Shown here: piece by piece, positions 1-57,591 of the stretch | Position numbering within the stretch: the first letter of the stretch is position 1 | How the letters are laid out: each line of letters begins with the position of its first letter | DNA from: Flavobacteriales bacterium | GTDB lineage: Bacteria; Bacteroidota; Bacteroidia; Flavobacteriales_F; PHOS-HE28 | NCBI GenBank assembly: GCA_024103275.1 | Contig: JAGFIV010000080.1 | Coordinates: 1-57,591, forward strand | Length of the DNA stretch: 57,591 nt | Direction of reading: 5' to 3' | The notes under the pieces: generated by a model | What the model saw: only the letters and a program-made list of their open reading frames with translations | The model's database searches: none | Told to the model about the DNA's origin: nothing | Made by a program: the position numbers and the translations under genes

Positions 1-3000
1 GCCTCGCTGCGCCCGTCGTTCCGGTAGTTCTGCACAATGCCGATGAACTGCTTGGCGCGGTCCTTTTCACTGATCTCCTGCTCCTTCAGCTTGAACTCCA
101 CGGGAAGGCGGTCCATCACCGCGTAGGCGCTGTCGAAGTTGTCCTGCTGCAGGTAGGTGAGGATCTCCGCGAAGCGGGCAGAAGGTGTACGCAGCACTTG
201 CCAGGTGGCGCGGATGCTGTCCACTTGCTCACCCAGCGTATCCGCCTGGAAGCTGGCCAGGGTCAGGTTCAGGGCCTGGGTCATCTCGCTGTGCTGGAAG
301 GCCATGGTGCTCTCCAGCATGGTGCGGTAGGTCTTGGTCTCCCAACTGGCCATGATGTTGTCGATCAGGTATTGCGGCATGTTGCAGGGCGACTCGTATT
401 GCAGCCATTTCAGGAAGCCTTCCTTGCGGGTGGCGTCCGGGTTGGCGATGCAAACCTCGGCCACCATGGCGGGCGGCATGATGTTCTTCAGCACCACCTC
501 CTTCAGCACATCGGTGCTGAGGAAGGGCGATTTCTCCAGCAGCATGGCGCGGAGCTCCCAGGCCTCGTCCGGCCAGGTGCTCTGGATCTCCTGCACGGTC
601 TCGTCCGTGCTGCCGCCGTCGATCAATTGGTCGTAGAGGTAGCGTGTGTTGCCGTAAGCCGCTTTCCGGGCCTGTGCCTCACTCCGCAAATAGGCACGCA
701 GTTCCACTGGGCCGGGATGGGGCGGCACCGGCCCGATGGGTTGGACGCGTGAGGCGCAATTGGCCGGGTCGCGCGTGATGTAGTTCCCGTTGTTGTCCTG
801 GTTGGAGCTGCTGACCCCTGTGGTGGTGTACTTGGGCCAATAGGGCACCTGGGGCAGTGCCCACCAATAGGTCAGCGGGTTGTTGGTGTTCCCTGGCGTG
901 AAGTTGGTATTGGCCACATCGAACTGGCCGAGTACTTGGCCGAAGGTGTTGTCCGCCGGGCGTGAGGGCGAACCTTGGTACAGACGGATGGTTTGCTCCG
1001 GATAGCTGGCATGATCGGGTGATTCATCCCTTCTGCTGAAGATACCCTTGTCGTTGTCGGCGTTGGTGTTGCAGAGGTACCACAGCCCGAGGTAGGAGGT
1101 GTTCACCAGGTCGGCACAATTGCCTTCCCCTATATAGGCACCCGCCAAATGGCTGGCCTGGTTGCGGAACACCACGTCGTTGTTGGCCCCGCTATACCCG
1201 GTCACGATGCCCTCCAGCTGGGGGGTGGTGGCATTGGGGTTGTTGGTGAGGGTGTTGTCGTCCACCAGGAAGCCGGTGCTTTTGTAGCTGTAAATGCCGC
1301 GGTGGCTCCAAATGCCATTCTCTTTCCAATACCGTTCATCCTGCTGGTCGAACAAGTCGGTTGCCTTGCTGCTTCCCACGATGAAGTTGCTGTTGTGCAC
1401 CTCGAAGTTTAGCACGCTGTTGGCGTACACCCCGCAGACGTTGTTTTCGAATACGGCCCCGTCCACGAGGAAATTACGGGTGGTGATGGCCTTGGCCGCG
1501 CGGATGCCCATATCCAGGCCCGTGAAGGTGGAGGGGATCACATTGTGGCATTGGCCGGGCGGGGTGGGGCCGGGGTCGCCGCAGCGCGTAAGCACCTTGT
1601 AGTGGGCATCCAGGCTGCGTATGCCCTGGCCCAGCTGGCTGCTGTTGGTCTCGGTGGTGCGTTGGTTCTCAAAGGTGCACCCCATGAACTCGATGCCGTC
1701 CACCTTCCACAGCTGGGCATGCACGGCCAGGTCCAACGGGGCTATGTAGCTGGAATTGGCCGTGAAGGTGGTATTGACGAACCGGCTGCGGTTCCGCGTG
1801 GGGTTGCCGTTGGGCAGGTGGTTCTGGTAGGGATAGAAGTTCACGCCCACGCGGCAATTGAGGAAGGTGCTGTGGCTGGCCTCCAGGATGCCACCGGTCC
1901 CGACCACGTGGCCGGATTGGTTCTTCTTGCCCACGGTAACGCCCACCAGGGCATCCTGCACGGTGCTGTTCCTGAACACCAGGCGGCCTTGGTCGGCCGG
2001 GTAGGCGCTATGGCCTTGGGCCAGTGTGGGGGTGCCATAGAGCTCCACGCCGGGCCATTTCATGGGTCCGCAAATGTCCCCGCGCAACACACAGTTGTCG
2101 AACTGTACAAAGGCCCCCTTTTCAATAATCAGCCGGGCATTGGGCCCAAAACGCCACTCCATGTTGCTTACAAACAGGCGCGCGCCGGTCTGCACGGTGA
2201 AGTCCTGCTCGAAGTAGACATGGCCGAAGGCGAGCCCCCCCCCTGCCGGCTGGCAAAGCACGGGTGCGGTAAGGCCATTGTTCTGTGGCGTCCATGGATT
2301 GGCCGAAGTGGTAATGCCGCTAAAACTATTCGCATGGCTGGCTTCCGGGATACGTTCATTCGAGAGGCAGCATACAGCCTGCAATAGGCTTGGCACCTGC
2401 TGGTCGCGGTAGTTCTGCATGTCCATCAGGTATTGGGTCAGCCCAGGATAATTGATCTGGAGTGCGGCAGACACAGGAGGGTTTCCCAAGGGCTGGGTGG
2501 TGGACATGCTCCCATGCCAAAGGGCATTGGCCGGGTCGTCCGGGTTCTCCAAGTATCCAAATCCTCCTGCGACAGGGAAGTATATGGCATGTCCTGCTCC
2601 GTCAGGAGTGCGGTTCATACGGATCTGGCCGTTTGAATATGCCGACAAGGTTCCCGTGGCAAGCCCAAGGTCCGCTTCCAGATCATGGACCGCCAATGCG
2701 GGATCCAATACATCCACATAACCCACCCTGGGGGCAAAGGCTTGGCTGAAATAGAGGTAACGCCCATTGGGACTGAAGGCTACCCCCCGCATACGACCGG
2801 TATTGGGGGTGGGAACGGTGCCCGAATAGGTATTCACATACGAACTGGTCAGTGCCGTGGGATAACCAGCGGTCAATTGGATTTCGCTGACCTGCAATGT
2901 ATATAATCCGGGACCGGGTATCACATTCATGGCTGAATTGTAGGTGGTGGCCAGCCTCAGTTTGCCGTCCGGGCCTTGTGCCACGGCCATGCCACCGGTC

Positions 3001-3953
3001 ATGGTCAGAGGCTCATCGGCATAGCTCTGTTGCCCACCGTCGCTCAAATGGATGGCCCAAGGAATACCCAGTGTGGTGATGGGCGAAGTGAGAAATTCCA
3101 TCGCCGTCCGGATCACGAGGGACTTAGGGGCGGATGGTGTGAGGCCGTCCCAAGTGGTATGATAGATGTTGTTGAGCCGTGAACTGCTTGCGCTATTCAC
3201 GCCGGTGTTGCCGGATGCCACCACAAAAGTGGATCCTCCGTCCACCCCAAGCTCTTCCGGCAGGTAAGAGTCCTCTGATTGGTAGTACAACAAGTCCAAG
3301 AAGTCTGAGGCCTGAGTAGAACCAGGTGTTACGCCCAGTCCCGCAATGAACTCATTCCAATAGGCCACATCGTCATTAATGTTCACCACGCGTCCCCGAC
3401 GACCTGGATGATGCCTGTTACTTCCCGATAAGTCAAGTATGCTGTACCCAATCTGCGAATCATTCTGGCTGTTTTGCAAGGTCCTTGTGTCAGCTGAAAT
3501 GACATAGTACTTGTCACAAGTGCCGGGTACCAGGACAATGCTGATCTCCTGGATCCCCAGCATCAGGCAGTCCGTGCATCCGGGAGTTGAAATATTGTCT
3601 GCAATGAGATGGCCTGCATGGTCATAAATGGCACCGTCCACCACGAAGAACAGCAACTTGCCGGTTTCGTCGTACTGCGCATTCTGTGTGTACTGGGCCA
3701 CTGCACCCTGGTAGTCAATGCTGGTCGGTCCTACAGGGAGGGCGCATACGGTGGTGGAGCTGCCCACTGGTGTATTGAAGTCAAGCAACTGGTTGCCATT
3801 CACCCAGAGGTTGTCCTGGGCCATCGCAAAGGTTGCGCCAAGCAGTAACGGTGCCGTAATGGCGGCTATCCTGTTCCTGCGGGGGGGGGGGGCTTTGCAA
3901 ACGTCATGGTGTAAGTTGTTTTGGGGTTGATTATGCTTGGACAAGGTAACCAT
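1..3953 (-). CDS. Large exported beta-helix protein, C-terminus off the window
   Basis: A single minus-strand frame stays in register from 3953 to base 1, giving about 1317 visible residues with no stop. After a signal-peptide-like stretch (IAAITAPLLLGATFAMAQ, roughly residues 29-46) comes a region with propeller-like phrases (GVAFSPNGRYLYFSQ). A long middle part follows with right-handed beta-helix style repeats (VQFDNCVLRGD, LVFRNSTVQDALVGV, FVNTTFTANSS). The last visible 250 residues are charged and helical. Large proteins of this build in Bacteroidota usually end in a T9SS sorting domain, but that end lies outside the window. The only in-frame ATG before the signal peptide is at 3953 and leaves an unusually long N-region with a Pro run. 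A more natural ATG at 3907 is out of frame because of the 12-nt C run. Bases 2400-3950 are visibly less GC-rich than the rest. Function is not known. Confidence 0.75.
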   Translation of the reverse strand, partial: MVTLSKHNQPQNNLHHDVCKAPPPRRNRIAAITAPLLLGATFAMAQDNLWVNGNQLLDFNTPVGSSTTVCALPVGPTSIDYQGAVAQYTQNAQYDETGKLLFFVVDGAIYDHAGHLIADNISTPGCTDCLMLGIQEISIVLVPGTCDKYYVISADTRTLQNSQNDSQIGYSILDLSGSNRHHPGRRGRVVNINDDVAYWNEFIAGLGVTPGSTQASDFLDLLYYQSEDSYLPEELGVDGGSTFVVASGNTGVNSASSSRLNNIYHTTWDGLTPSAPKSLVIRTAMEFLTSPITTLGIPWAIHLSDGGQQSYADEPLTMTGGMAVAQGPDGKLRLATTYNSAMNVIPGPGLYTLQVSEIQLTAGYPTALTSSYVNTYSGTVPTPNTGRMRGVAFSPNGRYLYFSQAFAPRVGYVDVLDPALAVHDLEADLGLATGTLSAYSNGQIRMNRTPDGAGHAIYFPVAGGFGYLENPDDPANALWHGSMSTTQPLGNPPVSAALQINYPGLTQYLMDMQNYRDQQVPSLLQAVCCLSNERIPEASHANSFSGITTSANPWTPQNNGLTAPVLCQPAGGGLAFGHVYFEQDFTVQTGARLFVSNMEWRFGPNARLIIEKGAFVQFDNCVLRGDICGPMKWPGVELYGTPTLAQGHSAYPADQGRLVFRNSTVQDALVGVTVGKKNQSGHVVGTGGILEASHSTFLNCRVGVNFYPYQNHLPNGNPTRNRSRFVNTTFTANSSYIAPLDLAVHAQLWKVDGIEFMGCTFENQRTTETNSSQLGQGIRSLDAHYKVLTRCGDPGPTPPGQCHNVIPSTFTGLDMGIRAAKAITTRNFLVDGAVFENNVCGVYANSVLNFEVHNSNFIVGSSKATDLFDQQDERYWKENGIWSHRGIYSYKSTGFLVDDNTLTNNPNATTPQLEGIVTGYSGANNDVVFRNQASHLAGAYIGEGNCADLVNTSYLGLWYLCNTNADNDKGIFSRRDESPDHASYPEQTIRLYQGSPSRPADNTFGQVLGQFDVANTNFTPGNTNNPLTYWWALPQVPYWPKYTTTGVSSSNQDNNGNYITRDPANCASRVQPIGPVPPHPGPVELRAYLRSEAQARKAAYGNTRYLYDQLIDGGSTDETVQEIQSTWPDEAWELRAMLLEKSPFLSTDVLKEVVLKNIMPPAMVAEVCIANPDATRKEGFLKWLQYESPCNMPQYLIDNIMASWETKTYRTMLESTMAFQHSEMTQALNLTLASFQADTLGEQVDSIRATWQVLRTPSARFAEILTYLQQDNFDSAYAVMDRLPVEFKLKEQEISEKDRAKQFIGIVQNYRNDGRSE
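3881..3892. repeat. 12-nt poly-G (poly-C on the coding strand) homopolymer
   Basis: Twelve consecutive G on the plus strand fall between the ATG at 3907 and the hydrophobic signal segment of the minus-strand gene. With 12 C the ATG at 3907 reads into a stop after about 13 codons. With 10 or 13 C it would read straight into the signal peptide. Either slipped-strand variation or a sequencing length error is possible. Confidence 0.85.
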
Positions 3954-3967
3954 TATTTCGGGGCACG

Positions 3968-3985
3968 ATATGATATTCGTCATAT
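3968..3985 (-). promoter_or_regulatory. AT-rich inverted repeat upstream of the left-edge gene
   Basis: ATATGA-TATTCG-TCATAT forms an inverted repeat inside an otherwise GC-rich intergenic stretch, 15 bp upstream of the ATG at 3953. It could be an operator or part of the promoter of the minus-strand gene. No further support is visible. Confidence 0.35.
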
Positions 3986-4272
3986 TCCGGCTTCGGTCAT
4001 CCTGAAGGGCCGGTCAGGCGTAGGGACGTCGGCTTAGCGGGGCTGGGCGTTAACCCCGGGGGCCTTTCATGGCAAGGTCCCGGCCCCGTCGTCCCCGCGA
4101 GGCCGTTCCGGCCGAAGCGATCTTTAATCCCCATGCCGGGTTCAAATCATGGATCGCTTCGGGGTTGTTGAATGCACAACCCCTCGCGAAGACGGGTGGC
4201 ACGGCCCACCACCACCGGGCCGACCGTGGATAACCGGAACCCTGAAGGCGGCGGCGGGCGCACGCGTACCCC

Positions 4273-4280
4273 TAATTTCG
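4273..4280 (+). promoter_or_regulatory. Putative -7 box TAATTTCG for the porG operon
   Basis: TAATTTCG matches the TAnnTTTG-type -7 element of Bacteroidota with the T-to-C variant seen at other genes here (54315, 54762, 20851). It lies 48 bp before the porG ATG. No clear -33 TTG is visible. Confidence 0.45.
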
Positions 4281-4328
4281 CGCCGACGTCGGGCACGGAT
4301 CTGCGCCCGGCGCCGTTGTAAGCACCCG

Positions 4329-5159
4329 ATGCGGAGGTTACCCGCCCTGTTTTGCATGCTGGCCTTGACCGCCGGCATCTCATCCGCCCAGATCAGCGAG
4401 CTCGGCATCACCGGGGGCACCACGTTTTATATCGGCGACATCAACCCCACGACGTATTACCCCGAACACACGCATTTCGGGGGCGGCCTCTTCTACCGGT
4501 ACAACTTCAACGACCGCTATGCCTTCCGCCTCCAGGGGCTCTACGGCAAGCTTGAGGCCTGGGACCTCGATTCGGACGACCCCGTGCAACAATTGCGCAA
4601 CCTGGGCTTCCGCAGCACGCTCTTCGAGGCGTCGGCCTTGCTGGAGATCAACTTCTTCAAGTACCGCGCGCTGAAGGACGGCCGTAAATGGAGCCCCTTC
4701 GTGTTCGCGGGCCTGTGCTATTTCCGTGCCAACCCGCAGAACCTGCTGGACGACACCTGGTACGACCTGCAGCCCCTGGGCACCGAGGGCCAAACCATCG
4801 GCGGCGGGGAGGGATACAACATCAACCAGATCGGGATCCCCTTCGGGGCCGGCATCAAGGTGGCCTTGGGCACGCGCATCGATGTGCAGCTGGAATGGGG
4901 ATTGCGGCGCACCTATACCGACTACATCGACGATGTGGGCGGCGTTTATTTCGACAATGCGGCCCTGGCCGAGCAGGCCGGGCCGCTGACGGCCCTGCTG
5001 GCGGACCGCAGCGTGCTGCGCACTTCCGGCATCAATACGGGCCGCAGCCGGGGCGACACCCAGACCCGTGACTGGTACCACTACACCGGCCTCTCCATCT
5101 CCCTGTTGCTGAACCGCTTTACCGAGTGCGACGCCATCTGGGACAAACGCAGGCGGTGA
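4329..5159 (+). CDS. porG: Type IX secretion system protein PorG (DUF6089 family)
   Basis: 276 residues. Residues 1-20 form a signal peptide (MRRLPALFCMLALTAGISSA). The mature part is a small outer-membrane beta-barrel with the usual DUF6089 start (ELGITGGTTFYIGDIN), alternating aromatic strands and a C-terminal strand YHYTGLSISLLLNRF. PorG is an outer-membrane component of the type IX secretion machinery, reported to associate with the PorK/PorN ring. Length fits the family. The start at 4329 was chosen because it begins the signal peptide; the frame is open upstream to 4149. It heads the set porG-uppS-bamA-skp-skp-murI, and the porG-uppS-bamA-skp-skp order is conserved in Bacteroidota including Porphyromonas gingivalis. 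That synteny makes the assignment firm, although the sequence alone would only say DUF6089. Confidence 0.85.
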   Translation: MRRLPALFCMLALTAGISSAQISELGITGGTTFYIGDINPTTYYPEHTHFGGGLFYRYNFNDRYAFRLQGLYGKLEAWDLDSDDPVQQLRNLGFRSTLFEASALLEINFFKYRALKDGRKWSPFVFAGLCYFRANPQNLLDDTWYDLQPLGTEGQTIGGGEGYNINQIGIPFGAGIKVALGTRIDVQLEWGLRRTYTDYIDDVGGVYFDNAALAEQAGPLTALLADRSVLRTSGINTGRSRGDTQTRDWYHYTGLSISLLLNRFTECDAIWDKRRR

Positions 5160-5200
5160 TCCTGCAGCGGAACCGTCCAATTTGCGACCTTCGCAGCCCC

Positions 5201-5974
5201 GTGACCGAAAAGACCCCATCCATCGAGCTTGCGTTGCGCGCCCGGATCGACCCGGCCCGCGTGCCCGCACACATCGCCATCATCATGGACGGCAATGGGC
5301 GATGGGCCCAGCAGCATGGCGAGAACCGCATCAGCGGGCACCTCAACGGGGTGCGCTCCATCCGGGAGGCCCTCACCGCCGCCACCGCGATCGGCGTGAA
5401 GTACCTTACACTCTACGCGTTCAGCACCGAGAACTGGAACCGGCCCCAGGCCGAGGTGGACGCCCTGATGGAGCTGCTGGTGAACACCATCTCCAACGAG
5501 ATCGATGAGCTGCACCGCAACGGCGTGCGCTTGCACACCATCGGCGACACCGACAGCCTGCCCAAGGGCGGCCGCACGGCCTTGAAGAAGGCCATGGACC
5601 AAACGGCGGGCAACGACCGCATCACGCTCACGCTGGCCCTGAGCTACAGCGCCCGCTGGGACATCCTGCGCATGGTGCGGAGCATCGCCACCGACATCCG
5701 CGAGGGCCGCCTGTCCACCTTCGCGGTGAATGAGCAACTGATCGACCAGCGGCTGAGCACCGCCGGCCTTCCCGATCCCGAGCTGCTGATCCGCACCAGC
5801 GGCGAACAACGCATCAGCAATTTCCTGTTGTGGGAGATCGCATACGCCGAGTTGTGGTTCACCCCCGTGATGTGGCCGGATTTCCGCCGGGAACACCTTT
5901 TCCAGGCCGTGGTGGACTACCAGCAGCGCGAACGCCGCTTCGGCCTCACCCGTGAGCAACTGCCCAACCCGTGA
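5201..5974 (+). CDS. uppS: Isoprenyl transferase (undecaprenyl diphosphate synthase)
   Basis: 257 residues from a GTG start at 5201. This cis-prenyltransferase condenses isopentenyl diphosphate onto farnesyl diphosphate to make undecaprenyl diphosphate, the lipid carrier for peptidoglycan and O-antigen, at the cytoplasmic face of the membrane. Visible motifs are IAIIMDGNGRWA (catalytic Asp), the YLTLYAFSTENWNRP signature, ALSYSARWDI, and the C-terminal DPELLIRTSGEQRISNFLLW and YAELWFT blocks. The GTG gives the normal N-terminus length; the frame runs open to an ATG at 5126 that would overlap porG. It is followed by bamA with overlapping stop and start (TGATG). Confidence 0.93.
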   Translation: MTEKTPSIELALRARIDPARVPAHIAIIMDGNGRWAQQHGENRISGHLNGVRSIREALTAATAIGVKYLTLYAFSTENWNRPQAEVDALMELLVNTISNEIDELHRNGVRLHTIGDTDSLPKGGRTALKKAMDQTAGNDRITLTLALSYSARWDILRMVRSIATDIREGRLSTFAVNEQLIDQRLSTAGLPDPELLIRTSGEQRISNFLLWEIAYAELWFTPVMWPDFRREHLFQAVVDYQQRERRFGLTREQLPNP

Positions 5975-8514
5975 TGAGCCGGCCTGCACCCACCCCCGCG
6001 GGGCGCGGCGCCGCCTTCACCAGGACCGGAAAGGCCCTGCTGCTGCTGATGGCGTGGGCGGCTTGGTCCATCGCGCAAGCCCAGAAGCTGGACGTGCCCA
6101 CCATGGACTACAGCTACCCGAAGGAATACACCATCGGGGGCATCACCGTGAGCGGCTGCGTCACCCGCGACCCCAATGCCGTGAAGCTCTTCAGCGGCCT
6201 GAAGGTGGGTGACAAGCTCACCATCCCGGGCGAGCGCATCGGCCGCGCCATCCACGCCATCTGGGACCAAAAGCTCTTCACCGACGTGCGCATCGAGGAG
6301 GCCGAGGTGAGGGGCGCCACCATCTTCCTGCACATCATCGTGCAGGAGAACCCCCAGCTGGCCAGCTATGGCTTCGCCGGCACGGTATCGCGCAGCGAGG
6401 CCGACAAGCTCCGCGAAAAGCTGAACCTGCAACGCGGCCAGCAGGTGAACGAGGCCGTGAAGGCCAACACCGCCCAGGCCGTCAGCCGGTTTTTCGTGGA
6501 CAAGGGCTTCCTGAAGGCCACCGCCCGCATCGTGGAGAACCGCGACACCTCCCTGGAAAACAGCGTCAGACTGCAAATACTGGCCGACAAGGGGCCCCGG
6601 GTGCGCATCCGGGACATCCATTTCACCGGCAACGACAACGTGCACGACCGGCGCCTGCGCCGCGCCATGAAGAACACCAAGCGCAAACGCTGGTACAACA
6701 TCTTCGGAAGCAGCAAATTCAAATACGCCGACTTCAAGGCGGACGAGGACAAGGTGATCGACACGTACAACGAAAAGGGGTTCCGCAACGCCCAGATCGT
6801 GCGTGACACCACCTACTTCGTCTCGGACCGGAAGATCAACGTGGACATCACCGTGGATGAAGGCCAGCAATTCTTCTTCCGGGACATCCGGTTCACGGGC
6901 AATTCGAAGTACAGCAACGATACGCTGGTGCGCATCCTGGGCATCCACCGCGGCGACATCTACAACCGCCGCAAGCTGGAAAGCCGCCTGTACATGAACC
7001 CCAGCGGGGCCGACATCAGTTCCCTGTACATGGACCAGGGCTACCTGAGCTTCAACCCCGACCCCGTGGAACGGGTGGAAGGCGACAGCATCGACCTGGA
7101 GATCCGTATCCGCGAGGGCAGGCAATACCGGGTGCGCGACATCACCATCAGCGGCAATACCAAGACCTTCGACCATGTGATCCGCCGCGAGATACGCACC
7201 CGGCCGGGCGACCTCTTCGACCGCAGCGAGGTGATCCGGTCGCAGCAGCAATTGATCAGCCTGGGCTTTTTCGACCCTGCGGCCGTGACGGTGAACCCCG
7301 TGCCCGACCCGGCCACGGGGAACGTGGACCTGGACTATGTGGTGGCCGAAAAACCCAGCGACCGCCTGGAGCTGAGCGGCGGTTACGGAGGGGGAAGGGT
7401 ATTGGGCTCATTGGGCCTGTCCTTCACCAACTTCAGCCTCCGCAACATGTTCACCAAGAAGTGGACCCCCCTGCCCGCCGGCGACGGCCAGACGCTGAGC
7501 CTGGCGTACCAGACCAACGGCGCCTACTACCAAAGCCTGAGCGCCTCCTTCGTGGAGCCTTGGCTGGGCGGGAGGAAGCCCAACGCCCTGAGCCTGGGCG
7601 GATACACCACCCGCCAGACCAACGGCGTCAGCCGCGGCGATCCCGCCTTCCAGCTGCTGAGCATCAGCGCGGCCAGCATCGGGCTGGGCAAACGCCTGCG
7701 CTGGCCGGACGACTACTTCTTCCTGAACATCACCGGCAGCTTCCAGCGCTACAAGCTCAGCAATTGGCATTCGCTCTTTTCCTTCTCCGACGGGAAGAGC
7801 GACGTGTACGCCGTGCAGCTCCGCTTCTTCCGCCGGTCCATCGCGGAACCGTTCTGGATCACGCAGGGGTCGGAGACCTCCGTTTCCGTGAAGGCCACGC
7901 CGCCCTTCTCCGCCTTCCATCCCGAGACCCAATACCAGGAACTGCCCGCCGCCGAGCGGTACCGGCTGGCCGAGTTCCACAAATGGAAATTCACCAGCCA
8001 GTGGTTCACCAAGCTCACCCGCAGCAAGAGCAAGCACGACCTGGTGCTGATGGCCCGCGTGGGCTACGGCTTCGTGGGGCGCTACAACGGCCGCAAGGGC
8101 GATTCACCCTTCGAGCGCTTCTACATGGGCGGCAGCGGCCTCACCGGATTCCAGCTCGATGGGCGGGAGATCATCGCCCTGAGGGGTTATGACGACCTGT
8201 CCCTGAGCCCCACCTTCGGCAGCTTCTTCGTCAACAAGTACACCGCGGAGCTACGCTTCCCGGTTTCCCTGAACCCGCAGGCCACCATCTTCGCCCTGGG
8301 CTTTGCCGAGGCCGGCAACGGATGGAACTCCATCGACCAGTACAACCCCTTCCGGGTATACCGCAGCGCCGGGGTGGGCCTGCGCCTGTTCCTGCCCATG
8401 TTCGGGCCCATGGGCCTCGACTACGGATGGCGGTTCGACGACGTGCCCGGTTTCCCGAACATGGCCAAAAGCCAGTTCCATTTCACGATCGGCATAGATC
8501 TTGGCGAGCTCTGA
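5974..8514 (+). CDS. bamA: Outer membrane protein assembly factor BamA
   Basis: 846 residues. BamA folds and inserts beta-barrel proteins into the outer membrane. The N-terminus has a hydrophobic signal segment (ALLLLMAWAAWSIAQA), then about five POTRA domains (for example IREGRQYRVRDITISGNTK), then the surface-antigen barrel from about residue 470 (LELSGGYGGGRVLGSLGLSF) to FHFTIGIDLGEL. The barrel ends with the expected FERFYMGGSGLTGF and ALRGYDD motifs and a GPMGLDYGW strand. The ATG at 5974 overlaps the uppS stop by one base; a GTG at 5971 is equally open. Position between uppS and the two OmpH/Skp chaperone genes matches the conserved Bacteroidota arrangement. Confidence 0.95.
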   Translation: MSRPAPTPAGRGAAFTRTGKALLLLMAWAAWSIAQAQKLDVPTMDYSYPKEYTIGGITVSGCVTRDPNAVKLFSGLKVGDKLTIPGERIGRAIHAIWDQKLFTDVRIEEAEVRGATIFLHIIVQENPQLASYGFAGTVSRSEADKLREKLNLQRGQQVNEAVKANTAQAVSRFFVDKGFLKATARIVENRDTSLENSVRLQILADKGPRVRIRDIHFTGNDNVHDRRLRRAMKNTKRKRWYNIFGSSKFKYADFKADEDKVIDTYNEKGFRNAQIVRDTTYFVSDRKINVDITVDEGQQFFFRDIRFTGNSKYSNDTLVRILGIHRGDIYNRRKLESRLYMNPSGADISSLYMDQGYLSFNPDPVERVEGDSIDLEIRIREGRQYRVRDITISGNTKTFDHVIRREIRTRPGDLFDRSEVIRSQQQLISLGFFDPAAVTVNPVPDPATGNVDLDYVVAEKPSDRLELSGGYGGGRVLGSLGLSFTNFSLRNMFTKKWTPLPAGDGQTLSLAYQTNGAYYQSLSASFVEPWLGGRKPNALSLGGYTTRQTNGVSRGDPAFQLLSISAASIGLGKRLRWPDDYFFLNITGSFQRYKLSNWHSLFSFSDGKSDVYAVQLRFFRRSIAEPFWITQGSETSVSVKATPPFSAFHPETQYQELPAAERYRLAEFHKWKFTSQWFTKLTRSKSKHDLVLMARVGYGFVGRYNGRKGDSPFERFYMGGSGLTGFQLDGREIIALRGYDDLSLSPTFGSFFVNKYTAELRFPVSLNPQATIFALGFAEAGNGWNSIDQYNPFRVYRSAGVGLRLFLPMFGPMGLDYGWRFDDVPGFPNMAKSQFHFTIGIDLGEL

Positions 8515-8525
8515 CCGGGATCGCC

Positions 8526-8533
8526 TATTTTCG
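8526..8533 (+). promoter_or_regulatory. Possible internal -7 box TATTTTCG before the first skp gene
   Basis: TATTTTCG fits TAnnTTCG and lies 13 bp upstream of the ATG at 8547, in the 32-bp gap after bamA. It could give the chaperone genes their own promoter inside the operon. Confidence 0.35.
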
Positions 8534-8546
8534 ACGGCTTTTTTCC

Positions 8547-9248
8547 ATGAGACCCTCCTTCCTCCGCACCGCCCTGATGGGCCTCCTGCTGGCCGGTGCA
8601 TCGGCCCATGCCCAGCGCATCGCCTTCGTGGACACGAAGTACATCCTGGGGCAGATGCCGGACTATGCCGCCGCCCAGCAGGAGCTGGACCGCACGAGCA
8701 AGAAGTGGCAGGATGAGATCGACGAGCGCTGGGCCCAGATCAAGCGCATGCGGGAGGCCTACAACGCGGAGGCGATCTTGCTGACCGACGAGATGAAGAA
8801 GTCGCGCCAGGCGGAGATCGACAAGAAGGAGCAGGAAGCGCGGGACCTGCAGCAAAAACGCTTCGGCGTGGGCGGCGACCTGTTCAAGAAGCGGCAGGAA
8901 CTGATCCAGCCCATCCAGGACCGGGTATACGACGCGGTGAAGGAAGTGGCGGGCTCGAGCTACGTGGCCATCTTCGACATCGGCGGGGTGGGCAACAACG
9001 TGCTCTTCGCCAGCGAGAAATACGACAAGAGCGACAACGTGCTGCGCAAGCTGGGCATCCGCCCCGGACAGGACGGCAAGAACGCCGGCAACCTGCGGGG
9101 CGGCGAAGAGGAAAATGACCAGCATGAGGAGCAGGACATGAAACAGGATGACCGGATGCGCACGCCCAACAAGGGAGGTGCCGACCGGATCAGCCCGGAC
9201 CGCATGAACCAAGGCCGGGACAACATCAACACCAAACCGAAGCAGTGA
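8547..9248 (+). CDS. skp: OmpH/Skp-family periplasmic chaperone, longer copy
   Basis: 233 residues with a signal peptide (ALMGLLLAGASAHAQ). The mature protein starts with RIAFVDTKYILGQMPDYAAAQ, the hallmark of OmpH/Skp proteins, followed by a charged coiled coil (residues about 45-120) that forms the jellyfish tentacles, then VAIFDIGGVGNNVLFASEKYD. A hydrophilic tail of about 65 residues (GGEEENDQHEEQDMKQD, ending in KPKQ) follows the normal family end and is probably disordered. Skp holds unfolded outer-membrane proteins in the periplasm for delivery to BamA, whose gene is immediately upstream. Confidence 0.9.
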   Translation: MRPSFLRTALMGLLLAGASAHAQRIAFVDTKYILGQMPDYAAAQQELDRTSKKWQDEIDERWAQIKRMREAYNAEAILLTDEMKKSRQAEIDKKEQEARDLQQKRFGVGGDLFKKRQELIQPIQDRVYDAVKEVAGSSYVAIFDIGGVGNNVLFASEKYDKSDNVLRKLGIRPGQDGKNAGNLRGGEEENDQHEEQDMKQDDRMRTPNKGGADRISPDRMNQGRDNINTKPKQ

Positions 9249-9262
9249 ACTCGAACACGACC

Positions 9263-9772
9263 ATGAGGAAATCCATCCTGACCCTGTGCGTGCTGATGGC
9301 CGCAAGCACGGCCCTGCGGGCACAATCCACCGTGAAGCTGGGCCACATCGACCGCCAAGCGCTGATGCTGATGCTGCCTGAGCGCAAGGCGGCCGAGACC
9401 AAGATGCAGGACTTCGCCAAGACCCTGGACGACCGCCTGAAGGCGATGCACCAGGAATACCAGGACAAGGTGACCGATGCCCAGGCGCGGGCGGAGAACA
9501 TGACCAAGACGGAGCAACAGGTGGCCATGCGCGAGATCCAGGACCTGGAACAGCGCATCAGCGATGCCCAGGACAAGGCCAAGGAAGACCTGTCCAAGCA
9601 GGAGAGCGAGCTGCTGGCGCCCATGGTGGAGCGCACCACCAAGGCGATCAATGATGTGGCCGCCGAGGGGCACTTCACCTACATCTTCGACACCAGTACC
9701 GGGACCGTCCTGTATGCGGGCGGCGGTACGGACATCATGCCCTTGGTGAAGGCCAAGTTGCAGATCCCTTAG
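9263..9772 (+). CDS. skp: OmpH/Skp-family periplasmic chaperone, shorter copy
   Basis: 169 residues. A signal peptide (LTLCVLMAASTALRA) precedes a typical OmpH core: KLGHIDRQALMLMLPERKAAE, a coiled coil rich in Lys, Glu and Gln, then FTYIFDTSTGTVLYAGGGTDIM and the usual C-terminal PLVKAKLQI. The ATG at 9263 was preferred over a GTG at 9245 because it begins the signal peptide directly. Paired OmpH genes behind bamA are the norm in Bacteroidota. This copy lacks the acidic tail of its neighbour. Confidence 0.9.
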   Translation: MRKSILTLCVLMAASTALRAQSTVKLGHIDRQALMLMLPERKAAETKMQDFAKTLDDRLKAMHQEYQDKVTDAQARAENMTKTEQQVAMREIQDLEQRISDAQDKAKEDLSKQESELLAPMVERTTKAINDVAAEGHFTYIFDTSTGTVLYAGGGTDIMPLVKAKLQIP

Positions 9773-9782
9773 CGGCAGGCGC

Positions 9783-10607
9783 ATGGGCGCGGGCCCGCGC
9801 ATCGGCATCTTCGACTCCGGCATCGGCGGGCTCACCATCGCGGCCGCGGTAAGGCGAACGCTGCCTTCCGAACACCTGGTGTATTTCGGCGACAACGCCC
9901 ACGTGCCATACGGTGAACGGACCTCCGGGGAGATCCTGGCGCTGAGCACGGCCATTACGGAAGCCTTGTTGGACAAGGGGTGCCGCTCCATCGTCATCGC
10001 CTGCAACACGGCGAGCAACGCGGCCCTGTCGCCATTGCGGGAACGCTTTCCGCACACCCCCTTCGTGGGCATGGAACCCGCGGTGAAACCGGCCGTGGAA
10101 CACACCAGGACCGGGGTGGTGGGCGTGCTGGCCACCAAGGCCACCGTGGAGGGCCGCAGCATGGCCGCCATCGTGGAGCGCTTCGCCAAGGGCGTGGAGG
10201 TGATCCAGCAAGCCTGCCCCGGGCTGGCGCAGCGCATCGACAATGGTGACTTCGACACCGTGGAGACCGAGGTGCTGCTGCGCAACTGGATCGAACCCAT
10301 GCTGGAGCGCGGCATCGATGCGCTGGTGCTGGGCTGCACCCATTACCCGCTGGTGCGGCCGCTGATCGAACGCATCGCCGGGCCGGGCGTACGCGTGATC
10401 GAACCATCGGCAGCCATCGCACGCCGGTTGGCACAACTGCTTGCCGACCACGGGCTCACGGCCCCGCCGGAAGCGCCCGGCCGCTTGGAATGCTTCACCA
10501 GCGGGGACCCGGAACGCTTCCACGCCGTGCTGGGACGGCTGGGCCTGCGGGCCGATGCGGTGAAGCACGGACTTTGGCTCCCGGACGGCTCCCTGAGCCT
10601 GCCATAG
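9783..10607 (+). CDS. murI: Glutamate racemase
   Basis: 274 residues. It interconverts L- and D-glutamate in the cytoplasm, supplying D-Glu for peptidoglycan. Visible motifs are IGIFDSGIGGLTI (catalytic Asp), VYFGDNAHVPYG, ACNTASNAA with the first catalytic Cys, and GCTHYPLV with the second Cys. Length is standard. It is the last gene of the porG-uppS-bamA-skp-skp-murI run, 10 bp after the second skp. It converges on the metalloprotease gene with only 36 bp between the stops. Confidence 0.94.
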   Translation: MGAGPRIGIFDSGIGGLTIAAAVRRTLPSEHLVYFGDNAHVPYGERTSGEILALSTAITEALLDKGCRSIVIACNTASNAALSPLRERFPHTPFVGMEPAVKPAVEHTRTGVVGVLATKATVEGRSMAAIVERFAKGVEVIQQACPGLAQRIDNGDFDTVETEVLLRNWIEPMLERGIDALVLGCTHYPLVRPLIERIAGPGVRVIEPSAAIARRLAQLLADHGLTAPPEAPGRLECFTSGDPERFHAVLGRLGLRADAVKHGLWLPDGSLSLP

Positions 10608-10643
10608 TACAAGTCCCCTTCCCTTTTCGGCCGGGAACGAAGG

Positions 10644-13628
10644 TCAAGGCAATTGCTCCACCCTGGCGTTCGTAGGCATCGAAGGCCCTACGTTGACCAG
10701 GATCGGGTCGCGGTCGTTTCCGGCACCCGTGTATCGGGTGGTCCCGTCCAGGTTCACATCGCTGGCCTGATAGCCCATCACGACGGACGTCGGCGACGCG
10801 CCGCCAATGGCTTGCAAGACCACGTCGCGATCGTTGCCGGCACCGGTATACCGCACCGTGTTGTCCGTCGACGCATTACCTGCCCATAGGACCATGGTGC
10901 CGCCGATCCCCTTGCGGGCCTCTGTCCCATGGGTGGCCACCACCGGGGAGGTGAAGTCCACCGTGGAAGGTGTCCCGCCCAGGGTGATGGCGGAGGCGGT
11001 CATGCAGCCCAAGTGGTTGCGGTGGCGCACCGCCACGTGATAGGGGCCCGGGGCACTGCAGAAACCCACGGGGCTTGTACCGTCCACATCCACCACATCA
11101 CCGTCGCGCTGCAGCAGGGCGGCGCGCCGCTCCACCACCGTGGCACCGGTGGCGGCATCACGCAACTCCACCAGCACCCAGTCCACGATGGCCCCGCTGC
11201 CCGTGGCGGACAGCACGCCGGACGGCACGGCCATCGGGCCGGTCACCGTCAAGCCCATGGCCCCATACGGCTCCGTGGCCGGCAGCACTTCCTGCCGCCG
11301 GAGGGAGTCGGTCATCAGCCCGTCGGCTGCCACATACGGCCCTTCCAGGAACAGCTTGGGGGCCACACGCACCGGTGGTGCCACCTCACAGGGGGCCGCC
11401 GCCGTGGTGAACGTAAAGGTGGCCGAGTATCCGGAGGTGGTTACGCCTCCTTGGCTGCCTATGCCCTCCCCGCACCGGGAACGCACCTGCACCTGGTAGG
11501 AGGTGAGGGGCTGCAGGCCGGTGAGGACGTGGGATGGTGCTGACAGATCGTTCACATCGGTCCATTGGTTGTTGCCCGCGGCCGGGCGCCAACGCAGGTC
11601 ATAGCCGACGGCGTTGGCCGGAGCTCCCCAGGAGATCGTCGCCCCGTCCCAAGTGATGTTGGAGGTGAACAGCTCCACCGGGGGTTCGCACGGACTGGAT
11701 GGATAGGCATTCACGAACAGGTTGTAGCAGCGCGTTGCATGGAACGCACCGCCCACGCCGGCCACTTGGACGTAGTAGTTGCCGACATCCGCCCCGTAGC
11801 TGATGTACTGGGCGTTCAGCCCTTCCGGGACCGAGGTGGCCAGCACATTGCCGGCGGCATCCAGCAGGGTGAGCACCATGCCCACCGGAAGGTTGTACAA
11901 GGATGCCGACAGCATGGAATATTCCGAGATGCCGAACCCGTAATGATCCAAGTCGCCGGCATTCCCGATGGTGGCTTGCAGGCTCGCCGGCAGGACCAGC
12001 GGCACGGCCGTGGTCATGGAGTTGTTCGGCTCGTAGGCATCCGTGCATACGTCCGGCGTGGTGAACTGGTATGATGCGGACCAATCGGATAGGTCCGCCC
12101 CGCATACCGACATCACCTGGAACTCGTACCCGGTGACCGGGGCCAGGCCGGTGATCGGGCATGTGGTGCCCGTGAGGCCGTTCACCACGGTCCACGTGCC
12201 GCTGGCCTGTTCCTTCCATCGCACGTTGTAGGCCGTGGCGCCAATGCCGGACCAGTTCAAGGTCCCCCCTTCCACAGAGAGGCCCAACACGGTCAGGAAT
12301 CCCGGCGCATCGCAGGTGGTGCCGCACGCAACCAGGCAGCTGGCCATGTTCACCATGTTGATGATGCGTTGCCTGGGCTGAGGCCCGAAGCCCAGGTTGA
12401 AGTTCATCCCGATCCCGCCCACCAGGTGGCAATAGCTCATGATCGTTCCACCGCCCGCCGGCAATTCCGCCATGGGACAAGTGCCTTCCACATAGCCCCT
12501 GGAAGGTCCGCAGCCATCGATGGCCGTGTTGTTGCCGTTCCAAACGCAGGCATGCGTGTGGCTCGACCCCAGGTTGTGGCCCTGTTCATGCGTCACCACG
12601 TTCACGCTCCAGCTGTAGGTGGGCACATTGTTGTAGCTGCTGTTGATCCCGCTGTACGCCTTGCGATAATAGGATGCGGAGCACAACGTGTTGAGCCAGG
12701 CCACGCCGCCGTATCCCCCGTAGTCCAGCAAGTGCGCCATGTCGCCATTGAAGGTGGTGCGGACATCGCCGAACTGGTACAGCCTGGCCTCGCTGCTGGT
12801 GCCGTCGTAAGGGCTGGGCACGTCCCACACGAAGATCTCCTGCAGGGAAATGTCCACGCCGTCGTTGGCGAAAAGCGTGGCGCTTTGGTTGAACAGGCCC
12901 GTGAGGTAATTGGCGGCATTGGCCACGCTGCCCTTGCCTTGGTATATGGCATAGGCGGCCTCCCAATACCAATGCACGCAGCGCATGGTGCGGTCGGCCC
13001 CGTCGGTATCCGGATGTTCCGGCGCGGCCTCGCCGGCGGGCAGGTCGGCCGTGCCGCAGGAATAGGTGGGGTCCTTCAGCAGGTCGCGGTCGCGGTACAG
13101 CACGTGCAGCCCCTCGGGTGCCTGGTCGAAAGGCCCGAGGACCCGTTGTCCCTGGCCGTCCGCGATCAGGCCCATGACCTGGTCCCCGAAGATGCTGATG
13201 GCCACGATGGACAACGGATCGCCTTCAATGATGCCCCGGTAATGCACGGCAGGCGGCGGTGCCACCTCCCTGCCGTCGCTGGCCCGGCGCACAAGGAAGC
13301 CGTCGGCCAGCACCGGGGCCCGCTCCAGGTCGAGCCGCAGCAGGCCAGGGGAAGCGGGGATGTCCAACCGGAGCCGTTCCGGTGCGGCGGCGATCAGGCG
13401 GCCGGCCATCGCCTTGTCCATCTTCAGCACATCGGCCTTGCGGCAGGCTTCCCGCCACAGGGCATCCGTGGAGGGGCCGGCGGATTCCGCCCTGAAAAGT
13501 GCCATGGGCGCCATGCGGCCGTATGCCGCTTGCCGGTCCGAAACCTGTTGCGCAACCCTTCCCGGTTGTTGGGCCGACAAGTGTCCGGTGATGGCGCAGG
13601 CCACCAGGAATACAAAAGGGTATCGCAT
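10644..13628 (-). CDS. Secreted reprolysin-like zinc metalloprotease with FnIII domains
   Basis: 994 residues. A signal peptide (YPFVFLVACAITGHLSA) is followed by a propeptide-like region, then an M12B-type catalytic domain with HEQGHNLGSSHTH (HExxHxxGxxHxH, first His about residue 347) and the Met-turn IMSYCH. Then comes a fibronectin III domain, a pre-peptidase-C-like beta domain (AYEPNNSMTTAVPL) and a second FnIII. The C-terminus is not a T9SS type A domain: it carries two copies of RYTGAGNDRD, the second after the Ca-loop-like DVNLDG, and ends PTNARVEQLP. Similar tails recur on large Bacteroidota surface proteins (from memory). The ATG at 13628 starts the signal peptide; a GTG at 13658 is also open. 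It is likely a secreted or surface protease; the substrate is unknown. Confidence 0.88.
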   Translation of the reverse strand: MRYPFVFLVACAITGHLSAQQPGRVAQQVSDRQAAYGRMAPMALFRAESAGPSTDALWREACRKADVLKMDKAMAGRLIAAAPERLRLDIPASPGLLRLDLERAPVLADGFLVRRASDGREVAPPPAVHYRGIIEGDPLSIVAISIFGDQVMGLIADGQGQRVLGPFDQAPEGLHVLYRDRDLLKDPTYSCGTADLPAGEAAPEHPDTDGADRTMRCVHWYWEAAYAIYQGKGSVANAANYLTGLFNQSATLFANDGVDISLQEIFVWDVPSPYDGTSSEARLYQFGDVRTTFNGDMAHLLDYGGYGGVAWLNTLCSASYYRKAYSGINSSYNNVPTYSWSVNVVTHEQGHNLGSSHTHACVWNGNNTAIDGCGPSRGYVEGTCPMAELPAGGGTIMSYCHLVGGIGMNFNLGFGPQPRQRIINMVNMASCLVACGTTCDAPGFLTVLGLSVEGGTLNWSGIGATAYNVRWKEQASGTWTVVNGLTGTTCPITGLAPVTGYEFQVMSVCGADLSDWSASYQFTTPDVCTDAYEPNNSMTTAVPLVLPASLQATIGNAGDLDHYGFGISEYSMLSASLYNLPVGMVLTLLDAAGNVLATSVPEGLNAQYISYGADVGNYYVQVAGVGGAFHATRCYNLFVNAYPSSPCEPPVELFTSNITWDGATISWGAPANAVGYDLRWRPAAGNNQWTDVNDLSAPSHVLTGLQPLTSYQVQVRSRCGEGIGSQGGVTTSGYSATFTFTTAAAPCEVAPPVRVAPKLFLEGPYVAADGLMTDSLRRQEVLPATEPYGAMGLTVTGPMAVPSGVLSATGSGAIVDWVLVELRDAATGATVVERRAALLQRDGDVVDVDGTSPVGFCSAPGPYHVAVRHRNHLGCMTASAITLGGTPSTVDFTSPVVATHGTEARKGIGGTMVLWAGNASTDNTVRYTGAGNDRDVVLQAIGGASPTSVVMGYQASDVNLDGTTRYTGAGNDRDPILVNVGPSMPTNARVEQLP

Positions 13629-13728
13629 GCGTTTATTGGGCCGGTGGGTGGGATTCACTTATGACCATAGACGCATGCCCACTGCCCTCGGATGCCCGCA
13701 TGGGGGAAAATTCATTCCCTGGTGCCCG

Positions 13729-14247
13729 TCATTCCTTCTTGAACCAGCCCGCGTACAGCTTGTAGTTGCGGGCGATGCGTTCAATCTCGCCCTCGCGCAG
13801 CGCCTGTGGCACCGCCCCCATCCGCTTGGCGGGCACGCCCACCATCAGGCTGCCGGGTTCCACCACGGTACCTTGGGTGACCACGGCCCCGGCGGCGATC
13901 ACGCTGCCCGTGCCGATCACGGCCTGGTCCATCACGATGGTACCCATGCCGATCAGCACCTTGTCCTCCACCGTGCAGCCATGCACGATGGCGTTGTGGC
14001 CGATGCTGACGTCATTGCCGATGGAGAGCCCGCACTTCCGGTACGTGCAGTGCAGCGTCGCATTGTCCTGGATGTTCACCCGGTGGCCGATGCGGATGCC
14101 GTTCACATCGCCGCGCACCACCGCATTGTACCACACGCTGCAATCGTCACCCATCACCACATCACCCACCACCACGGCCGTTTCCGCGAGGAAAATGCCC
14201 TGTCCGAAGGTGGGCGTGATCCCATTCAAGCTGCGGATCAGGGCCAT
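13729..14247 (-). CDS. Gamma-carbonic anhydrase family protein
   Basis: 172 residues forming a left-handed beta-helix of hexapeptide repeats (VVVGDVVMGDDCSVWYNAVV, VSIGHNAIVHGCTVEDKVLI). The Zn-binding His pattern of gamma-class enzymes is visible (ATLHCT, IGHNAIVHG). Members either hydrate CO2 or act as acyltransferase-like YrdA/PaaY proteins, and sequence alone does not decide. The C-terminal helix (EIERIARNYKLYAGWFKKE) is typical. Only 3 bp separate it from the end of the upstream HMA gene, so it is probably the last gene of that operon. Confidence 0.88.
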   Translation of the reverse strand: MALIRSLNGITPTFGQGIFLAETAVVVGDVVMGDDCSVWYNAVVRGDVNGIRIGHRVNIQDNATLHCTYRKCGLSIGNDVSIGHNAIVHGCTVEDKVLIGMGTIVMDQAVIGTGSVIAAGAVVTQGTVVEPGSLMVGVPAKRMGAVPQALREGEIERIARNYKLYAGWFKKE

Positions 14248-14250
14248 GGT

Positions 14251-14637
14251 TCAGGGGTGGGGTGCCGGGGTCGGTGAAGGTACCGGGGCGGCGTCATGCT
14301 CCTCGCGCGTCATCTGGCAGCAGGAAGGCAGCGCCGCGCGGGCCTTGGCGTCCGGCTGCACATCGTCGGCCAGGTAGCCGATCTTGGAGACCGCCTGGCG
14401 CAACTTGTCGGGATCGGTCTTCTTCGCCTTGTACTCCACGTGGATGATCTCCTTGTCGAGGTCCACCGTGACTTTCTGCACGCCCTTCTCATAGAGCATT
14501 TCGGTCTCGATCCGGTGCTTGCAGTCGTTGCACACCGCGTTGGTGTGGATGTCCAGTTGCGCCAACTTGCCCTGCGCACGGGCGGTGCCCCCGAGCAGTA
14601 CCAGCATCATGATGGTGGCTTTCAGGATGTTCTTCAT
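14251..14637 (-). CDS. Exported heavy-metal-associated (HMA) domain protein
   Basis: 128 residues. A signal peptide (KATIMMLVLLGGTARAQ) precedes an HMA fold (LAQLDIHTNAVCNDCKHRIE) with the metal-binding CxxC. The fold continues through KVTVDLDKEIIHVEYKAKK to a C-terminal part with a CC pair (PSCCQMT) and a Pro-rich end. It probably binds copper or a similar soft metal in the periplasm. The ATG at 14637 starts 2 bp after the stop of the TonB-dependent receptor gene, so the two are co-transcribed and likely act together in metal uptake or handling. Confidence 0.87.
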   Translation of the reverse strand: MKNILKATIMMLVLLGGTARAQGKLAQLDIHTNAVCNDCKHRIETEMLYEKGVQKVTVDLDKEIIHVEYKAKKTDPDKLRQAVSKIGYLADDVQPDAKARAALPSCCQMTREEHDAAPVPSPTPAPHP

Positions 14638-14639
14638 GT

Positions 14640-16895
14640 TCAATGGGTCTTTTCGGTGGCTTGTGGTTTCTTGGCAAGGGTGTACCGCAGGCCGAAGTAG
14701 GCCATTTGCCCGTTGGTGGGCCCCCAGATCAGGGAGGCGTCAAAATTCGGGCCGAACGGGTCATTCGCGGCGAGGATCTGGCGGCTTTGCAGGGCTCCCG
14801 TCAGGTTTTCACCGCCAAGGTAAAATTCCCACGCCCCGGCCACGCGGGTGAGCTGGGCATTCAGGGTGGCATACGCCGGCGAGCGTTCCGGCAGCCGGTA
14901 TTCCACCGGATTCCCTTCGGTGATCGGCAACCGGGAGGTGCCGAACCCGTTCAGGGTGATGTCAAAGCGCCATTTCTCGCCCTTGGAGATGTAGCCCAGG
15001 TCAAGCAGGCCGCGGTGTGCAGGCACCAGGGGCCGTTCGCGCATCACGCCGGAATAGGTCGTTCGTGCATCGTAGTACCGGTAGCTGGCCTTCATTTCCA
15101 CCTGGCGGCCCAATTGCACCTGCAGGTCGGCCAACACACTGTTGGCGTAGCTGCCCCCGTCGATCATATAGAACACCACCTGCTGCGGGTCCCGGTCCAG
15201 GTCGGCCACCAGCTGCCGCATGAAATCGGTGCGGTACACGTCCAGCCCGAAGGACCATTTCTTGTCGAACCACTTGAACTTGTGCAGCAGCGAAAGGCCG
15301 GTGTTCCAGGAGCGCTCGAAGCCCGGGTTTCCTTCAAGGATGACCCGGCGTGAGCTGGCCAGCGCGGCACCGGTCTCGATGATGGGATTGGCGCTGCGGA
15401 ACCCGCTGCCCGTCGAAAACCGCAGGGTGGTGAGCGGCGCGATGTCGTACTTCAGGTGCAGGCGCGGGCTGATGGCCTCGCCGTACTCGGAATTGAAGTC
15501 GGCGCGCAGGCCGGCCACCAGGGTGAAATTCTTCCGTGTGCGGCTGTACTCGGCAAAAAGACCGGGCATGCGTTCGGTGCGGCCAAGGTCCATCCGCCCC
15601 GTGCCGGGCTGGGTGAAGAGTTCCCCGTAATCGTCAAACTGGAAGGAAGCACCCGCCTTCAACTGGTCGTTGTGCTTCATCAATTGCTGGTATACCGCGC
15701 TGGCATAGGCACTGCGCTGCACGCCTTGGTATTCCTTGTCGCCGAACCGGGATGAGACGGTGTGGTCGCGGAAGCTGGCCAGCAGCCCGATGCTTTGCAT
15801 GGGGTTGTCCAGGATCCAGCCATTCTTGGCGATCACGTCCACCATCTCGTTCCGGATGTCCGCGCGGTAGCGCTTTCCGGCCGCGGATTCACCCAATGGC
15901 GCATGGCTCATTTGGCCACCTTCGCGCTCGTCGGCCACATAGCGCAGCAGCACCTGGGTGGTGCGCTTGTCGGTGCGCTGCAGCCAGCGGTCCATGATGT
16001 TGAAGCGCTTATTGAGCGGCTGGTCGCGAAATCCGTCCTTGTTGTCGTCCAGCTCGTGCTGCAACAGGCTGCCGTGCACCATCAGGATGTTGTCGCCGTG
16101 GTTGCCCAGATGCTGCGCCGCATTCACGTTCAGTTCGGCACGCCCGTGGCTGTTGCCATACAGGTTGGCGAAGAGCGTGGGGGCCGTGGCCGGGTCCACC
16201 AGGTGCAGATCGATCTGGCCCGTCATGGCATTGGGGCCGTTCACGGCCGTGCCGATGCCCTTGCTCACGTTGATGTCCCCGATCCAAGGGCCTGGGATCA
16301 AGGTGAGGCCGCTGTTGGCGGAAAGACCGCGCACGAAGGGGATGTTCTCCATGCCGATCTGCGCGTACTTGCCGTCCAATCCCAGCATGCGGATGGTCTT
16401 GGTACCGCTGACCGCGTCGCTGTAACTCACGTCCACGGTGGCGTTGGTCTCGAAGCTCTCGCTGACATCGCAGCAGGCCGCCCGCTTGAGCTCTCGGGCC
16501 CCGATGGACTCAATGGCCTGCAAGGTTTGTACGCTCAGGCGCGTGCTGGCCTGGCGTTCCACGATCTCGGCGGCCTTGAGTTCCACCGAACCGCCCACGG
16601 TGACGGTGATGGGTCCCGTGGGCGGCCCGTCCAGCCGCAGGGAATCGGGCGTGGTGGAGAAGGAGGAGGTGACCAGCACGGCCGGCCACCCGTTGGGCAT
16701 GGGCAAGGTGAAGCGGCCTTCGTCGTCCGTCATCGCGGCGGCGCCGTCCGCCCAACCTACCCGGGCGTGCGGCAACGGCTCCGTGCGGCTATCGGCCTCG
16801 CGCACCAGCACGGTGCCGCGGATCTGGCCCTGGGCAAACAGGCCCACGGAAGCCAGGATCAAGTTGAAAAGGAGGATGTTCTTCTTCAGTTTCAT
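14640..16895 (-). CDS. TonB-dependent receptor, probable metal or metal-complex transporter
   Basis: 751 residues. It has a signal peptide (NILLFNLILASVGLFAQ), a carboxypeptidase-regulatory-like domain (about 25-110), a plug domain (SFETNATVDVSYSDAVSGTK, IRMLGLDGKYAQIGMENIPF) and a 22-strand type barrel ending ANDPFGPNFDASLIWGP...YFGLRYTLAKK. Within the plug a CC pair (KRAACCDVSESFE) is conspicuous and is known from copper-linked receptors of this group. It moves a ligand across the outer membrane using TonB energy. The flanking HYC_CC_PP-like gene and HMA gene point to copper or a similar metal (inference). The ATG at 16895 begins the signal peptide; the frame is open to 17090. Confidence 0.88.
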   Translation of the reverse strand: MKLKKNILLFNLILASVGLFAQGQIRGTVLVREADSRTEPLPHARVGWADGAAAMTDDEGRFTLPMPNGWPAVLVTSSFSTTPDSLRLDGPPTGPITVTVGGSVELKAAEIVERQASTRLSVQTLQAIESIGARELKRAACCDVSESFETNATVDVSYSDAVSGTKTIRMLGLDGKYAQIGMENIPFVRGLSANSGLTLIPGPWIGDINVSKGIGTAVNGPNAMTGQIDLHLVDPATAPTLFANLYGNSHGRAELNVNAAQHLGNHGDNILMVHGSLLQHELDDNKDGFRDQPLNKRFNIMDRWLQRTDKRTTQVLLRYVADEREGGQMSHAPLGESAAGKRYRADIRNEMVDVIAKNGWILDNPMQSIGLLASFRDHTVSSRFGDKEYQGVQRSAYASAVYQQLMKHNDQLKAGASFQFDDYGELFTQPGTGRMDLGRTERMPGLFAEYSRTRKNFTLVAGLRADFNSEYGEAISPRLHLKYDIAPLTTLRFSTGSGFRSANPIIETGAALASSRRVILEGNPGFERSWNTGLSLLHKFKWFDKKWSFGLDVYRTDFMRQLVADLDRDPQQVVFYMIDGGSYANSVLADLQVQLGRQVEMKASYRYYDARTTYSGVMRERPLVPAHRGLLDLGYISKGEKWRFDITLNGFGTSRLPITEGNPVEYRLPERSPAYATLNAQLTRVAGAWEFYLGGENLTGALQSRQILAANDPFGPNFDASLIWGPTNGQMAYFGLRYTLAKKPQATEKTH

Positions 16896-16969
16896 TGGAT
16901 GTTCTTCAGGGTGGAAAAGAAAAAAACCGGCCTCCGCCGTGATGGGGAAGCACGCACCGTGAAGAGCTC

Positions 16970-17374
16970 CTAGATCCTGAAAACACCTGTGGCCGCCAAG
17001 CATTGCGAGCCCGGCTGGTCCGGGGGGCCGCGCAGTGACACGGATTCCGTGCCCCCGATGTGCAGAGGGGCCGGCAACAGCACCGGCCAAGGCACCGCGA
17101 TCGCCACCGGCAGCGGAAGGACCATGTCCTTCACCGTGGTGAAATCCGCGTGTTGCGGCCTGGCCATATCAAACTGGCAGCAGGTGGCGGCCACCGTTGC
17201 GCGTCCGTCATCCTTCCCCGGGTTGCAATCCTCCACCTGGCCCCATCCGAGCACCGTATTCCCGCTCATCAAGCAGGTCATGCTCGCCAAGGCCGGGCTG
17301 GCGGTCGCTACCATCAACAGCACCACCGCCAACAACGACAGCGCCTTGGAACGGAAGGTGTGCATGGCCGGCAT
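16970..17374 (-). CDS. Small exported Cys-containing protein, HYC_CC_PP-like
   Basis: 134 residues. A signal peptide (ALSLLAVVLLMVATASPALA) is followed by well-spaced Cys (MTCLMSG, VEDCNPG, ATCCQFD) and a Pro-rich segment (VLPLPVAIAVPWPVLLPAP). This pattern of a single Cys, a CC pair and later prolines resembles the HYC_CC_PP family, which sits beside metal TonB receptors in Bacteroidota, although the HYC triplet itself is not seen here. Two ATGs are possible (17374 and 17365). The first lies 5 bp after a perfect TAnnTTTG box. It is first in the operon with the TonB receptor, HMA and carbonic anhydrase genes. Confidence 0.75.
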   Translation of the reverse strand: MPAMHTFRSKALSLLAVVLLMVATASPALASMTCLMSGNTVLGWGQVEDCNPGKDDGRATVAATCCQFDMARPQHADFTTVKDMVLPLPVAIAVPWPVLLPAPLHIGGTESVSLRGPPDQPGSQCLAATGVFRI

Positions 17375-17379
17375 TGCTG

Positions 17380-17387
17380 CAAAGGTA
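17380..17387 (-). promoter_or_regulatory. -7 box TACCTTTG of the metal-linked operon
   Basis: A perfect TAnnTTTG lies 5 bp upstream of the ATG at 17374, implying an almost leaderless transcript. No obvious -33 TTG was found. Confidence 0.55.
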
Positions 17388-17515
17388 ATTGTCCGGGTAC
17401 CCGCGGGATGCCTGCTTCGGCGATGCTCTTGGAAACCTATTTGGTGGCCTGCCCGGGCCAGGGCCTTATGCATTTCTCCTGCAACGCGCATCCCATGCAT
17501 AAACCCGGAAGACCA

Positions 17516-18235
17516 ATGAAGAGGATAAGCATGAAATGGATCCTGGCAGCCACAATGGGCTGGAGCGGCCATGCATCGGCCCAAGGGCCCGGCGAGATCC
17601 ACGGCCAGGTGTTCGATGCGGAAGGACAAGCGGTGGAATTTGCCGTGGTACGGGCCGGGCAGGGAGGTGCCTTCGCCACCGGGGTATCCACCGATGCGGC
17701 AGGGCGCTTCGTGCTCAAGCCGTTGCCGGCCGGCACCTACGACCTCACCGTGCAGTACATGGGCCACAACACGCGGGAGATCGCCGGCGTGCGCGTGGAC
17801 CCGGGCCTGATCACGCGCCTGGAAGCGATCAAACTGAGCAACGAACTGGGGACGGTGACTGTGGAACGGACCCGGTGGGAAGAACCGTTGATCCGCCCGG
17901 ATGACCCGTCACGCATGGTGATCACCCCCGCGCAAATCCAGCGGAACGCGGTGCGCAAGGAGCCCGTGCGGATGATCGCAAGCCTGACCCCGGGCGTGAC
18001 CAAGTCAAGGAACGGCGATGAGCTCTATTTCCGTGGCTCGCGCGCCGGCAGCATGGCCTACTATGTGGACGGAGTGAAGGTGACGGGCACGAACCCTGGT
18101 GTTTCCTCGGATGCCATCAGCCGCATCAGCGTGTACACCGGCGGACTGCCCGCCGGTTACGGCGACGTCACCGGCGGGGTGGTGGCCATCGAGACCAAAA
18201 GCTATTTCGAACTGTACCGGCAGCGCAACCGCTGA
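17516..18235 (+). CDS. Carboxypeptidase-regulatory-like plus TonB plug protein without a barrel
   Basis: 239 residues. A signal peptide (MKWILAATMGWSGHASAQ) precedes a carboxypeptidase-regulatory-like domain (EIHGQVFDAEGQAVEFAVV to DLTVQYMGHNTREIAGV, about 25-105) and a TonB plug domain (ITPAQIQRNAVRK, YFRGSRAGSMAYYVDGVKV, ISVYTGGLPAGYGDVTGGVV). It stops at the plug (IETKSYFELYRQRNR) where a normal receptor would continue into about 500 residues of barrel. The stop at 18235 is followed 40 bp later by an ECF sigma gene, not by barrel remnants, so it does not look like a recent truncation. The protein may act in signalling or partner with another barrel; this is inference. Confidence 0.82.
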   Translation: MKRISMKWILAATMGWSGHASAQGPGEIHGQVFDAEGQAVEFAVVRAGQGGAFATGVSTDAAGRFVLKPLPAGTYDLTVQYMGHNTREIAGVRVDPGLITRLEAIKLSNELGTVTVERTRWEEPLIRPDDPSRMVITPAQIQRNAVRKEPVRMIASLTPGVTKSRNGDELYFRGSRAGSMAYYVDGVKVTGTNPGVSSDAISRISVYTGGLPAGYGDVTGGVVAIETKSYFELYRQRNR

Positions 18236-18275
18236 TCGGTGCGGACCTTCGCATGCACCAGACCGCAGCAACGGC

Positions 18276-18836
18276 ATGTTCATACGCCGCCCGGACACCG
18301 GCATCCCCAGTGATGAGGAACTGCTCGCCCAGCTTCGCAGCGGCAAGCGGCGTGCCCTGGCCCCGCTGTGGGACCGGTATGCACACCTGCTCTTCGGCAC
18401 GGCCATGAAATACCTGAAGGACACCGATCGCGCCAAGGACCTGGTGATGGCGCTGTTCACGGACCTGCCCGCCCTGGCTGCGAAGCACGAGGTGAGGGCC
18501 TTCCGGCCGTGGGTACACACCGTGGCGCGCAACCGCTGCCTGATGGAATTGCGCAACAGGGACCCGCACGTGGACCTGCCCGGTGAGCCCATCGCCGAGG
18601 TTTCCGACGCGGATGAGGCCGTGCTCCGGGAAGCCACGCTCCAAGCCTTGGAGGCCGCCATCAACCAGCTTCCCGAAGGCCAGGCCACCTGTATCCGCCT
18701 GTTCCACCTGGGGCGGAAGAGCTACGCGGAGGTGGCGCAGGCCACCCGCCTCACGGCGGACCAGGTGCGGAGCCACCTGCAGAACGGACGGCGCAAGCTG
18801 CGCATCATACTCGAACGCCATGGCCCGGAACGTTGA
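18276..18836 (+). CDS. RNA polymerase sigma factor, ECF subfamily
   Basis: 186 residues. Region 2 is clear (LFGTAMKYLKDTDRAKDLVM, FRPWVHTVARNRCLMELRN), as is region 4 (AINQLPEGQATCIRLFHLG, YAEVAQATRLTADQVRSHL, QNGRRKLRIIL). It would direct RNA polymerase to a specific promoter set, presumably in response to an envelope signal. The ATG at 18276 gives a normal N-terminus. It overlaps the next gene by 17 bp, which suggests a sigma/anti-sigma pair, and follows the plug-domain gene by 40 bp. Confidence 0.9.
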   Translation: MFIRRPDTGIPSDEELLAQLRSGKRRALAPLWDRYAHLLFGTAMKYLKDTDRAKDLVMALFTDLPALAAKHEVRAFRPWVHTVARNRCLMELRNRDPHVDLPGEPIAEVSDADEAVLREATLQALEAAINQLPEGQATCIRLFHLGRKSYAEVAQATRLTADQVRSHLQNGRRKLRIILERHGPER

Positions 18837-19902
18837 TCCCTTCACCCCGCACGGCCACGTGGACCGCGAACAGTTGGAACGCTACGTGCAAGGCCTGCTC
18901 AGCCCTGCGGAATGCCATGCGGTGGAGCTGCATTTGGAACGCGACCCGCTGCTGCGCGATGCCGCGGAAGGGCTGCGGATGCCCGGTGCGGTGGAGGCCT
19001 TCCATCAATTGCCCGGGCCGGCAACGGGGACCGGAACGGGTCCGTGGGTCGCAGGGGTGCTGTCCGTCGGCATCGTGCTCGGCATCATCCTGCACGCCCT
19101 TTGGCCTTCACCGCCCGCGGACGGGACATCGCCTCCGGGGCCACAGGGGGCCATGACCCACGCCCTCACCCCTGCCGCCATCGAGAGCACGTTGCAAGTG
19201 GTACACCTGGAGCTGGCGGCCGTTCCGGCACCACCCGCCCAGCCGGAAGAACGGCCCTTGCCCCAGGAAAACTTCAGGCGGGAACCGGCGGTGCCGGGCA
19301 ACGCCGAACGCGAAAGCCCGGAACGGATGGAGGTGCAGCCGGTACAGATCGACCGCGGACCGGGCCAGCCCGCCGCCTTGAGGCCCGCCCGGGGTACACG
19401 CCCTTCCCGCCACTTGGTCTTCCTGCACGGCCTGAAGGTGGTGCATCCTTCGGAACTGGCCCGGGCCGGGCTCGGCGTCCAAGGGTCGCCCGGGCGATCT
19501 GCCGATGCGGAACAGGCCAGGCGCGACCAGGTGCCGCCAGGACCCGTCACACGGCCCTACCTGGACCTGATGGACGAGGCCTTGGGTGCCTTTGCCCGCA
19601 ACGCATACCGGCCAGCCTTGGATGAACTGTATTTCCTCCTTGGCCAGAACCCCGAAGATGTGAACGCCCAGTTCTACGCCGGGTTGGCCTGCTACCGGCT
19701 TGGCCTTGATCCACGGGCGGCCAGGCTTTTTCGTGCGGCCGCCCGGAACCCGGTGGACAGCTTCCATGAAGAGGCCGAGTGGTATGGCGCGCTGGCCTTG
19801 GAACGGATGGAAGGCCGGGCGGCGGCGCGGCCCGCCTTGGAGCGCATCGCCCAAGGCGGAGGGTTTTATGCGGCCCGCGCACAGGAGTTGCTGCGGCACT
19901 GA
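18820..19902 (+). CDS. Single-pass membrane protein, putative anti-sigma factor with TPR-like end
   Basis: 360 residues. Residues 1-62 are cytoplasmic (VDREQLERYVQGLLSPAECH, HLERDPLLRDAAEGL), resembling the short helical anti-sigma domain without the zinc HxxxCxxC motif. One transmembrane helix follows (WVAGVLSVGIVLGIILHALW). Then comes a Pro-rich periplasmic linker and a C-terminal part with TPR-like helices (LDLMDEALGAFARNAYRPAL, PEDVNAQFYAGLACYRLGLD, RLFRAAARN). Overlap with the sigma gene and the topology suggest an anti-sigma regulator. No FecR domain is seen, so the role is inferred. A hairpin terminator follows at 19924. Confidence 0.78.
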   Translation: MARNVDPFTPHGHVDREQLERYVQGLLSPAECHAVELHLERDPLLRDAAEGLRMPGAVEAFHQLPGPATGTGTGPWVAGVLSVGIVLGIILHALWPSPPADGTSPPGPQGAMTHALTPAAIESTLQVVHLELAAVPAPPAQPEERPLPQENFRREPAVPGNAERESPERMEVQPVQIDRGPGQPAALRPARGTRPSRHLVFLHGLKVVHPSELARAGLGVQGSPGRSADAEQARRDQVPPGPVTRPYLDLMDEALGAFARNAYRPALDELYFLLGQNPEDVNAQFYAGLACYRLGLDPRAARLFRAAARNPVDSFHEEAEWYGALALERMEGRAAARPALERIAQGGGFYAARAQELLRH

Positions 19903-19923
19903 CCACCGGGCCCCATGACAAAA

Positions 19924-19949
19924 CAAGGCCTCCCACGCGGGAGGCCTTG
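19924..19949. terminator. Bidirectional hairpin terminator
   Basis: CAAGGCCTCCC and GGGAGGCCTTG form a perfect 11-bp stem around the loop ACGC, between the convergent anti-sigma-like gene (ends 19902) and rpmA (ends 19977). The location fits termination in both directions; U-tracts are weak. Confidence 0.75.
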
Positions 19950-19976
19950 CCTGACGAATGAGGACTTGAGCAGGGC

Positions 19977-20249
19977 TCAGTTCGCGGCCCCGTCGGTCGC
20001 CGGGATCACGCTCACGTAGCTCTTGTTATCGCGCTTGCGGCGGAACTCCACGGTGCCGTCCACCAGGGCGAACAGCGTGTGGTCCACGCCCATGCCCACG
20101 TTCTTGCCGGCATGGTGCCGGGTGCCGCGCTGGCGCACGATGATGTTTCCGGCCACGGCCTGGCTGCCGCCATAGATCTTCACGCCGAGGCGCTTGGAGT
20201 GCGACTCGCGTCCGTTACGGGTACTGCCTTCACCTTTCTTGTGTGCCAT
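19977..20249 (-). CDS. rpmA: 50S ribosomal protein L27
   Basis: 90 residues, starting [16 protein letters not shown], then [20 protein letters not shown] and [20 protein letters not shown], the standard L27 sequence that reaches the peptidyl-transferase centre. As is normal in Bacteroidota there is no cleavable N-terminal extension of the Firmicutes type. It lies 59 bp downstream of rplU, the usual rplU-rpmA pair. Confidence 0.97.
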
Positions 20250-20308
20250 CGCTTATCGGGTCTTGTCTGTCTGCTTGTTGGAATTCCCCGCCGGAACCAG
20301 GCCGGGGG

Positions 20309-20830
20309 TTATTTCTTGTCCTTTTTCGGGGCGGCCTTCTTGGCGGGGGCCTTCTTCGCCGGTGCCTTCTTGGCGGCGGTCTTCTTGGCCGCGGCCTTTT
20401 TGGCGGGGGCCTTGGCAGCCGGGGCGGCCTCGGCCACTTCAGCCTTGGTCTTCTTCACGGCGGCGGCCTTCACCACCGGTTTCGGGGCCGTGCTCTTGCT
20501 GGCATCGAACTTCTCGCCCTTGCCCAGGATGGCCTCCACCCACAATTCGGTGAGGGCCTGGCGGTGGCCGTTGAGCTTCTGGTAGCCCTTGCGGCGCTTC
20601 TTGTGGCCCACCAGCACCTTGTCGCCCTTGCTGTGCGCCAGCACCTTGGCGGCGATGCGGGCACCTTCCACCACCGGGGTGCCGATGCTGGTCTTTTTCC
20701 CGTCGCTGACCAGGAGCACGTTTTCGAGCTCCACGTGCTTGCCTTCCTCGAACTCGAGACGGTGCACCTTCAGTTTTTGTGAGGCCTGCACCTTGAATTG
20801 CTGGCCGGCGATCTCTACGATGGCGTACAT
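20309..20830 (-). CDS. rplU: 50S ribosomal protein L21 with a long Lys/Ala/Pro-rich tail
   Basis: 173 residues. Residues 1-103 are a normal L21 (MYAIVEIAGQQFKVQASQKL to HKKRRKGYQKLNGHRQALT). The rest is a basic low-complexity tail built from AKKAPAKK-like units, ending in PKKDKK, similar to a histone H1 or AlgP tail. Extended L21 forms exist in Bacteroidota, but this tail of about 70 residues is long. The ATG at 20830 is standard; a TACCTTCG box lies about 20 bp upstream. Confidence 0.95.
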   Translation of the reverse strand: MYAIVEIAGQQFKVQASQKLKVHRLEFEEGKHVELENVLLVSDGKKTSIGTPVVEGARIAAKVLAHSKGDKVLVGHKKRRKGYQKLNGHRQALTELWVEAILGKGEKFDASKSTAPKPVVKAAAVKKTKAEVAEAAPAAKAPAKKAAAKKTAAKKAPAKKAPAKKAAPKKDKK

Positions 20831-20850
20831 GGTACCTGAAAAATGGGGTG

Positions 20851-20858
20851 CGAAGGTA
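20851..20858 (-). promoter_or_regulatory. -7 box TACCTTCG of rplU-rpmA
   Basis: TACCTTCG fits the TAnnTT(T/C)G pattern and lies 20 bp upstream of the rplU start, leaving a short leader. Confidence 0.5.
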
Positions 20859-20961
20859 AGGGTTCCTTGTGATCGGACAAATTCTCCCGCTTTATCCGCT
20901 GCCGACGACCCGTTCACGAGGGGAAAAGGGCCCTTCCCGGGCCCGGGGGACTTGCCCCGTC

Positions 20962-22221
20962 CTACAGCCCGAACGCCTTCTTCACCGCCGGCACGGCATC
21001 CAGCTTTTCCCAGGGGAACAGCTCCACCTTGACCTTGGCGGTGCGGCCGGCGTTGCTGAAGGTCTTGGTCACGGTCTCCGGCTTGCGCCCCATGTGGCCG
21101 TACGCGGCCGTTTCGCCGTAAATGGGCGTGCGCAGCTTGAAGCGCTGTTCGATCAGGTACGGCCGCATGTCGAACTCCTTCATGCCGGCCACCGTCCTGG
21201 CGATCTGGCCGTCGGTCATCTTCACCTTGCCCGTGCCGTAGGTGTTCACGTAGAAGCCCACCGGCTGGGCCACGCCGATGGCGTATGCCACCTGCACCAG
21301 CACTTCGTCGCATACGCCGGCGGCCACCAGGCTCTTGGCCACGTGGCGCGCCGCATACGCCGCGCTGCGGTCCACCTTGCTGGGGTCCTTGCCGCTGAAG
21401 GCACCGCCGCCGTGCGCACCCTTGCCGCCGTACGTGTCCACGATGATCTTGCGGCCGGTGAGGCCGGTGTCGCCGTGCGGGCCGCCGATGACGAATTTGC
21501 CCGTGGGGTTCACATGGAAGGTGATCTTGTCATTGAACAGGGCCTGCACCCGCTTGGGCAGGCCCTTTTTCACCCGGGGGATCAGGATTTCCTTCACATC
21601 CTTCTTGATCTTGGCCAGCATCTTGGCCTCCGTGTCAAATTCATCGTGCTGGGTGCTGATGACGATGGCGTCGATGCGCACCGGCTTATGGTCGTCGCTG
21701 TATTCGATCGTCACCTGGCTCTTGGAGTCGGGCCGGAGGTAAGGCATTTTGCTGTCCGGTTCGCGACGGATGGCGGAGAGTTCGCGCAGCAGGCGGTGGC
21801 TCAGGTCCAAGGCCAGGGGCATGTACGTGTCGGTGTCGCGGCACGCATAGCCGAACATCATGCCCTGGTCGCCCGCGCCCTGGTCCTCGGGCTTCTTGCG
21901 CTCCACGCCCTGGTTGATATCGGGGCTTTGCTCGTGGATGGCGCTGAACACGCCGCACGAGTGGGCCTCGAACATGTACTCGCTCTTGGTGTAGCCGATC
22001 CTGCGGATCACGTCGCGGGCGATCTGCTGCACGTCCAGATAGGCCTTGCTTTTCACCTCGCCGGCCAGCACCACCTGCCCGGTGGTGACCAGGGTCTCGC
22101 AAGCCACCTTGCTTTGCGGGTCGAACGCGAGGAAGTGGTCGATGAGGGCATCGCTGATCTGGTCGGCCACCTTGTCGGGGTGGCCCTCACTGACGCTTTC
22201 GGAGGTGAAGAGATAAGGCAT
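20962..22221 (-). CDS. metK: S-adenosylmethionine synthase
   Basis: 419 residues. It makes S-adenosylmethionine from methionine and ATP in the cytoplasm. Signature segments are [20 protein letters not shown] (ATP and Mg sites), [12 protein letters not shown], the P-loop-like [19 protein letters not shown], and [20 protein letters not shown]. Length and start are standard for Bacteroidota. It lies upstream of rplU on the same strand, separated by 131 bp, and a weak TTTCTTTG -7-like box is found at 22262-22269. Confidence 0.96.
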
Positions 22222-22322
22222 GTAGAGGTCTGGTTCTGTCGTTCAACCGGTGTGCGGGGCGCAAAGAAACGGGTTAATGGTGGACCACGGCGCCCGAAAT
22301 TTCCACAGGATGGGACCGCCCG

Positions 22323-23231
22323 TCACTTGCCAGTGAGTTCCTTGAACACCGATTCCAGATTGCGCTCGGCGCGTTGCAGGGTCAGCACCTTCAGGCCCTT
22401 GTCCACGGCGAATTGGAATAGGACGGGCCGGATATCGCCCTCACCGGTGTATGAGATGGTCCAAGCGTTGCCCTCCCCGTACACCGCACGGTCCACCCCC
22501 GGCAGGGCCAGCAGGTCCTCAGCCTTGGCGCGGCCGTCGAACTCCACCAGCACCGCCTGGCGGCTGCCGCCCAGCCCCCGGATGTGCCTGGCATCGTCAT
22601 CGGCCACGATGCGGCCTTTGTCGATGATGATCACCCGGTCACAAATGGCCTCCACCTCCTGCATGATGTGGGTGCTGAGCATCACGGTACGCTCCTGCCC
22701 CAAGTGGCGGATCAAGCCCCGGATCTCTTCCAGCTGATTGGGATCCAGTCCGCTGGTAGGCTCGTCGAGGATGAGCACCTTCGGGTCATGGATCATGGCC
22801 TGCGCCAAACCCACACGCTGCCGGTAGCCCTTGCTCAGCGCGCCGATCTTCTTGTGCTGCTCGCGCTCCAGGCCCACCGTGCCGATCATCTCCTTCACCT
22901 TCCCCTTCACGTTTCTCAGCCGATACATGCCCGCGGTGAAGGCGAGGTACTCCTTCACGTACATGTCGGTGTACAGCGGGTTGTGCTCGGGCAGGTAACC
23001 CGTGTTGCGGCGCACGTCCATGCTGGCCTTGCGGATGTCGAAGCCGCACACGCTGGCATCGCCGCTGGTGGGCGGCAGGAAGCAGGTGAGGATCTTCATC
23101 ATGGTACTCTTGCCGGCACCGTTGGGCCCCAGGAAGCCCACCACCTCGCTGCCGCCGATCTCGAAGGAGACATCGTCCAACGCCTTTTGGGTGCCGAACT
23201 GCTTGGTGACGTGGCGGACGGAGATGGACAT
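22323..23231 (-). CDS. gldA: Gliding-motility-type ABC transporter ATP-binding protein GldA
   Basis: 302 residues. ABC ATPase with Walker A GPNGAGKST, signature SKGYRQRVGLAQAM, Walker B KVLILDEPTSGLDP and the H-loop STHIMQEVE. The C-terminal part of about 80 residues is the GldA-specific extension. GldA pairs with membrane subunits GldF and GldG in Bacteroidota gliding; those genes are not in the window. Presence of gldA does not prove motility. The ATG at 23231 (MSISVRHV) was chosen over 23249. Confidence 0.88.
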   Translation of the reverse strand: MSISVRHVTKQFGTQKALDDVSFEIGGSEVVGFLGPNGAGKSTMMKILTCFLPPTSGDASVCGFDIRKASMDVRRNTGYLPEHNPLYTDMYVKEYLAFTAGMYRLRNVKGKVKEMIGTVGLEREQHKKIGALSKGYRQRVGLAQAMIHDPKVLILDEPTSGLDPNQLEEIRGLIRHLGQERTVMLSTHIMQEVEAICDRVIIIDKGRIVADDDARHIRGLGGSRQAVLVEFDGRAKAEDLLALPGVDRAVYGEGNAWTISYTGEGDIRPVLFQFAVDKGLKVLTLQRAERNLESVFKELTGK

Positions 23232-23306
23232 GGGGGCGAAGTTCGCCACGCCATGCGGAACGGCATGGGCCGTGGATCAATTTTGCAAAAACGGGAAGCG
23301 ACGCGG

Positions 23307-24566
23307 ATGAACAAAAGTCGAGGAACCGATCACCGGTGCAGCCCACTATGGGCCGCTACCGTCGGCGCATTCCTCGGACTGGTGTCCGGCGCCTACGCCC
23401 AAGGCGACGAGGCCCTGCTCTACTTCAGCAATGCCAGCGGTCCATACCAGCTGCACCGCCTGCTGGACGGCACCGATGAACTGTTGGTGGACGACCCCGC
23501 GCACAACTACTGGTGGGCCTTCACCAACCCCGCCCGCACCAAGTTCCTGGCCTACCGTTCCGATACCGCCGCGACCCCGGACCAAGGTGCCTACAACGCG
23601 GCCGAGCTGATGCTGTTCAACATCGACGGCAGCGGTGCGCAACTGCTGATCGACACGGCCACCTACCACTGGGCCGCGCACGGCGTGGGCAAGTTCAGCC
23701 CGGACGGCGGCAAGATCCTGATGGCGGCTGAGCCCGTGGCCAACGGCCCTTGGTATGGCTATGTGACCGACAGCCTGGGCCAGGATCCCCGGCAGATCTC
23801 CGATCGGTTCATGCTCGATCCCGCCTGGTCGCCGGATGGATCGAAGGTGGTGTTCTGCGCCTTTCCGGGGAACCTTCCCAGCTTCGACCTCACGCAACTG
23901 GAACTGCACATCGGCGACTTCGATCCCGTGCTGGACACGCTCACCAACATCGTGCAGATCACCAGCGGCACGGGCAGGGTGCATGATCCCTGCTTTTCCC
24001 ATGCCGGTGACCGTATCGTCTTCTCCGACGGCAACCTCCTCTACACCCAGGCCGACATCCGCATGGTGGATGCCGATGGCGGCAACCCCACGACCGTCTT
24101 CACCGATGGCGGCGCCAATGGCGGTAGCATGTGCTGGAGCGCGGACGACCAGTACATCTGGTTCCACAACCTCACCTACCTCGTGCATCCCTTCCAGGTA
24201 CGCAAGGTGGATGTGGCCACCGGCACCATGACCGTCGTCCTGCAAAGCATCGACCACGATTGCATCGGCCCGCACCTCTATGTTCCGTTGAACACGGCCA
24301 TCGCGGACCGCATCGCGGGAGCGGCGGCGTTGCAGTTCATTCCGAATCCGCTCACGGACCGCGCCACGGTGCATGTCCCCATCACCTTGCACAACGTCAG
24401 CCTCACCGTGACGGATGCCTTGGGTCGCACCGTGTTGCAACGAACCGGTATCAGCGGAAGAACGTTCACCCTGGAACGGAACGACTTACCTGCCGGCCTG
24501 TACCACGCGCTGATCCGCGCGGATGACCGAATGGCATATTCCGGCCGCTTCATGGTCGCGGAGTGA
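23307..24566 (+). CDS. T9SS-exported TolB-like beta-propeller protein
   Basis: 419 residues. A signal peptide (ATVGAFLGLVSGAYAQ) precedes a PD40/TolB-like propeller (GKFSPDGGKILMAAEP, LDPAWSPDGSKVVFCAF, DPCFSHAGDRIVFSDG, SMCWSADDQYIWFHNL). A T9SS type A sorting domain follows (FIPNPLTDRATVHV, LTVTDALGRTVLQRT, LPAGLYHALIRADD). It should be secreted and anchored or released through the type IX system. Substrate and role are unknown. It is divergent from gldA, with a CAATTTTG -7-like box at 23278-23285. Confidence 0.85.
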   Translation: MNKSRGTDHRCSPLWAATVGAFLGLVSGAYAQGDEALLYFSNASGPYQLHRLLDGTDELLVDDPAHNYWWAFTNPARTKFLAYRSDTAATPDQGAYNAAELMLFNIDGSGAQLLIDTATYHWAAHGVGKFSPDGGKILMAAEPVANGPWYGYVTDSLGQDPRQISDRFMLDPAWSPDGSKVVFCAFPGNLPSFDLTQLELHIGDFDPVLDTLTNIVQITSGTGRVHDPCFSHAGDRIVFSDGNLLYTQADIRMVDADGGNPTTVFTDGGANGGSMCWSADDQYIWFHNLTYLVHPFQVRKVDVATGTMTVVLQSIDHDCIGPHLYVPLNTAIADRIAGAAALQFIPNPLTDRATVHVPITLHNVSLTVTDALGRTVLQRTGISGRTFTLERNDLPAGLYHALIRADDRMAYSGRFMVAE

Positions 24567-24629
24567 TACTGCGTGCCGATCTGTACACCCAATGGAAGCT
24601 GGTGGTCCAGGGCTATATTGAGCACCATA

Positions 24630-27600
24630 ATGCGTAAGGCACCATGGGCAACAAGAAGTGGGCTGGTCTGCTTGGCGCTAATGGCCTCGCCCCCTTCTCC
24701 CGCACAATTCGGCATTGGGCACGTGGAGCGCCTTTCGGTGGAAGAGGGGCTAAGCAACGGGGTGGTCTACAATCTGTTGCAGGACGGCCGCGGCTTCCTT
24801 TGGATCGCCACCGGCAACGGGCTGAACCGCTATGACGGCACCGAAGTGGTACAGTACTTCGCCACCGGGGACAGCTTGGGGCCACCGGACAACAGGATCA
24901 CCAGCCTGGTCCAACTGGATACGGGGCATCTGCTATTGGGGACCGAGCAGGGCTTGGCCACGGTCGAGCTGGCCACTTCCGTATTCCGCACCGAGCCCTG
25001 GCCTTCCCTCCCGGACAACCCGGCACGCGACCACCGCGTGCATCTCCTGGCACGGGATACCCGGGGCCAGATCTGGGCCTGCACGCCCCATGCGGTCCAT
25101 CTCTTCGACAGCACACTGGCACCGATCGAGGTTTTCCGAACGCAACCCGACCCCGCAGCCCACCGCTTCCAGAATGTCTTCAAAATAAGCCCCCTCCCCT
25201 CGGGCGAGGTACTGCTCTGGTTGCACGACGGCAGTATCTGGCAGTGGATCCCGGGAGCCCGGGTACTCGAACCGCTGGAAGAGGGTGACCCGGCCGGGTT
25301 GGACTTCTTGCTCGGTGGCCATTACGCATCAGTCACCTTGGTGGACGGGCGCTACCTCGTCCGGCTCAAGGGTGAAAAGATCCTGGTGAAGGACCTTCGT
25401 TCCGGTTGGCTGGGTGAATGCGACCTGCCCGGGCTGAAGGGCGGAAGCATGAACTTCATGGCCGGTACGTGGGGGCCCGCATTTGCCATCAGTTCCTCGA
25501 CACAGGGCCTATTCGTGTTCAACCTGGCCCCGGATGGATCCGGGGGGGTAGCCGTGGAACAAGCAGCTCTGCGGCTGCCCCATACTCCAGCTGGCATAGC
25601 CTATCAGGATGGCGAGGCCAATATCTGGCTCACCAACGGTTACCTAGGGCTTCTGAAGGTGGCCAGGGAAAAGCAACTGTTCAAGCATTGGGCCTTGCCC
25701 AGCCCGGAGGATGGCCGACCGGCCCCGGGGGAAACCAGCTGCCTGATGCCTTTGGGGACATCCCTGCTGGTAGGCACCAGTGAGGGATTGCTGGAGGTGG
25801 ACACCGCCACGGGCGGGATGCGACACTTCAAGGTAACGGACCAGCCCGGCTTCGGCAATATCATTTGGAACTTCCGGCGGGCCGACGAGCAGGCCCTGTG
25901 GGTAGGGACCCAGGTAGGCGTGGTCACCTTCAATCCGGTGGATGGGACATTGGGGCGCCTGCCACGGCCTCATCCCCCCGTTTTGGACAGCGTACCGATC
26001 ACCGTCCTGATGGAGGATGGCCGCCGACGCGTCTGGTTCGGCCTCGGGCTGGGAGGGGGGGTGGTGATGTACGATCCACGGGGCAAAAGTTACCGGACCT
26101 TCCCCGGCATAAGGGGCGGTTATCCGTACCGCTATCCCTTGCAAGCAGGTGAGGATGCCTCGGGCCGGGTCTGGTTCATCAGCGACGTGACCGGGAACCT
26201 CGTGAAATGGGACGACGGAGCCGATGGCTTCATACCGGTTGCCGTACCTGGGGTGCAGGGGGATGTCGACATCCAGACCGGCGGTTTTTTCCTGGACAAG
26301 GAAAAGAATGAGCTCTGGTACGGAGTGCGGCCCGCCAAGTTGGTGAGGTACCGGATCGATGACGGCAGCGCCTCGCTGTATGATGCCTCGGATGGATTGG
26401 GCAAGGGATGGATCTCTACCATCGCCGGCGACCAGTGGGGCCGCATTTGGCTGGGCACCACCGCGGGCATCTCCTGCTTCGACCCGGACATGGGCCATGT
26501 GATCCACTATTCCCTGTCGGACGGTCTTGCGGCCACGGACTATTCCAGTTCGTTCTATGACCGGGCCCGCAACAGGATGTACATGGGGGCCACCGGCGTG
26601 TTGACTGCCTTCAGCCCACCGGTATCACCGAGGGACAACCGGCCCATGCCGATCTACCTGACCGGCCTGACGGTGAACAACGATGTGGTGACCCTGCCAC
26701 GCAATGGCCGGATCCAGCTAAAGGCCTGGCAGAACAACCTGACCGTGGCGTTTACGGGGGTGAACCTGGCCAACGGCAATGAGAATCGCTACCAGTACCG
26801 CCTAGGCCAAGAGGATTGGACCTCTCTGGAACACCAATCGTCGATCCGTTTCGCCAGCCTGAAACCCGGTCCATACCAACTGGAGGTGCGGGCGGCACGC
26901 AAGCATGGTGAATATGGCCCGGCTACACAGGTGCTGCATTTTACCATCCGGCCTCCCTTTACTGCCACCGCCTGGTTTTATGCCTTGCTCATGGCCGTGA
27001 CCTTGGGCCTGGGCTATGCCTGGCATCTGCACCGCCTGAGGCAATGGCGGCGGCTGGAGGCCGTTCGCAGCCGCATCTCGCGCGACCTGCACGACGAGAT
27101 CGGTTCGCGGCTCACCAACATCAATCTCATGGGCCAGATAGCCGATACCGCCGGCAACGCCGACGCGAAAAGCGGCCTGCTGCGGCAGATCCAAGAGGAA
27201 AGCCTGCAGATCTCCCGTGCCATGCGGGACATCATCTGGAGCATCGATCCCGATAATGATTCGATGGGCAACACCCTGCCCAGGATGGTCTCCCACGCCT
27301 CACAGCTGCTGGAGCCGAGGGGTATCACCGTTGAAGCCGACGTGGATGACCTGGGGCAGATCCGCCTGGACATGGAAGCGCGGCGCGACCTGTTCCTGAT
27401 CTTCAAGGAGTGCATCCACAATATCATCAAACACTCCGGGGCGACGCAGGTGGCGATCAGGGCAAAAACGCACCCGGGCGGCTTCCTCCTGGAGGTGGAG
27501 GATGACGGCAAGGGCTTCGACCCGCATGGCTCCCATCCGGTGAGCGGCCTGCGGTACATGCGGCAGCGGGCGGAGAAGCACCGTTGGGTCCTGCTCGTGG

Positions 27601-27653
27601 AAAGCGCGCCCGGCAAGGGTTCAACGATTTCCCTCACGTTCAAGGGCGGATGA
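24630..27653 (+). CDS. Sensor histidine kinase with two-component propeller and Y_Y_Y domain
   Basis: 1007 residues. A signal sequence (SGLVCLALMASPPSPAQ) leads a periplasmic double-propeller sensor made of Reg_prop-type repeats (DGRGFLWIATGNGLNRYDG, QWGRIWLGTTAGISCFD). A Y_Y_Y domain follows (NRYQYRLGQEDW, RFASLKPGPYQLEVRAAR), then one transmembrane helix (FYALLMAVTLGLGYAWHL). The HisKA_3 domain has SRDLHDEIGSRLTN (phospho-His about residue 821), and the ATPase domain carries NIIKHSGA and EVEDDGKGFD. It lacks a fused receiver, so it should phosphorylate the LuxR-type regulator encoded 82 bp downstream. The ligand is unknown; related kinases sense glycans or cell-envelope cues. Confidence 0.92.
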   Translation: MRKAPWATRSGLVCLALMASPPSPAQFGIGHVERLSVEEGLSNGVVYNLLQDGRGFLWIATGNGLNRYDGTEVVQYFATGDSLGPPDNRITSLVQLDTGHLLLGTEQGLATVELATSVFRTEPWPSLPDNPARDHRVHLLARDTRGQIWACTPHAVHLFDSTLAPIEVFRTQPDPAAHRFQNVFKISPLPSGEVLLWLHDGSIWQWIPGARVLEPLEEGDPAGLDFLLGGHYASVTLVDGRYLVRLKGEKILVKDLRSGWLGECDLPGLKGGSMNFMAGTWGPAFAISSSTQGLFVFNLAPDGSGGVAVEQAALRLPHTPAGIAYQDGEANIWLTNGYLGLLKVAREKQLFKHWALPSPEDGRPAPGETSCLMPLGTSLLVGTSEGLLEVDTATGGMRHFKVTDQPGFGNIIWNFRRADEQALWVGTQVGVVTFNPVDGTLGRLPRPHPPVLDSVPITVLMEDGRRRVWFGLGLGGGVVMYDPRGKSYRTFPGIRGGYPYRYPLQAGEDASGRVWFISDVTGNLVKWDDGADGFIPVAVPGVQGDVDIQTGGFFLDKEKNELWYGVRPAKLVRYRIDDGSASLYDASDGLGKGWISTIAGDQWGRIWLGTTAGISCFDPDMGHVIHYSLSDGLAATDYSSSFYDRARNRMYMGATGVLTAFSPPVSPRDNRPMPIYLTGLTVNNDVVTLPRNGRIQLKAWQNNLTVAFTGVNLANGNENRYQYRLGQEDWTSLEHQSSIRFASLKPGPYQLEVRAARKHGEYGPATQVLHFTIRPPFTATAWFYALLMAVTLGLGYAWHLHRLRQWRRLEAVRSRISRDLHDEIGSRLTNINLMGQIADTAGNADAKSGLLRQIQEESLQISRAMRDIIWSIDPDNDSMGNTLPRMVSHASQLLEPRGITVEADVDDLGQIRLDMEARRDLFLIFKECIHNIIKHSGATQVAIRAKTHPGGFLLEVEDDGKGFDPHGSHPVSGLRYMRQRAEKHRWVLLVESAPGKGSTISLTFKGG

Positions 27654-27679
27654 TCCTGCATGCCCGTGCGCCAGGGACC

Positions 27680-27705
27680 GAAAACCACATGAACATGGAA
27701 TTGCC
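27680..27705 (+). promoter_or_regulatory. 26-bp shared motif, copy 1, at the response-regulator promoter
   Basis: The segment begins GAAAACCACATGAACATG and ends AATTGCC, and matches 30776-30801 at 25 of 26 positions (mismatch at 27698). It contains an imperfect dyad ACATG-AA-CATG and ends at the TTG that would be the -33 element. A transcription-factor site is likely. Confidence 0.6.
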
Positions 27706-27730
27706 TTCATGGCCGCGGCCGGTAGCTTTG
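27701..27730 (+). promoter_or_regulatory. Promoter of the response-regulator gene (TTG, 19 bp, TAGCTTTG)
   Basis: TTG at 27701-27703 and TAGCTTTG at 27723-27730 are separated by 19 bp, as expected for a Bacteroidota -33/-7 promoter. The ATG at 27736 lies only 5 bp after the -7 box, so the mRNA would be nearly leaderless. Confidence 0.6.
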
Positions 27731-27735
27731 TTCCC

Positions 27736-28365
27736 ATGCCCTTGAGGATCATCCTATTCGAAGACAACGTGGGGCTCCGGCATTCCATGCGCACCCTGCT
27801 CAACGGGGTTGACGGTTATGCCGTGGTGGGCGACTTCGGCGACTGTTCGACGGCGCGACAGGTTACTGAGGAGCTGCAGCCGGACATCGTGATCATGGAC
27901 ATTGACATGCCGAAAGTGAATGGCATCGAAGGGCTGCGGATCATCAAGGAGGCGAAGCCTGATACAGCCATCATCATGCACACGGTGTTCGAGGATGACG
28001 ACAAGCTTTTCGACAGCCTGTGCGCGGGCGCCAACGGCTATCTGCTGAAGAACACCTCGTACGGCAAACTGATCGAGGCCCTGGAAGAGGTGCGCAACGG
28101 AGGTGCGCCCATGTCACCTTCGGTGGCGCGCAAGGTGCTGCATTCCTTTCAGAGGCCGCAGCCCCGTGACAAATACGGGCTTTCACCCAGGGAATTGGAT
28201 GTGATGCAGTGCTTGGTGAAGGGATACAGCTATAAGATGATCGCAACGGCGCTGTTCATCAGTTTGGCCACCGTGCAGGCCCACATCCGGAACATCTACG
28301 CCAAGCTGCACGTGAACTGCGGGCGCGAGGCCGTGGTGATCGCGCTGCGCGACCGCATCGTTTGA
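27736..28365 (+). CDS. LuxR/NarL-family response regulator
   Basis: 209 residues. Receiver domain (LRIILFEDNVGLRHSMR, phospho-acceptor Asp55 in IVIMDIDMPKVNG, conserved Thr and Lys in MHTVFEDDD and GYLLKNTS) followed by a LuxR-type HTH (LSPRELDVMQCLVKGYSYKM to FISLATVQAHIRNIYAKLHV). It is the likely partner of the propeller kinase directly upstream. The motif over its own promoter recurs at the 30.8-kb operon, so autoregulation and control of that operon are plausible inferences. A perfect GC stem at 28369 follows. Confidence 0.93.
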   Translation: MPLRIILFEDNVGLRHSMRTLLNGVDGYAVVGDFGDCSTARQVTEELQPDIVIMDIDMPKVNGIEGLRIIKEAKPDTAIIMHTVFEDDDKLFDSLCAGANGYLLKNTSYGKLIEALEEVRNGGAPMSPSVARKVLHSFQRPQPRDKYGLSPRELDVMQCLVKGYSYKMIATALFISLATVQAHIRNIYAKLHVNCGREAVVIALRDRIV

Positions 28366-28368
28366 ACG

Positions 28369-28382
28369 GCGGGCAAGCCCGC
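28369..28382. terminator. Short GC hairpin between convergent genes
   Basis: GCGGGC-aa-GCCCGC forms a perfect 6-bp stem in the 25-bp gap between the response-regulator gene and the GEVED protein gene. The loop is very small and no U-tract follows, so function as a terminator is tentative. Confidence 0.35.
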
Positions 28383-28390
28383 ACGGCCGG

Positions 28391-30577
28391 TCAGTGCTTC
28401 ACGAAGCGCAACCGGGCCACCGCCCGCTCCTGGGCATCCCATACCTGCATGATGTAGATGCCCGGTGCAAGCCCGCCGATGTGGACCGCGCCGCCCGGCG
28501 GCGCCTCCATCACACGGCGGCCCGTCAGGTTGAGCACCTCCAAACGTACCAGTCCCTGCTTCGGACCCATCAGTTCGATCCGGTCATGCGCGGGATTGGG
28601 GACCAACCGGAATGACTCCGACGCCTGTGCGGCCAGCCCGGTACCGAAATCCACCTGCACGCTGTAGTCTTCGGCTTGGCCGTATCCGATCATGGCACAG
28701 GGATCAAGGGGCACTTCGTCCCAGTTCTTGATCACGCGCATGCGCGTGATCCCGATGGGCGCATCGGCGGGCACGGTGACCATGGCCGTGATCACGTTGT
28801 TGCATGAACTGTTGGTGAGGCTGCCAATCGTTACAGTGGCCTCGAAAACGCTGTCCTGGTCCCAATCAAAGAAGGCCACGACGTGGTCCGTGAACTCGCC
28901 ATCGGTGTTGCCGGTAACGGAGATCGGGTAGGTGGCACCACGCTGTACGTGGGCAACGATGGAGGTGAAATTTTCCAGCATCGGGCTTCCACCCGCCACC
29001 GGCGAGCTCTCGTTGTCGATATCCGCGAATGTGACGCTGCAAATGGGCAACACATTGTTCCCGCCCTGCCCGCCTGCCAGGCCGATCGGCGAGCAGTAAT
29101 GGGGCGGGTTCACATAGATGCTGTAGTCCTCCGCCTGGCCAAAACCGTAGGAGCTGCACGGATCAGTGGGCCAGGATCCAAAGTTTTTGACGATGCGCAT
29201 GCGTGTAACCCCCATCACGGCATCCGGGGGCACCGTGATGTCCATGGGGGCGGTGCTGCCGCATTCCACGTCGGTGATGCTGCCCACCTGCACCGCTGTT
29301 TCGAAGCTGCCGTTGCGGTCCCAATCGAAGAAAGCGGTGATGTAGGTGGTGAACGGCCCTGCCGTATTGCCCGACACGGTGATGGGATAGGTCCGCCCCG
29401 GGTCCACGCTGCCGGCGATGTGGGTGAAGTCTTCCAGGGCCGGGTCCGTCGCCGTGGCAGGGCTGTCGTGGTCAATGCCCGCAAAGGTCACGTTGCAGAT
29501 CGGTTCCACCCAGTTGATGTTGAACCCCGTGCAATATTCCGGTGTTGAGGGAGCCGAGACATGGACGGTGTAGTCTTCCGCCTGGCCGTAGGCATAAGTG
29601 CCGCATGGGTTCGTGGGCTGCGCACCGAAGGCCTTGACGATCCGCATACGTGTGATCCCCAAGGTGGCATTGGGCGGCACCGTGATCACCGCTTCCACGG
29701 AGCCACAGGATCCATTTTGTATGCTCCCGATGTCTTCGGCCGTTTCGTAGGTCCCGTCCTGGTCCCAGTCAAAGAAGGCGGTGATGTAGTTGGTGTAGTT
29801 GCCGGCCGTATTGCCTGACACGATGATGGGGTAGCTCCGCCCCTGCTCCACCACGGCCATGTACCCGGGCCCATCGGCCCACCACGGAACACCCGGTGAT
29901 TGGGTGAAGTCCTCCACGGCGGGGCTTCCATTCACCCCGGGGCTGGACGAACTGTTGATCCAGGAGAAGTAGACGTAGCAGATCGGCTCCACATTGGTGG
30001 TGATCTGGAATTCCGTGCAGTACCATGGCAGGGAGGGCTCCACCACGTGCACGCTGTAATCCTCCGCCTGGCCGTAGTAATAGGCCCCGCAGGGGTCCAT
30101 GGGTTCGTCATCATAATTCTTGATCACGCGCATGCGGGTGGTTCCCAGCGCGGCATTGGCAGGCACCGTTACATAGTCAAATGCGGCATTGTTGCAAACG
30201 GCATTCGACATGCCTCCGATCCACTGGGCCGTCTCGAACACACCGTCCTGGTTCAAATCGAAAAAGACCGTGACCGCATTATAAAAATCACCCTTGGTGT
30301 TCCCGTATACCAGGATGGGATAGAACCGGCCCCGCTCCACCGTGGCAGTCTGGGCGGTGAAGTCCTCCCAGTCGGACATCGTTGGCACATCCCCGGGGCT
30401 ATCATGGTCCAACCCGGCAAAGGAGACCTTGCAGATTGGCTCGACCACGTCGAATGTCGGGGTGCAATACTGTGCCACGGCAGTGTTGCACAGCACGAGC
30501 GCCAGCGGCCAGGCCAGGGATCCGCGACGGCGATCCCGGAAAGCGTTCGGCAAGAGGGTAGGTAATGGGGTATTCAT
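28391..30577 (-). CDS. T9SS-exported protein with four GEVED repeats
   Basis: 728 residues. A signal peptide (LAWPLALVLCNTAVAQ) is followed by four successive units of about 145 residues. Each contains a Cys near its start (EPICKVSFAGLDHDSP and similar), a segment like FFDWDQDGTYETA, VTVPANAALGTTRMRVIK and a GQAEDYSVHV end, the mark of GEVED domains. The last part is a T9SS type A sorting domain (FRLVPNPAHDRIELMG, LEVLNLTGRRVME, GLAPGIYIMQVWD). The protein should be displayed or released at the cell surface; its role is unknown. It sits on the opposite strand between the two copies of the shared 26-bp motif. Confidence 0.88.
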   Translation of the reverse strand: MNTPLPTLLPNAFRDRRRGSLAWPLALVLCNTAVAQYCTPTFDVVEPICKVSFAGLDHDSPGDVPTMSDWEDFTAQTATVERGRFYPILVYGNTKGDFYNAVTVFFDLNQDGVFETAQWIGGMSNAVCNNAAFDYVTVPANAALGTTRMRVIKNYDDEPMDPCGAYYYGQAEDYSVHVVEPSLPWYCTEFQITTNVEPICYVYFSWINSSSSPGVNGSPAVEDFTQSPGVPWWADGPGYMAVVEQGRSYPIIVSGNTAGNYTNYITAFFDWDQDGTYETAEDIGSIQNGSCGSVEAVITVPPNATLGITRMRIVKAFGAQPTNPCGTYAYGQAEDYTVHVSAPSTPEYCTGFNINWVEPICNVTFAGIDHDSPATATDPALEDFTHIAGSVDPGRTYPITVSGNTAGPFTTYITAFFDWDRNGSFETAVQVGSITDVECGSTAPMDITVPPDAVMGVTRMRIVKNFGSWPTDPCSSYGFGQAEDYSIYVNPPHYCSPIGLAGGQGGNNVLPICSVTFADIDNESSPVAGGSPMLENFTSIVAHVQRGATYPISVTGNTDGEFTDHVVAFFDWDQDSVFEATVTIGSLTNSSCNNVITAMVTVPADAPIGITRMRVIKNWDEVPLDPCAMIGYGQAEDYSVQVDFGTGLAAQASESFRLVPNPAHDRIELMGPKQGLVRLEVLNLTGRRVMEAPPGGAVHIGGLAPGIYIMQVWDAQERAVARLRFVKH

Positions 30578-30854
30578 CAGGGGTTCCATTTATTGATCGG
30601 GTCTGGTGCCCATGCGTTCCCGCCCAGGCGGATAAGTGCGGCATTGGCGGGCGAAGGTTCGGCTTGCCTTCAGGGGAATCAATCGCAGGGATATGTGATT
30701 TTGTGCGTACCGCCGAGGCAGGCGGGCCATCCATCCGCAAGCGGGTATTCCGCAGGGTGCGGCCATTGTCCAAGGGAAAACCACATGAACATGTAATTGC
30801 CCGGCTGGGATTGCAGGCCAACCTTCGCCACCATCGGACCTGGCCGATCCCGTT
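30578..30854. other. Divergent control region between the GEVED gene and the surface operon
   Basis: 277 bp. It contains copy 2 of the shared motif (30776-30801) and a downstream -7-like box AACCTTCG at 30820-30827, 20 bp after the TTG at 30797. Nothing else was recognised. Confidence 0.5.
30776..30801 (+). promoter_or_regulatory. 26-bp shared motif, copy 2, at the surface-operon promoter
   Basis: Same sequence as 27680-27705 except T at 30794. Here the dyad is perfect on both arms (ACATG-AA-CATGT). The motif ends at TTG 30797-30799, followed after 20 bp by AACCTTCG, so it overlaps the -33 element exactly as in copy 1. The ATG of the operon is at 30855. Confidence 0.6.
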
Positions 30855-32606
30855 ATGCGACTTAGCCTGCCTCTTATCCTGTTCTTCTGGTGCTGGGCCG
30901 GTCTCACCGCCGTCCGCTTGCAGGCACAGGACCTGGGCAACCTCAAGGGCCAGAAGCCGGTAACGCTCCACGGCAGCCTTTCCGCCGGCTTCAACTACTA
31001 CAGCACGGCCTCGGCGGGCACCGGCAACTTCCAGGGCTATGGCTTCGGCAACTCGCCGTCCTACTTCTTCCAAGCCAACCCGGTGCTATCCATCTACGGC
31101 TTGGCCCTGCCCATGAGCCTGCTGATCGCCAGCCAGGACAAGCAGTACAGCCTGCCCTTCAACCGCTTCGGCCTGAGCCCCTATTACAAATGGGCCAAGC
31201 TGCACCTGGGGTGGCGCTCGCTGAACTTCTCCCAGTTCACCTTGGGCGGCCAGCAGATGCTCGGGGCCGGCTTTGAGCTGACCCCGGGCAAGCTCAAGGC
31301 CTCGTTCATGTACGGCAGGTTCAACAATGCCATCACCGACATCTCGCTGTACAACAACCTGAACAACGCCACGCCCATCTTCCTGCGCAAGGGCTATGCC
31401 GCGCGCCTGGGCTACGGTTCCACGGCCCACTTCATCGAGCTTTCATACCTGCAGGCGGAAGATGACCTGCACTCGGTGAAAGGCATTGCCCTGGACAGCC
31501 TGCCGGCCATGCCCGCGGCCAACCAGGCGGCCGGGCTCAAGGGCCAGGTGACCCTGCGCAAGAAGCTCATCATCCATGCCGATGCGGGCGCCAGCTACTA
31601 CATCCGCAACATCGCCTCGCCCCTGCGCGAGACCGACGACCCGTGGGTGCGCTATGCCGTCTTCCCGCCCCGGTTCAGCTCCCGCATCGCCTTCGCCGGA
31701 GAGGCCGGGATGCGCTACCGTATGCGCGGCGGCAACCTGCGGCTCACCTACCGGCGCATTGACCCCGACTACCGCTCCATGGGGGCCTTCTATATGCAGA
31801 CCGACCTGGAGCAGGTGACCGCAGGATTCGACCAGGCCTTCCTCAAGCGCAAGGTGTTCCTGCGCGCCGACCTGGGCCTGCAACGCAACAACCTGTACAA
31901 CACCGCCGCCAGCAACAGCCGCAGGACCATCGGCAACATCAACCTCAACATCTCCCCCTCCCAAGCCTTCGGCATCGGCATCCAGTATTCCAACCACGGG
32001 ATCTCCCAACAGATCATCCCCCAGCTCCAAGATCCCGCCACGGTGGTGCGCTACGATTCGGTGCTCATCAGCCAGGTCAACCAGTCCATCGCCATCAGCC
32101 CGCGCCTGATGCTCAACCGCGAACGCCCCGTGCAGCACACGATCAACATGCAGGCCTCCATGCAATCCCTGCGCTCAGGCAATGAGACCTACGCCAGCCA
32201 GGAATACTCCTCCAACATGGGGAAACTCACCTATGTAACAGCCTTCACCGGGCGCAAGATCAACCTGAGCAACTCCCTGAACTATTTCAGCACCCGGTCC
32301 ACCGGTGCCCGATCGGCCACGCTCGGCTACAACCTGGGGCTGAGCAAGCAATTCCTGCCCGATACCAGCAGGGCCCCACTGATCAATGCGGTCACCCTTT
32401 CGCTGTACGGCGGCTACTTCGCCACCAGCCTCAACGACCGGCCCACCGGCCACACCATAACGGCCAACCCCGCATTGACCATCACCTTCCTGAAGCGGCA
32501 CTCCCTTCAGCTCAACGCCAACCATACCGCTTCCAGGAACAAGAGTGCCGCCATCACCCAGCGCAACCAGTTGACCTTCTCAGCGCGATACAATCTTTCA
32601 TTCTGA
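30855..32606 (+). CDS. Outer-membrane beta-barrel protein of the surface operon
   Basis: 583 residues. A signal peptide (LPLILFFWCWAGLTAVRLQAQ) leads a chain of alternating amphipathic strands (LHGSLSAGFNYYSTAS, RNQLTFSARYNLSF at the end with the terminal Phe of barrel proteins), about 22-26 strands by eye. No plug, TonB box or known transporter domain was recognised. Its stop overlaps the start of the giant exoprotein gene (ATGA), so the two are tightly coupled. It may export, anchor or assemble the proteins encoded downstream; this is inference. It is not a PorP/SprF-like protein as far as I can tell. Confidence 0.72.
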   Translation: MRLSLPLILFFWCWAGLTAVRLQAQDLGNLKGQKPVTLHGSLSAGFNYYSTASAGTGNFQGYGFGNSPSYFFQANPVLSIYGLALPMSLLIASQDKQYSLPFNRFGLSPYYKWAKLHLGWRSLNFSQFTLGGQQMLGAGFELTPGKLKASFMYGRFNNAITDISLYNNLNNATPIFLRKGYAARLGYGSTAHFIELSYLQAEDDLHSVKGIALDSLPAMPAANQAAGLKGQVTLRKKLIIHADAGASYYIRNIASPLRETDDPWVRYAVFPPRFSSRIAFAGEAGMRYRMRGGNLRLTYRRIDPDYRSMGAFYMQTDLEQVTAGFDQAFLKRKVFLRADLGLQRNNLYNTAASNSRRTIGNINLNISPSQAFGIGIQYSNHGISQQIIPQLQDPATVVRYDSVLISQVNQSIAISPRLMLNRERPVQHTINMQASMQSLRSGNETYASQEYSSNMGKLTYVTAFTGRKINLSNSLNYFSTRSTGARSATLGYNLGLSKQFLPDTSRAPLINAVTLSLYGGYFATSLNDRPTGHTITANPALTITFLKRHSLQLNANHTASRNKSAAITQRNQLTFSARYNLSF

Positions 32607-35600
32607 TGAAGCCCATGCCCACCATCCTCCGCCATGCCCTGCACAGCATCCTGCTGCTGGCCGTGTGCAGCACCCAGGCCACGGCCCAGAACTATCCGAT
32701 CACCCTGCAGGTGCAGCTCATCCCGCCTTATTCCGCCTTTCTGTCGGACTATCTGCAGAAGTCGATCATCTCGTTCACCAACCAGGGCCAACAACCCTTG
32801 GACGTGTACATCCGTGGCCGGTTCGAGAATGACCGCGGGCAGTTCGTGGAAACATCGCCCTACAGCTACTCCAACATCCCGATACATGTACCGGGCATGC
32901 AGACCGTGGTGGTGCAGGGGAGCCAGCTGGACGAGGGTTACCTGGACGTCAACCACCTGAACACGAACCTGGCCGACGAGGACTACGACAACTTCAGGCG
33001 CTTGGGGCAGTTGCCCGAAGGCTACTACACTTTCTGCATCTATGCCTACCGCCGCGATGCCAACGGCAACTACCAGCCTGTAAGCGACCCCTTGGCCATG
33101 GGCTCGTGCTTCCCCTTCCCGATCACCCACGTGCTGCCGCCGGTGATCACCACCCCGGTCACGGGTGACACCATTACGCCCAGCCCGACGCAACAGGTCA
33201 ACATCAGCTGGACCTCGCCCATGGGCTTCAACCCCGGCACAATTACCGTTTACGACCTCTACCTGGTGAAGGTGCTGCCGGGCGAGGACCCCCAGGTATC
33301 CATGGGCAATGCCGTGCAATACAATGCCGGGATCTTCATCAAGCAGCCGGGGATCATGATGAACAACTTCCAGTTCACCAACCTCGGCGGCTTCAACCTG
33401 GAAGAAGGCGGCACCTATGCGTTGATGGTGCAGGCGCGCGACCCGAACGGGCAAACCGCTTTTGAGAACAACGGCCGCAGTGTCACGGAAACATTCGTTT
33501 ATGGGGGCACGGTGCCACCAGCGGGCACGGTGACCGCCATCACCGAGGGCAGCTGTTCATGCGCGGTGGACGTTGCCGCCCTGGACCAGGCCAACAACAC
33601 CGCTTCGCTGGCCCCGGGCGGCAGCTTCACCATGGCCACGCTCACGGTGAAGATCGGCACCGTATCGGTGAGCGGCGGGCTGGCCTCGGGCACCGGCACC
33701 GTGCTGGTGAAACAGGTGCCCGTGCAGGTGACCTTCAGCGGCGTGGCCGTGAACAATGCCGGGGTGGCCATTGCGGGCAGCGCGAAGGCCAAGACGGACA
33801 ATGCGTTCGGGTTCCTGGAGAACAACCCGCTGCCGTCGATCTCCACCTCGGACTACGACTCGTTCATGGACCGCATCTCCGACTACAACCTGGATGCGGT
33901 GCTGGCCGGTGCCGGGGTGATGCTCCCCTTCGGGCTGCACACCTTCGGTGCACCCGATGCGGTGAACGTGGCCGTCGTGGCCTTGGACATCACCCCCGCA
34001 AAGGCCACCTACGATGCCATTGCGGCCGTGCAGCTGGCCGATGCGAACCACGTGCTTTCGCTGTTGGCAAAGGACGTGTGTTTCTCCAACACCTCCGTGA
34101 TGTGCGGGGATGCCCTGTTCGTGCTGGCCCAGGACCTGGAGCTGCCCGGCATCCAGCTGAAGCTGCACGGCTTCCGGTCCGAAGCCGAACCGGGCACCTT
34201 CGTGCGCTATGCCAACGGTGAACTGACCAAGTTCCACATCCGCGCGGAGTATGCCTTCCCGGCGGCGTTGATCACCAAGCTGGACGGCGGGGCGGCCACG
34301 GCCCTGCTGGATGCCGACGCCACCAGCTGGAGCGACTGGACCGCAACGGTATCGCTGGACCCCTTCCGCCTGCCCGCCTTGGACGGCGTGGAGTTCCGCT
34401 TGGCCCAGGGGGCCTTCTACGACCACTCCACCCTGCGCAACCCCACCGGCATGCCCTCCTCCTTCAGCGAACCCCTGCTGGCGGAAAAGAATGCCGAGAT
34501 CGGCACCGCCCTGTGGACCGGCTTCTACCTGCCCACGGCCACGGTGACGTTGCCCGCTATCGTATCCGCTGGGCCGCAAGGCAGCGGCCGGATCGAGATC
34601 GGCGCCACCCACCTGCTGGTGGACGGGTCCGGCCTGAGCGGCATGGTGGGCGCCACCAACGTGATCAGCATCGGCAACGGTTCCCTGGGCGGCTGGTACT
34701 GCTCACTGGACCATGTGGGCATCACCCTGCTCAACTCCTCGTTCATCGGCGGAGGCATGAACGGCCAGGTCATCCTGCCCTTCTCCGACAAGGACAAACA
34801 GGCCAGCCGCATCAACTATTCCTGCACCCTCTCAGCGGACAACAACGGCGGGGGCCTCACCTACCAGTTCATCGCGCAGCAGCAACAGGACATCGACTTT
34901 TCCGCTTGGTGGGCGCGCATCAACATCAACCACTGCAGCATCGAGGTGAGCAACCGCAGCGGCAGCACCGTGGCCTCGGCAGACCTGAGCGGGAAGCTCA
35001 GCATACAGGGCGAGGTGGAAGGTTACCGGGTGGGCCTTGACCTGATCACCATCGAGCACCTGGTGGTGAGCACCGCAGCGCCACACGTGAAGGTGCAGAA
35101 CGCCGTGGCGGGACTAAGCTCTCCCCAGCATTTCATGGCCGATTTCCCGATCAGCAACCTAAGCGTGGAGCCCAAGATCAACGGCAGCAACGTGGGCTTG
35201 CAGATCGGCTTCAAAATGACGCTGAGCGACCTGGCGAACCAGATCCTGCCCGATGCCTCCTCCAAGTTCACGGTGAGCGCCAACGTGCTCGGTGGCACAC
35301 GCCCCGTATGGCAGCGCGCCGACTTCCACCTCGACCAGGTGTGCATCAACGGCGATCTCGCCGGGGTGGTCCACATCAAACAAGGCTGCATTGATTTCTT
35401 CAAGAACGATGCCGTCTTCGGGGACGGCATCTCCGGCTTCCTCCGCGCCTCTTTCGCCGGCCTGGACGCCGTGGAGGTGGACTGCACCGCCAAATTCGGC
35501 CATACCTCGTTCAACTACTGGTACTTCGATGCCTCGGTGACCATCCATCCCGGCATTCCCGTGGCACCCGGCATCAGCATCAACGGTTTCGGAGGTGGTG

Positions 35601-38224
35601 CCTGGTACAATTTGGTGCGCACCGGGAACAGCAATCTGGCGGCCAAGGATTACTTCAACAACATGGCGCAATACCAATTGGGTGCATACCGCCCCCAAAG
35701 CGGTACGCTGGGCTTCAAGGCCAAGCTGGGCATCAGCACGTCGGACGGATACATCTTCTCCGGCTATGGGGAGGTAGGCATCACGTTCAATACGGCGGGG
35801 CCGATCAGCGTGAACGCCCTGGACGGCACCTTCTACGCCCAGGTCCTTAAGGCCACGGAAGGGCTGGCACAAGACGCGAAGGCCCCGGTGCAGGGCATCA
35901 TTGAATGGCACGCCGGCATTGCCGACCGGGTATTCAGCCTCGATGGAAGGGTGGACCTGAATTTCCCATGGGGCGGCACCCCGATTGTATCAGGGTCCGG
36001 CACGTTCGCCTTCCTGGCCGACGTGGGGAACCAGAACTACTACATCAAGTTCGGCGACCCCGCGGAGGAACGCATCAAGGTCTCCATCCTGGACCTGGCC
36101 ACGCTAAAGGGCTACTTCATGGCCGGCAACCGGATCGATGCCGCAATCCCGGACCCCGACCCGGCAATCGTGGATGTCAGCAAGCTCAGTAACTACCACC
36201 GGGTCCAGTACGACCCGGAGGCCGGCGGAATGGTGATGGGGGCCAGCTTCCAGTTCCGGAAACACATCCCTTTCACGATCTTCTTCGCAGAGGTGGAGCT
36301 GGGCGCGGGATTCGATGTGAGCTTCGCCCGGCACACCCGAGGCTGTGAAGACCATCCGGCCCCGCCCGGAGTCAACGGATGGTATGCCATCGGGCAGGTA
36401 TATGCGCGTGTTTCCGGTGCCTTGGGCGTGGAGGTGGACCTGCCGATGGTGGGGCACAAGAAGGTAAAAGCGGCGGAGATCGGGGCCTCAACCGTGCTGG
36501 GAGGCGGCCTTCCCGACCCCTATTGGTTTGACGGCCACCTGTATCTCTATTACAATGCCTTGGGCGGCCTGCTGGAAGGGCATGTCAACTTCAAGGTTTC
36601 CATCGGTGACAAGTGCGTGCCCGACCAGAAAGTGTTCACCATGCCCTTGATCAGCGAGCTCAAGCCTGCGGATGGGTCCACCAAGATCCCGCTCAACGCC
36701 AGCCCCGAGGCCGTGTTCAATTATCCGGTGGAACGCTCGTTCGAGATCGTGGTGATGGATGCCGATGGCATTCAGGTGGCACGCGACTTCCAGCTCAAGC
36801 TGTTGGAATGCAAGGCCACCGACTTGGAAAGCGGCAAAGTATATGCTGATTACTTCAACTTCACGAGCTACCCGGTCTTCCTGGACGATCGCCACACCGA
36901 CCTGGCCCTTGACCCGCAGGATGCGCTGAAGAGCCAGACGCGCTACCGGTTCGATGTGGCCGTGAAGGCGCAGGAGCGCAACGGCAGCAACTGGGTGGAC
37001 TGCACCTATGACGGCAGTCCGGTGAGGGAAAGCAGCTCCGTCACCTTCAAGACCGGCGACTGCAAGCTGGACGAGATCATCGCGGACCCGGGCTCACGGT
37101 TGGCCTCCTTCCCCTTCCCCAACCAGCGTTTCTTCCTGCAAGGCGATTCCCGGAAAGGGGCTGTCATCTTGGACAAGGCGTATGAATGCGCACAGGCACC
37201 CAATGAGAACTATGACCTCCTGGTGCGTTTCACCCCTGCGGACGGCTCCGGCCCCAAGGAGGTGCCCATCGTCCTCAACGGAAGCCGGTACCTGACCTTC
37301 GATATCCCGGCATTGCCCAATGCCACCATCGTGCGCACCGAGGTGATCAAGCGCAGGAAGCTCAGCAGCGGCGATTCCTTCCAGATCATGTCAAACAGCG
37401 TGCTGGCCACCGGCATCAACCAGCATTTTGCGCAAATGACCCAGCCGCTGCAGGTTGGCGGCGGCCAGGGGTTTTCCACCGGGAGCATGACGGCCATGAC
37501 ATCCGCCACGATGATCTCGCAACAAGCCGGCGGCACGCCTTCCTTCAACACAGGCTTTACTCTGCCCGCGTCCGCCGTGGCCCAGCTCGCCGGCATATCC
37601 GGCACAGCCCAATCTTCCGCACCCCAACTCATTGTGCACACGCCGAGCATCTCGACCGGCCCGGCCCAGCTGATGACCAACCAGAAGCTGAGGCTTACCG
37701 ACCGCATCCTGGACGAAGTCTTGTACAAATACCACTTCCGGACGAGCCGCTATAACACCTTGGCCGCCAAAATGAATTCATTCAGCTATAGCTCGCCCAT
37801 TGGCAGCTCGTGGGAATTCTATTCCATAAAGGCATCAATGGCCGAAGGATTCGATGCTTTCGACATAAACGGCTTTGTCAGCAACCGTTACCATAATGGG
37901 AATAGGGTGTATTTCTCCGTGCCATTGGTGACTTTCCGGGAAGCCAGGCAGGGTAACAACTGGGCTGACCAGTACGCCAGGCCCTGTATCTATGAACAAT
38001 ATAGGAATGCCATGGTCAGTATTTGGGATGTTCGTTATGCGCACGGGGTCAGCTATCAGGAAATACAAAGGGCGGGCCTGGAGTGCGATCCTTGGAGTGA
38101 TTGCTTCCCCCGGCGCCCGATCCTCATCCAAAGCATAGAGCCGTCACTGAGCCCCGGGGAAATTTTCCAGGCCTATCCAATAAATCTGATCAGCCCTGCG
38201 CCCAGGGGTTCCTGGCTGTATTGA
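32606..38224 (+). CDS. Giant (1872-residue) exported TANFOR-like protein
   Basis: Signal peptide (ILLLAVCSTQATAQ) followed at residues about 28-180 by a TANFOR-like domain (YPITLQVQLIPPYSAFLSDY, RRLGQLPEGYYTFCIYAYRR, GSCFPFPITHVLPPVITTPV). An FnIII/Ig-like domain follows (about 180-300), then roughly 900 residues of beta-rich repeats of unknown fold. These include several stretches with HCSIEVSN, VEVDCTAKFG and KFKVSIGD-like strands. A Cys-containing Ig-like section (FTMPLISELKPADGST) comes next and a C-terminal region begins about residue 1560. There is no T9SS sorting domain. The last 170 codons are visibly AT-richer than the rest. TANFOR assignment is from remembered family features, not a search. 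It is likely a cell-surface or extracellular structural protein. Confidence 0.75.
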   Translation: MKPMPTILRHALHSILLLAVCSTQATAQNYPITLQVQLIPPYSAFLSDYLQKSIISFTNQGQQPLDVYIRGRFENDRGQFVETSPYSYSNIPIHVPGMQTVVVQGSQLDEGYLDVNHLNTNLADEDYDNFRRLGQLPEGYYTFCIYAYRRDANGNYQPVSDPLAMGSCFPFPITHVLPPVITTPVTGDTITPSPTQQVNISWTSPMGFNPGTITVYDLYLVKVLPGEDPQVSMGNAVQYNAGIFIKQPGIMMNNFQFTNLGGFNLEEGGTYALMVQARDPNGQTAFENNGRSVTETFVYGGTVPPAGTVTAITEGSCSCAVDVAALDQANNTASLAPGGSFTMATLTVKIGTVSVSGGLASGTGTVLVKQVPVQVTFSGVAVNNAGVAIAGSAKAKTDNAFGFLENNPLPSISTSDYDSFMDRISDYNLDAVLAGAGVMLPFGLHTFGAPDAVNVAVVALDITPAKATYDAIAAVQLADANHVLSLLAKDVCFSNTSVMCGDALFVLAQDLELPGIQLKLHGFRSEAEPGTFVRYANGELTKFHIRAEYAFPAALITKLDGGAATALLDADATSWSDWTATVSLDPFRLPALDGVEFRLAQGAFYDHSTLRNPTGMPSSFSEPLLAEKNAEIGTALWTGFYLPTATVTLPAIVSAGPQGSGRIEIGATHLLVDGSGLSGMVGATNVISIGNGSLGGWYCSLDHVGITLLNSSFIGGGMNGQVILPFSDKDKQASRINYSCTLSADNNGGGLTYQFIAQQQQDIDFSAWWARININHCSIEVSNRSGSTVASADLSGKLSIQGEVEGYRVGLDLITIEHLVVSTAAPHVKVQNAVAGLSSPQHFMADFPISNLSVEPKINGSNVGLQIGFKMTLSDLANQILPDASSKFTVSANVLGGTRPVWQRADFHLDQVCINGDLAGVVHIKQGCIDFFKNDAVFGDGISGFLRASFAGLDAVEVDCTAKFGHTSFNYWYFDASVTIHPGIPVAPGISINGFGGGAWYNLVRTGNSNLAAKDYFNNMAQYQLGAYRPQSGTLGFKAKLGISTSDGYIFSGYGEVGITFNTAGPISVNALDGTFYAQVLKATEGLAQDAKAPVQGIIEWHAGIADRVFSLDGRVDLNFPWGGTPIVSGSGTFAFLADVGNQNYYIKFGDPAEERIKVSILDLATLKGYFMAGNRIDAAIPDPDPAIVDVSKLSNYHRVQYDPEAGGMVMGASFQFRKHIPFTIFFAEVELGAGFDVSFARHTRGCEDHPAPPGVNGWYAIGQVYARVSGALGVEVDLPMVGHKKVKAAEIGASTVLGGGLPDPYWFDGHLYLYYNALGGLLEGHVNFKVSIGDKCVPDQKVFTMPLISELKPADGSTKIPLNASPEAVFNYPVERSFEIVVMDADGIQVARDFQLKLLECKATDLESGKVYADYFNFTSYPVFLDDRHTDLALDPQDALKSQTRYRFDVAVKAQERNGSNWVDCTYDGSPVRESSSVTFKTGDCKLDEIIADPGSRLASFPFPNQRFFLQGDSRKGAVILDKAYECAQAPNENYDLLVRFTPADGSGPKEVPIVLNGSRYLTFDIPALPNATIVRTEVIKRRKLSSGDSFQIMSNSVLATGINQHFAQMTQPLQVGGGQGFSTGSMTAMTSATMISQQAGGTPSFNTGFTLPASAVAQLAGISGTAQSSAPQLIVHTPSISTGPAQLMTNQKLRLTDRILDEVLYKYHFRTSRYNTLAAKMNSFSYSSPIGSSWEFYSIKASMAEGFDAFDINGFVSNRYHNGNRVYFSVPLVTFREARQGNNWADQYARPCIYEQYRNAMVSIWDVRYAHGVSYQEIQRAGLECDPWSDCFPRRPILIQSIEPSLSPGEIFQAYPINLISPAPRGSWLY

Positions 38225-38248
38225 CCGCAACCCTAAATCACCTTCCGA

Positions 38249-38899
38249 ATGAGCGCATCACACAACCTTCTTGCCTCACTGCTGTCCTTGTCCCTGGTTT
38301 CCACAGGAGTTGGTCAACCCGTGATCAGTTCCGGAAACCTTACTTCGTTCGCCATGCTCAACGGACCTTCAAATGCCAATATGGTAACTGGAGCCCTCGT
38401 ACAAGCTTCTCAAAACCCTTACATGATCGGCACAATTCAAGCCGCCGGCCCTTCACAAGGAATCATCGATGTGCTCCTATCCAAAGAGGTGACTCTCCAA
38501 TATGCCGTCCCATTTTGGGCGGCGATGGACAAGCTGCGGCTGATGATCGAGCTGAACGCGAGGATCGCGCGCATCATGGATAACCAACAAGAATTGCGCC
38601 TAAAGGCAATCGCTAATTACCAGAACTCTGATTATGTCAAGGCTTGCAATGCGTTCATCCAGTTTGACCAACAACTCCTGGACATGTTGCAACCCGTGCT
38701 GGATGACCTGTCAGGGGCTTGTGCCACGCTGGAATTCAAGGAATTCCACACCAAGGTACATGCGGAGTATATGTACAAGGATGTCCTTACGGGAGCTGGC
38801 TTGATCATGGCAACCGATGGAAATGCCGAGCTCCACAACGTACCGCGCAGCTCGCTGGAAGGCCCCGTGGTGGGCACCAAACTGATCTATAAGAAATAA
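38249..38899 (+). CDS. Small exported helical protein of the surface operon, function unknown
   Basis: 216 residues. A signal peptide (LLASLLSLSLVSTGVGQ) is followed by a mostly helical protein (FWAAMDKLRLMIELNARIAR, IQFDQQLLDMLQPVLDDLSG) and a short beta end (GPVVGTKLIYKK). No family recognised. Base composition is lower in GC than both flanks and matches the last part of the preceding gene. It lies 24 bp after the giant protein and 15 bp before the FnIII gene, so it belongs to the same transcript. Confidence 0.75.
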   Translation: MSASHNLLASLLSLSLVSTGVGQPVISSGNLTSFAMLNGPSNANMVTGALVQASQNPYMIGTIQAAGPSQGIIDVLLSKEVTLQYAVPFWAAMDKLRLMIELNARIARIMDNQQELRLKAIANYQNSDYVKACNAFIQFDQQLLDMLQPVLDDLSGACATLEFKEFHTKVHAEYMYKDVLTGAGLIMATDGNAELHNVPRSSLEGPVVGTKLIYKK

Positions 38900-38914
38900 C
38901 CGGTCCTACGCGTG

Positions 38915-41017
38915 ATGAAAACCTTTGCCCTGCTCCTTTCCGCCGCCCTGCCGGCCTTGGCCATGGCGCAGGCCGCGCCCGCCGGAAAGCCGTCCGCCCC
39001 AAGCGATACCGTGCGCGCGGCCATGCATGTAATCGCCAGGCATTACGGGGACTCCATCGTGGTGCGATGGGCACCGGGCAGCTCTGCGGCGTGGTTGCTG
39101 GCCAACCCGGAGGGCTATATGTTCCGCCGCCAAGTGTTCCGCCGCGGTGAACGGAACGAATTCACCTTGGTCGACTCCTCCTCCACCATGCTCAAACCGT
39201 GGCCGATGGAGCTGTGGGCCCGTGGAATAGAGGCCACCGGCGACAGCCTCGCGCTGATCGCCGCCCAGATGCTGCATGGAAAAACCATGGCCTTCAACAG
39301 CGGGCGAAAAGGCAATTCCATGGCCGAGATCCTGGACAAATACACCGAGCAGGAAAACCGCTTTGCCTACGCCCTGATGGCGGCGGACCAAAGCCGCCTG
39401 GCGGCCGATGGGCTGGCCCTGCGCATGGTGGACAAGCACGTGCAAAAGGGCTTGCACTACCTCTACACCGTGCGCCCGGTGGGCGGGCAGGCCGCCCTGC
39501 GCAGCGACACCGGCCGCGTGCTGCTGAACGACCGCCAGATCCACCTGCCCGACACGTTCCCGGCACTGAACGCCGTGGCGGGCGACCGGGTGATCCACCT
39601 GTTTTGGCCGGAGGGCGGGCCGCTTCTCCCCTATTCCAGTTACGTGGTCGAGCGTGCCAACGACGGCTCGAACTTCAAGCGGCTACACCACCGGCCCTTC
39701 ATCTCCGGCCAAAAACGCGATCCGGGCATGCCCCAGAGCGTGCGCTACGACGATTCGGTGGCGGTGAACTACCACAAGTACACCTATCGGGTGAGCGGCA
39801 TCGATGCATTTGGCGACCTTTCCCTTCCCTCGCCGCCCATCACCGTGATGGCCGTGGACCTGACCCCGCCGACCGCACCCGTGGTGACGGCGATCGGCAA
39901 CACCCCAGAGGGCGGCATCCGCTTTGCCTGGGAAAAGAACGAGCCCGAAGCAGACCTGAACGGCTTCATGGTGGGGCGTGGCACGAATATGGACGGCCCC
40001 TTCGAGCCCTTGATCAAGGACTTGCTGCCACGCGATGCCCGGGAGTTCACCGACCGGCAGCCCGCTCCCGGCGTACCGAACTATTACATCGTGGCCGCCG
40101 TGGATACCGCCGGCAACGCGGGGCGTTCCCTGCCGGCGTACCGCAGCGTGGACGACCGTACCCCGCCGGCCGAACCCGTGGGCCTGGCGGGCAATATCGA
40201 CTCCCTGGGAAGGGTATCGCTAAGCTGGCGATGGAACCGCGAGCCCGACCTGGCCGGGTACCGTGTCTTCTTCAGCAACTCCCCGCACGACGTCCCAACG
40301 CCCGCACACGGCCAGATGCTCAGTGACACGCTCTTCAGCGACAGCACCACCCTGCGTACCTTGACCAAGCACCTGTACTACCAAGTGATCGCTTACGACC
40401 GCAGCATGAACGCCAGCCCGCCTTCAGACCTCCTGAAGCTGGACCGCCCGGACACCATAGCCCCCATGCCCGCCTTGATCCACGATTTCAGCATCGGCAA
40501 GAACGGCGTCACGATCCATTGGCACCCCAGCGCCAGCGAAGATGCCGTGCGGCAACAGGTGCTACGGCAAGCCGACAGCACCGGCACCTGGCAACGGATG
40601 GCCGATCTGCCCCCCGCCGACTCGGCCTACTCCGATACAACCGTGGTGCCGGGCGCGCGCTATGCTTACACCCTCGAGACGTTTGATGCCGGCGGGCTCA
40701 GCTCGGGCCGCTCGTTCCCGTTGCGCGCCTATATCCCCCGCAGTACGGGCGACGCGGCCATCCGCGGGCTGAAGGCGGAACTGATGCAGGACAGCGTGGT
40801 GCTTGCCTGGGCACCACCCCTCAAACCCGTGAACTACTACATCCTGTACCGGGGCCAGGCCGGAGAAGGGCTGCGACTGGCCTGCAACATCCCGGGTGAA
40901 AAGGCCAGTTACACGGACCGGTCGGGAGGCCCGGGCACCAGTTATGCAATCAAGGCCGTGCACGCTGACGGCAGCCATTCCGCCGTGAGCGAGGTGGTGC
41001 GTGTGCATAAGCCATAA
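38915..41017 (+). CDS. Exported protein with several fibronectin type III domains
   Basis: 700 residues. Signal peptide (TFALLLSAALPALAMAQ). Four to five FnIII-like domains follow from about residue 25, with repeated features such as KYTYRVSGIDAFGDLS, PNYYIVAAVDTAGNAG, HLYYQVIAYDRSMNAS and RYAYTLETFDAGGLSS. No T9SS domain, LPXTG or membrane anchor is present; it ends SEVVRVHKP. The ATG at 38915 was preferred to a GTG at 38912. It is the last gene clearly in the operon started at 30855 and probably works with the giant protein in an extracellular assembly. Confidence 0.82.
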   Translation: MKTFALLLSAALPALAMAQAAPAGKPSAPSDTVRAAMHVIARHYGDSIVVRWAPGSSAAWLLANPEGYMFRRQVFRRGERNEFTLVDSSSTMLKPWPMELWARGIEATGDSLALIAAQMLHGKTMAFNSGRKGNSMAEILDKYTEQENRFAYALMAADQSRLAADGLALRMVDKHVQKGLHYLYTVRPVGGQAALRSDTGRVLLNDRQIHLPDTFPALNAVAGDRVIHLFWPEGGPLLPYSSYVVERANDGSNFKRLHHRPFISGQKRDPGMPQSVRYDDSVAVNYHKYTYRVSGIDAFGDLSLPSPPITVMAVDLTPPTAPVVTAIGNTPEGGIRFAWEKNEPEADLNGFMVGRGTNMDGPFEPLIKDLLPRDAREFTDRQPAPGVPNYYIVAAVDTAGNAGRSLPAYRSVDDRTPPAEPVGLAGNIDSLGRVSLSWRWNREPDLAGYRVFFSNSPHDVPTPAHGQMLSDTLFSDSTTLRTLTKHLYYQVIAYDRSMNASPPSDLLKLDRPDTIAPMPALIHDFSIGKNGVTIHWHPSASEDAVRQQVLRQADSTGTWQRMADLPPADSAYSDTTVVPGARYAYTLETFDAGGLSSGRSFPLRAYIPRSTGDAAIRGLKAELMQDSVVLAWAPPLKPVNYYILYRGQAGEGLRLACNIPGEKASYTDRSGGPGTSYAIKAVHADGSHSAVSEVVRVHKP

Positions 41018-41053
41018 CGCTCTTCATCGGCAACCACCCGAACTATCGCCAAC

Positions 41054-42349
41054 ATGAAACCGATGTCCCTCGCCGTACTGGCATCCATCCTCTTGTTGAC
41101 CGGCGCGGCCACCGCACAAAACATCCACGTGGACGGGCGCTGGATCATCGGCCCGTGCGGGGATACGCTCATCCTGAAGGGCGTGAACTATGCCCCCTAC
41201 AACTGGGGCTGGTCACCCGATGAGCTGCACATCGACCAGATCGCGCTCAGCGGTGCCAACTGCGTGCGCCTGCCTTGGTACGAAGCCACCCCGGACGGTG
41301 CCCAGCCGCAGGCCACCTACGACAACCTGGCCAAGCTGGACCAGGCATTGGCCGCCTGCACAAGCCATGGCATGATACCGATCCTGGACCTGCACGACCA
41401 GAAGTGCGCCAACGACCCGGCGGCCCTGATCGCCCTTGCCAATTGGTACACCCAACCCGGCGTGATGGCCGTGCTGGACAACCATGCGCAGGACATGATC
41501 ATCAATGTGGCCAACGAGGCACTGAACGTACTGTGGAGCGGCAATCCGGCGGCCGCACAGGCCACTTTCGTGTCCACGTACACCACCATCATCAACAATC
41601 TGCGCAATGCCGGCATCGGCATGCCCCTGATGATCGATGCACCGGATTGCGGCATCAACCTGGACGTGCTGGCCGAGGTCGGCAGTCAACTGCTGCAGGC
41701 CGATCCGCAGGGCAACCTGATCTTCAGTGCGCACGGATATTGGCACAGTTTCGCCAACAATGATCCCGCACAAATGCAGGTGAAGATGGATCATGCCTTG
41801 GACCAAGGCATCCCCTTCGTGATGGCGGAGGTGGCCAATCTGCAGGATGATGCGCAGATGTGCCAATACACCTTGGACTACAATGCGCTGCTCAATATCT
41901 GCACCGAAGCACAGGTGGGGTGGTTGGCTTGGAGCTGGGACCGCGACGGATGCAGCGCCCGCCAGATCAGCACCAATGGGATGGCCAACAGCCTCACGCC
42001 CTACGGCAACGACATTGTGAACAACCCCGGCCATGGATTGGCCGTGAACACCGTGCGCAGCGCGCACTTGGTGCTTGAGGATTGCAGCAGCACCGGCATG
42101 GGCGGAAGCATGCCCACCAGCGGAAACTGGACGGTATGGGTGGACATGCCGCGGCAACAGATCGATGTGGAGGGTTTGATCGCCGTGGACCACGCCAGAC
42201 TGGTGGACCTTCAGGGCAGGGCCGTGCCGCTGGCCCGTGCAGGGCGACTTTCCTTCCACTATGGTACGTTGGCACCCGGCATCTACACCCTGGTATTGAT
42301 CACACGTGAGGGGCGCCTGGCCACCCGTAACGTGTTCCTGGGCCGGTGA
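41054..42349 (+). CDS. GH5-type glycoside hydrolase with T9SS sorting domain
   Basis: 431 residues. Signal peptide (LAVLASILLLTGAATAQ), then a cellulase-like TIM barrel (about 25-300) with LKGVNYAPYNWGW, GANCVRLPWY and LDLHDQK. The acid/base Glu155 lies in VANEALNV and the nucleophile Glu259 in FVMAEVANL, both in the usual GH5 positions. The C-terminus (ARLVDLQGRAVPLA, LAPGIYTLVLITREG) is a T9SS type A domain. It should be secreted and cut a beta-1,4-linked glycan, with mannan or cellulose possible. It lies 36 bp after the FnIII gene and may share its transcript. Confidence 0.88.
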   Translation: MKPMSLAVLASILLLTGAATAQNIHVDGRWIIGPCGDTLILKGVNYAPYNWGWSPDELHIDQIALSGANCVRLPWYEATPDGAQPQATYDNLAKLDQALAACTSHGMIPILDLHDQKCANDPAALIALANWYTQPGVMAVLDNHAQDMIINVANEALNVLWSGNPAAAQATFVSTYTTIINNLRNAGIGMPLMIDAPDCGINLDVLAEVGSQLLQADPQGNLIFSAHGYWHSFANNDPAQMQVKMDHALDQGIPFVMAEVANLQDDAQMCQYTLDYNALLNICTEAQVGWLAWSWDRDGCSARQISTNGMANSLTPYGNDIVNNPGHGLAVNTVRSAHLVLEDCSSTGMGGSMPTSGNWTVWVDMPRQQIDVEGLIAVDHARLVDLQGRAVPLARAGRLSFHYGTLAPGIYTLVLITREGRLATRNVFLGR

Positions 42350-42830
42350 GCCGGACCGGAGGTGCGGGAGATGGGGGGCAAGAAGAGTAATTGGGGTAAC
42401 GAGGGTAACGAGGGCAACAAGCATGGAGCGGTCTGTTCCCCTTATATGGAAGCGACCGGCCTTCGCGCATTCTGCCTTCGCAGAGCCGCCCCTCCCGTGC
42501 TAAGCCAGGATGGGGCGATGGTGCATGGGTATGCCGCTCCTGCACGGCCCCGGCACAGGCCCGTCAATCGCCAGCTTCTTCATGTTGGCCCCGTGGTGGC
42601 GGTAATACCAAGCAGCCGTCCACGCCCGGATCACGTGGCACCCTCTGGCCTCCCGGGAAGGCAGCGGAAGGTAAAAACAGGAGGTCTTGCCTTTCCCCGC
42701 CCCGTTGCCCGCTCCCAGCCCTTCTTCAGACCGCCATGTGCGTCCCCGGCCTCCGCCGATCCGATCAATGGAGCGGAAAATTGCGGACCTTGGTGACACG
42801 GAACGCGAACACCAGCATTCGGACCGGGCC
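42350..42830. other. Intergenic region, 481 bp
   Basis: Contains a 9-bp tandem repeat near its start (42394-42420) and GC-rich sequence with low-complexity pieces. No promoter box, RNA or gene was convincing. The kinase frame is open from 42687. Confidence 0.4.
42394..42420. repeat. 9-bp tandem repeat GGGTAACGA, three copies
   Basis: Two perfect copies of GGGTAACGA and a third GGGCAACAA follow each other in intergenic DNA. It belongs with other short low-complexity repeats in this window (51841, 52850, 57137). Confidence 0.7.
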
Positions 42831-45800
42831 ATGGTAGGCAGGGAAGCCACCCTCTTCTTGTTCGCCTTGACGACCTTGATGCCATTCGTGGCACGCGGCC
42901 AGCCCGCCGATCTGCGGCTGGAGCACCTGACCACCGCTGATGGGTTGAGCAGTTCGCTGCTGACGGACATCGCCCCGGATGAACGCGGCTTCCTGTGGAT
43001 TGCCACCCTCCATGGGCTGAACCGGTATGACGGCAGGGAAATCGTGCAGTTCCATACCGGCCATGAAGAGGGTGCACTCCCAGCCGAGGGCATCCACCGC
43101 CTGCTTTCCCCGGGGGATGGCCGCCTGCTGGCCGGCACGGACAAGGGCTTGGCGATCCTGGACCTTACTGGCCGCTGCCAGGCGGTGATCCACCTTGATC
43201 CCGGGCGGGCAGGACAGCCATACGAGGACCAGGTGCTGACCCTGAACCGGGATGCGCTGGGCCAATACTGGGCCGGCACCCCTACCACGCTTTATCGTTT
43301 AGACAGCAGCCTCGTGGTGCAAGAAGCATTCAGGACACAGGACGATCCCATCCGCAGCCGGAACAGGAACCTCCACGACATCATCACCCTGCCCTCCGGC
43401 GAGCTCTTGTGCAGGCTGCGTTCCGGGTGGCACTACTGGTCGCCCGGGAGCAAGGGCCTTGAACGCCTGGAAGACGGCGCGGGCGTCAAATATGACTTTT
43501 TGCCAAAGGCGGGGCTCTATATCAGCGGCCTGATCGGGAGCCGGTACTTGGTCAGCCTGGCGAACGGGGGGCTTTCCGTCCATGACCTCGCAGATGGCCG
43601 AACATCCATCCTGCCCATCACCGGGCCATCGACGCAACCAAACATTTGTGGCATCTGGGGCCACGAATTCGCGGTGGCCCAGAATGAGGGCGTTTCCATT
43701 TATACGCTGGAGGACGATGGGCATAAGGTGTCGCTCCGGCAGCGTGCAAGCGGACTTCTGCCCGGCTCTGTCGTCAGCATGGTGACACAGGACCGGGAAG
43801 GCAACTACTGGGTAGGGACCAACGGCGGGCTGGTGAAGGTGGCAGGAGGCGGGCAAGCTTTCCACAACCACGTGTTGTCCGGTGGCCCACAGGCCAATGA
43901 AGGAACCCTGGAGCCGATCGACGTCCTCGCCCACGGCCGGCACCTGTTCATCGGCACGAATGGCGAAGGATTCTTTCAGGTGGACCCGGCCACCGGTGAA
44001 CAGGTGCGATACACCATAGGGCCTGCCACCGACGGGCGGAACATCGTGTGGAACATCCGGGCGACGGAAAGCGGCGACACCTTGTGGCTGGGCACCCAAC
44101 AGGGCGTGGCGTATTACACCCTGCAAGGCCACCGCACAGGACGGTTGCCCGGAGACCACCCGGCCGTGTTGGACGCCGAGGCGATCACCCTCCAGTTCGA
44201 GGACAGCCGGCAGGGCGTCTGGTTCGGCATCGGCAGAAGCCAAGGTGCGGCCAGGCATGACCGGATCACCGGGGCGTTCCAATGGTATCCCTACGGCTCC
44301 AACGGCTACCCCTTCCTGTATCCCATGCAGGCCGGGGAGGATGCCCAAGGCAACCTGTGGTTCACCAGCGATGCCACCGGCAACCTGGTGGAATGGGACC
44401 ACCGGACCCGGCGGTTCCGTGTGGTTGAAGTCCCAGGCGTGGAAGCCACCATCAATATCCAGAGCGGCGGTTTCCTGCTCGACCGAAAGCGGAATGAAGT
44501 CTGGTACGGCATCCTCCCGGCAGGTCTGGTACGCTACGGGATCAACGATGGGGGAAGCACGGTCTTCGGGACCCGGAACGGCCTTCCGGGGGACAGGGTC
44601 AACAGCATCGCCATGGATGGCCACCGCCGCTTGTGGCTGGCCACGGACCAGGGGATCTCCTGCCTCGATGCCGCCACGGGCACCGTGGTCAATTACACGC
44701 GGTCCGACGGGCTGGCCGCCGTCCGCTACACCGCCATCCACTATGACCCCGTAGCGGACAGGATCAGCGCAGCTGGGCCGGGGACTTTGACCTGGTTCAC
44801 CGTTCCGGAGCAACTGACGGACGCCCGGACGCTGACGATCTGCCTGACCGGTGTGCAGGTGAACGGCAAGGCGGTCATGCTCCCGGGCAACGGACCATTG
44901 TCCTTGGGGCCCGATGAGGGCCATGTCAATGTCAAGTTCACCGCCGTGAACCTGTCCGATGGGCGGGAGAACCGCTACCAATACCGCCTGAACGAGGGGG
45001 AATGGTCCGACCTGGGCCACCTGCCGGAGATCCGGTTCGCAGGTATCAAGGCCGGCAGCTACCGCTTGGAGGCGCGCGCAGCCCGCAAGCTGGGTGCGTA
45101 CGGCCCCGCATCCACTTTACTGGAGTTCACGGTGCGGCCCCGCTTCACCAGCACGCCCTGGTTCTACCTGCTGGTGATGGGTGCGCTGCTGCTGATCGTT
45201 TGGGCCTGGTACGACCACCGGATCCGCAGCATCCGAAGGCTGGAGGCCATGCGGGCGCAGATCTCCCGTGACCTCCATGACGAGATCGGGTCGCGCCTCA
45301 CCAATATCAACATGATGAGCCAGGTGGTCAAGCGCGCATCGACCGGCGGGCGGCATGAACATGAGCTGCTGGGGAAGATCAGGGAGGAAAGCGAGGAGAT
45401 CACCCAGAACATGCGCGACATCATCTGGAACATCGACCCGCGGAACGACCAATTGGCGCTGGCCATGCCACGCATGCTCTCTTACGCATCCCAATTGTTG
45501 GAGTCCAGGAACATCACGGTGGAGGCTTCCATGGGCGACCTGGAGGGCATCCAGGTGGACATGGCCCAACGCAAGGACCTGATGCCGATCTTCAAGGAGG
45601 CCATCCATAACATCGTCAAGCATTCGGGCGCCACGGTCGTGCGGATCGGCGCGCAGGTGCAGGACAGCTGTTTCCACCTGGCGATCGAGGACAACGGAAA
45701 GGGATTCGACCCGGCGTGTGGCGCGGACGGCAATGGGCTGCGCAACATGAGGACCCGGGCCGCTGCCCATGGATGGGCCCTGCGGATTGAAAGCGGGCGC

Positions 45801-45842
45801 GGCCGAGGCACCTGTCTTTTCCTGGTGGTGCCGTTTACATGA
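42831..45842 (+). CDS. Second propeller/Y_Y_Y sensor histidine kinase, no adjacent regulator
   Basis: 1003 residues, clearly a paralogue of the kinase at 24630. Signal sequence (TLFLFALTTLMPFVARG), Reg_prop repeats (DERGFLWIATLHGLNRYDG, GHRRLWLATDQGISCLD), Y_Y_Y domain (NRYQYRLNEGEWSDL, AGSYRLEARAARK), a transmembrane helix (FYLLVMGALLLIVWAWYD), HisKA_3 (SRDLHDEIGSRLTN, His about residue 816) and an ATPase domain (NIVKHSGA, AIEDNGKGFDP). The ATG at 42831 starts the signal sequence; ATG 42768 is also in frame. No response-regulator gene follows, so it may share the regulator at 27736 or act with a distant one. Confidence 0.9.
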   Translation: MVGREATLFLFALTTLMPFVARGQPADLRLEHLTTADGLSSSLLTDIAPDERGFLWIATLHGLNRYDGREIVQFHTGHEEGALPAEGIHRLLSPGDGRLLAGTDKGLAILDLTGRCQAVIHLDPGRAGQPYEDQVLTLNRDALGQYWAGTPTTLYRLDSSLVVQEAFRTQDDPIRSRNRNLHDIITLPSGELLCRLRSGWHYWSPGSKGLERLEDGAGVKYDFLPKAGLYISGLIGSRYLVSLANGGLSVHDLADGRTSILPITGPSTQPNICGIWGHEFAVAQNEGVSIYTLEDDGHKVSLRQRASGLLPGSVVSMVTQDREGNYWVGTNGGLVKVAGGGQAFHNHVLSGGPQANEGTLEPIDVLAHGRHLFIGTNGEGFFQVDPATGEQVRYTIGPATDGRNIVWNIRATESGDTLWLGTQQGVAYYTLQGHRTGRLPGDHPAVLDAEAITLQFEDSRQGVWFGIGRSQGAARHDRITGAFQWYPYGSNGYPFLYPMQAGEDAQGNLWFTSDATGNLVEWDHRTRRFRVVEVPGVEATINIQSGGFLLDRKRNEVWYGILPAGLVRYGINDGGSTVFGTRNGLPGDRVNSIAMDGHRRLWLATDQGISCLDAATGTVVNYTRSDGLAAVRYTAIHYDPVADRISAAGPGTLTWFTVPEQLTDARTLTICLTGVQVNGKAVMLPGNGPLSLGPDEGHVNVKFTAVNLSDGRENRYQYRLNEGEWSDLGHLPEIRFAGIKAGSYRLEARAARKLGAYGPASTLLEFTVRPRFTSTPWFYLLVMGALLLIVWAWYDHRIRSIRRLEAMRAQISRDLHDEIGSRLTNINMMSQVVKRASTGGRHEHELLGKIREESEEITQNMRDIIWNIDPRNDQLALAMPRMLSYASQLLESRNITVEASMGDLEGIQVDMAQRKDLMPIFKEAIHNIVKHSGATVVRIGAQVQDSCFHLAIEDNGKGFDPACGADGNGLRNMRTRAAAHGWALRIESGRGRGTCLFLVVPFT

Positions 45843-45854
45843 TGAAGGCACCGT

Positions 45855-48314
45855 CTAACGGACGATGCCCAACCGTTGGGTCAACCGCACTTCCCCGACC
45901 ACCACCTGCACGGCATACAGGCCTGGGGCCAAGCCTACGCCCATGTCCACCACAGTATGCAAGGTCCCCTTGGCTATGGCCACCTCCTGCCGGTGGACGA
46001 GCTTTCCGCCGGCATCCACGATGACCATGGATCCTGCCCGGTCCGCCGTGCCCAGCCCATCCGCATGAATGGTGATCAGGCCGGACCCGGCCGGATTCGG
46101 ATAAACGATCATCGCCGTCCCCGGCGCATTATCCGGGTCATGGACACCGAGAGGGCCTTCACCGAACTTCACGAGGAAGGCATCCCTCAATCCTCCACTG
46201 TATGTATTCCTGAATCCACCGCTGGCGATGCCCGTGGTGGAGCGGGTGGATCCGACCAAGTAGACGTTGCCGTTGCCGTCCGCCGAGCAGGAAAAGCCAT
46301 CATCCATGTCAGCTCCTCCATAATAGGTGGCCCACAGGCGGTTGCCCGACGCATCGAACTTCACCATGAAGGCATCCCGGTCCCCCCCGCCATAAGTGTT
46401 CTGGGGTCCTCCGCTGGACAAGCCCGTGGTGGTACCCGTCTGTCCGGCCAAGTATGCGTTGCCGTCGCCATCCGCCGTGCAAGCCCATCCATACTCCCAA
46501 CCAATCCCGCCGTAGTAGGTTCCCCAGAGGCGGTTGCCCGCCGCGTCGAATTTCACCAGGAACGCATCGCTGAGGTTCCCACCTCCAAATTCATTCTGAT
46601 ACCCCCCGCTGGCCATGCCGGCATGGGACTGCGTTTCCCCGGCCAGGTACACGTTGCCACCGCCGTCAATGGCACAGGAATAGGCGCCATCCAGGCCGCT
46701 CCCTCCGTAATAGGTGGCCCAGAGCCGCGTGCCCGCCGGGTCGAACTTCACCAGGAAAGCATCCCACAGGCCTCCTCCATGCGTGTTTTGATACCCGCCG
46801 CTGGCAATACCGGCGGTGGAGTAGGTGGACCCGGCCAGGAAGACATTGCCGCTGCCGTCAACCGCGCAAGCTCCTCCTTCCCGGCCGCTCCCGCCATAAT
46901 AGGTGGCCCAGAGACGGGTGCCCGTGGGATTGAACTTCACCAGGAAGGCATCGAAATCCCCTCCGCCATAGGTGTTTTGATGCCCGCCGCTGGCGATGCC
47001 GGAGACGGATTCCGTTTCACCGGCCAGGTACGCGTTGCCACTGCCGTCAACGGCACAGGAAATGCCATCGTCCAGGCCGCTTCCCCCGTAATAGGTGGCC
47101 CAGAGCCGGGTGCCCGCCGGATCGAACTTCACCAGGAAGGCATCGAAATCCCCCCCGCCATGTGTGTTCTGATGCCCACCGCTGGCGATGCCGGTGGCGG
47201 ATTCCGTTTCACCGGCCAGGTACACGTTGTTGCTGCCGTCAACGGCACAGGAGCTGCCATAGTCTCCACCAACCCCGCCGTAATAGGTGGCCCAGAGGCG
47301 GGTTCCCGCTGCATCGAACTTCACCAGGAAGGCATCCGAATCCCCTCCGCCGTAGGTGTTTTGATGACCACCGCTGGCCATGCCGATGGAGGATTCCGCC
47401 GAACCGGCCAGGTATACGTTGCCGCTGGCATCCATGGCACAGGAGCTGCCGTAGTCTCCACCAGCCCCGCCGTAATAGGTGCCCCAGAGACGGACGGGGT
47501 CGATGGTCAGGGCCTGTCCGGGGTCATAGGCCGCCAGGGCAAAATGCAGCACATCGCCCTCCAGCACAAAGCGGGTCTCCACTTCACGCCCGCCCTGGAA
47601 GCTCACCGGTCTCCGCTCCACGAATCGTCCCATTCGGTTGCCATGTACCAAGTTGCCGCCGCCCTCCAGCCGCAGCTCTTCCTGGTGCTCGAAGCGCAGG
47701 CGGATGAGCGAGGGGTCCGCACCGGGATGCACCACGAAGTCGTGCTCCATGCCCGTTGGCGTGGCGTGCAGCACCCAATCGATGCCCGGATACACATCGT
47801 GGTAGGTTACCTGCCTATAGGTATGTACCCCCAACGCGCCATGCGTGTAGTAGTTCGAATAGCCGCTGCAGCGGTCCTCGGTGGATACCATCGCATCGGG
47901 GTTTGCCCCCTCGAGCAACATGTCCATGCGATAGGTCTCCAGGCGTACCTCCTTGCGCAGTGCGATCCGCTCCCGCCGTTGGGCCGGACTGGGCCGGACC
48001 ACTTTCTCCAAGCTGTCCAAGCCCGGCGGCCGGTGCAGCCGGTTGAACTGGAAGGCCATGCCGTCACGCAGCAGAAAGAGGCTCGTGTTGCCCTGCGCGT
48101 AGCGGAAGCGTACGCCGGATGCCGGGGTACCGTCAATAGTGGTCACCTGGCCCTTGTTCTCCTCGAAGCCGACGGCCGCCGCCGACAATGCACCTCCATT
48201 GAGGTCCGCAAGCCCCGGCCTGGCATCGGTGCCGCTGCCCGAGGGGCCCTGGGGGAGCCCGGCGGTGGTACACAGGCCAAGGACCAAAAGGGAAAATGGG
48301 CGTATTGTTGTCAT
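45855..48314 (-). CDS. T9SS-exported SBBP-repeat propeller protein
   Basis: 819 residues. Signal peptide (FSLLVLGLCTTAGLPQ), then a DUF7948-like N-terminal domain (FEENKGQVTTIDG, DVYPGIDWVLHAT, FVVHPGADPSLIRLRF, about 50-270). Seven SBBP repeats of about 63 residues follow (each RLWATYYGG, then NVYLAGETES, GIASGGHQNTYGGGDFDAFL, VKFDPAGT). The end is a T9SS type A sorting domain (IVYPNPAGSGLITIHAD, LAPGLYAVQVVVGE). Presumably surface-displayed; the binding partner is unknown. The gene converges on the kinase gene with 12 bp between the stops. Confidence 0.88.
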   Translation of the reverse strand: MTTIRPFSLLVLGLCTTAGLPQGPSGSGTDARPGLADLNGGALSAAAVGFEENKGQVTTIDGTPASGVRFRYAQGNTSLFLLRDGMAFQFNRLHRPPGLDSLEKVVRPSPAQRRERIALRKEVRLETYRMDMLLEGANPDAMVSTEDRCSGYSNYYTHGALGVHTYRQVTYHDVYPGIDWVLHATPTGMEHDFVVHPGADPSLIRLRFEHQEELRLEGGGNLVHGNRMGRFVERRPVSFQGGREVETRFVLEGDVLHFALAAYDPGQALTIDPVRLWGTYYGGAGGDYGSSCAMDASGNVYLAGSAESSIGMASGGHQNTYGGGDSDAFLVKFDAAGTRLWATYYGGVGGDYGSSCAVDGSNNVYLAGETESATGIASGGHQNTHGGGDFDAFLVKFDPAGTRLWATYYGGSGLDDGISCAVDGSGNAYLAGETESVSGIASGGHQNTYGGGDFDAFLVKFNPTGTRLWATYYGGSGREGGACAVDGSGNVFLAGSTYSTAGIASGGYQNTHGGGLWDAFLVKFDPAGTRLWATYYGGSGLDGAYSCAIDGGGNVYLAGETQSHAGMASGGYQNEFGGGNLSDAFLVKFDAAGNRLWGTYYGGIGWEYGWACTADGDGNAYLAGQTGTTTGLSSGGPQNTYGGGDRDAFMVKFDASGNRLWATYYGGADMDDGFSCSADGNGNVYLVGSTRSTTGIASGGFRNTYSGGLRDAFLVKFGEGPLGVHDPDNAPGTAMIVYPNPAGSGLITIHADGLGTADRAGSMVIVDAGGKLVHRQEVAIAKGTLHTVVDMGVGLAPGLYAVQVVVGEVRLTQRLGIVR
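46152..47492 (-). repeat. Seven tandem 189-195-bp SBBP coding repeats
   Basis: Seven copies of a unit of about 63 codons, each starting RLW(A/G)TYYGG, lie head to tail. DNA identity between neighbours is high, with identical 15-20-base blocks recurring. Such an array can change copy number by recombination and can confuse short-read assembly. Confidence 0.8.
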
Positions 48315-48424
48315 GTGCGTGCCTTTTGAGGGAAGGGCTTTGGTGCTGCAAGCTACCGTCCTGGCCTCGGCCTAGCAGGGCCGACAGGGCCTGGACCATG
48401 GCCCCCCGGTGCCAGATACCTCGC

Positions 48425-50590
48425 CTACTTCTTCACCATCCGCTGCACCGCTTGGGTGCCATCAGCGAATTGCACCTTTACGAGATAAAGGCCACATTCC
48501 ATGTTCCCCATGTCGACCGCGACCGGACCGGCCTTACCGGACATAGGTTCCGTCCGGACCATCCGGCCGGTTGCATCGTGCATGATCAGTTGCAGGGGCC
48601 GTTCGCCGGGCGCAAATGTGACGGTCAATTGGTCGGTGACCGGATTCGGTTTCATGGCGAACCTGTCGCGGGTCGGCCCCTGAATGCCTTGGCCCACGCC
48701 GATCTGCACGGAATAATCCTCCACCTGCCCGTAGGATGCCATTCCACAAGGCGTATCGTTCGCCCAATCGGGATGTCCGGCATCATGCATGCGCACGCGC
48801 ATGCGCGTGAGGCCCGGCGCGGCATCCATTGGTACCGTGACCGTGCCCGAGAAAGGCCCCGCACCCAGCCCTGAAGCAAAGACCAGCTCATCCGGTTGGA
48901 AGATCGTATCCCGGTCGAGGTCTATCCATGCCAACACTTGGTCACCATCGTATGCATTGGAAAGGGTCACGCTGATCGAATAGCTGCCCCCGCGGACCAC
49001 CTGTGCCGTATCCTCCAGGAAATCCTCATAGCCGATCCCCAAGGTGGACGATCGCTCGATCCCCGCGAAGGATACTTGGGAGATCTTCTCGTAGACCGGG
49101 GTAGCGCTGTTGGCCCATGCTGCGCAATAGGGCCCGCAGGCGGCGGCATGTACCTGCACCGTGTAGGGCCAGGCATAGCCGTCCAGGTCGCCCACCGGCA
49201 GGTAATAGGTGCCGGCCGGCACTTCCCAAAATTGAATGGTCACGGCACCATTCGCGCATTGTTGCAGGTCATAGCTGCCTGGCAAGTAAAGGGAGTCCAC
49301 GGGGCATGAAGTGCCCAGGAAAGTCCAGAAGGTGGCATAGGGCGGATCCATGCCGCAGAAAGTCACCGCTATGTTGGCGCATGCGGTGGTGGTGAAGGCA
49401 TGCCACACCGTGTTCACCGATTGGTCGCCGGCGAAGCCCGGCCCATAATCCCCGTCCGGCGTGGCGGATGTGACGTGGCCGGAGAAGGTGAGCGTGGAAT
49501 CCAAGGCCAAGGGTACTGCCGTCACCTCTTCGCAATGGTCGTTCGCCGGGGCCGGAACGCAAGCCACCGCGGCCACCTTCACATTGTAGATATCCTCCGG
49601 GTTCGCAAAGATCATGATGTGGTATGTACCGGCCTGCAACCCATAAGCCGTGCCCAGGAAATTTCCGTCCCCGCAATCGGTCAGTTCAAAGGATGCGTAG
49701 AACATGTTCCAATCATCCGGTTCGCCGCAATCGCCCGTGACCAGCATGAAGGACCCGAAAAGCGCATCGGAGGAGCTGCCGCACCAGTTGAAGGTGACAT
49801 CGGCGCATGCGTCCAGGGTGAACGCCTCCCACACGGTATTCATGCCAAAGCCTTCCTGGTCCGTGGCACCGGCCATGGTACCGGAGAAGAACAAGCTATC
49901 TCCCAAGGCCAAGGGTTGGGGGACCACATCGCAGATCTCATCGTTGGGCGGCGCGGGCGGGCAGGCGGTGGCGGTTACATGGATGGAGTAATCACCGCCA
50001 CTCCCGTCTGCATCGGCAACGGGTACGTAGTATGTGCCCGGTGGCAACGTATGGAACGGAATGACCAGATTCCCGTCACCGCACGGGGATGGGGTCCCCG
50101 GGTAATAATAATTGGCCAAGGCATCGCAGTCGCCGTCCAACAACACGGTCCAGTCGTATTCATGGGGTGGCGTGGTGCCGCACCAATCGAGCGTCACATC
50201 AGAACATTCGCCAAGGGTGAATGCCTGCCAAACGGTGGGCGCCCCGAAGCCTTCGCTATCCGTGGCACCGGCAAGGCTCCCGCTCCAATCCAGCGATCCG
50301 CCGATGGCCAGGGCATCCACCGGGGCATCACAGGCTTCATCATTGGCCGGCCCGCTGCCGCGCATCCCTCCTGTGGCCGGCGGCGTGGTGCCATGTACTG
50401 GCGGAAAAATGCGATGCACCGGCCCGCTCGGTGCATGAGATCCGTGTTCGTAACCGAAGAGCTTCTTTCCATGCGTGGTGACCAAGCCCGGGCCGGTCTT
50501 GGCCACAATCCCCGGTTGTTGTGCATTGGCGCTCGCAAGCGGGAGGCAGAGAAGCAACGTAAACAGGGCGTATTGTCGGGAATGGGTCAT
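48425..50590 (-). CDS. T9SS-exported protein with PPC-like domains and a GEVED domain
   Basis: 721 residues. Signal peptide (YALFTLLLCLPLASANAQ), then three similar beta domains. Each begins with a NDEACDAPVDALAIGGSLDW-like sentence and contains VWQAFTLGECSDVTLDWCG and LPPGTYYVPVADADG segments, as in pre-peptidase C-terminal-like domains. A GEVED domain follows (WIDLDRDTIFQPDE, LTRMRVRMHDAGHPD, GQVEDYSVQIG), then a T9SS type A domain (FAMKPNPVTDQLTVTF, LIMHDATGRMVRTE). The ATG at 50590 begins the signal peptide; ATG 50617 is also in frame. Function unknown; probably an extracellular binding protein. Confidence 0.86.
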   Translation of the reverse strand: MTHSRQYALFTLLLCLPLASANAQQPGIVAKTGPGLVTTHGKKLFGYEHGSHAPSGPVHRIFPPVHGTTPPATGGMRGSGPANDEACDAPVDALAIGGSLDWSGSLAGATDSEGFGAPTVWQAFTLGECSDVTLDWCGTTPPHEYDWTVLLDGDCDALANYYYPGTPSPCGDGNLVIPFHTLPPGTYYVPVADADGSGGDYSIHVTATACPPAPPNDEICDVVPQPLALGDSLFFSGTMAGATDQEGFGMNTVWEAFTLDACADVTFNWCGSSSDALFGSFMLVTGDCGEPDDWNMFYASFELTDCGDGNFLGTAYGLQAGTYHIMIFANPEDIYNVKVAAVACVPAPANDHCEEVTAVPLALDSTLTFSGHVTSATPDGDYGPGFAGDQSVNTVWHAFTTTACANIAVTFCGMDPPYATFWTFLGTSCPVDSLYLPGSYDLQQCANGAVTIQFWEVPAGTYYLPVGDLDGYAWPYTVQVHAAACGPYCAAWANSATPVYEKISQVSFAGIERSSTLGIGYEDFLEDTAQVVRGGSYSISVTLSNAYDGDQVLAWIDLDRDTIFQPDELVFASGLGAGPFSGTVTVPMDAAPGLTRMRVRMHDAGHPDWANDTPCGMASYGQVEDYSVQIGVGQGIQGPTRDRFAMKPNPVTDQLTVTFAPGERPLQLIMHDATGRMVRTEPMSGKAGPVAVDMGNMECGLYLVKVQFADGTQAVQRMVKK

Positions 50591-51147
50591 CGGATTGGAG
50601 TTTTCGTGTGCGGACATTTGACCACCACAAAAGTTGCCGGCCCCAAGGCCCTTCACAATAGCATGATCATACGATTCCGCGCGGCGGGGCCATCTTGCCC
50701 GGGCATCAGGCCCCTCCCTGCTGAAGGCTTGGATGACGGCCCTTTGGCCATGGGCGGAACACCCATGCACAAGGGGCGTGGTCAATGAATCCTTAGATAT
50801 CGCGCGGGATGCCATCCGGCCCCACTCGAGGCGGGTTGGACGGTGGAATGTCATGCGTTGTGCAGGCCCCGGCGATGAAAGCCGCAAGCCGCAGCATCGG
50901 TTTGCCCATCATGCGATGTCGTTGCATGCCGGCCCGCCATGCACCAGGCCGGTCCCATCACACAGCCATGCAGATGGCCAAAACAAGGTCCTGCACCTGA
51001 ATTCACGCAACGCCGCGCCGCTGGCCTTGTTCCGGAAGGCCCGACATCCGTGATCGCCCCGTAGCCGTTTACGCCAGGCGCTGAGCTGTGCCGGTGGCCC
51101 ACCGATGCATCCACCGATGCGATCTTTGACCGGATCCTTGAACCCGA
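50591..51147. other. Divergent intergenic region, 557 bp
   Basis: Between the PPC/GEVED gene (-) and rsgA (+). A GATCTTTG -7-like box (51121-51128) precedes rsgA. Open frames here show no domain, signal peptide or family, and I see no RNA gene. It may contain decayed coding sequence. Confidence 0.4.
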
Positions 51148-52233
51148 ATGCCTTCCATGCCCACCGGACTCCTGATGCGCAGCACCGGCAGCCGCTACAC
51201 CGTGCGCGGCGAGGATGGCGTGCTGCACAGCTGCATCGCCAAGGGCAAGCTGCGCACCAAGGGCTACACCAGCACCAACCCGCTGGCCGTGGGCGACGTG
51301 GTGGACTTCGAGCCGGCGGCGGAGACCGTGGGCAACGAGCTGGTGGGCGCCATCACGCACCTGCACGACCGACGCAACTACCTCGTGCGCAAAAGCGTGA
51401 ACCTCTCGCACCGCAAGCACGTCATCGCCAGCAACATGGACCAATGCCTGGTGCTGGTGACCGTGGCGCGGCCGTGGACCAGCTTCGGCTTCATCGACCG
51501 CGTGCTGGTGACCGCCGAGGCTTACCAGATCCCGCCGGTGATCATCTTCAACAAGGTGGACGACCTCAACCACGACGAACAGGCCCTGCTCGCGGAATAC
51601 GAGGCTGTGTACCAAGGCGTGGGCTATCGCACCCTGCGCACCTCCGCGCTCAAAGGCATCGGCATCGACGAGGTGAAGGCCCTGCTGCGCGGCAAGGTGA
51701 GCCTGCTGGTGGGACACAGCGGCGTGGGCAAAAGCACGCTCGTGAACGCCATCGATCCCGCACTGGACCTCGACACCTGGGAGGTGAGCGCCAGCACCGA
51801 CAAGGGCCAGCACACCACCACCACCGCGCAGATGTTTGAGGTTGGGATGGATAGTGAGGAGTTCGTAGGACGTAGTTCGGAGGAGGGACGCGATGACTCC
51901 GGTTCCCACGCCCTACGCCTTACGTCCTTCGCCCTTCGAACTACGAACCACGAACCACGCCCTACGCCCTACGCCCCCACCTTCCTCATCGACACCCCCG
52001 GCGTAAAGGGCTTCGGCCTGGTGGACATGAAGCAGGACGAGATCGTGGACCAGTTCCCGGAGTTCTTCGCGCGCAAAGGCGAATGCCGCTTCGGCAACTG
52101 CACCCACCTGCGCGAGCCGGGCTGCGCCGTGCTAAAGGCCGTGGAGGAAGGCGCCATCGCCGCCAGCCGCTACCGCAGCTACGTGGATATGGTGGAAGGC
52201 GTGGAGGAGGATGATACGTACAGGGCGGGGTAG
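51148..52233 (+). CDS. rsgA: Ribosome small-subunit-dependent GTPase A with in-frame insertion
   Basis: 361 residues. RsgA (YjeQ) is a circularly permuted GTPase that checks 30S assembly. OB fold first, then G4 IIFNKVDDLN, G1 GHSGVGKSTLVN, switch TTTTAQMF, G3 LIDTPGVKGFGL, and a zinc knuckle CRFGNCTHLREPGCAV. Between TTTTAQMF and LIDTPG, where relatives have about 5 residues, there are about 47 extra residues from low-complexity DNA (51841-51981). The frame is kept, so a protein is still made, but the insert sits beside switch II. Start at 51148 or 51157 cannot be decided. Confidence 0.92.
   Translation: MPSMPTGLLMRSTGSRYTVRGEDGVLHSCIAKGKLRTKGYTSTNPLAVGDVVDFEPAAETVGNELVGAITHLHDRRNYLVRKSVNLSHRKHVIASNMDQCLVLVTVARPWTSFGFIDRVLVTAEAYQIPPVIIFNKVDDLNHDEQALLAEYEAVYQGVGYRTLRTSALKGIGIDEVKALLRGKVSLLVGHSGVGKSTLVNAIDPALDLDTWEVSASTDKGQHTTTTAQMFEVGMDSEEFVGRSSEEGRDDSGSHALRLTSFALRTTNHEPRPTPYAPTFLIDTPGVKGFGLVDMKQDEIVDQFPEFFARKGECRFGNCTHLREPGCAVLKAVEEGAIAASRYRSYVDMVEGVEEDDTYRAG
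51841..51981. repeat. Low-complexity insertion inside rsgA
   Basis: About 141 bp rich in ACGAAC, CCTACGCC and CGTAGTTCG-like words, including an inverted pair GTAGTTCG/CGAACTAC. It is absent from the normal rsgA reading frame and keeps the frame open. It resembles short repeats that are scattered in intergenic regions of Bacteroidota. Confidence 0.65.
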
Positions 52234-52248
52234 CGCGGTGTCAGCACT

Positions 52249-52719
52249 TCACCCCGGGTACCGTTGCGGCTCCAGGTCCTTCTTCAAATAGAGGGGATGC
52301 TTGGGATGGCCGTCCTTGGAAAGTGCGATGCAATAGGCCTCCGGGAAGAATTTCTTTACAACCTCATCCCTGTTTCCGAAAATGCCATTTACCCCCCATG
52401 CAAAAACGACCAATGCCGATTTGCCGGCAATCTCCTTGAGCCACTTATCGTTCTCATCACCAATTGGGTCCTTCTGAACTTTCAGGCTTTCCGGATTGGT
52501 GGCTCTGAATGCGAACAGGTTGGTCATGTAAAACCCGCCATAACGCCATGACTGTGCATAGGACCGGCAGCGTCGAACGGTCGGGTCATCGGTCTTCTCA
52601 TCCGCGGTGGATGGATTGAGGCAGATGAAATTCACCATGGGCTTGGTGTTGTCCCATATTCGGCTCAGGACGTAACGGTAACACGCATCCTTGGACAAGA
52701 TCGCATCAAACACTTCCAT
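52249..52719 (-). CDS. DUF1643 domain-containing protein
   Basis: 156 residues. The DUF1643 signature is present: CYRYVLSRIWDN, FICLNPSTADEKTDDPTVRR and FYMTNLFAFRATNPESL, with VVFAWGVNG near residue 105. The function of this family is not established. GC and codon use are clearly lower than in rsgA and nifU beside it, suggesting recent transfer. A GACCTTTG -7-like box lies 2 bp before the ATG at 52719, again nearly leaderless. Confidence 0.85.
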   Translation of the reverse strand: MEVFDAILSKDACYRYVLSRIWDNTKPMVNFICLNPSTADEKTDDPTVRRCRSYAQSWRYGGFYMTNLFAFRATNPESLKVQKDPIGDENDKWLKEIAGKSALVVFAWGVNGIFGNRDEVVKKFFPEAYCIALSKDGHPKHPLYLKKDLEPQRYPG

Positions 52720-52849
52720 ACCAAAGGTCTTTGTTCTTCCCCGCCGACTTCAGTTTCCCAAAGTGGTCAAGTACTTCGCGAACCTACCACGCAACACGAC
52801 ATACCGCAACCGACACCACGACGTGGATTCGCAGCCAATCGATTGACGC

Positions 52850-52901
52850 CCCATTCGCGGCGGCCTTTTCGGCTTTCAGCTTTCCCATTTCAACTTTCCC
52901 T
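52850..52901. repeat. CT-rich degenerate repeat (CTTTC words)
   Basis: Repeated CTTTTCGGCTTTC, AGCTTTCCC and AACTTTCCC words lie between the DUF1643 and NifU-like genes. No coding or RNA signal was seen. Confidence 0.5.
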
Positions 52902-53165
52902 TCACACCGCCTCCACCTTCACCACCTCAGGTGCGGCCCGTTTGATGGCCTCCTCCACGCCGGCCCTCATGGTCATGGCCACCATGGTGCAGGTGCTGCA
53001 TGCACCGTGGAGCTTCACGCGCACCTCGCCCTTTTCGTTCACGTCCTCCAGGGAGATGTCGCCGCCATCGGCTTGCAGGAAAGGGCGTATCTCGGTGAGG
53101 GCACCCTGGATCCGTTCCTTCAATCCGGCCAGCTGCTTGGGGCCGATCAGGGTTGTTGTGGACAT
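52902..53165 (-). CDS. NifU C-terminal-like iron-sulfur scaffold protein
   Basis: 87 residues. It has the NifU C-terminal domain with FLQADGGDISLEDVN and the cluster-binding CxxC in HGACSTCTMVAMTM. Proteins of this type carry or donate Fe-S clusters in the cytoplasm. Its ATG overlaps the mrp stop by one base (TAATG), so it works with the Mrp-type Fe-S carrier. No N-terminal A-type domain is present, unlike NfuA. Confidence 0.93.
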   Translation of the reverse strand: MSTTTLIGPKQLAGLKERIQGALTEIRPFLQADGGDISLEDVNEKGEVRVKLHGACSTCTMVAMTMRAGVEEAIKRAAPEVVKVEAV

Positions 53166-54307
53166 TATTTCACGATCATTTCATGCGCCGGGTCGGCGGT
53201 CTTCCTCGGGCCTTGCTCACCCAGCCCCGCCAAGATACGCTCCATGGAATCCAGCAGCGGGATGTAGGCCTGCGCAGCCGGGGTGTCGCCTTGCAGGATG
53301 GCCGGGCGGCCCACGTCGGCCGCCTCGCGGATGCTCTGCACCAGCGGGATCTCCGCCATGTACGGCACCTTGAGCTCCTCCGCCAGCGCCTTGGCGCCCT
53401 GCTTGCCGAAGATGTAGTGGCGCTCGTCCTCCGGGATGTCCATCAGGCGGCGGCCCTTCAGTGCCTCGTCCGTGGCAAACCACGACATGTTCTCCACGAT
53501 GCCGAGCACCGGCACGTTCAGCGCATCCATCTGGAACAGCGCCACGCCCTTGCGCGCGTCGATCAACGCCACGGGCTGCGGGGTGCTTACGATGATGGCG
53601 CCGCTGAGGGGCACGGCCTGCACCAGTTGCAGGTGGATGTCGCCGGTCCCGGGGGGCATGTCCACCAGCATCACGTCCAGCTCGCCCCAGTCGGCATCCT
53701 TGAAAAGCTGGTCCAGCGCCTTGCTGGCCATGGGGCCGCGCCATGCGATGGCCTGGCCGGGGTCGGCGAAGAAACCGATGCTGAGCATCTGCACACCGTA
53801 GCTCTCCACGGGCACGATCACGTTCTTGCCGTCCAGCTGCTTCACGCGCGGACGCTCCTTCACCACGTCGAACATCAGGGGCATGCTCGGGCCGTAGATA
53901 TCGGCATCCACCAGGCCCACCTTCAGGCCGCGCGCGGCCAGGCCGGCGGCCAGGTTGGCCGTCACCGTGCTCTTGCCCACGCCGCCCTTGCCGCTGGCCA
54001 CCGCGATCACGTGCTTCACGAAGGGCAGCACCTTGCGCAGGCCGCCACGGTTGCCGCTCACCGGCCGCGTGCTCACCTTCACTTTGAGCCCCTCGATCCG
54101 CAGGGCCTGCTTGATCTGGAACTTGATGGCCTCCTCCATGCGCTTGCGCGCATGCATCGCCGGGTTGGTCACTTCGGTGATCACATACACGGTATCGCCG
54201 TCCACCGTCACGTCCTGGATCAGGTCGAGTGACACGATGTCCTTCTTCAGGTCGGGGTCAATCACCTTGCTTAAAGCAGCATAAAGGGCTTGTTCGGTTA
54301 TTTCCAT
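53165..54307 (-). CDS. Mrp/NBP35-family iron-sulfur cluster carrier ATPase (ApbC)
   Basis: 380 residues. An N-terminal MIP18/DUF59 domain (YAALSKVIDPDLKKDIVSLD) precedes a deviant Walker P-loop ATPase (VASGKGGVGKSTVTANLAAG, VDADIYGPSMPLMFDV, DVMLVDMPPGTGDIHL). It binds and transfers Fe-S clusters. A TAATTTCG -7 box sits 8 bp before the ATG at 54307. It forms an operon with the NifU-like gene downstream. Confidence 0.93.
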   Translation of the reverse strand: MEITEQALYAALSKVIDPDLKKDIVSLDLIQDVTVDGDTVYVITEVTNPAMHARKRMEEAIKFQIKQALRIEGLKVKVSTRPVSGNRGGLRKVLPFVKHVIAVASGKGGVGKSTVTANLAAGLAARGLKVGLVDADIYGPSMPLMFDVVKERPRVKQLDGKNVIVPVESYGVQMLSIGFFADPGQAIAWRGPMASKALDQLFKDADWGELDVMLVDMPPGTGDIHLQLVQAVPLSGAIIVSTPQPVALIDARKGVALFQMDALNVPVLGIVENMSWFATDEALKGRRLMDIPEDERHYIFGKQGAKALAEELKVPYMAEIPLVQSIREAADVGRPAILQGDTPAAQAYIPLLDSMERILAGLGEQGPRKTADPAHEMIVK

Positions 54308-54314
54308 AGTGGTG

Positions 54315-54322
54315 CGAAATTA
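54315..54322 (-). promoter_or_regulatory. -7 box TAATTTCG of the mrp-nifU operon
   Basis: TAATTTCG lies 7 bp upstream of the mrp ATG. It is the same variant of the TAnnTTTG box as at porG. Confidence 0.5.
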
Positions 54323-54387
54323 CCCATTGGCCAATGGACCCGGTCGGCTGTCTGCCGCCTCCCCCCACTCTTGCGATCCCGTGACCC

Positions 54388-54756
54388 TTAAAACCCCAGC
54401 TCCACCGACGGGTCCCAGAACTTCCTGGCAAAGTCCACCACCTGGTCATCCTTTACCCGCACGCCTTCCGCCTCCAGCAGGTCCTGCATGGCGGTGGGGC
54501 CGCCGAAGTGGTGTTTGCCGGTCAGCAGCCCGTTGCGGTTCACCACGCGCTGCGCGGGCACCAGCGGGCGCACGGTGTGCGCGTTGCTCATGCACCAGCC
54601 CACGATCCGCGCGCTGCGCGCCGCACCCAGGTACTTGGCAATGGCCCCGTAGCTGGTGACGCGCCCCCGCGGGACCTGCCGCACCACGTCCATCACGTCG
54701 CGGAAGAAATCGCGCTCCTGGACTGCATCGTGGATGATCTGCTTCTTCTTGGCCAT
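54388..54756 (-). CDS. MGMT-family alkyltransferase-like DNA-binding protein (no acceptor Cys)
   Basis: 122 residues. The DNA-binding half of O6-methylguanine methyltransferase is clear (QVPRGRVTSYGAIAKYLGAA, VGWCMSNA, LVPAQRVVNRNGLLTGKHHF). The acceptor motif PCHRV reads PAQRV, so the alkyl-accepting Cys is missing. It should bind and flag alkylated guanines for nucleotide excision repair, as alkyltransferase-like proteins do. The ATG at 54756 follows a TACTTTCG box by 5 bp. Confidence 0.87.
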   Translation of the reverse strand: MAKKKQIIHDAVQERDFFRDVMDVVRQVPRGRVTSYGAIAKYLGAARSARIVGWCMSNAHTVRPLVPAQRVVNRNGLLTGKHHFGGPTAMQDLLEAEGVRVKDDQVVDFARKFWDPSVELGF

Positions 54757-54761
54757 CGAGG

Positions 54762-54769
54762 CGAAAGTA
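54762..54769 (-). promoter_or_regulatory. -7 box TACTTTCG of the MGMT-like gene
   Basis: TACTTTCG lies 5 bp before the ATG at 54756 and implies a nearly leaderless transcript. Confidence 0.5.
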
Positions 54770-54871
54770 CTGGAGGAAGCAAGCGAGTGGAGGGCTGCGG
54801 CACTTGATCTCGCTCGCATGGGCGAGGAGGACAGGGTCGCTGCTCGCCGGGCCTACTGCCCTGCACACCGG

Positions 54872-55192
54872 TCACATCCCGAAGCGCACGTAGTGGATCG
54901 TCCGGCCCTCGGCCAGCCACATCTCCTCGTAGCGCGTGCGGATGTTCGGCACCACCTGCTCCTTCGGCGGCACGCGCCGCACCAGGTCCGTGTACATGTT
55001 GCCGCTCTGCTCATGCACGGGCAGCTTGTGCTCCGCGATCTGCTCCAGCGTGTATTCGTACAGCAGCGGGCTGTCGGTCTTCAGGTGGACCAGGCCGCCC
55101 GCCCGCAGGACCTGCCGGTTCCGCGCCAGGAAAAGCGGGCTGGTGAGGCGTTTGCGCGCCTTGCCGATCTCGGGGAAGGGCTGGTTTTGCAA
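54872..55192 (-). CDS. trmB: tRNA (guanine-N7-)-methyltransferase, C-terminal half only
   Basis: About 106 residues, the C-terminal half of TrmB (normally about 220): KARKRLTSPLFLARNRQVL, LVHLKTDSPLLYEYTLEQI, then RVPPKEQVVPNIRTRYEEMW to HYVRFGM. The SAM-binding N-terminus and the FPDP motif that should precede RLTSP are missing. Upstream the frame loses all similarity at about 55190. No real start codon is visible; a TTG at 55192 opens the frame. Together with what follows this indicates a junction in the sequence. Confidence 0.8.
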   Translation of the reverse strand: MQNQPFPEIGKARKRLTSPLFLARNRQVLRAGGLVHLKTDSPLLYEYTLEQIAEHKLPVHEQSGNMYTDLVRRVPPKEQVVPNIRTRYEEMWLAEGRTIHYVRFGM

Positions 55193-55218
55193 GCCCGCCC
55201 GCCCCAGGCCAAGGCCGT

Positions 55219-55228
55219 GGAATAGCCG

Positions 55229-55235
<7 letters not shown>
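55219..55235. repeat. Palindrome GGAATAGC-C-GCTATTCC at left edge of foreign segment
   Basis: Perfect 8-bp arms around one base, just after the lost trmB frame; the TAG in it is the stop of the next minus-strand gene. The word GGAGGAATAGC on the minus strand recurs at 56043-56063. Confidence 0.6.
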
Positions 55236-57136
<1,901 letters not shown>

Positions 57137-57178
57137 GGAAGTCGGAAGTCGGAAGTCGGAAGTCGGAAGTCGGAAGTC
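57137..57178. repeat. 7-bp tandem repeat GGAAGTC, six copies
   Basis: Six perfect GGAAGTC units directly follow the glpK stop, then degenerate GGAAAGGGGAAGGCGG words to about 57205. Such arrays are common between Bacteroidota genes and are frequent sites of assembly breaks. Confidence 0.9.
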
Positions 57179-57296
57179 GGAAAGGGGAAGGCGGAAAGCG
57201 GAAGCTTGCCCGGCTGAGGGACGAAGACGGGCTTGTCCGGAAGAGCGCAGCGAAGACGGGGCGGAAAGCGAAAGTACAATATAAATTCAACTGAAA

Positions 57297-57591
57297 TTGG
57301 CGACGAAAAGGATAACGGTTAGCGAAGTCCTGGATCTGGAGCCGGGGCGTGTGCTGTTTGATGTGCGCACGCCGGCGGAGTATGAGAAGGGGCATATCCC
57401 CGGTGCGTTCAACCTGCCTCTTTTTTCCAATGCAGAGCGGGCGGCCGTAGGTACTACCTACAAACAGGTTGACCCGTATAAAGCCTTCCTGCAGGGCCTG
57501 GGGTATGTGGGGCCCAAAATGCGGCCCTTTGTGGAAGAAGCCCGGAAAAAAGCGCCTTCCGGGAAAGTGGCCGTGCATTGCTGGCGGGGCG
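57297..57591 (+). CDS. mnmH: tRNA 2-selenouridine synthase, N-terminal part
   Basis: About 98 residues before the right edge, in the N-terminal rhodanese domain: VLFDVRTPAEYEKGHIPGAF, NLPLFSNAERAAVGT, then KVAVHCWRG with the catalytic Cys. MnmH (SelU/YbbB) converts 2-thiouridine to 2-selenouridine or a geranylated form at the wobble position of some tRNAs. A TTG at 57297 is the best start, just after an in-frame stop at 57282. The rest lies outside. Confidence 0.85.
   Translation, partial: MATKRITVSEVLDLEPGRVLFDVRTPAEYEKGHIPGAFNLPLFSNAERAAVGTTYKQVDPYKAFLQGLGYVGPKMRPFVEEARKKAPSGKVAVHCWRG

Follow-up and report, generated by a model that had tools for sequence, protein, structure and literature searches.

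The window, i.e. the whole stretch of 57,591 nucleotides analysed here, carries a gene for a response regulator of the NarL/LuxR type (27736..28365, plus strand), directly preceded by that of a histidine kinase, HK1 (24573..27653, start approximate, plus strand), with Reg_prop, Y_Y_Y, HisKA_3 and HATPase_c domains. The regulator combines a receiver domain (REC, PF00072, E 3e-23) with a GerE domain (PF00196, E 9e-17), both above cut-off, which is the NarL/FixJ architecture; its nearest solved relatives are VraR and NarL, the best PDB sequence match being VraR 5hev (E 1.7e-27), and its orthologues retain the aspartates D55 and D57 of the receiver. It is not a LuxR quorum-sensing receptor, as its N-terminus is a receiver and no autoinducer-binding domain was found, and the pair does not form a HTCS, HK1 ending in HATPase_c and the regulator being a separate GerE-type protein. 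A second kinase gene of the Reg_prop/Y_Y_Y type, HK2 (42687..45842, plus strand), has no adjacent regulator. In G020 and G034, two of the congener genomes (labelled Flavobacteriales/Bacteroidetes MAGs), the kinase beside the regulator shows 53% identity to HK2 versus 43-44% to HK1. HK2 is orthologous to this regulator-adjacent kinase, so that two kinases may feed the single regulator of the window.

Downstream of the regulator, five co-directional genes separated by gaps of 0-37 bp constitute a putative surface operon (30855-42349, plus strand). The first (30855..32606) encodes a 583-aa protein for which the Pfam search returned no family; its AlphaFold2 model is all-beta (mean pLDDT 72) and its Foldseek matches are outer-membrane barrels with low TM scores, pointing to an outer-membrane beta-barrel protein. 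It is followed by genes for a 1872-aa secreted protein of unknown family (32606..38224), a 216-aa protein with a signal-peptide-like start (38249..38899), a 701-aa fibronectin type III protein (PF00041, 38912..41017) and a GH5 cellulase-family protein (PF00150, 41054..42349). Homologues of the 583-aa barrel are present in 23 of the 45 genomes of the genus, often directly behind a paralogous NarL-type regulator (L161, L165, L167 and L168, among others), and two of the intergenic regions between such a regulator and the barrel homologue contain their own ACTCACGTGGTATTG-type site.

A preliminary description of this DNA had reported a 26-bp motif shared by the promoters of the regulator gene and of the surface operon, and had proposed that the regulator binds it to control both. 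As claimed, the copies at 27680-27705 (GAAAACCACATGAACATGGAATTGCC) and 30776-30801 (GAAAACCACATGAACATGTAATTGCC) are identical at 25 of 26 positions, with a single-base difference, one lying between the HK1 and regulator genes and the other before the operon, and both contain the ACATG-NN-CATG dyad (CCACATG-AA-CATGGAA and CCACATG-AA-CATGTAA, respectively). Identity stops sharply at the motif edges, the flanks being unrelated (14/60 identical positions upstream and 23/60 downstream; no extended match by BLAST). One repeat-coding gene apart, the matches listed for the window include no other direct 26-mer pair with one mismatch or fewer, and eight Markov simulations of the window produced no pair of that closeness. 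When up to three mismatches were allowed, the window contained two occurrences of the 24-bp core, against 0 in 100 shuffles, and the 3.58-Mb genome likewise two (control 0), both in promoters, the genome scans being pattern searches over the 137-contig assembly with predicted gene starts. Many copies unrelated to promoters, the outcome that the preliminary description had named as contrary to its proposal, were looked for genome-wide and not found, close copies being restricted to promoters. The short ACATG-NN-CATG dyad alone was close to chance frequency (4 matches for 0.99 expected) and was dropped as evidence; the significance of the pair therefore rests on the full 24-26 bp and on their position.

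Bacteroidota sigma-A promoters carry a TTG at -33, about 19-21 bp upstream of the -7 box. The latter has the consensus TAnnTTTG and is located at -12 to -5 (PMC9723704). At the regulator promoter, operator 1 (ACCACATG-AA-CATGGAATTG, 27684..27703, plus strand), a genome-unique sequence kept in orthologues, is a 7-2-7 dyad centred at 27692.5 and terminating in the -33 TTG (27701-27703), which is followed after 19 bp by a 6/6 -7 box, TAGCTTTG (27723..27730, plus strand). At the surface-operon promoter, operator 2 (ACCACATG-AA-CATGTAATTG, 30780..30799, plus strand) ends likewise in a TTG (30797-30799), with a weak 4/6 box, AACCTTCG (30820..30827, plus strand), 20 bp further on; both spacings are those previously given. 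We infer from this arrangement that the regulator transcript starts near 27735; the centre of the dyad is then at about -43, a short distance before the -33 TTG. On sequence geometry the dyad has the inverted halves of about 7 bp and the 2-bp spacing of NarL/FixJ operators, and related loci share this geometry. Readings of the motif as a hairpin or RNA element were set aside, since it lies upstream of the inferred start, and the minus-strand gene at 28391-30589 was rejected as a target of operator 2, since its strand showed no convincing TTG/-7 arrangement at the distance required.

The two sites of the preliminary description stand, but not as the full set, which includes a third, diverged copy overlooked there: operator 3 (ATCGTATG-AT-CATGCTATTG, 50656..50675, minus strand), where ATCGTATGATCATGCTATTG is separated by 20 bp from the -7 box AACTTTTG (50628..50635, minus strand). 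In a genome scan for the operator, 20 bp and a -7 box, the surface-operon site ranked first as an exact match and the third site second (50628-50671, minus strand, same contig, one mismatch; control 0). Two mismatches gave 6+4 matches in all for 2+0 in the control; these included the regulator's own site, recovered only at this level because its spacing is 19 bp, and the others look like background. The third site precedes a gene for a secreted GEVED protein with a Por_Secre_tail T9SS sorting domain (48425..50617, minus strand, ATG at 50617 or 50590), so that the regulon is predicted to have at least one further member in the window. This protein is 59-62% identical to the GEVED proteins of G020 and G034; in the promoters of the latter, ACCATATGTTCATGTGATTG or TCCATATGTTCATGTGATTG is separated by 20 bp from CACATTTG. 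Immediately ahead of this GEVED operator, both congeners also contain the HTH-only remnant of another copy of the regulator (63% identical; L071:9696-9929 and L072:11727-11972), which looks like a decayed duplicate. In the window, an SBBP beta-propeller gene with strong internal DNA repeats (45855-48314, minus strand) lies between HK2 and the GEVED gene.

In G020 and G034 the regulator is 71-72% identical to that of the window, and its gene has kept the site about 50 bp before the ATG, followed by TAGTTTTG or TAGCTTTG, within diverged flanks. Sites with no mismatch to the 20-mer were found in G018, G025 and G034, each before a gene for a secreted protein or a lipoprotein. Genus-wide matches to the loose 20-mer at two mismatches were rejected as mostly background, the control counts being of the same order, and only congener matches with 0-1 mismatch, or with a -7 box, were considered. 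A scan of the collection retrieved 80 regulator loci, of which 69 were inspected (Chitinophagaceae, Sphingobacteriales, Cytophagales and others). Most regulator genes in these 69 loci are preceded by a similar dyad that terminates in (A)TTG, 19-20 bp before TAnnTTTG; regulators at 61-64% identity have TAGCATR-NN-YATGCTATTG-like sites, and those at about 45-55% mostly ACCCAAAAGGGT-type dyads.

To compare these loci, 48 operators were annotated by eye from the upstream sequence, before the recognition helices were viewed, because an automatic best-dyad finder chose wrong palindromes in many loci. A second copy of the locus's own operator was present in 8 of the 48 loci with up to two mismatches (shuffled operators: 0 in 40 rounds), in 10 with up to three (null mean 0.125, maximum 2) and in 18 with up to four (null mean 1.1). 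The 11 additional copies within three mismatches all have the same strand as the regulator, and the majority follow closely after its gene. In the 12 second-site promoters examined, including L083, whose second site came from a separate strict pattern, the best -7-like match was invariably at offset 20. A good -7-like match at 19 or 20 was also observed in 36/48 regulator promoters, a figure that the choice of operators by eye may inflate; such inflation does not touch the second sites, which were found by sequence match. The genes behind the second sites include those for OmpA-type, GH5, T9SS-tailed and S74-type proteins and for lipoproteins; a single FAD oxidoreductase departs from this pattern. 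In L083 the copy precedes an operon with homologues of the 583-aa and 1872-aa proteins (31% identity for the latter), and in L113 and L114 the direct target is homologous to the GH5 protein of the window (30% identity, E 1e-47). The combination of an own operator with a copy at a neighbouring gene recurs in other phyletic groups, where the neighbour mostly encodes a secreted or outer-membrane protein. A distant regulator of G024 (38% identity) has its own operator, CCCTAATGAWCATGCTATTG, in three copies, before itself and before two secreted-protein genes (L200:1501-1516, L200:2200-2215 and L202:1501-1516).

The operator sequence varies with the recognition helix of the adjacent regulator, TVQ[AS]H going with CACATG, TVRGH with TAGCAT and TVKKHLQN with TTACCCA. 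Among 53 non-redundant regulators, operator distance and helix distance remained correlated given the receiver-domain distance (partial r 0.40, 0/2000 permutations), and the reverse partial correlation was 0.17; such partial Mantel tests leave some phylogeny in. No other argument speaks as strongly for the adjacent regulator as the probable binder.

Taken together, the promoter-only copies, their conservation in orthologues, the recurrence in other loci and the tracking of the helix make the model in which the regulator controls itself and the operon well supported computationally, the binding itself being predicted. We consider it highly probable that the regulator encoded at 27736 has the 20-bp core ACCACATG-NN-CATGNAATTG as its operator, through which it would activate its own gene, the surface operon and the GEVED gene. 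In the mechanism that we propose, HK1, and possibly also HK2, would phosphorylate the regulator, which would bind as a dimer to the 7-2-7 dyad next to the -33 TTG, with the dyad centre about 43 bp before the start. The bound dimer would most likely contact RNA polymerase and activate transcription in a class II-like manner, the predicted targets being the regulator gene, the five-gene surface operon (30855-42349) and the GEVED gene (48425-50617). Activation by the phosphorylated dimer is favoured with good confidence, since NarL activates E. coli yeaR-yoaG from an equivalent position, a single 7-2-7 site just upstream of -35 (PMC7419079).

The same regulator and sites could also serve repression, the dimer blocking the -33 region so that the regulator would limit its own synthesis and switch the operon off. 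The dyad does abut the -33 element. Moreover, the -7 box of the regulator gene is the consensus, TAGCTTTG, as expected of a promoter without need of an activator, so that constitutive activity held down by repression, and not activation, is conceivable there. However, the weak box of the operon (4/6) is what an activated promoter should have, a spacing fixed at 19-20 bp in constant orientation is needed more by activators than by repressors, and the precedent of NarL goes the other way; repression appears unlikely, though at the regulator's own promoter it is an alternative to be taken seriously. Still less probable is that a different factor, a NarL-type paralogue or a global regulator, binds the sites, the adjacent regulator being merely one target. 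G018 and G025 do have near-perfect sites with a best regulator match of only 46-48%, i.e. no orthologue of the 71% type, so that another regulator may read them there. The operator nevertheless tracks the recognition helix of the adjacent regulator beyond receiver-domain similarity, and a global factor would have many sites, whereas in the genome two close copies and a diverged third were found, and all three lie on this contig. A recent promoter duplication or a gene-conversion remnant devoid of regulatory role could account for 25/26 identity within about 3 kb, but hardly for identity confined to the motif, for its persistence across orthologous loci or for other loci with independently matched pairs of their own operator variants, and is very improbable.

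The proposed activation by the adjacent regulator from such a site has its closest known counterpart in NarL/FixJ control of E. coli yeaR-yoaG and ogt, with the same REC and GerE domains and a 7-2-7 inverted repeat centred near -43/-44 (PMC7419079). In contrast to NarL, the half-site here is CCACATG and not the NarL heptamer, it is built onto a Bacteroidota -33/-7 promoter, and the regulon apparently comprises three promoters on one contig whereas that of NarL is global. VraR/LiaR-type regulators are alike in domain architecture, but the kinase here has a large Reg_prop/Y_Y_Y sensor and the predicted targets are Bacteroidota surface proteins. To our knowledge, PorX is not a GerE-type regulator. 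PorXY/SigP, which controls the T9SS of Porphyromonas, resembles the present system in being a two-component control of surface secretion in Bacteroidota (PMC4800418); the predicted targets here are cargo and surface proteins, not the secretion machine. Bacteroidota HTCS share the large propeller-type sensor and the control of adjacent envelope or glycan genes, but in these the kinase, the receiver and an AraC-type DNA-binding domain are fused into one polypeptide, and the motifs are direct repeats (PMC3878776), whereas here the NarL-type regulator is separate from the kinase and its putative site is an inverted repeat. Within the open literature, which covers few subscription journals, no account of NarL-type operators from Bacteroidota was found. 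Judged from sequence, the locus would be a switch of a known kind, an autoregulated two-component system of the NarL type, whose Bacteroidota form seems not to have been described.

It is reasonably likely, with less confidence than for the operator itself, that the Bacteroidota NarL-type regulators beside Reg_prop/Y_Y_Y kinases form a self-labelled class, each with its own operator at -33 and the same operator marking a few neighbouring surface genes. Since operator and helix would co-evolve, the regulator's own promoter would give the binding code and predict the regulon. If this is true, (i) the target genes of such regulators are readable from sequence; (ii) a surface-operon family (outer-membrane barrel, giant secreted protein, GH5 enzyme) is tied to a defined sensor; and (iii) the pairs TVQ[AS]H/CACATG and TVRGH/TAGCAT are natural specificity switches for studying the evolution of regulator-DNA recognition.

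A further difference from NarL concerns the transcript: the inferred start at about 27735 is beside the ATG, so that the regulator mRNA is probably leaderless. In most loci the -7 box lies 3-9 nt before the regulator ATG (27723-27738 in the window; regulator promoters L079-L144), so that the regulator transcripts there look leaderless as well, although leaderless mRNAs represent only 5.5% in F. psychrophilum (PMC9723704).

What the first reader, a model, noticed from the sequence alone, without database searches (positions are those of the whole stretch)
30855..41017. Four-gene surface operon: barrel, 1872-residue TANFOR-like protein, 216-residue protein, FnIII protein
Four exported proteins are encoded with gaps of -1, 24 and 15 bp. 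The first is an outer-membrane barrel with no plug; the second is a giant beta-rich protein with a TANFOR-like N-terminus; the third is unknown; the fourth is FnIII repeats. None has a T9SS sorting domain, although nearby exported proteins do. A dedicated outer-membrane barrel that exports or holds its own giant partner would be a new type of surface assembly. The inference rests on gene order and signal peptides only.
Basis: partly seen in the sequence, partly recalled or inferred. Interest (0 to 1): 0.8.

Follow-up and report, generated by a model that had tools for sequence, protein, structure and literature searches.

The report
Outer-membrane barrel paired with TANFOR giants
The window holds one copy of a widespread but apparently undescribed Bacteroidota gene set in which a large outer-membrane barrel is tied to a giant surface-type protein of the TANFOR kind and to a fibronectin-repeat protein, which makes the barrel the leading candidate for how TANFOR proteins are held on or moved across the outer membrane.

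Summary
Four same-strand genes encode a plug-less barrel (583 aa), a 1872-aa TANFOR-like giant, a 216-aa exported protein and an FnIII protein, with no recognised T9SS sorting domain. The unit is real but wider than described. Its core is three genes (barrel, TANFOR giant, FnIII); the 216-aa gene is a rare addition. Of 80 barrel loci from Bacteroidota genomes, 78 have the TANFOR gene immediately downstream, and FnIII follows wherever the contig allows. In 198 Bacteroidota genomes, 43 carry strong TANFOR matches and all 43 also carry the barrel. Within the window's own genus the two genes appear and vanish together (15 both, 17 neither, 3 mixed). In two genomes TANFOR and the barrel are one polypeptide. 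Barrel divergence tracks the TANFOR N-domain (r about 0.87), while FnIII divergence tracks the giant's C-terminal part (r 0.89). The barrel family has no Pfam or NCBIfam entry, and the one TANFOR paper found does not mention it. Best reading: the barrel is the dedicated outer-membrane partner, anchor or export pore, of TANFOR giants, which bridge to FnIII. Export, topology and any T9SS need are not shown. All 44 barrel genomes carry SprA, so a T9SS-dependent SprB/SprF-like arrangement stays open.

The parts
30855..32606 (+). Outer-membrane beta-barrel (B), 583 aa, about 25 strands, no plug, C-terminal Phe; family without Pfam/NCBIfam entry
32606..38224 (+). TANFOR-family giant (T), 1872 aa: signal peptide; TANFOR N-domain about aa 25-300; amphipathic beta-meander conserved over about aa 657-1336; Big_5-like Ig region near aa 1346-1462; conserved C-terminal part
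32678..33565 (+). TANFOR N-domain of the giant; co-varies with the barrel and is fused to the barrel in two other genomes
34574..36613 (+). Conserved beta-meander domain of the giant (aa 657-1336), no known family; encoded as a separate gene in L193
38249..38899 (+). 216-aa exported protein, occasional extra gene; same position as a 191-aa (L055) and a 174-aa (L109) gene, which are similar to each other; window similarity weak
38912..41017 (+). FnIII-repeat exported protein (F), 701 aa; family-wide last gene of the core operon

Best explanation
This is one of two copies, in this genome, of a conserved Bacteroidota outer-membrane assembly. Proposed mechanism: all components leave the cytoplasm through Sec (signal peptides visible). 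The barrel is inserted in the outer membrane as a wide channel without a plug (predicted). The TANFOR N-domain of the giant docks on the barrel, probably on its periplasmic side or in its lumen, since in the fused proteins it precedes the barrel (inferred). The rest of the giant, a long beta-meander followed by Ig-like parts, is displayed outside or spans outward, and its C-terminal part binds the FnIII protein (inferred from co-variation). The barrel thus acts as the dedicated anchor, and possibly the exit channel, of the TANFOR protein. Shown here: conserved linkage, co-gain and co-loss, fusion, selective co-variation, predicted barrel fold. Inferred: contact, topology, export, surface location. 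Unknown: whether T9SS (SprA) carries the giant first.
For: Order B-T-F: 78 of 80 barrel loci have T immediately downstream, F next in 59 plus 3 with one gene between, and 16 end inside T. Second copy in the same genome. TANFOR and barrel in 198 genomes: 43 with T, 44 with B, 43 with both, Fisher 6e-43 uncorrected for phylogeny; 38 of 69 T loci have B under 700 bp upstream and 21 more within 12 kb. Within the genus 15 both, 17 neither, 3 mixed, p 6e-7; among genomes at least 90% complete 11, 11, 2. Fusions: L188 899 aa (TANFOR 1.5e-27, barrel 1.3e-33) and L202 893 aa (1.7e-20, 1.3e-23). Minimal T-B pairs without F: L184-L187, L201. Co-variation over 59 operons: B-T r 0.86-0.89, partial 0.80-0.83; F with giant C-terminus r 0.89, partial 0.84; T with the C-terminus of its own chain only 0.57. 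Barrel model: wide and plug-less, best structural matches MtrB Z 18.1 and SprA Z 16.4, with FimD 15.4.
Against: No complex was modelled and no localisation data exist. The co-variation could reflect exchange of neighbouring DNA blocks, because B lies next to T and the giant's C-terminus next to F. Some T genes (10 of 69) have no barrel within 12 kb on the same strand. The TANFOR profile A8 was built from barrel-linked loci, which favours barrel-linked TANFOR; the independent TIGR02542 genome search returned nothing at all, controls included. Structural matches of the barrel are generic for large barrels (rmsd 6 to 10).
Confidence: 0.62

Rival explanations
1. T9SS shuttle/anchor analogue: the giant crosses the outer membrane through SprA and is then handed to its own barrel, as SprB is to SprF, using an unrecognised sorting signal. 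The barrel anchors but does not export.
For: All 44 genomes with the barrel have SprA. SprB-SprF and PG1035-PorP show a dedicated barrel next to a giant or cognate T9SS substrate (PMC9143113; PMC12618676). Jana et al. also proposed T9SS for TANFOR proteins (PMC7073777).
Against: No type A or type B CTD in 21 giants or 46 C-termini; C-termini are not conserved across classes; the barrel is not PorP/SprF-like by family search and has about 25 rather than 14 strands. SprA co-occurrence has no power: 154 of 198 genomes have it and the listed SprA-negative genomes belong almost entirely to one family.
Confidence: 0.35
2. Polymorphic toxin system: the giant delivers a C-terminal toxin, the 216-aa protein is its immunity or separate effector, and the barrel exports it.
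For: TANFOR proteins were described as polymorphic toxins, sometimes with the toxin in the next gene (PMC7073777). A small variable gene follows the giant in three lineages.
Against: No Pfam match of any kind in 46 giant C-termini; the C-terminus of this giant aligns with those of distant relatives (L109, L108, L117, L048, L055), which is unlike a swapped toxin tip; the 216-aa protein has a signal peptide; most loci have no gene between giant and FnIII.
Confidence: 0.1
3. Uptake or binding system: the barrel is a substrate-specific channel and giant and FnIII capture a polymer at the surface, functionally like SusC/D.
For: A GH5 gene follows 36 bp downstream; two-component genes lie within 6 kb upstream in 30 of 65 loci against 4 of 53 downstream.
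Against: No plug or TonB-dependent receptor match in 80 barrels; no lipoprotein partner; no consistent enzyme gene after FnIII in other loci.
Confidence: 0.12
4. Block inheritance only: the genes travel together but their products do not touch.
For: Adjacent genes with a recombination breakpoint inside the giant would give the same two co-variation blocks.
Against: TANFOR-barrel fusions, T-B pairs without F, altered gene orders that keep the same partners (L111, L189, L193) and divergent head-to-head arrangements (L054, L056).
Confidence: 0.1

Closest known systems
TANFOR domain proteins (TIGR02542; Jana, Salomon and Bosis 2020, PMC7073777)
   Same: N-terminal domain; large Sec-exported proteins almost confined to Bacteroidetes; Fn3 proteins enriched next door
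   Different: The paper reports toxin tips and immunity genes and proposes T9SS; its text does not mention a barrel. Here the TANFOR giants are barrel-linked, lack detectable toxin domains and have a conserved beta-meander
SprB/SprF and PG1035/PorP (T9SS type B CTD protein with its own PorP-like barrel; PMC9143113, PMC12618676)
   Same: Dedicated outer-membrane barrel encoded next to its giant surface protein; barrel thought to anchor it
   Different: PorP/SprF are 14-strand FadL-type barrels and the cargo has a type B CTD; here the barrel has about 25 strands, is not of that family and no CTD is found
Two-partner secretion (type Vb, TpsA/TpsB)
   Same: Large exported protein with N-terminal targeting domain and a dedicated barrel in one operon (from established knowledge)
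   Different: No POTRA or Omp85 match in 80 barrels; the giant's N-domain is TANFOR, not a TPS beta-helix domain
Chaperone-usher FimD/PapC and decaheme MtrB
   Same: Large barrels of 24 to 26 strands come out among the best structural matches
   Different: No plug, no chaperone, no pilin or cytochrome genes; resemblance is of barrel size only
SusC/SusD
   Same: Bacteroidota operons pairing an outer-membrane barrel with a surface partner
   Different: No plug, no TonB box, no lipoprotein lid

Membership tests
TANFOR domain proteins (TIGR02542) | Match over the curated cut-off (67 bits) | tested here: not met
   15.1 bits for the window giant; the closest full-length homologue L109 scores 24.8. 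A divergent member by homology only: 98 N-domain relatives, and 17 of 21 operon giants match the model at E <= 0.01
TANFOR polymorphic toxins | C-terminal toxin domain with downstream immunity gene | tested here: not met
   No Pfam domain in the window C-terminus or in 45 relatives; an unknown toxin fold cannot be excluded
T9SS substrates | Type A (TIGR04183) or type B (TIGR04131) C-terminal domain | tested here: not met
PorP/SprF shuttle barrels | PorP/SprF family sequence | tested here: not met
   No PorP/SprF model among Pfam and NCBIfam hits of 80 barrels at E <= 0.01
PorP/SprF shuttle barrels | Barrel of 14 strands | tested here: not met
   About 25 strands in the model; predicted, not solved
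Two-partner secretion TpsB | POTRA domains and Omp85-type barrel | tested here: not met
   No such Pfam match in 80 barrels
SusC / TonB-dependent receptors | N-terminal plug domain | tested here: not met
   No plug in the model; no TonB receptor family match
Chaperone-usher systems | Usher barrel with plug plus chaperone gene | tested here: not met
   No plug; no chaperone-type gene among the four
Barrel-TANFOR-FnIII unit (this report) | Same-strand B, T, F in this order | tested here: met

The most novel reading that the evidence does not exclude
The barrel and the TANFOR N-domain form a T9SS-independent two-partner export and anchoring route of Bacteroidota, with the giant emerging through the barrel and clasping a FnIII protein outside, and this same barrel family is the missing export partner of the TANFOR polymorphic toxins.
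Probability: 0.22. Interest if true: 0.92.

Novelty: new variant of a known kind. Interest (0 to 1): 0.72.

Why it matters
How TANFOR proteins, including proposed polymorphic toxins, cross or attach to the outer membrane is an open question; the published guess is T9SS. A barrel family that accompanies strong TANFOR matches in every genome surveyed, is gained and lost with them inside one genus and is sometimes fused to the TANFOR domain gives a direct, testable candidate. It also gives names and boundaries to a widespread set of currently unannotated surface genes.

Tried and rejected
Search of TIGR02542 in 198 genomes returned nothing, including the controls, so it says nothing; replaced by the A8 profile. 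First genome-contig scan with the diverse alignment A1 failed for lack of conserved stretches. PDB sequence searches gave no relative of the barrel and only a chance hit (E 0.54) for the giant. Fold search of the giant's middle part (aa 172-1371, pLDDT 73.8, pTM 0.42) gave porins, LptD, S-layer barrels and ApoB with TM (query-normalised) below 0.16 by Foldseek; VIA-align gave Z up to 15.2 to porins, but at rmsd 10 over 280 residues, so I do not claim a fold; the strands are amphipathic. The idea that this domain is a second membrane barrel is not excluded, but the copies that end a protein (L189, L193) lack a terminal Phe. SprA as evidence for T9SS dependence was dropped because the SprA-negative genomes are nearly one family. 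The sigma-70 and terminator scan was uninformative. The 216-aa family profile found only the window and G044 among 198 class genomes.

Full report
Observation. The window is contig C118 of a 3.58 Mb genome in 137 contigs. Its genus-mates (kinship given by the genome search) include G004, whose contig C3 has the same length, 654,696 bases, as JAMLHB010000003.1, a Flavobacteriales MAG; I therefore take the window to be from a Flavobacteriales MAG. The four reading frames are at the stated positions and spacings and score as coding by codon usage. Pfam and NCBIfam give nothing for the barrel, a sub-threshold TANFOR match for the giant, nothing significant for the 216-aa protein and fn3 for the last.

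The unit in other genomes. The same genome holds a second operon (L010, minus strand) with a barrel 35% identical, a 2078-aa giant that shares only about the first 300 residues, and an FnIII protein; it has no 216-aa gene. A barrel profile search of genome contigs gave 465 relatives. The best 80 come from Saprospiraceae, Chitinophagaceae, Sphingobacteriaceae, Cytophagales, Flavobacteriales and Bacteroidales, plus one MAG labelled Gemmatimonadetes. In 78 of 80 the next gene is a TANFOR-type giant (median gap 12 bp). FnIII follows directly in 59, after one extra gene in 3, and 16 contigs stop within the giant. The exceptions are L111 (order T-F-B) and L106 (F-B).

The fourth gene. A small exported gene sits between giant and FnIII in L055 (191 aa) and L109 (174 aa, Chryseolinea lacunae), whose giants are 30-31% identical to this one over most of their length. 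These two small proteins are similar to each other (E 0.001); the window protein matches L055 only weakly (E 0.20) and L109 not at all by BLAST. Homology of the window protein to them is likely from position, not proven by sequence. The gene is rare.

TANFOR link. The window N-domain matches 98 sequences of the collected set at E <= 1e-5; 17 of 21 operon giants match TIGR02542, best 7.8e-59. In 198 Bacteroidota genomes strong TANFOR matches occur in 43 and strong barrel matches (E < 1e-15) in 44, with 43 shared. The Fisher value ignores phylogeny. A better test is within one genus, where presence varies: 15 both, 17 neither, 3 mixed (p 6e-7). Two of the mixed cases have only a barrel piece of a few hundred residues or less (G009 at a contig end, G028), and the third (G015) is a 69% complete genome. 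Two genomes carry TANFOR and barrel as one chain, L188 and L202. In both, TANFOR comes first, which for a barrel with both termini in the periplasm would place it on the periplasmic side (inference from known barrel topology).

Co-variation. Over 59 complete operons, barrel distances follow TANFOR N-domain distances (r 0.86-0.89; partial 0.80-0.83 given the others), and FnIII distances follow those of the giant's last 700 residues (r 0.89; partial 0.84). The two ends of the giant follow each other much less (r 0.57; partial 0.19). This suggests two modules joined in the giant: an outer-membrane end and an FnIII end. Exchange of neighbouring DNA blocks would give the same pattern, so it is support, not proof, of contact.

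Structures. The barrel model has about 25 strands and no plug. Among solved structures the top rows by VIA-align are MtrB (Z 18.1 over 468 residues), several OprD-type porins, SprA (16.4 over 422) and FimD (15.4 over 392): a wide barrel, no specific family. The giant's middle region is modelled as a long amphipathic antiparallel meander at moderate confidence. A profile of its best-conserved 690 residues finds it in 34 proteins, once as a gene of its own directly after the barrel (L193). It has no Pfam or NCBIfam name.

Mechanism. I judge anchoring or export of the TANFOR giant by its own barrel the best reading (0.62), with SprA-mediated export followed by barrel anchoring as the main rival (0.35); the two overlap on the anchoring step. 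The toxin reading is weak for this operon: no toxin domain was found in 46 C-termini and the window C-terminus is conserved with distant relatives.

Literature. The only paper found for the TANFOR domain is PMC7073777; its text does not mention a barrel, and the Fn3 enrichment it reports fits the operon. PMC9143113 and PMC12618676 describe the nearest analogue, PorP/SprF barrels for type B CTD proteins. Only open-licence full texts were searchable, so an undetected description elsewhere is possible.

Noticed in passing
L196:1015-3744, L197:1222-3915, L198:1343-3742: A distant relative of the barrel (799-909 aa, long N-terminal extension, barrel-profile E about 1e-25) follows a small exported protein (FecR domain in L197) and precedes a CHASE2 cyclase gene (L197; similar neighbours in L196 and L198): a possible sensory locus that uses the same barrel fold.
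   Followed up: partly
24573-28365: Two-component sensor (Reg_prop, Y_Y_Y, HisKA_3) and LuxR regulator upstream of the operon; such genes lie within 6 kb upstream of the barrel in 30 of 65 loci but only 4 of 53 downstream of FnIII.
   Followed up: partly
41054-42349: GH5 cellulase-like gene 36 bp after the FnIII gene, possibly co-transcribed; its C-terminus resembles a T9SS type A tail by eye, but no model matched.
   Followed up: no
L184:7090-9834: A 914-aa TANFOR protein whose C-terminal part is an RCC1 propeller, followed by a barrel gene and no FnIII.
   Followed up: no
L192:6362-19000 (G090); G069:C7; G185:C91: TANFOR open frames of about 6400 residues without a barrel within 12 kb.
   Followed up: no
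L193:5049-8363: The giant's meander domain encoded as a separate gene, in order barrel, meander, FnIII, TANFOR.
   Followed up: partly
L142: An intact-looking operon on a contig labelled Gemmatimonadetes MAG; could be misbinning.
   Followed up: no
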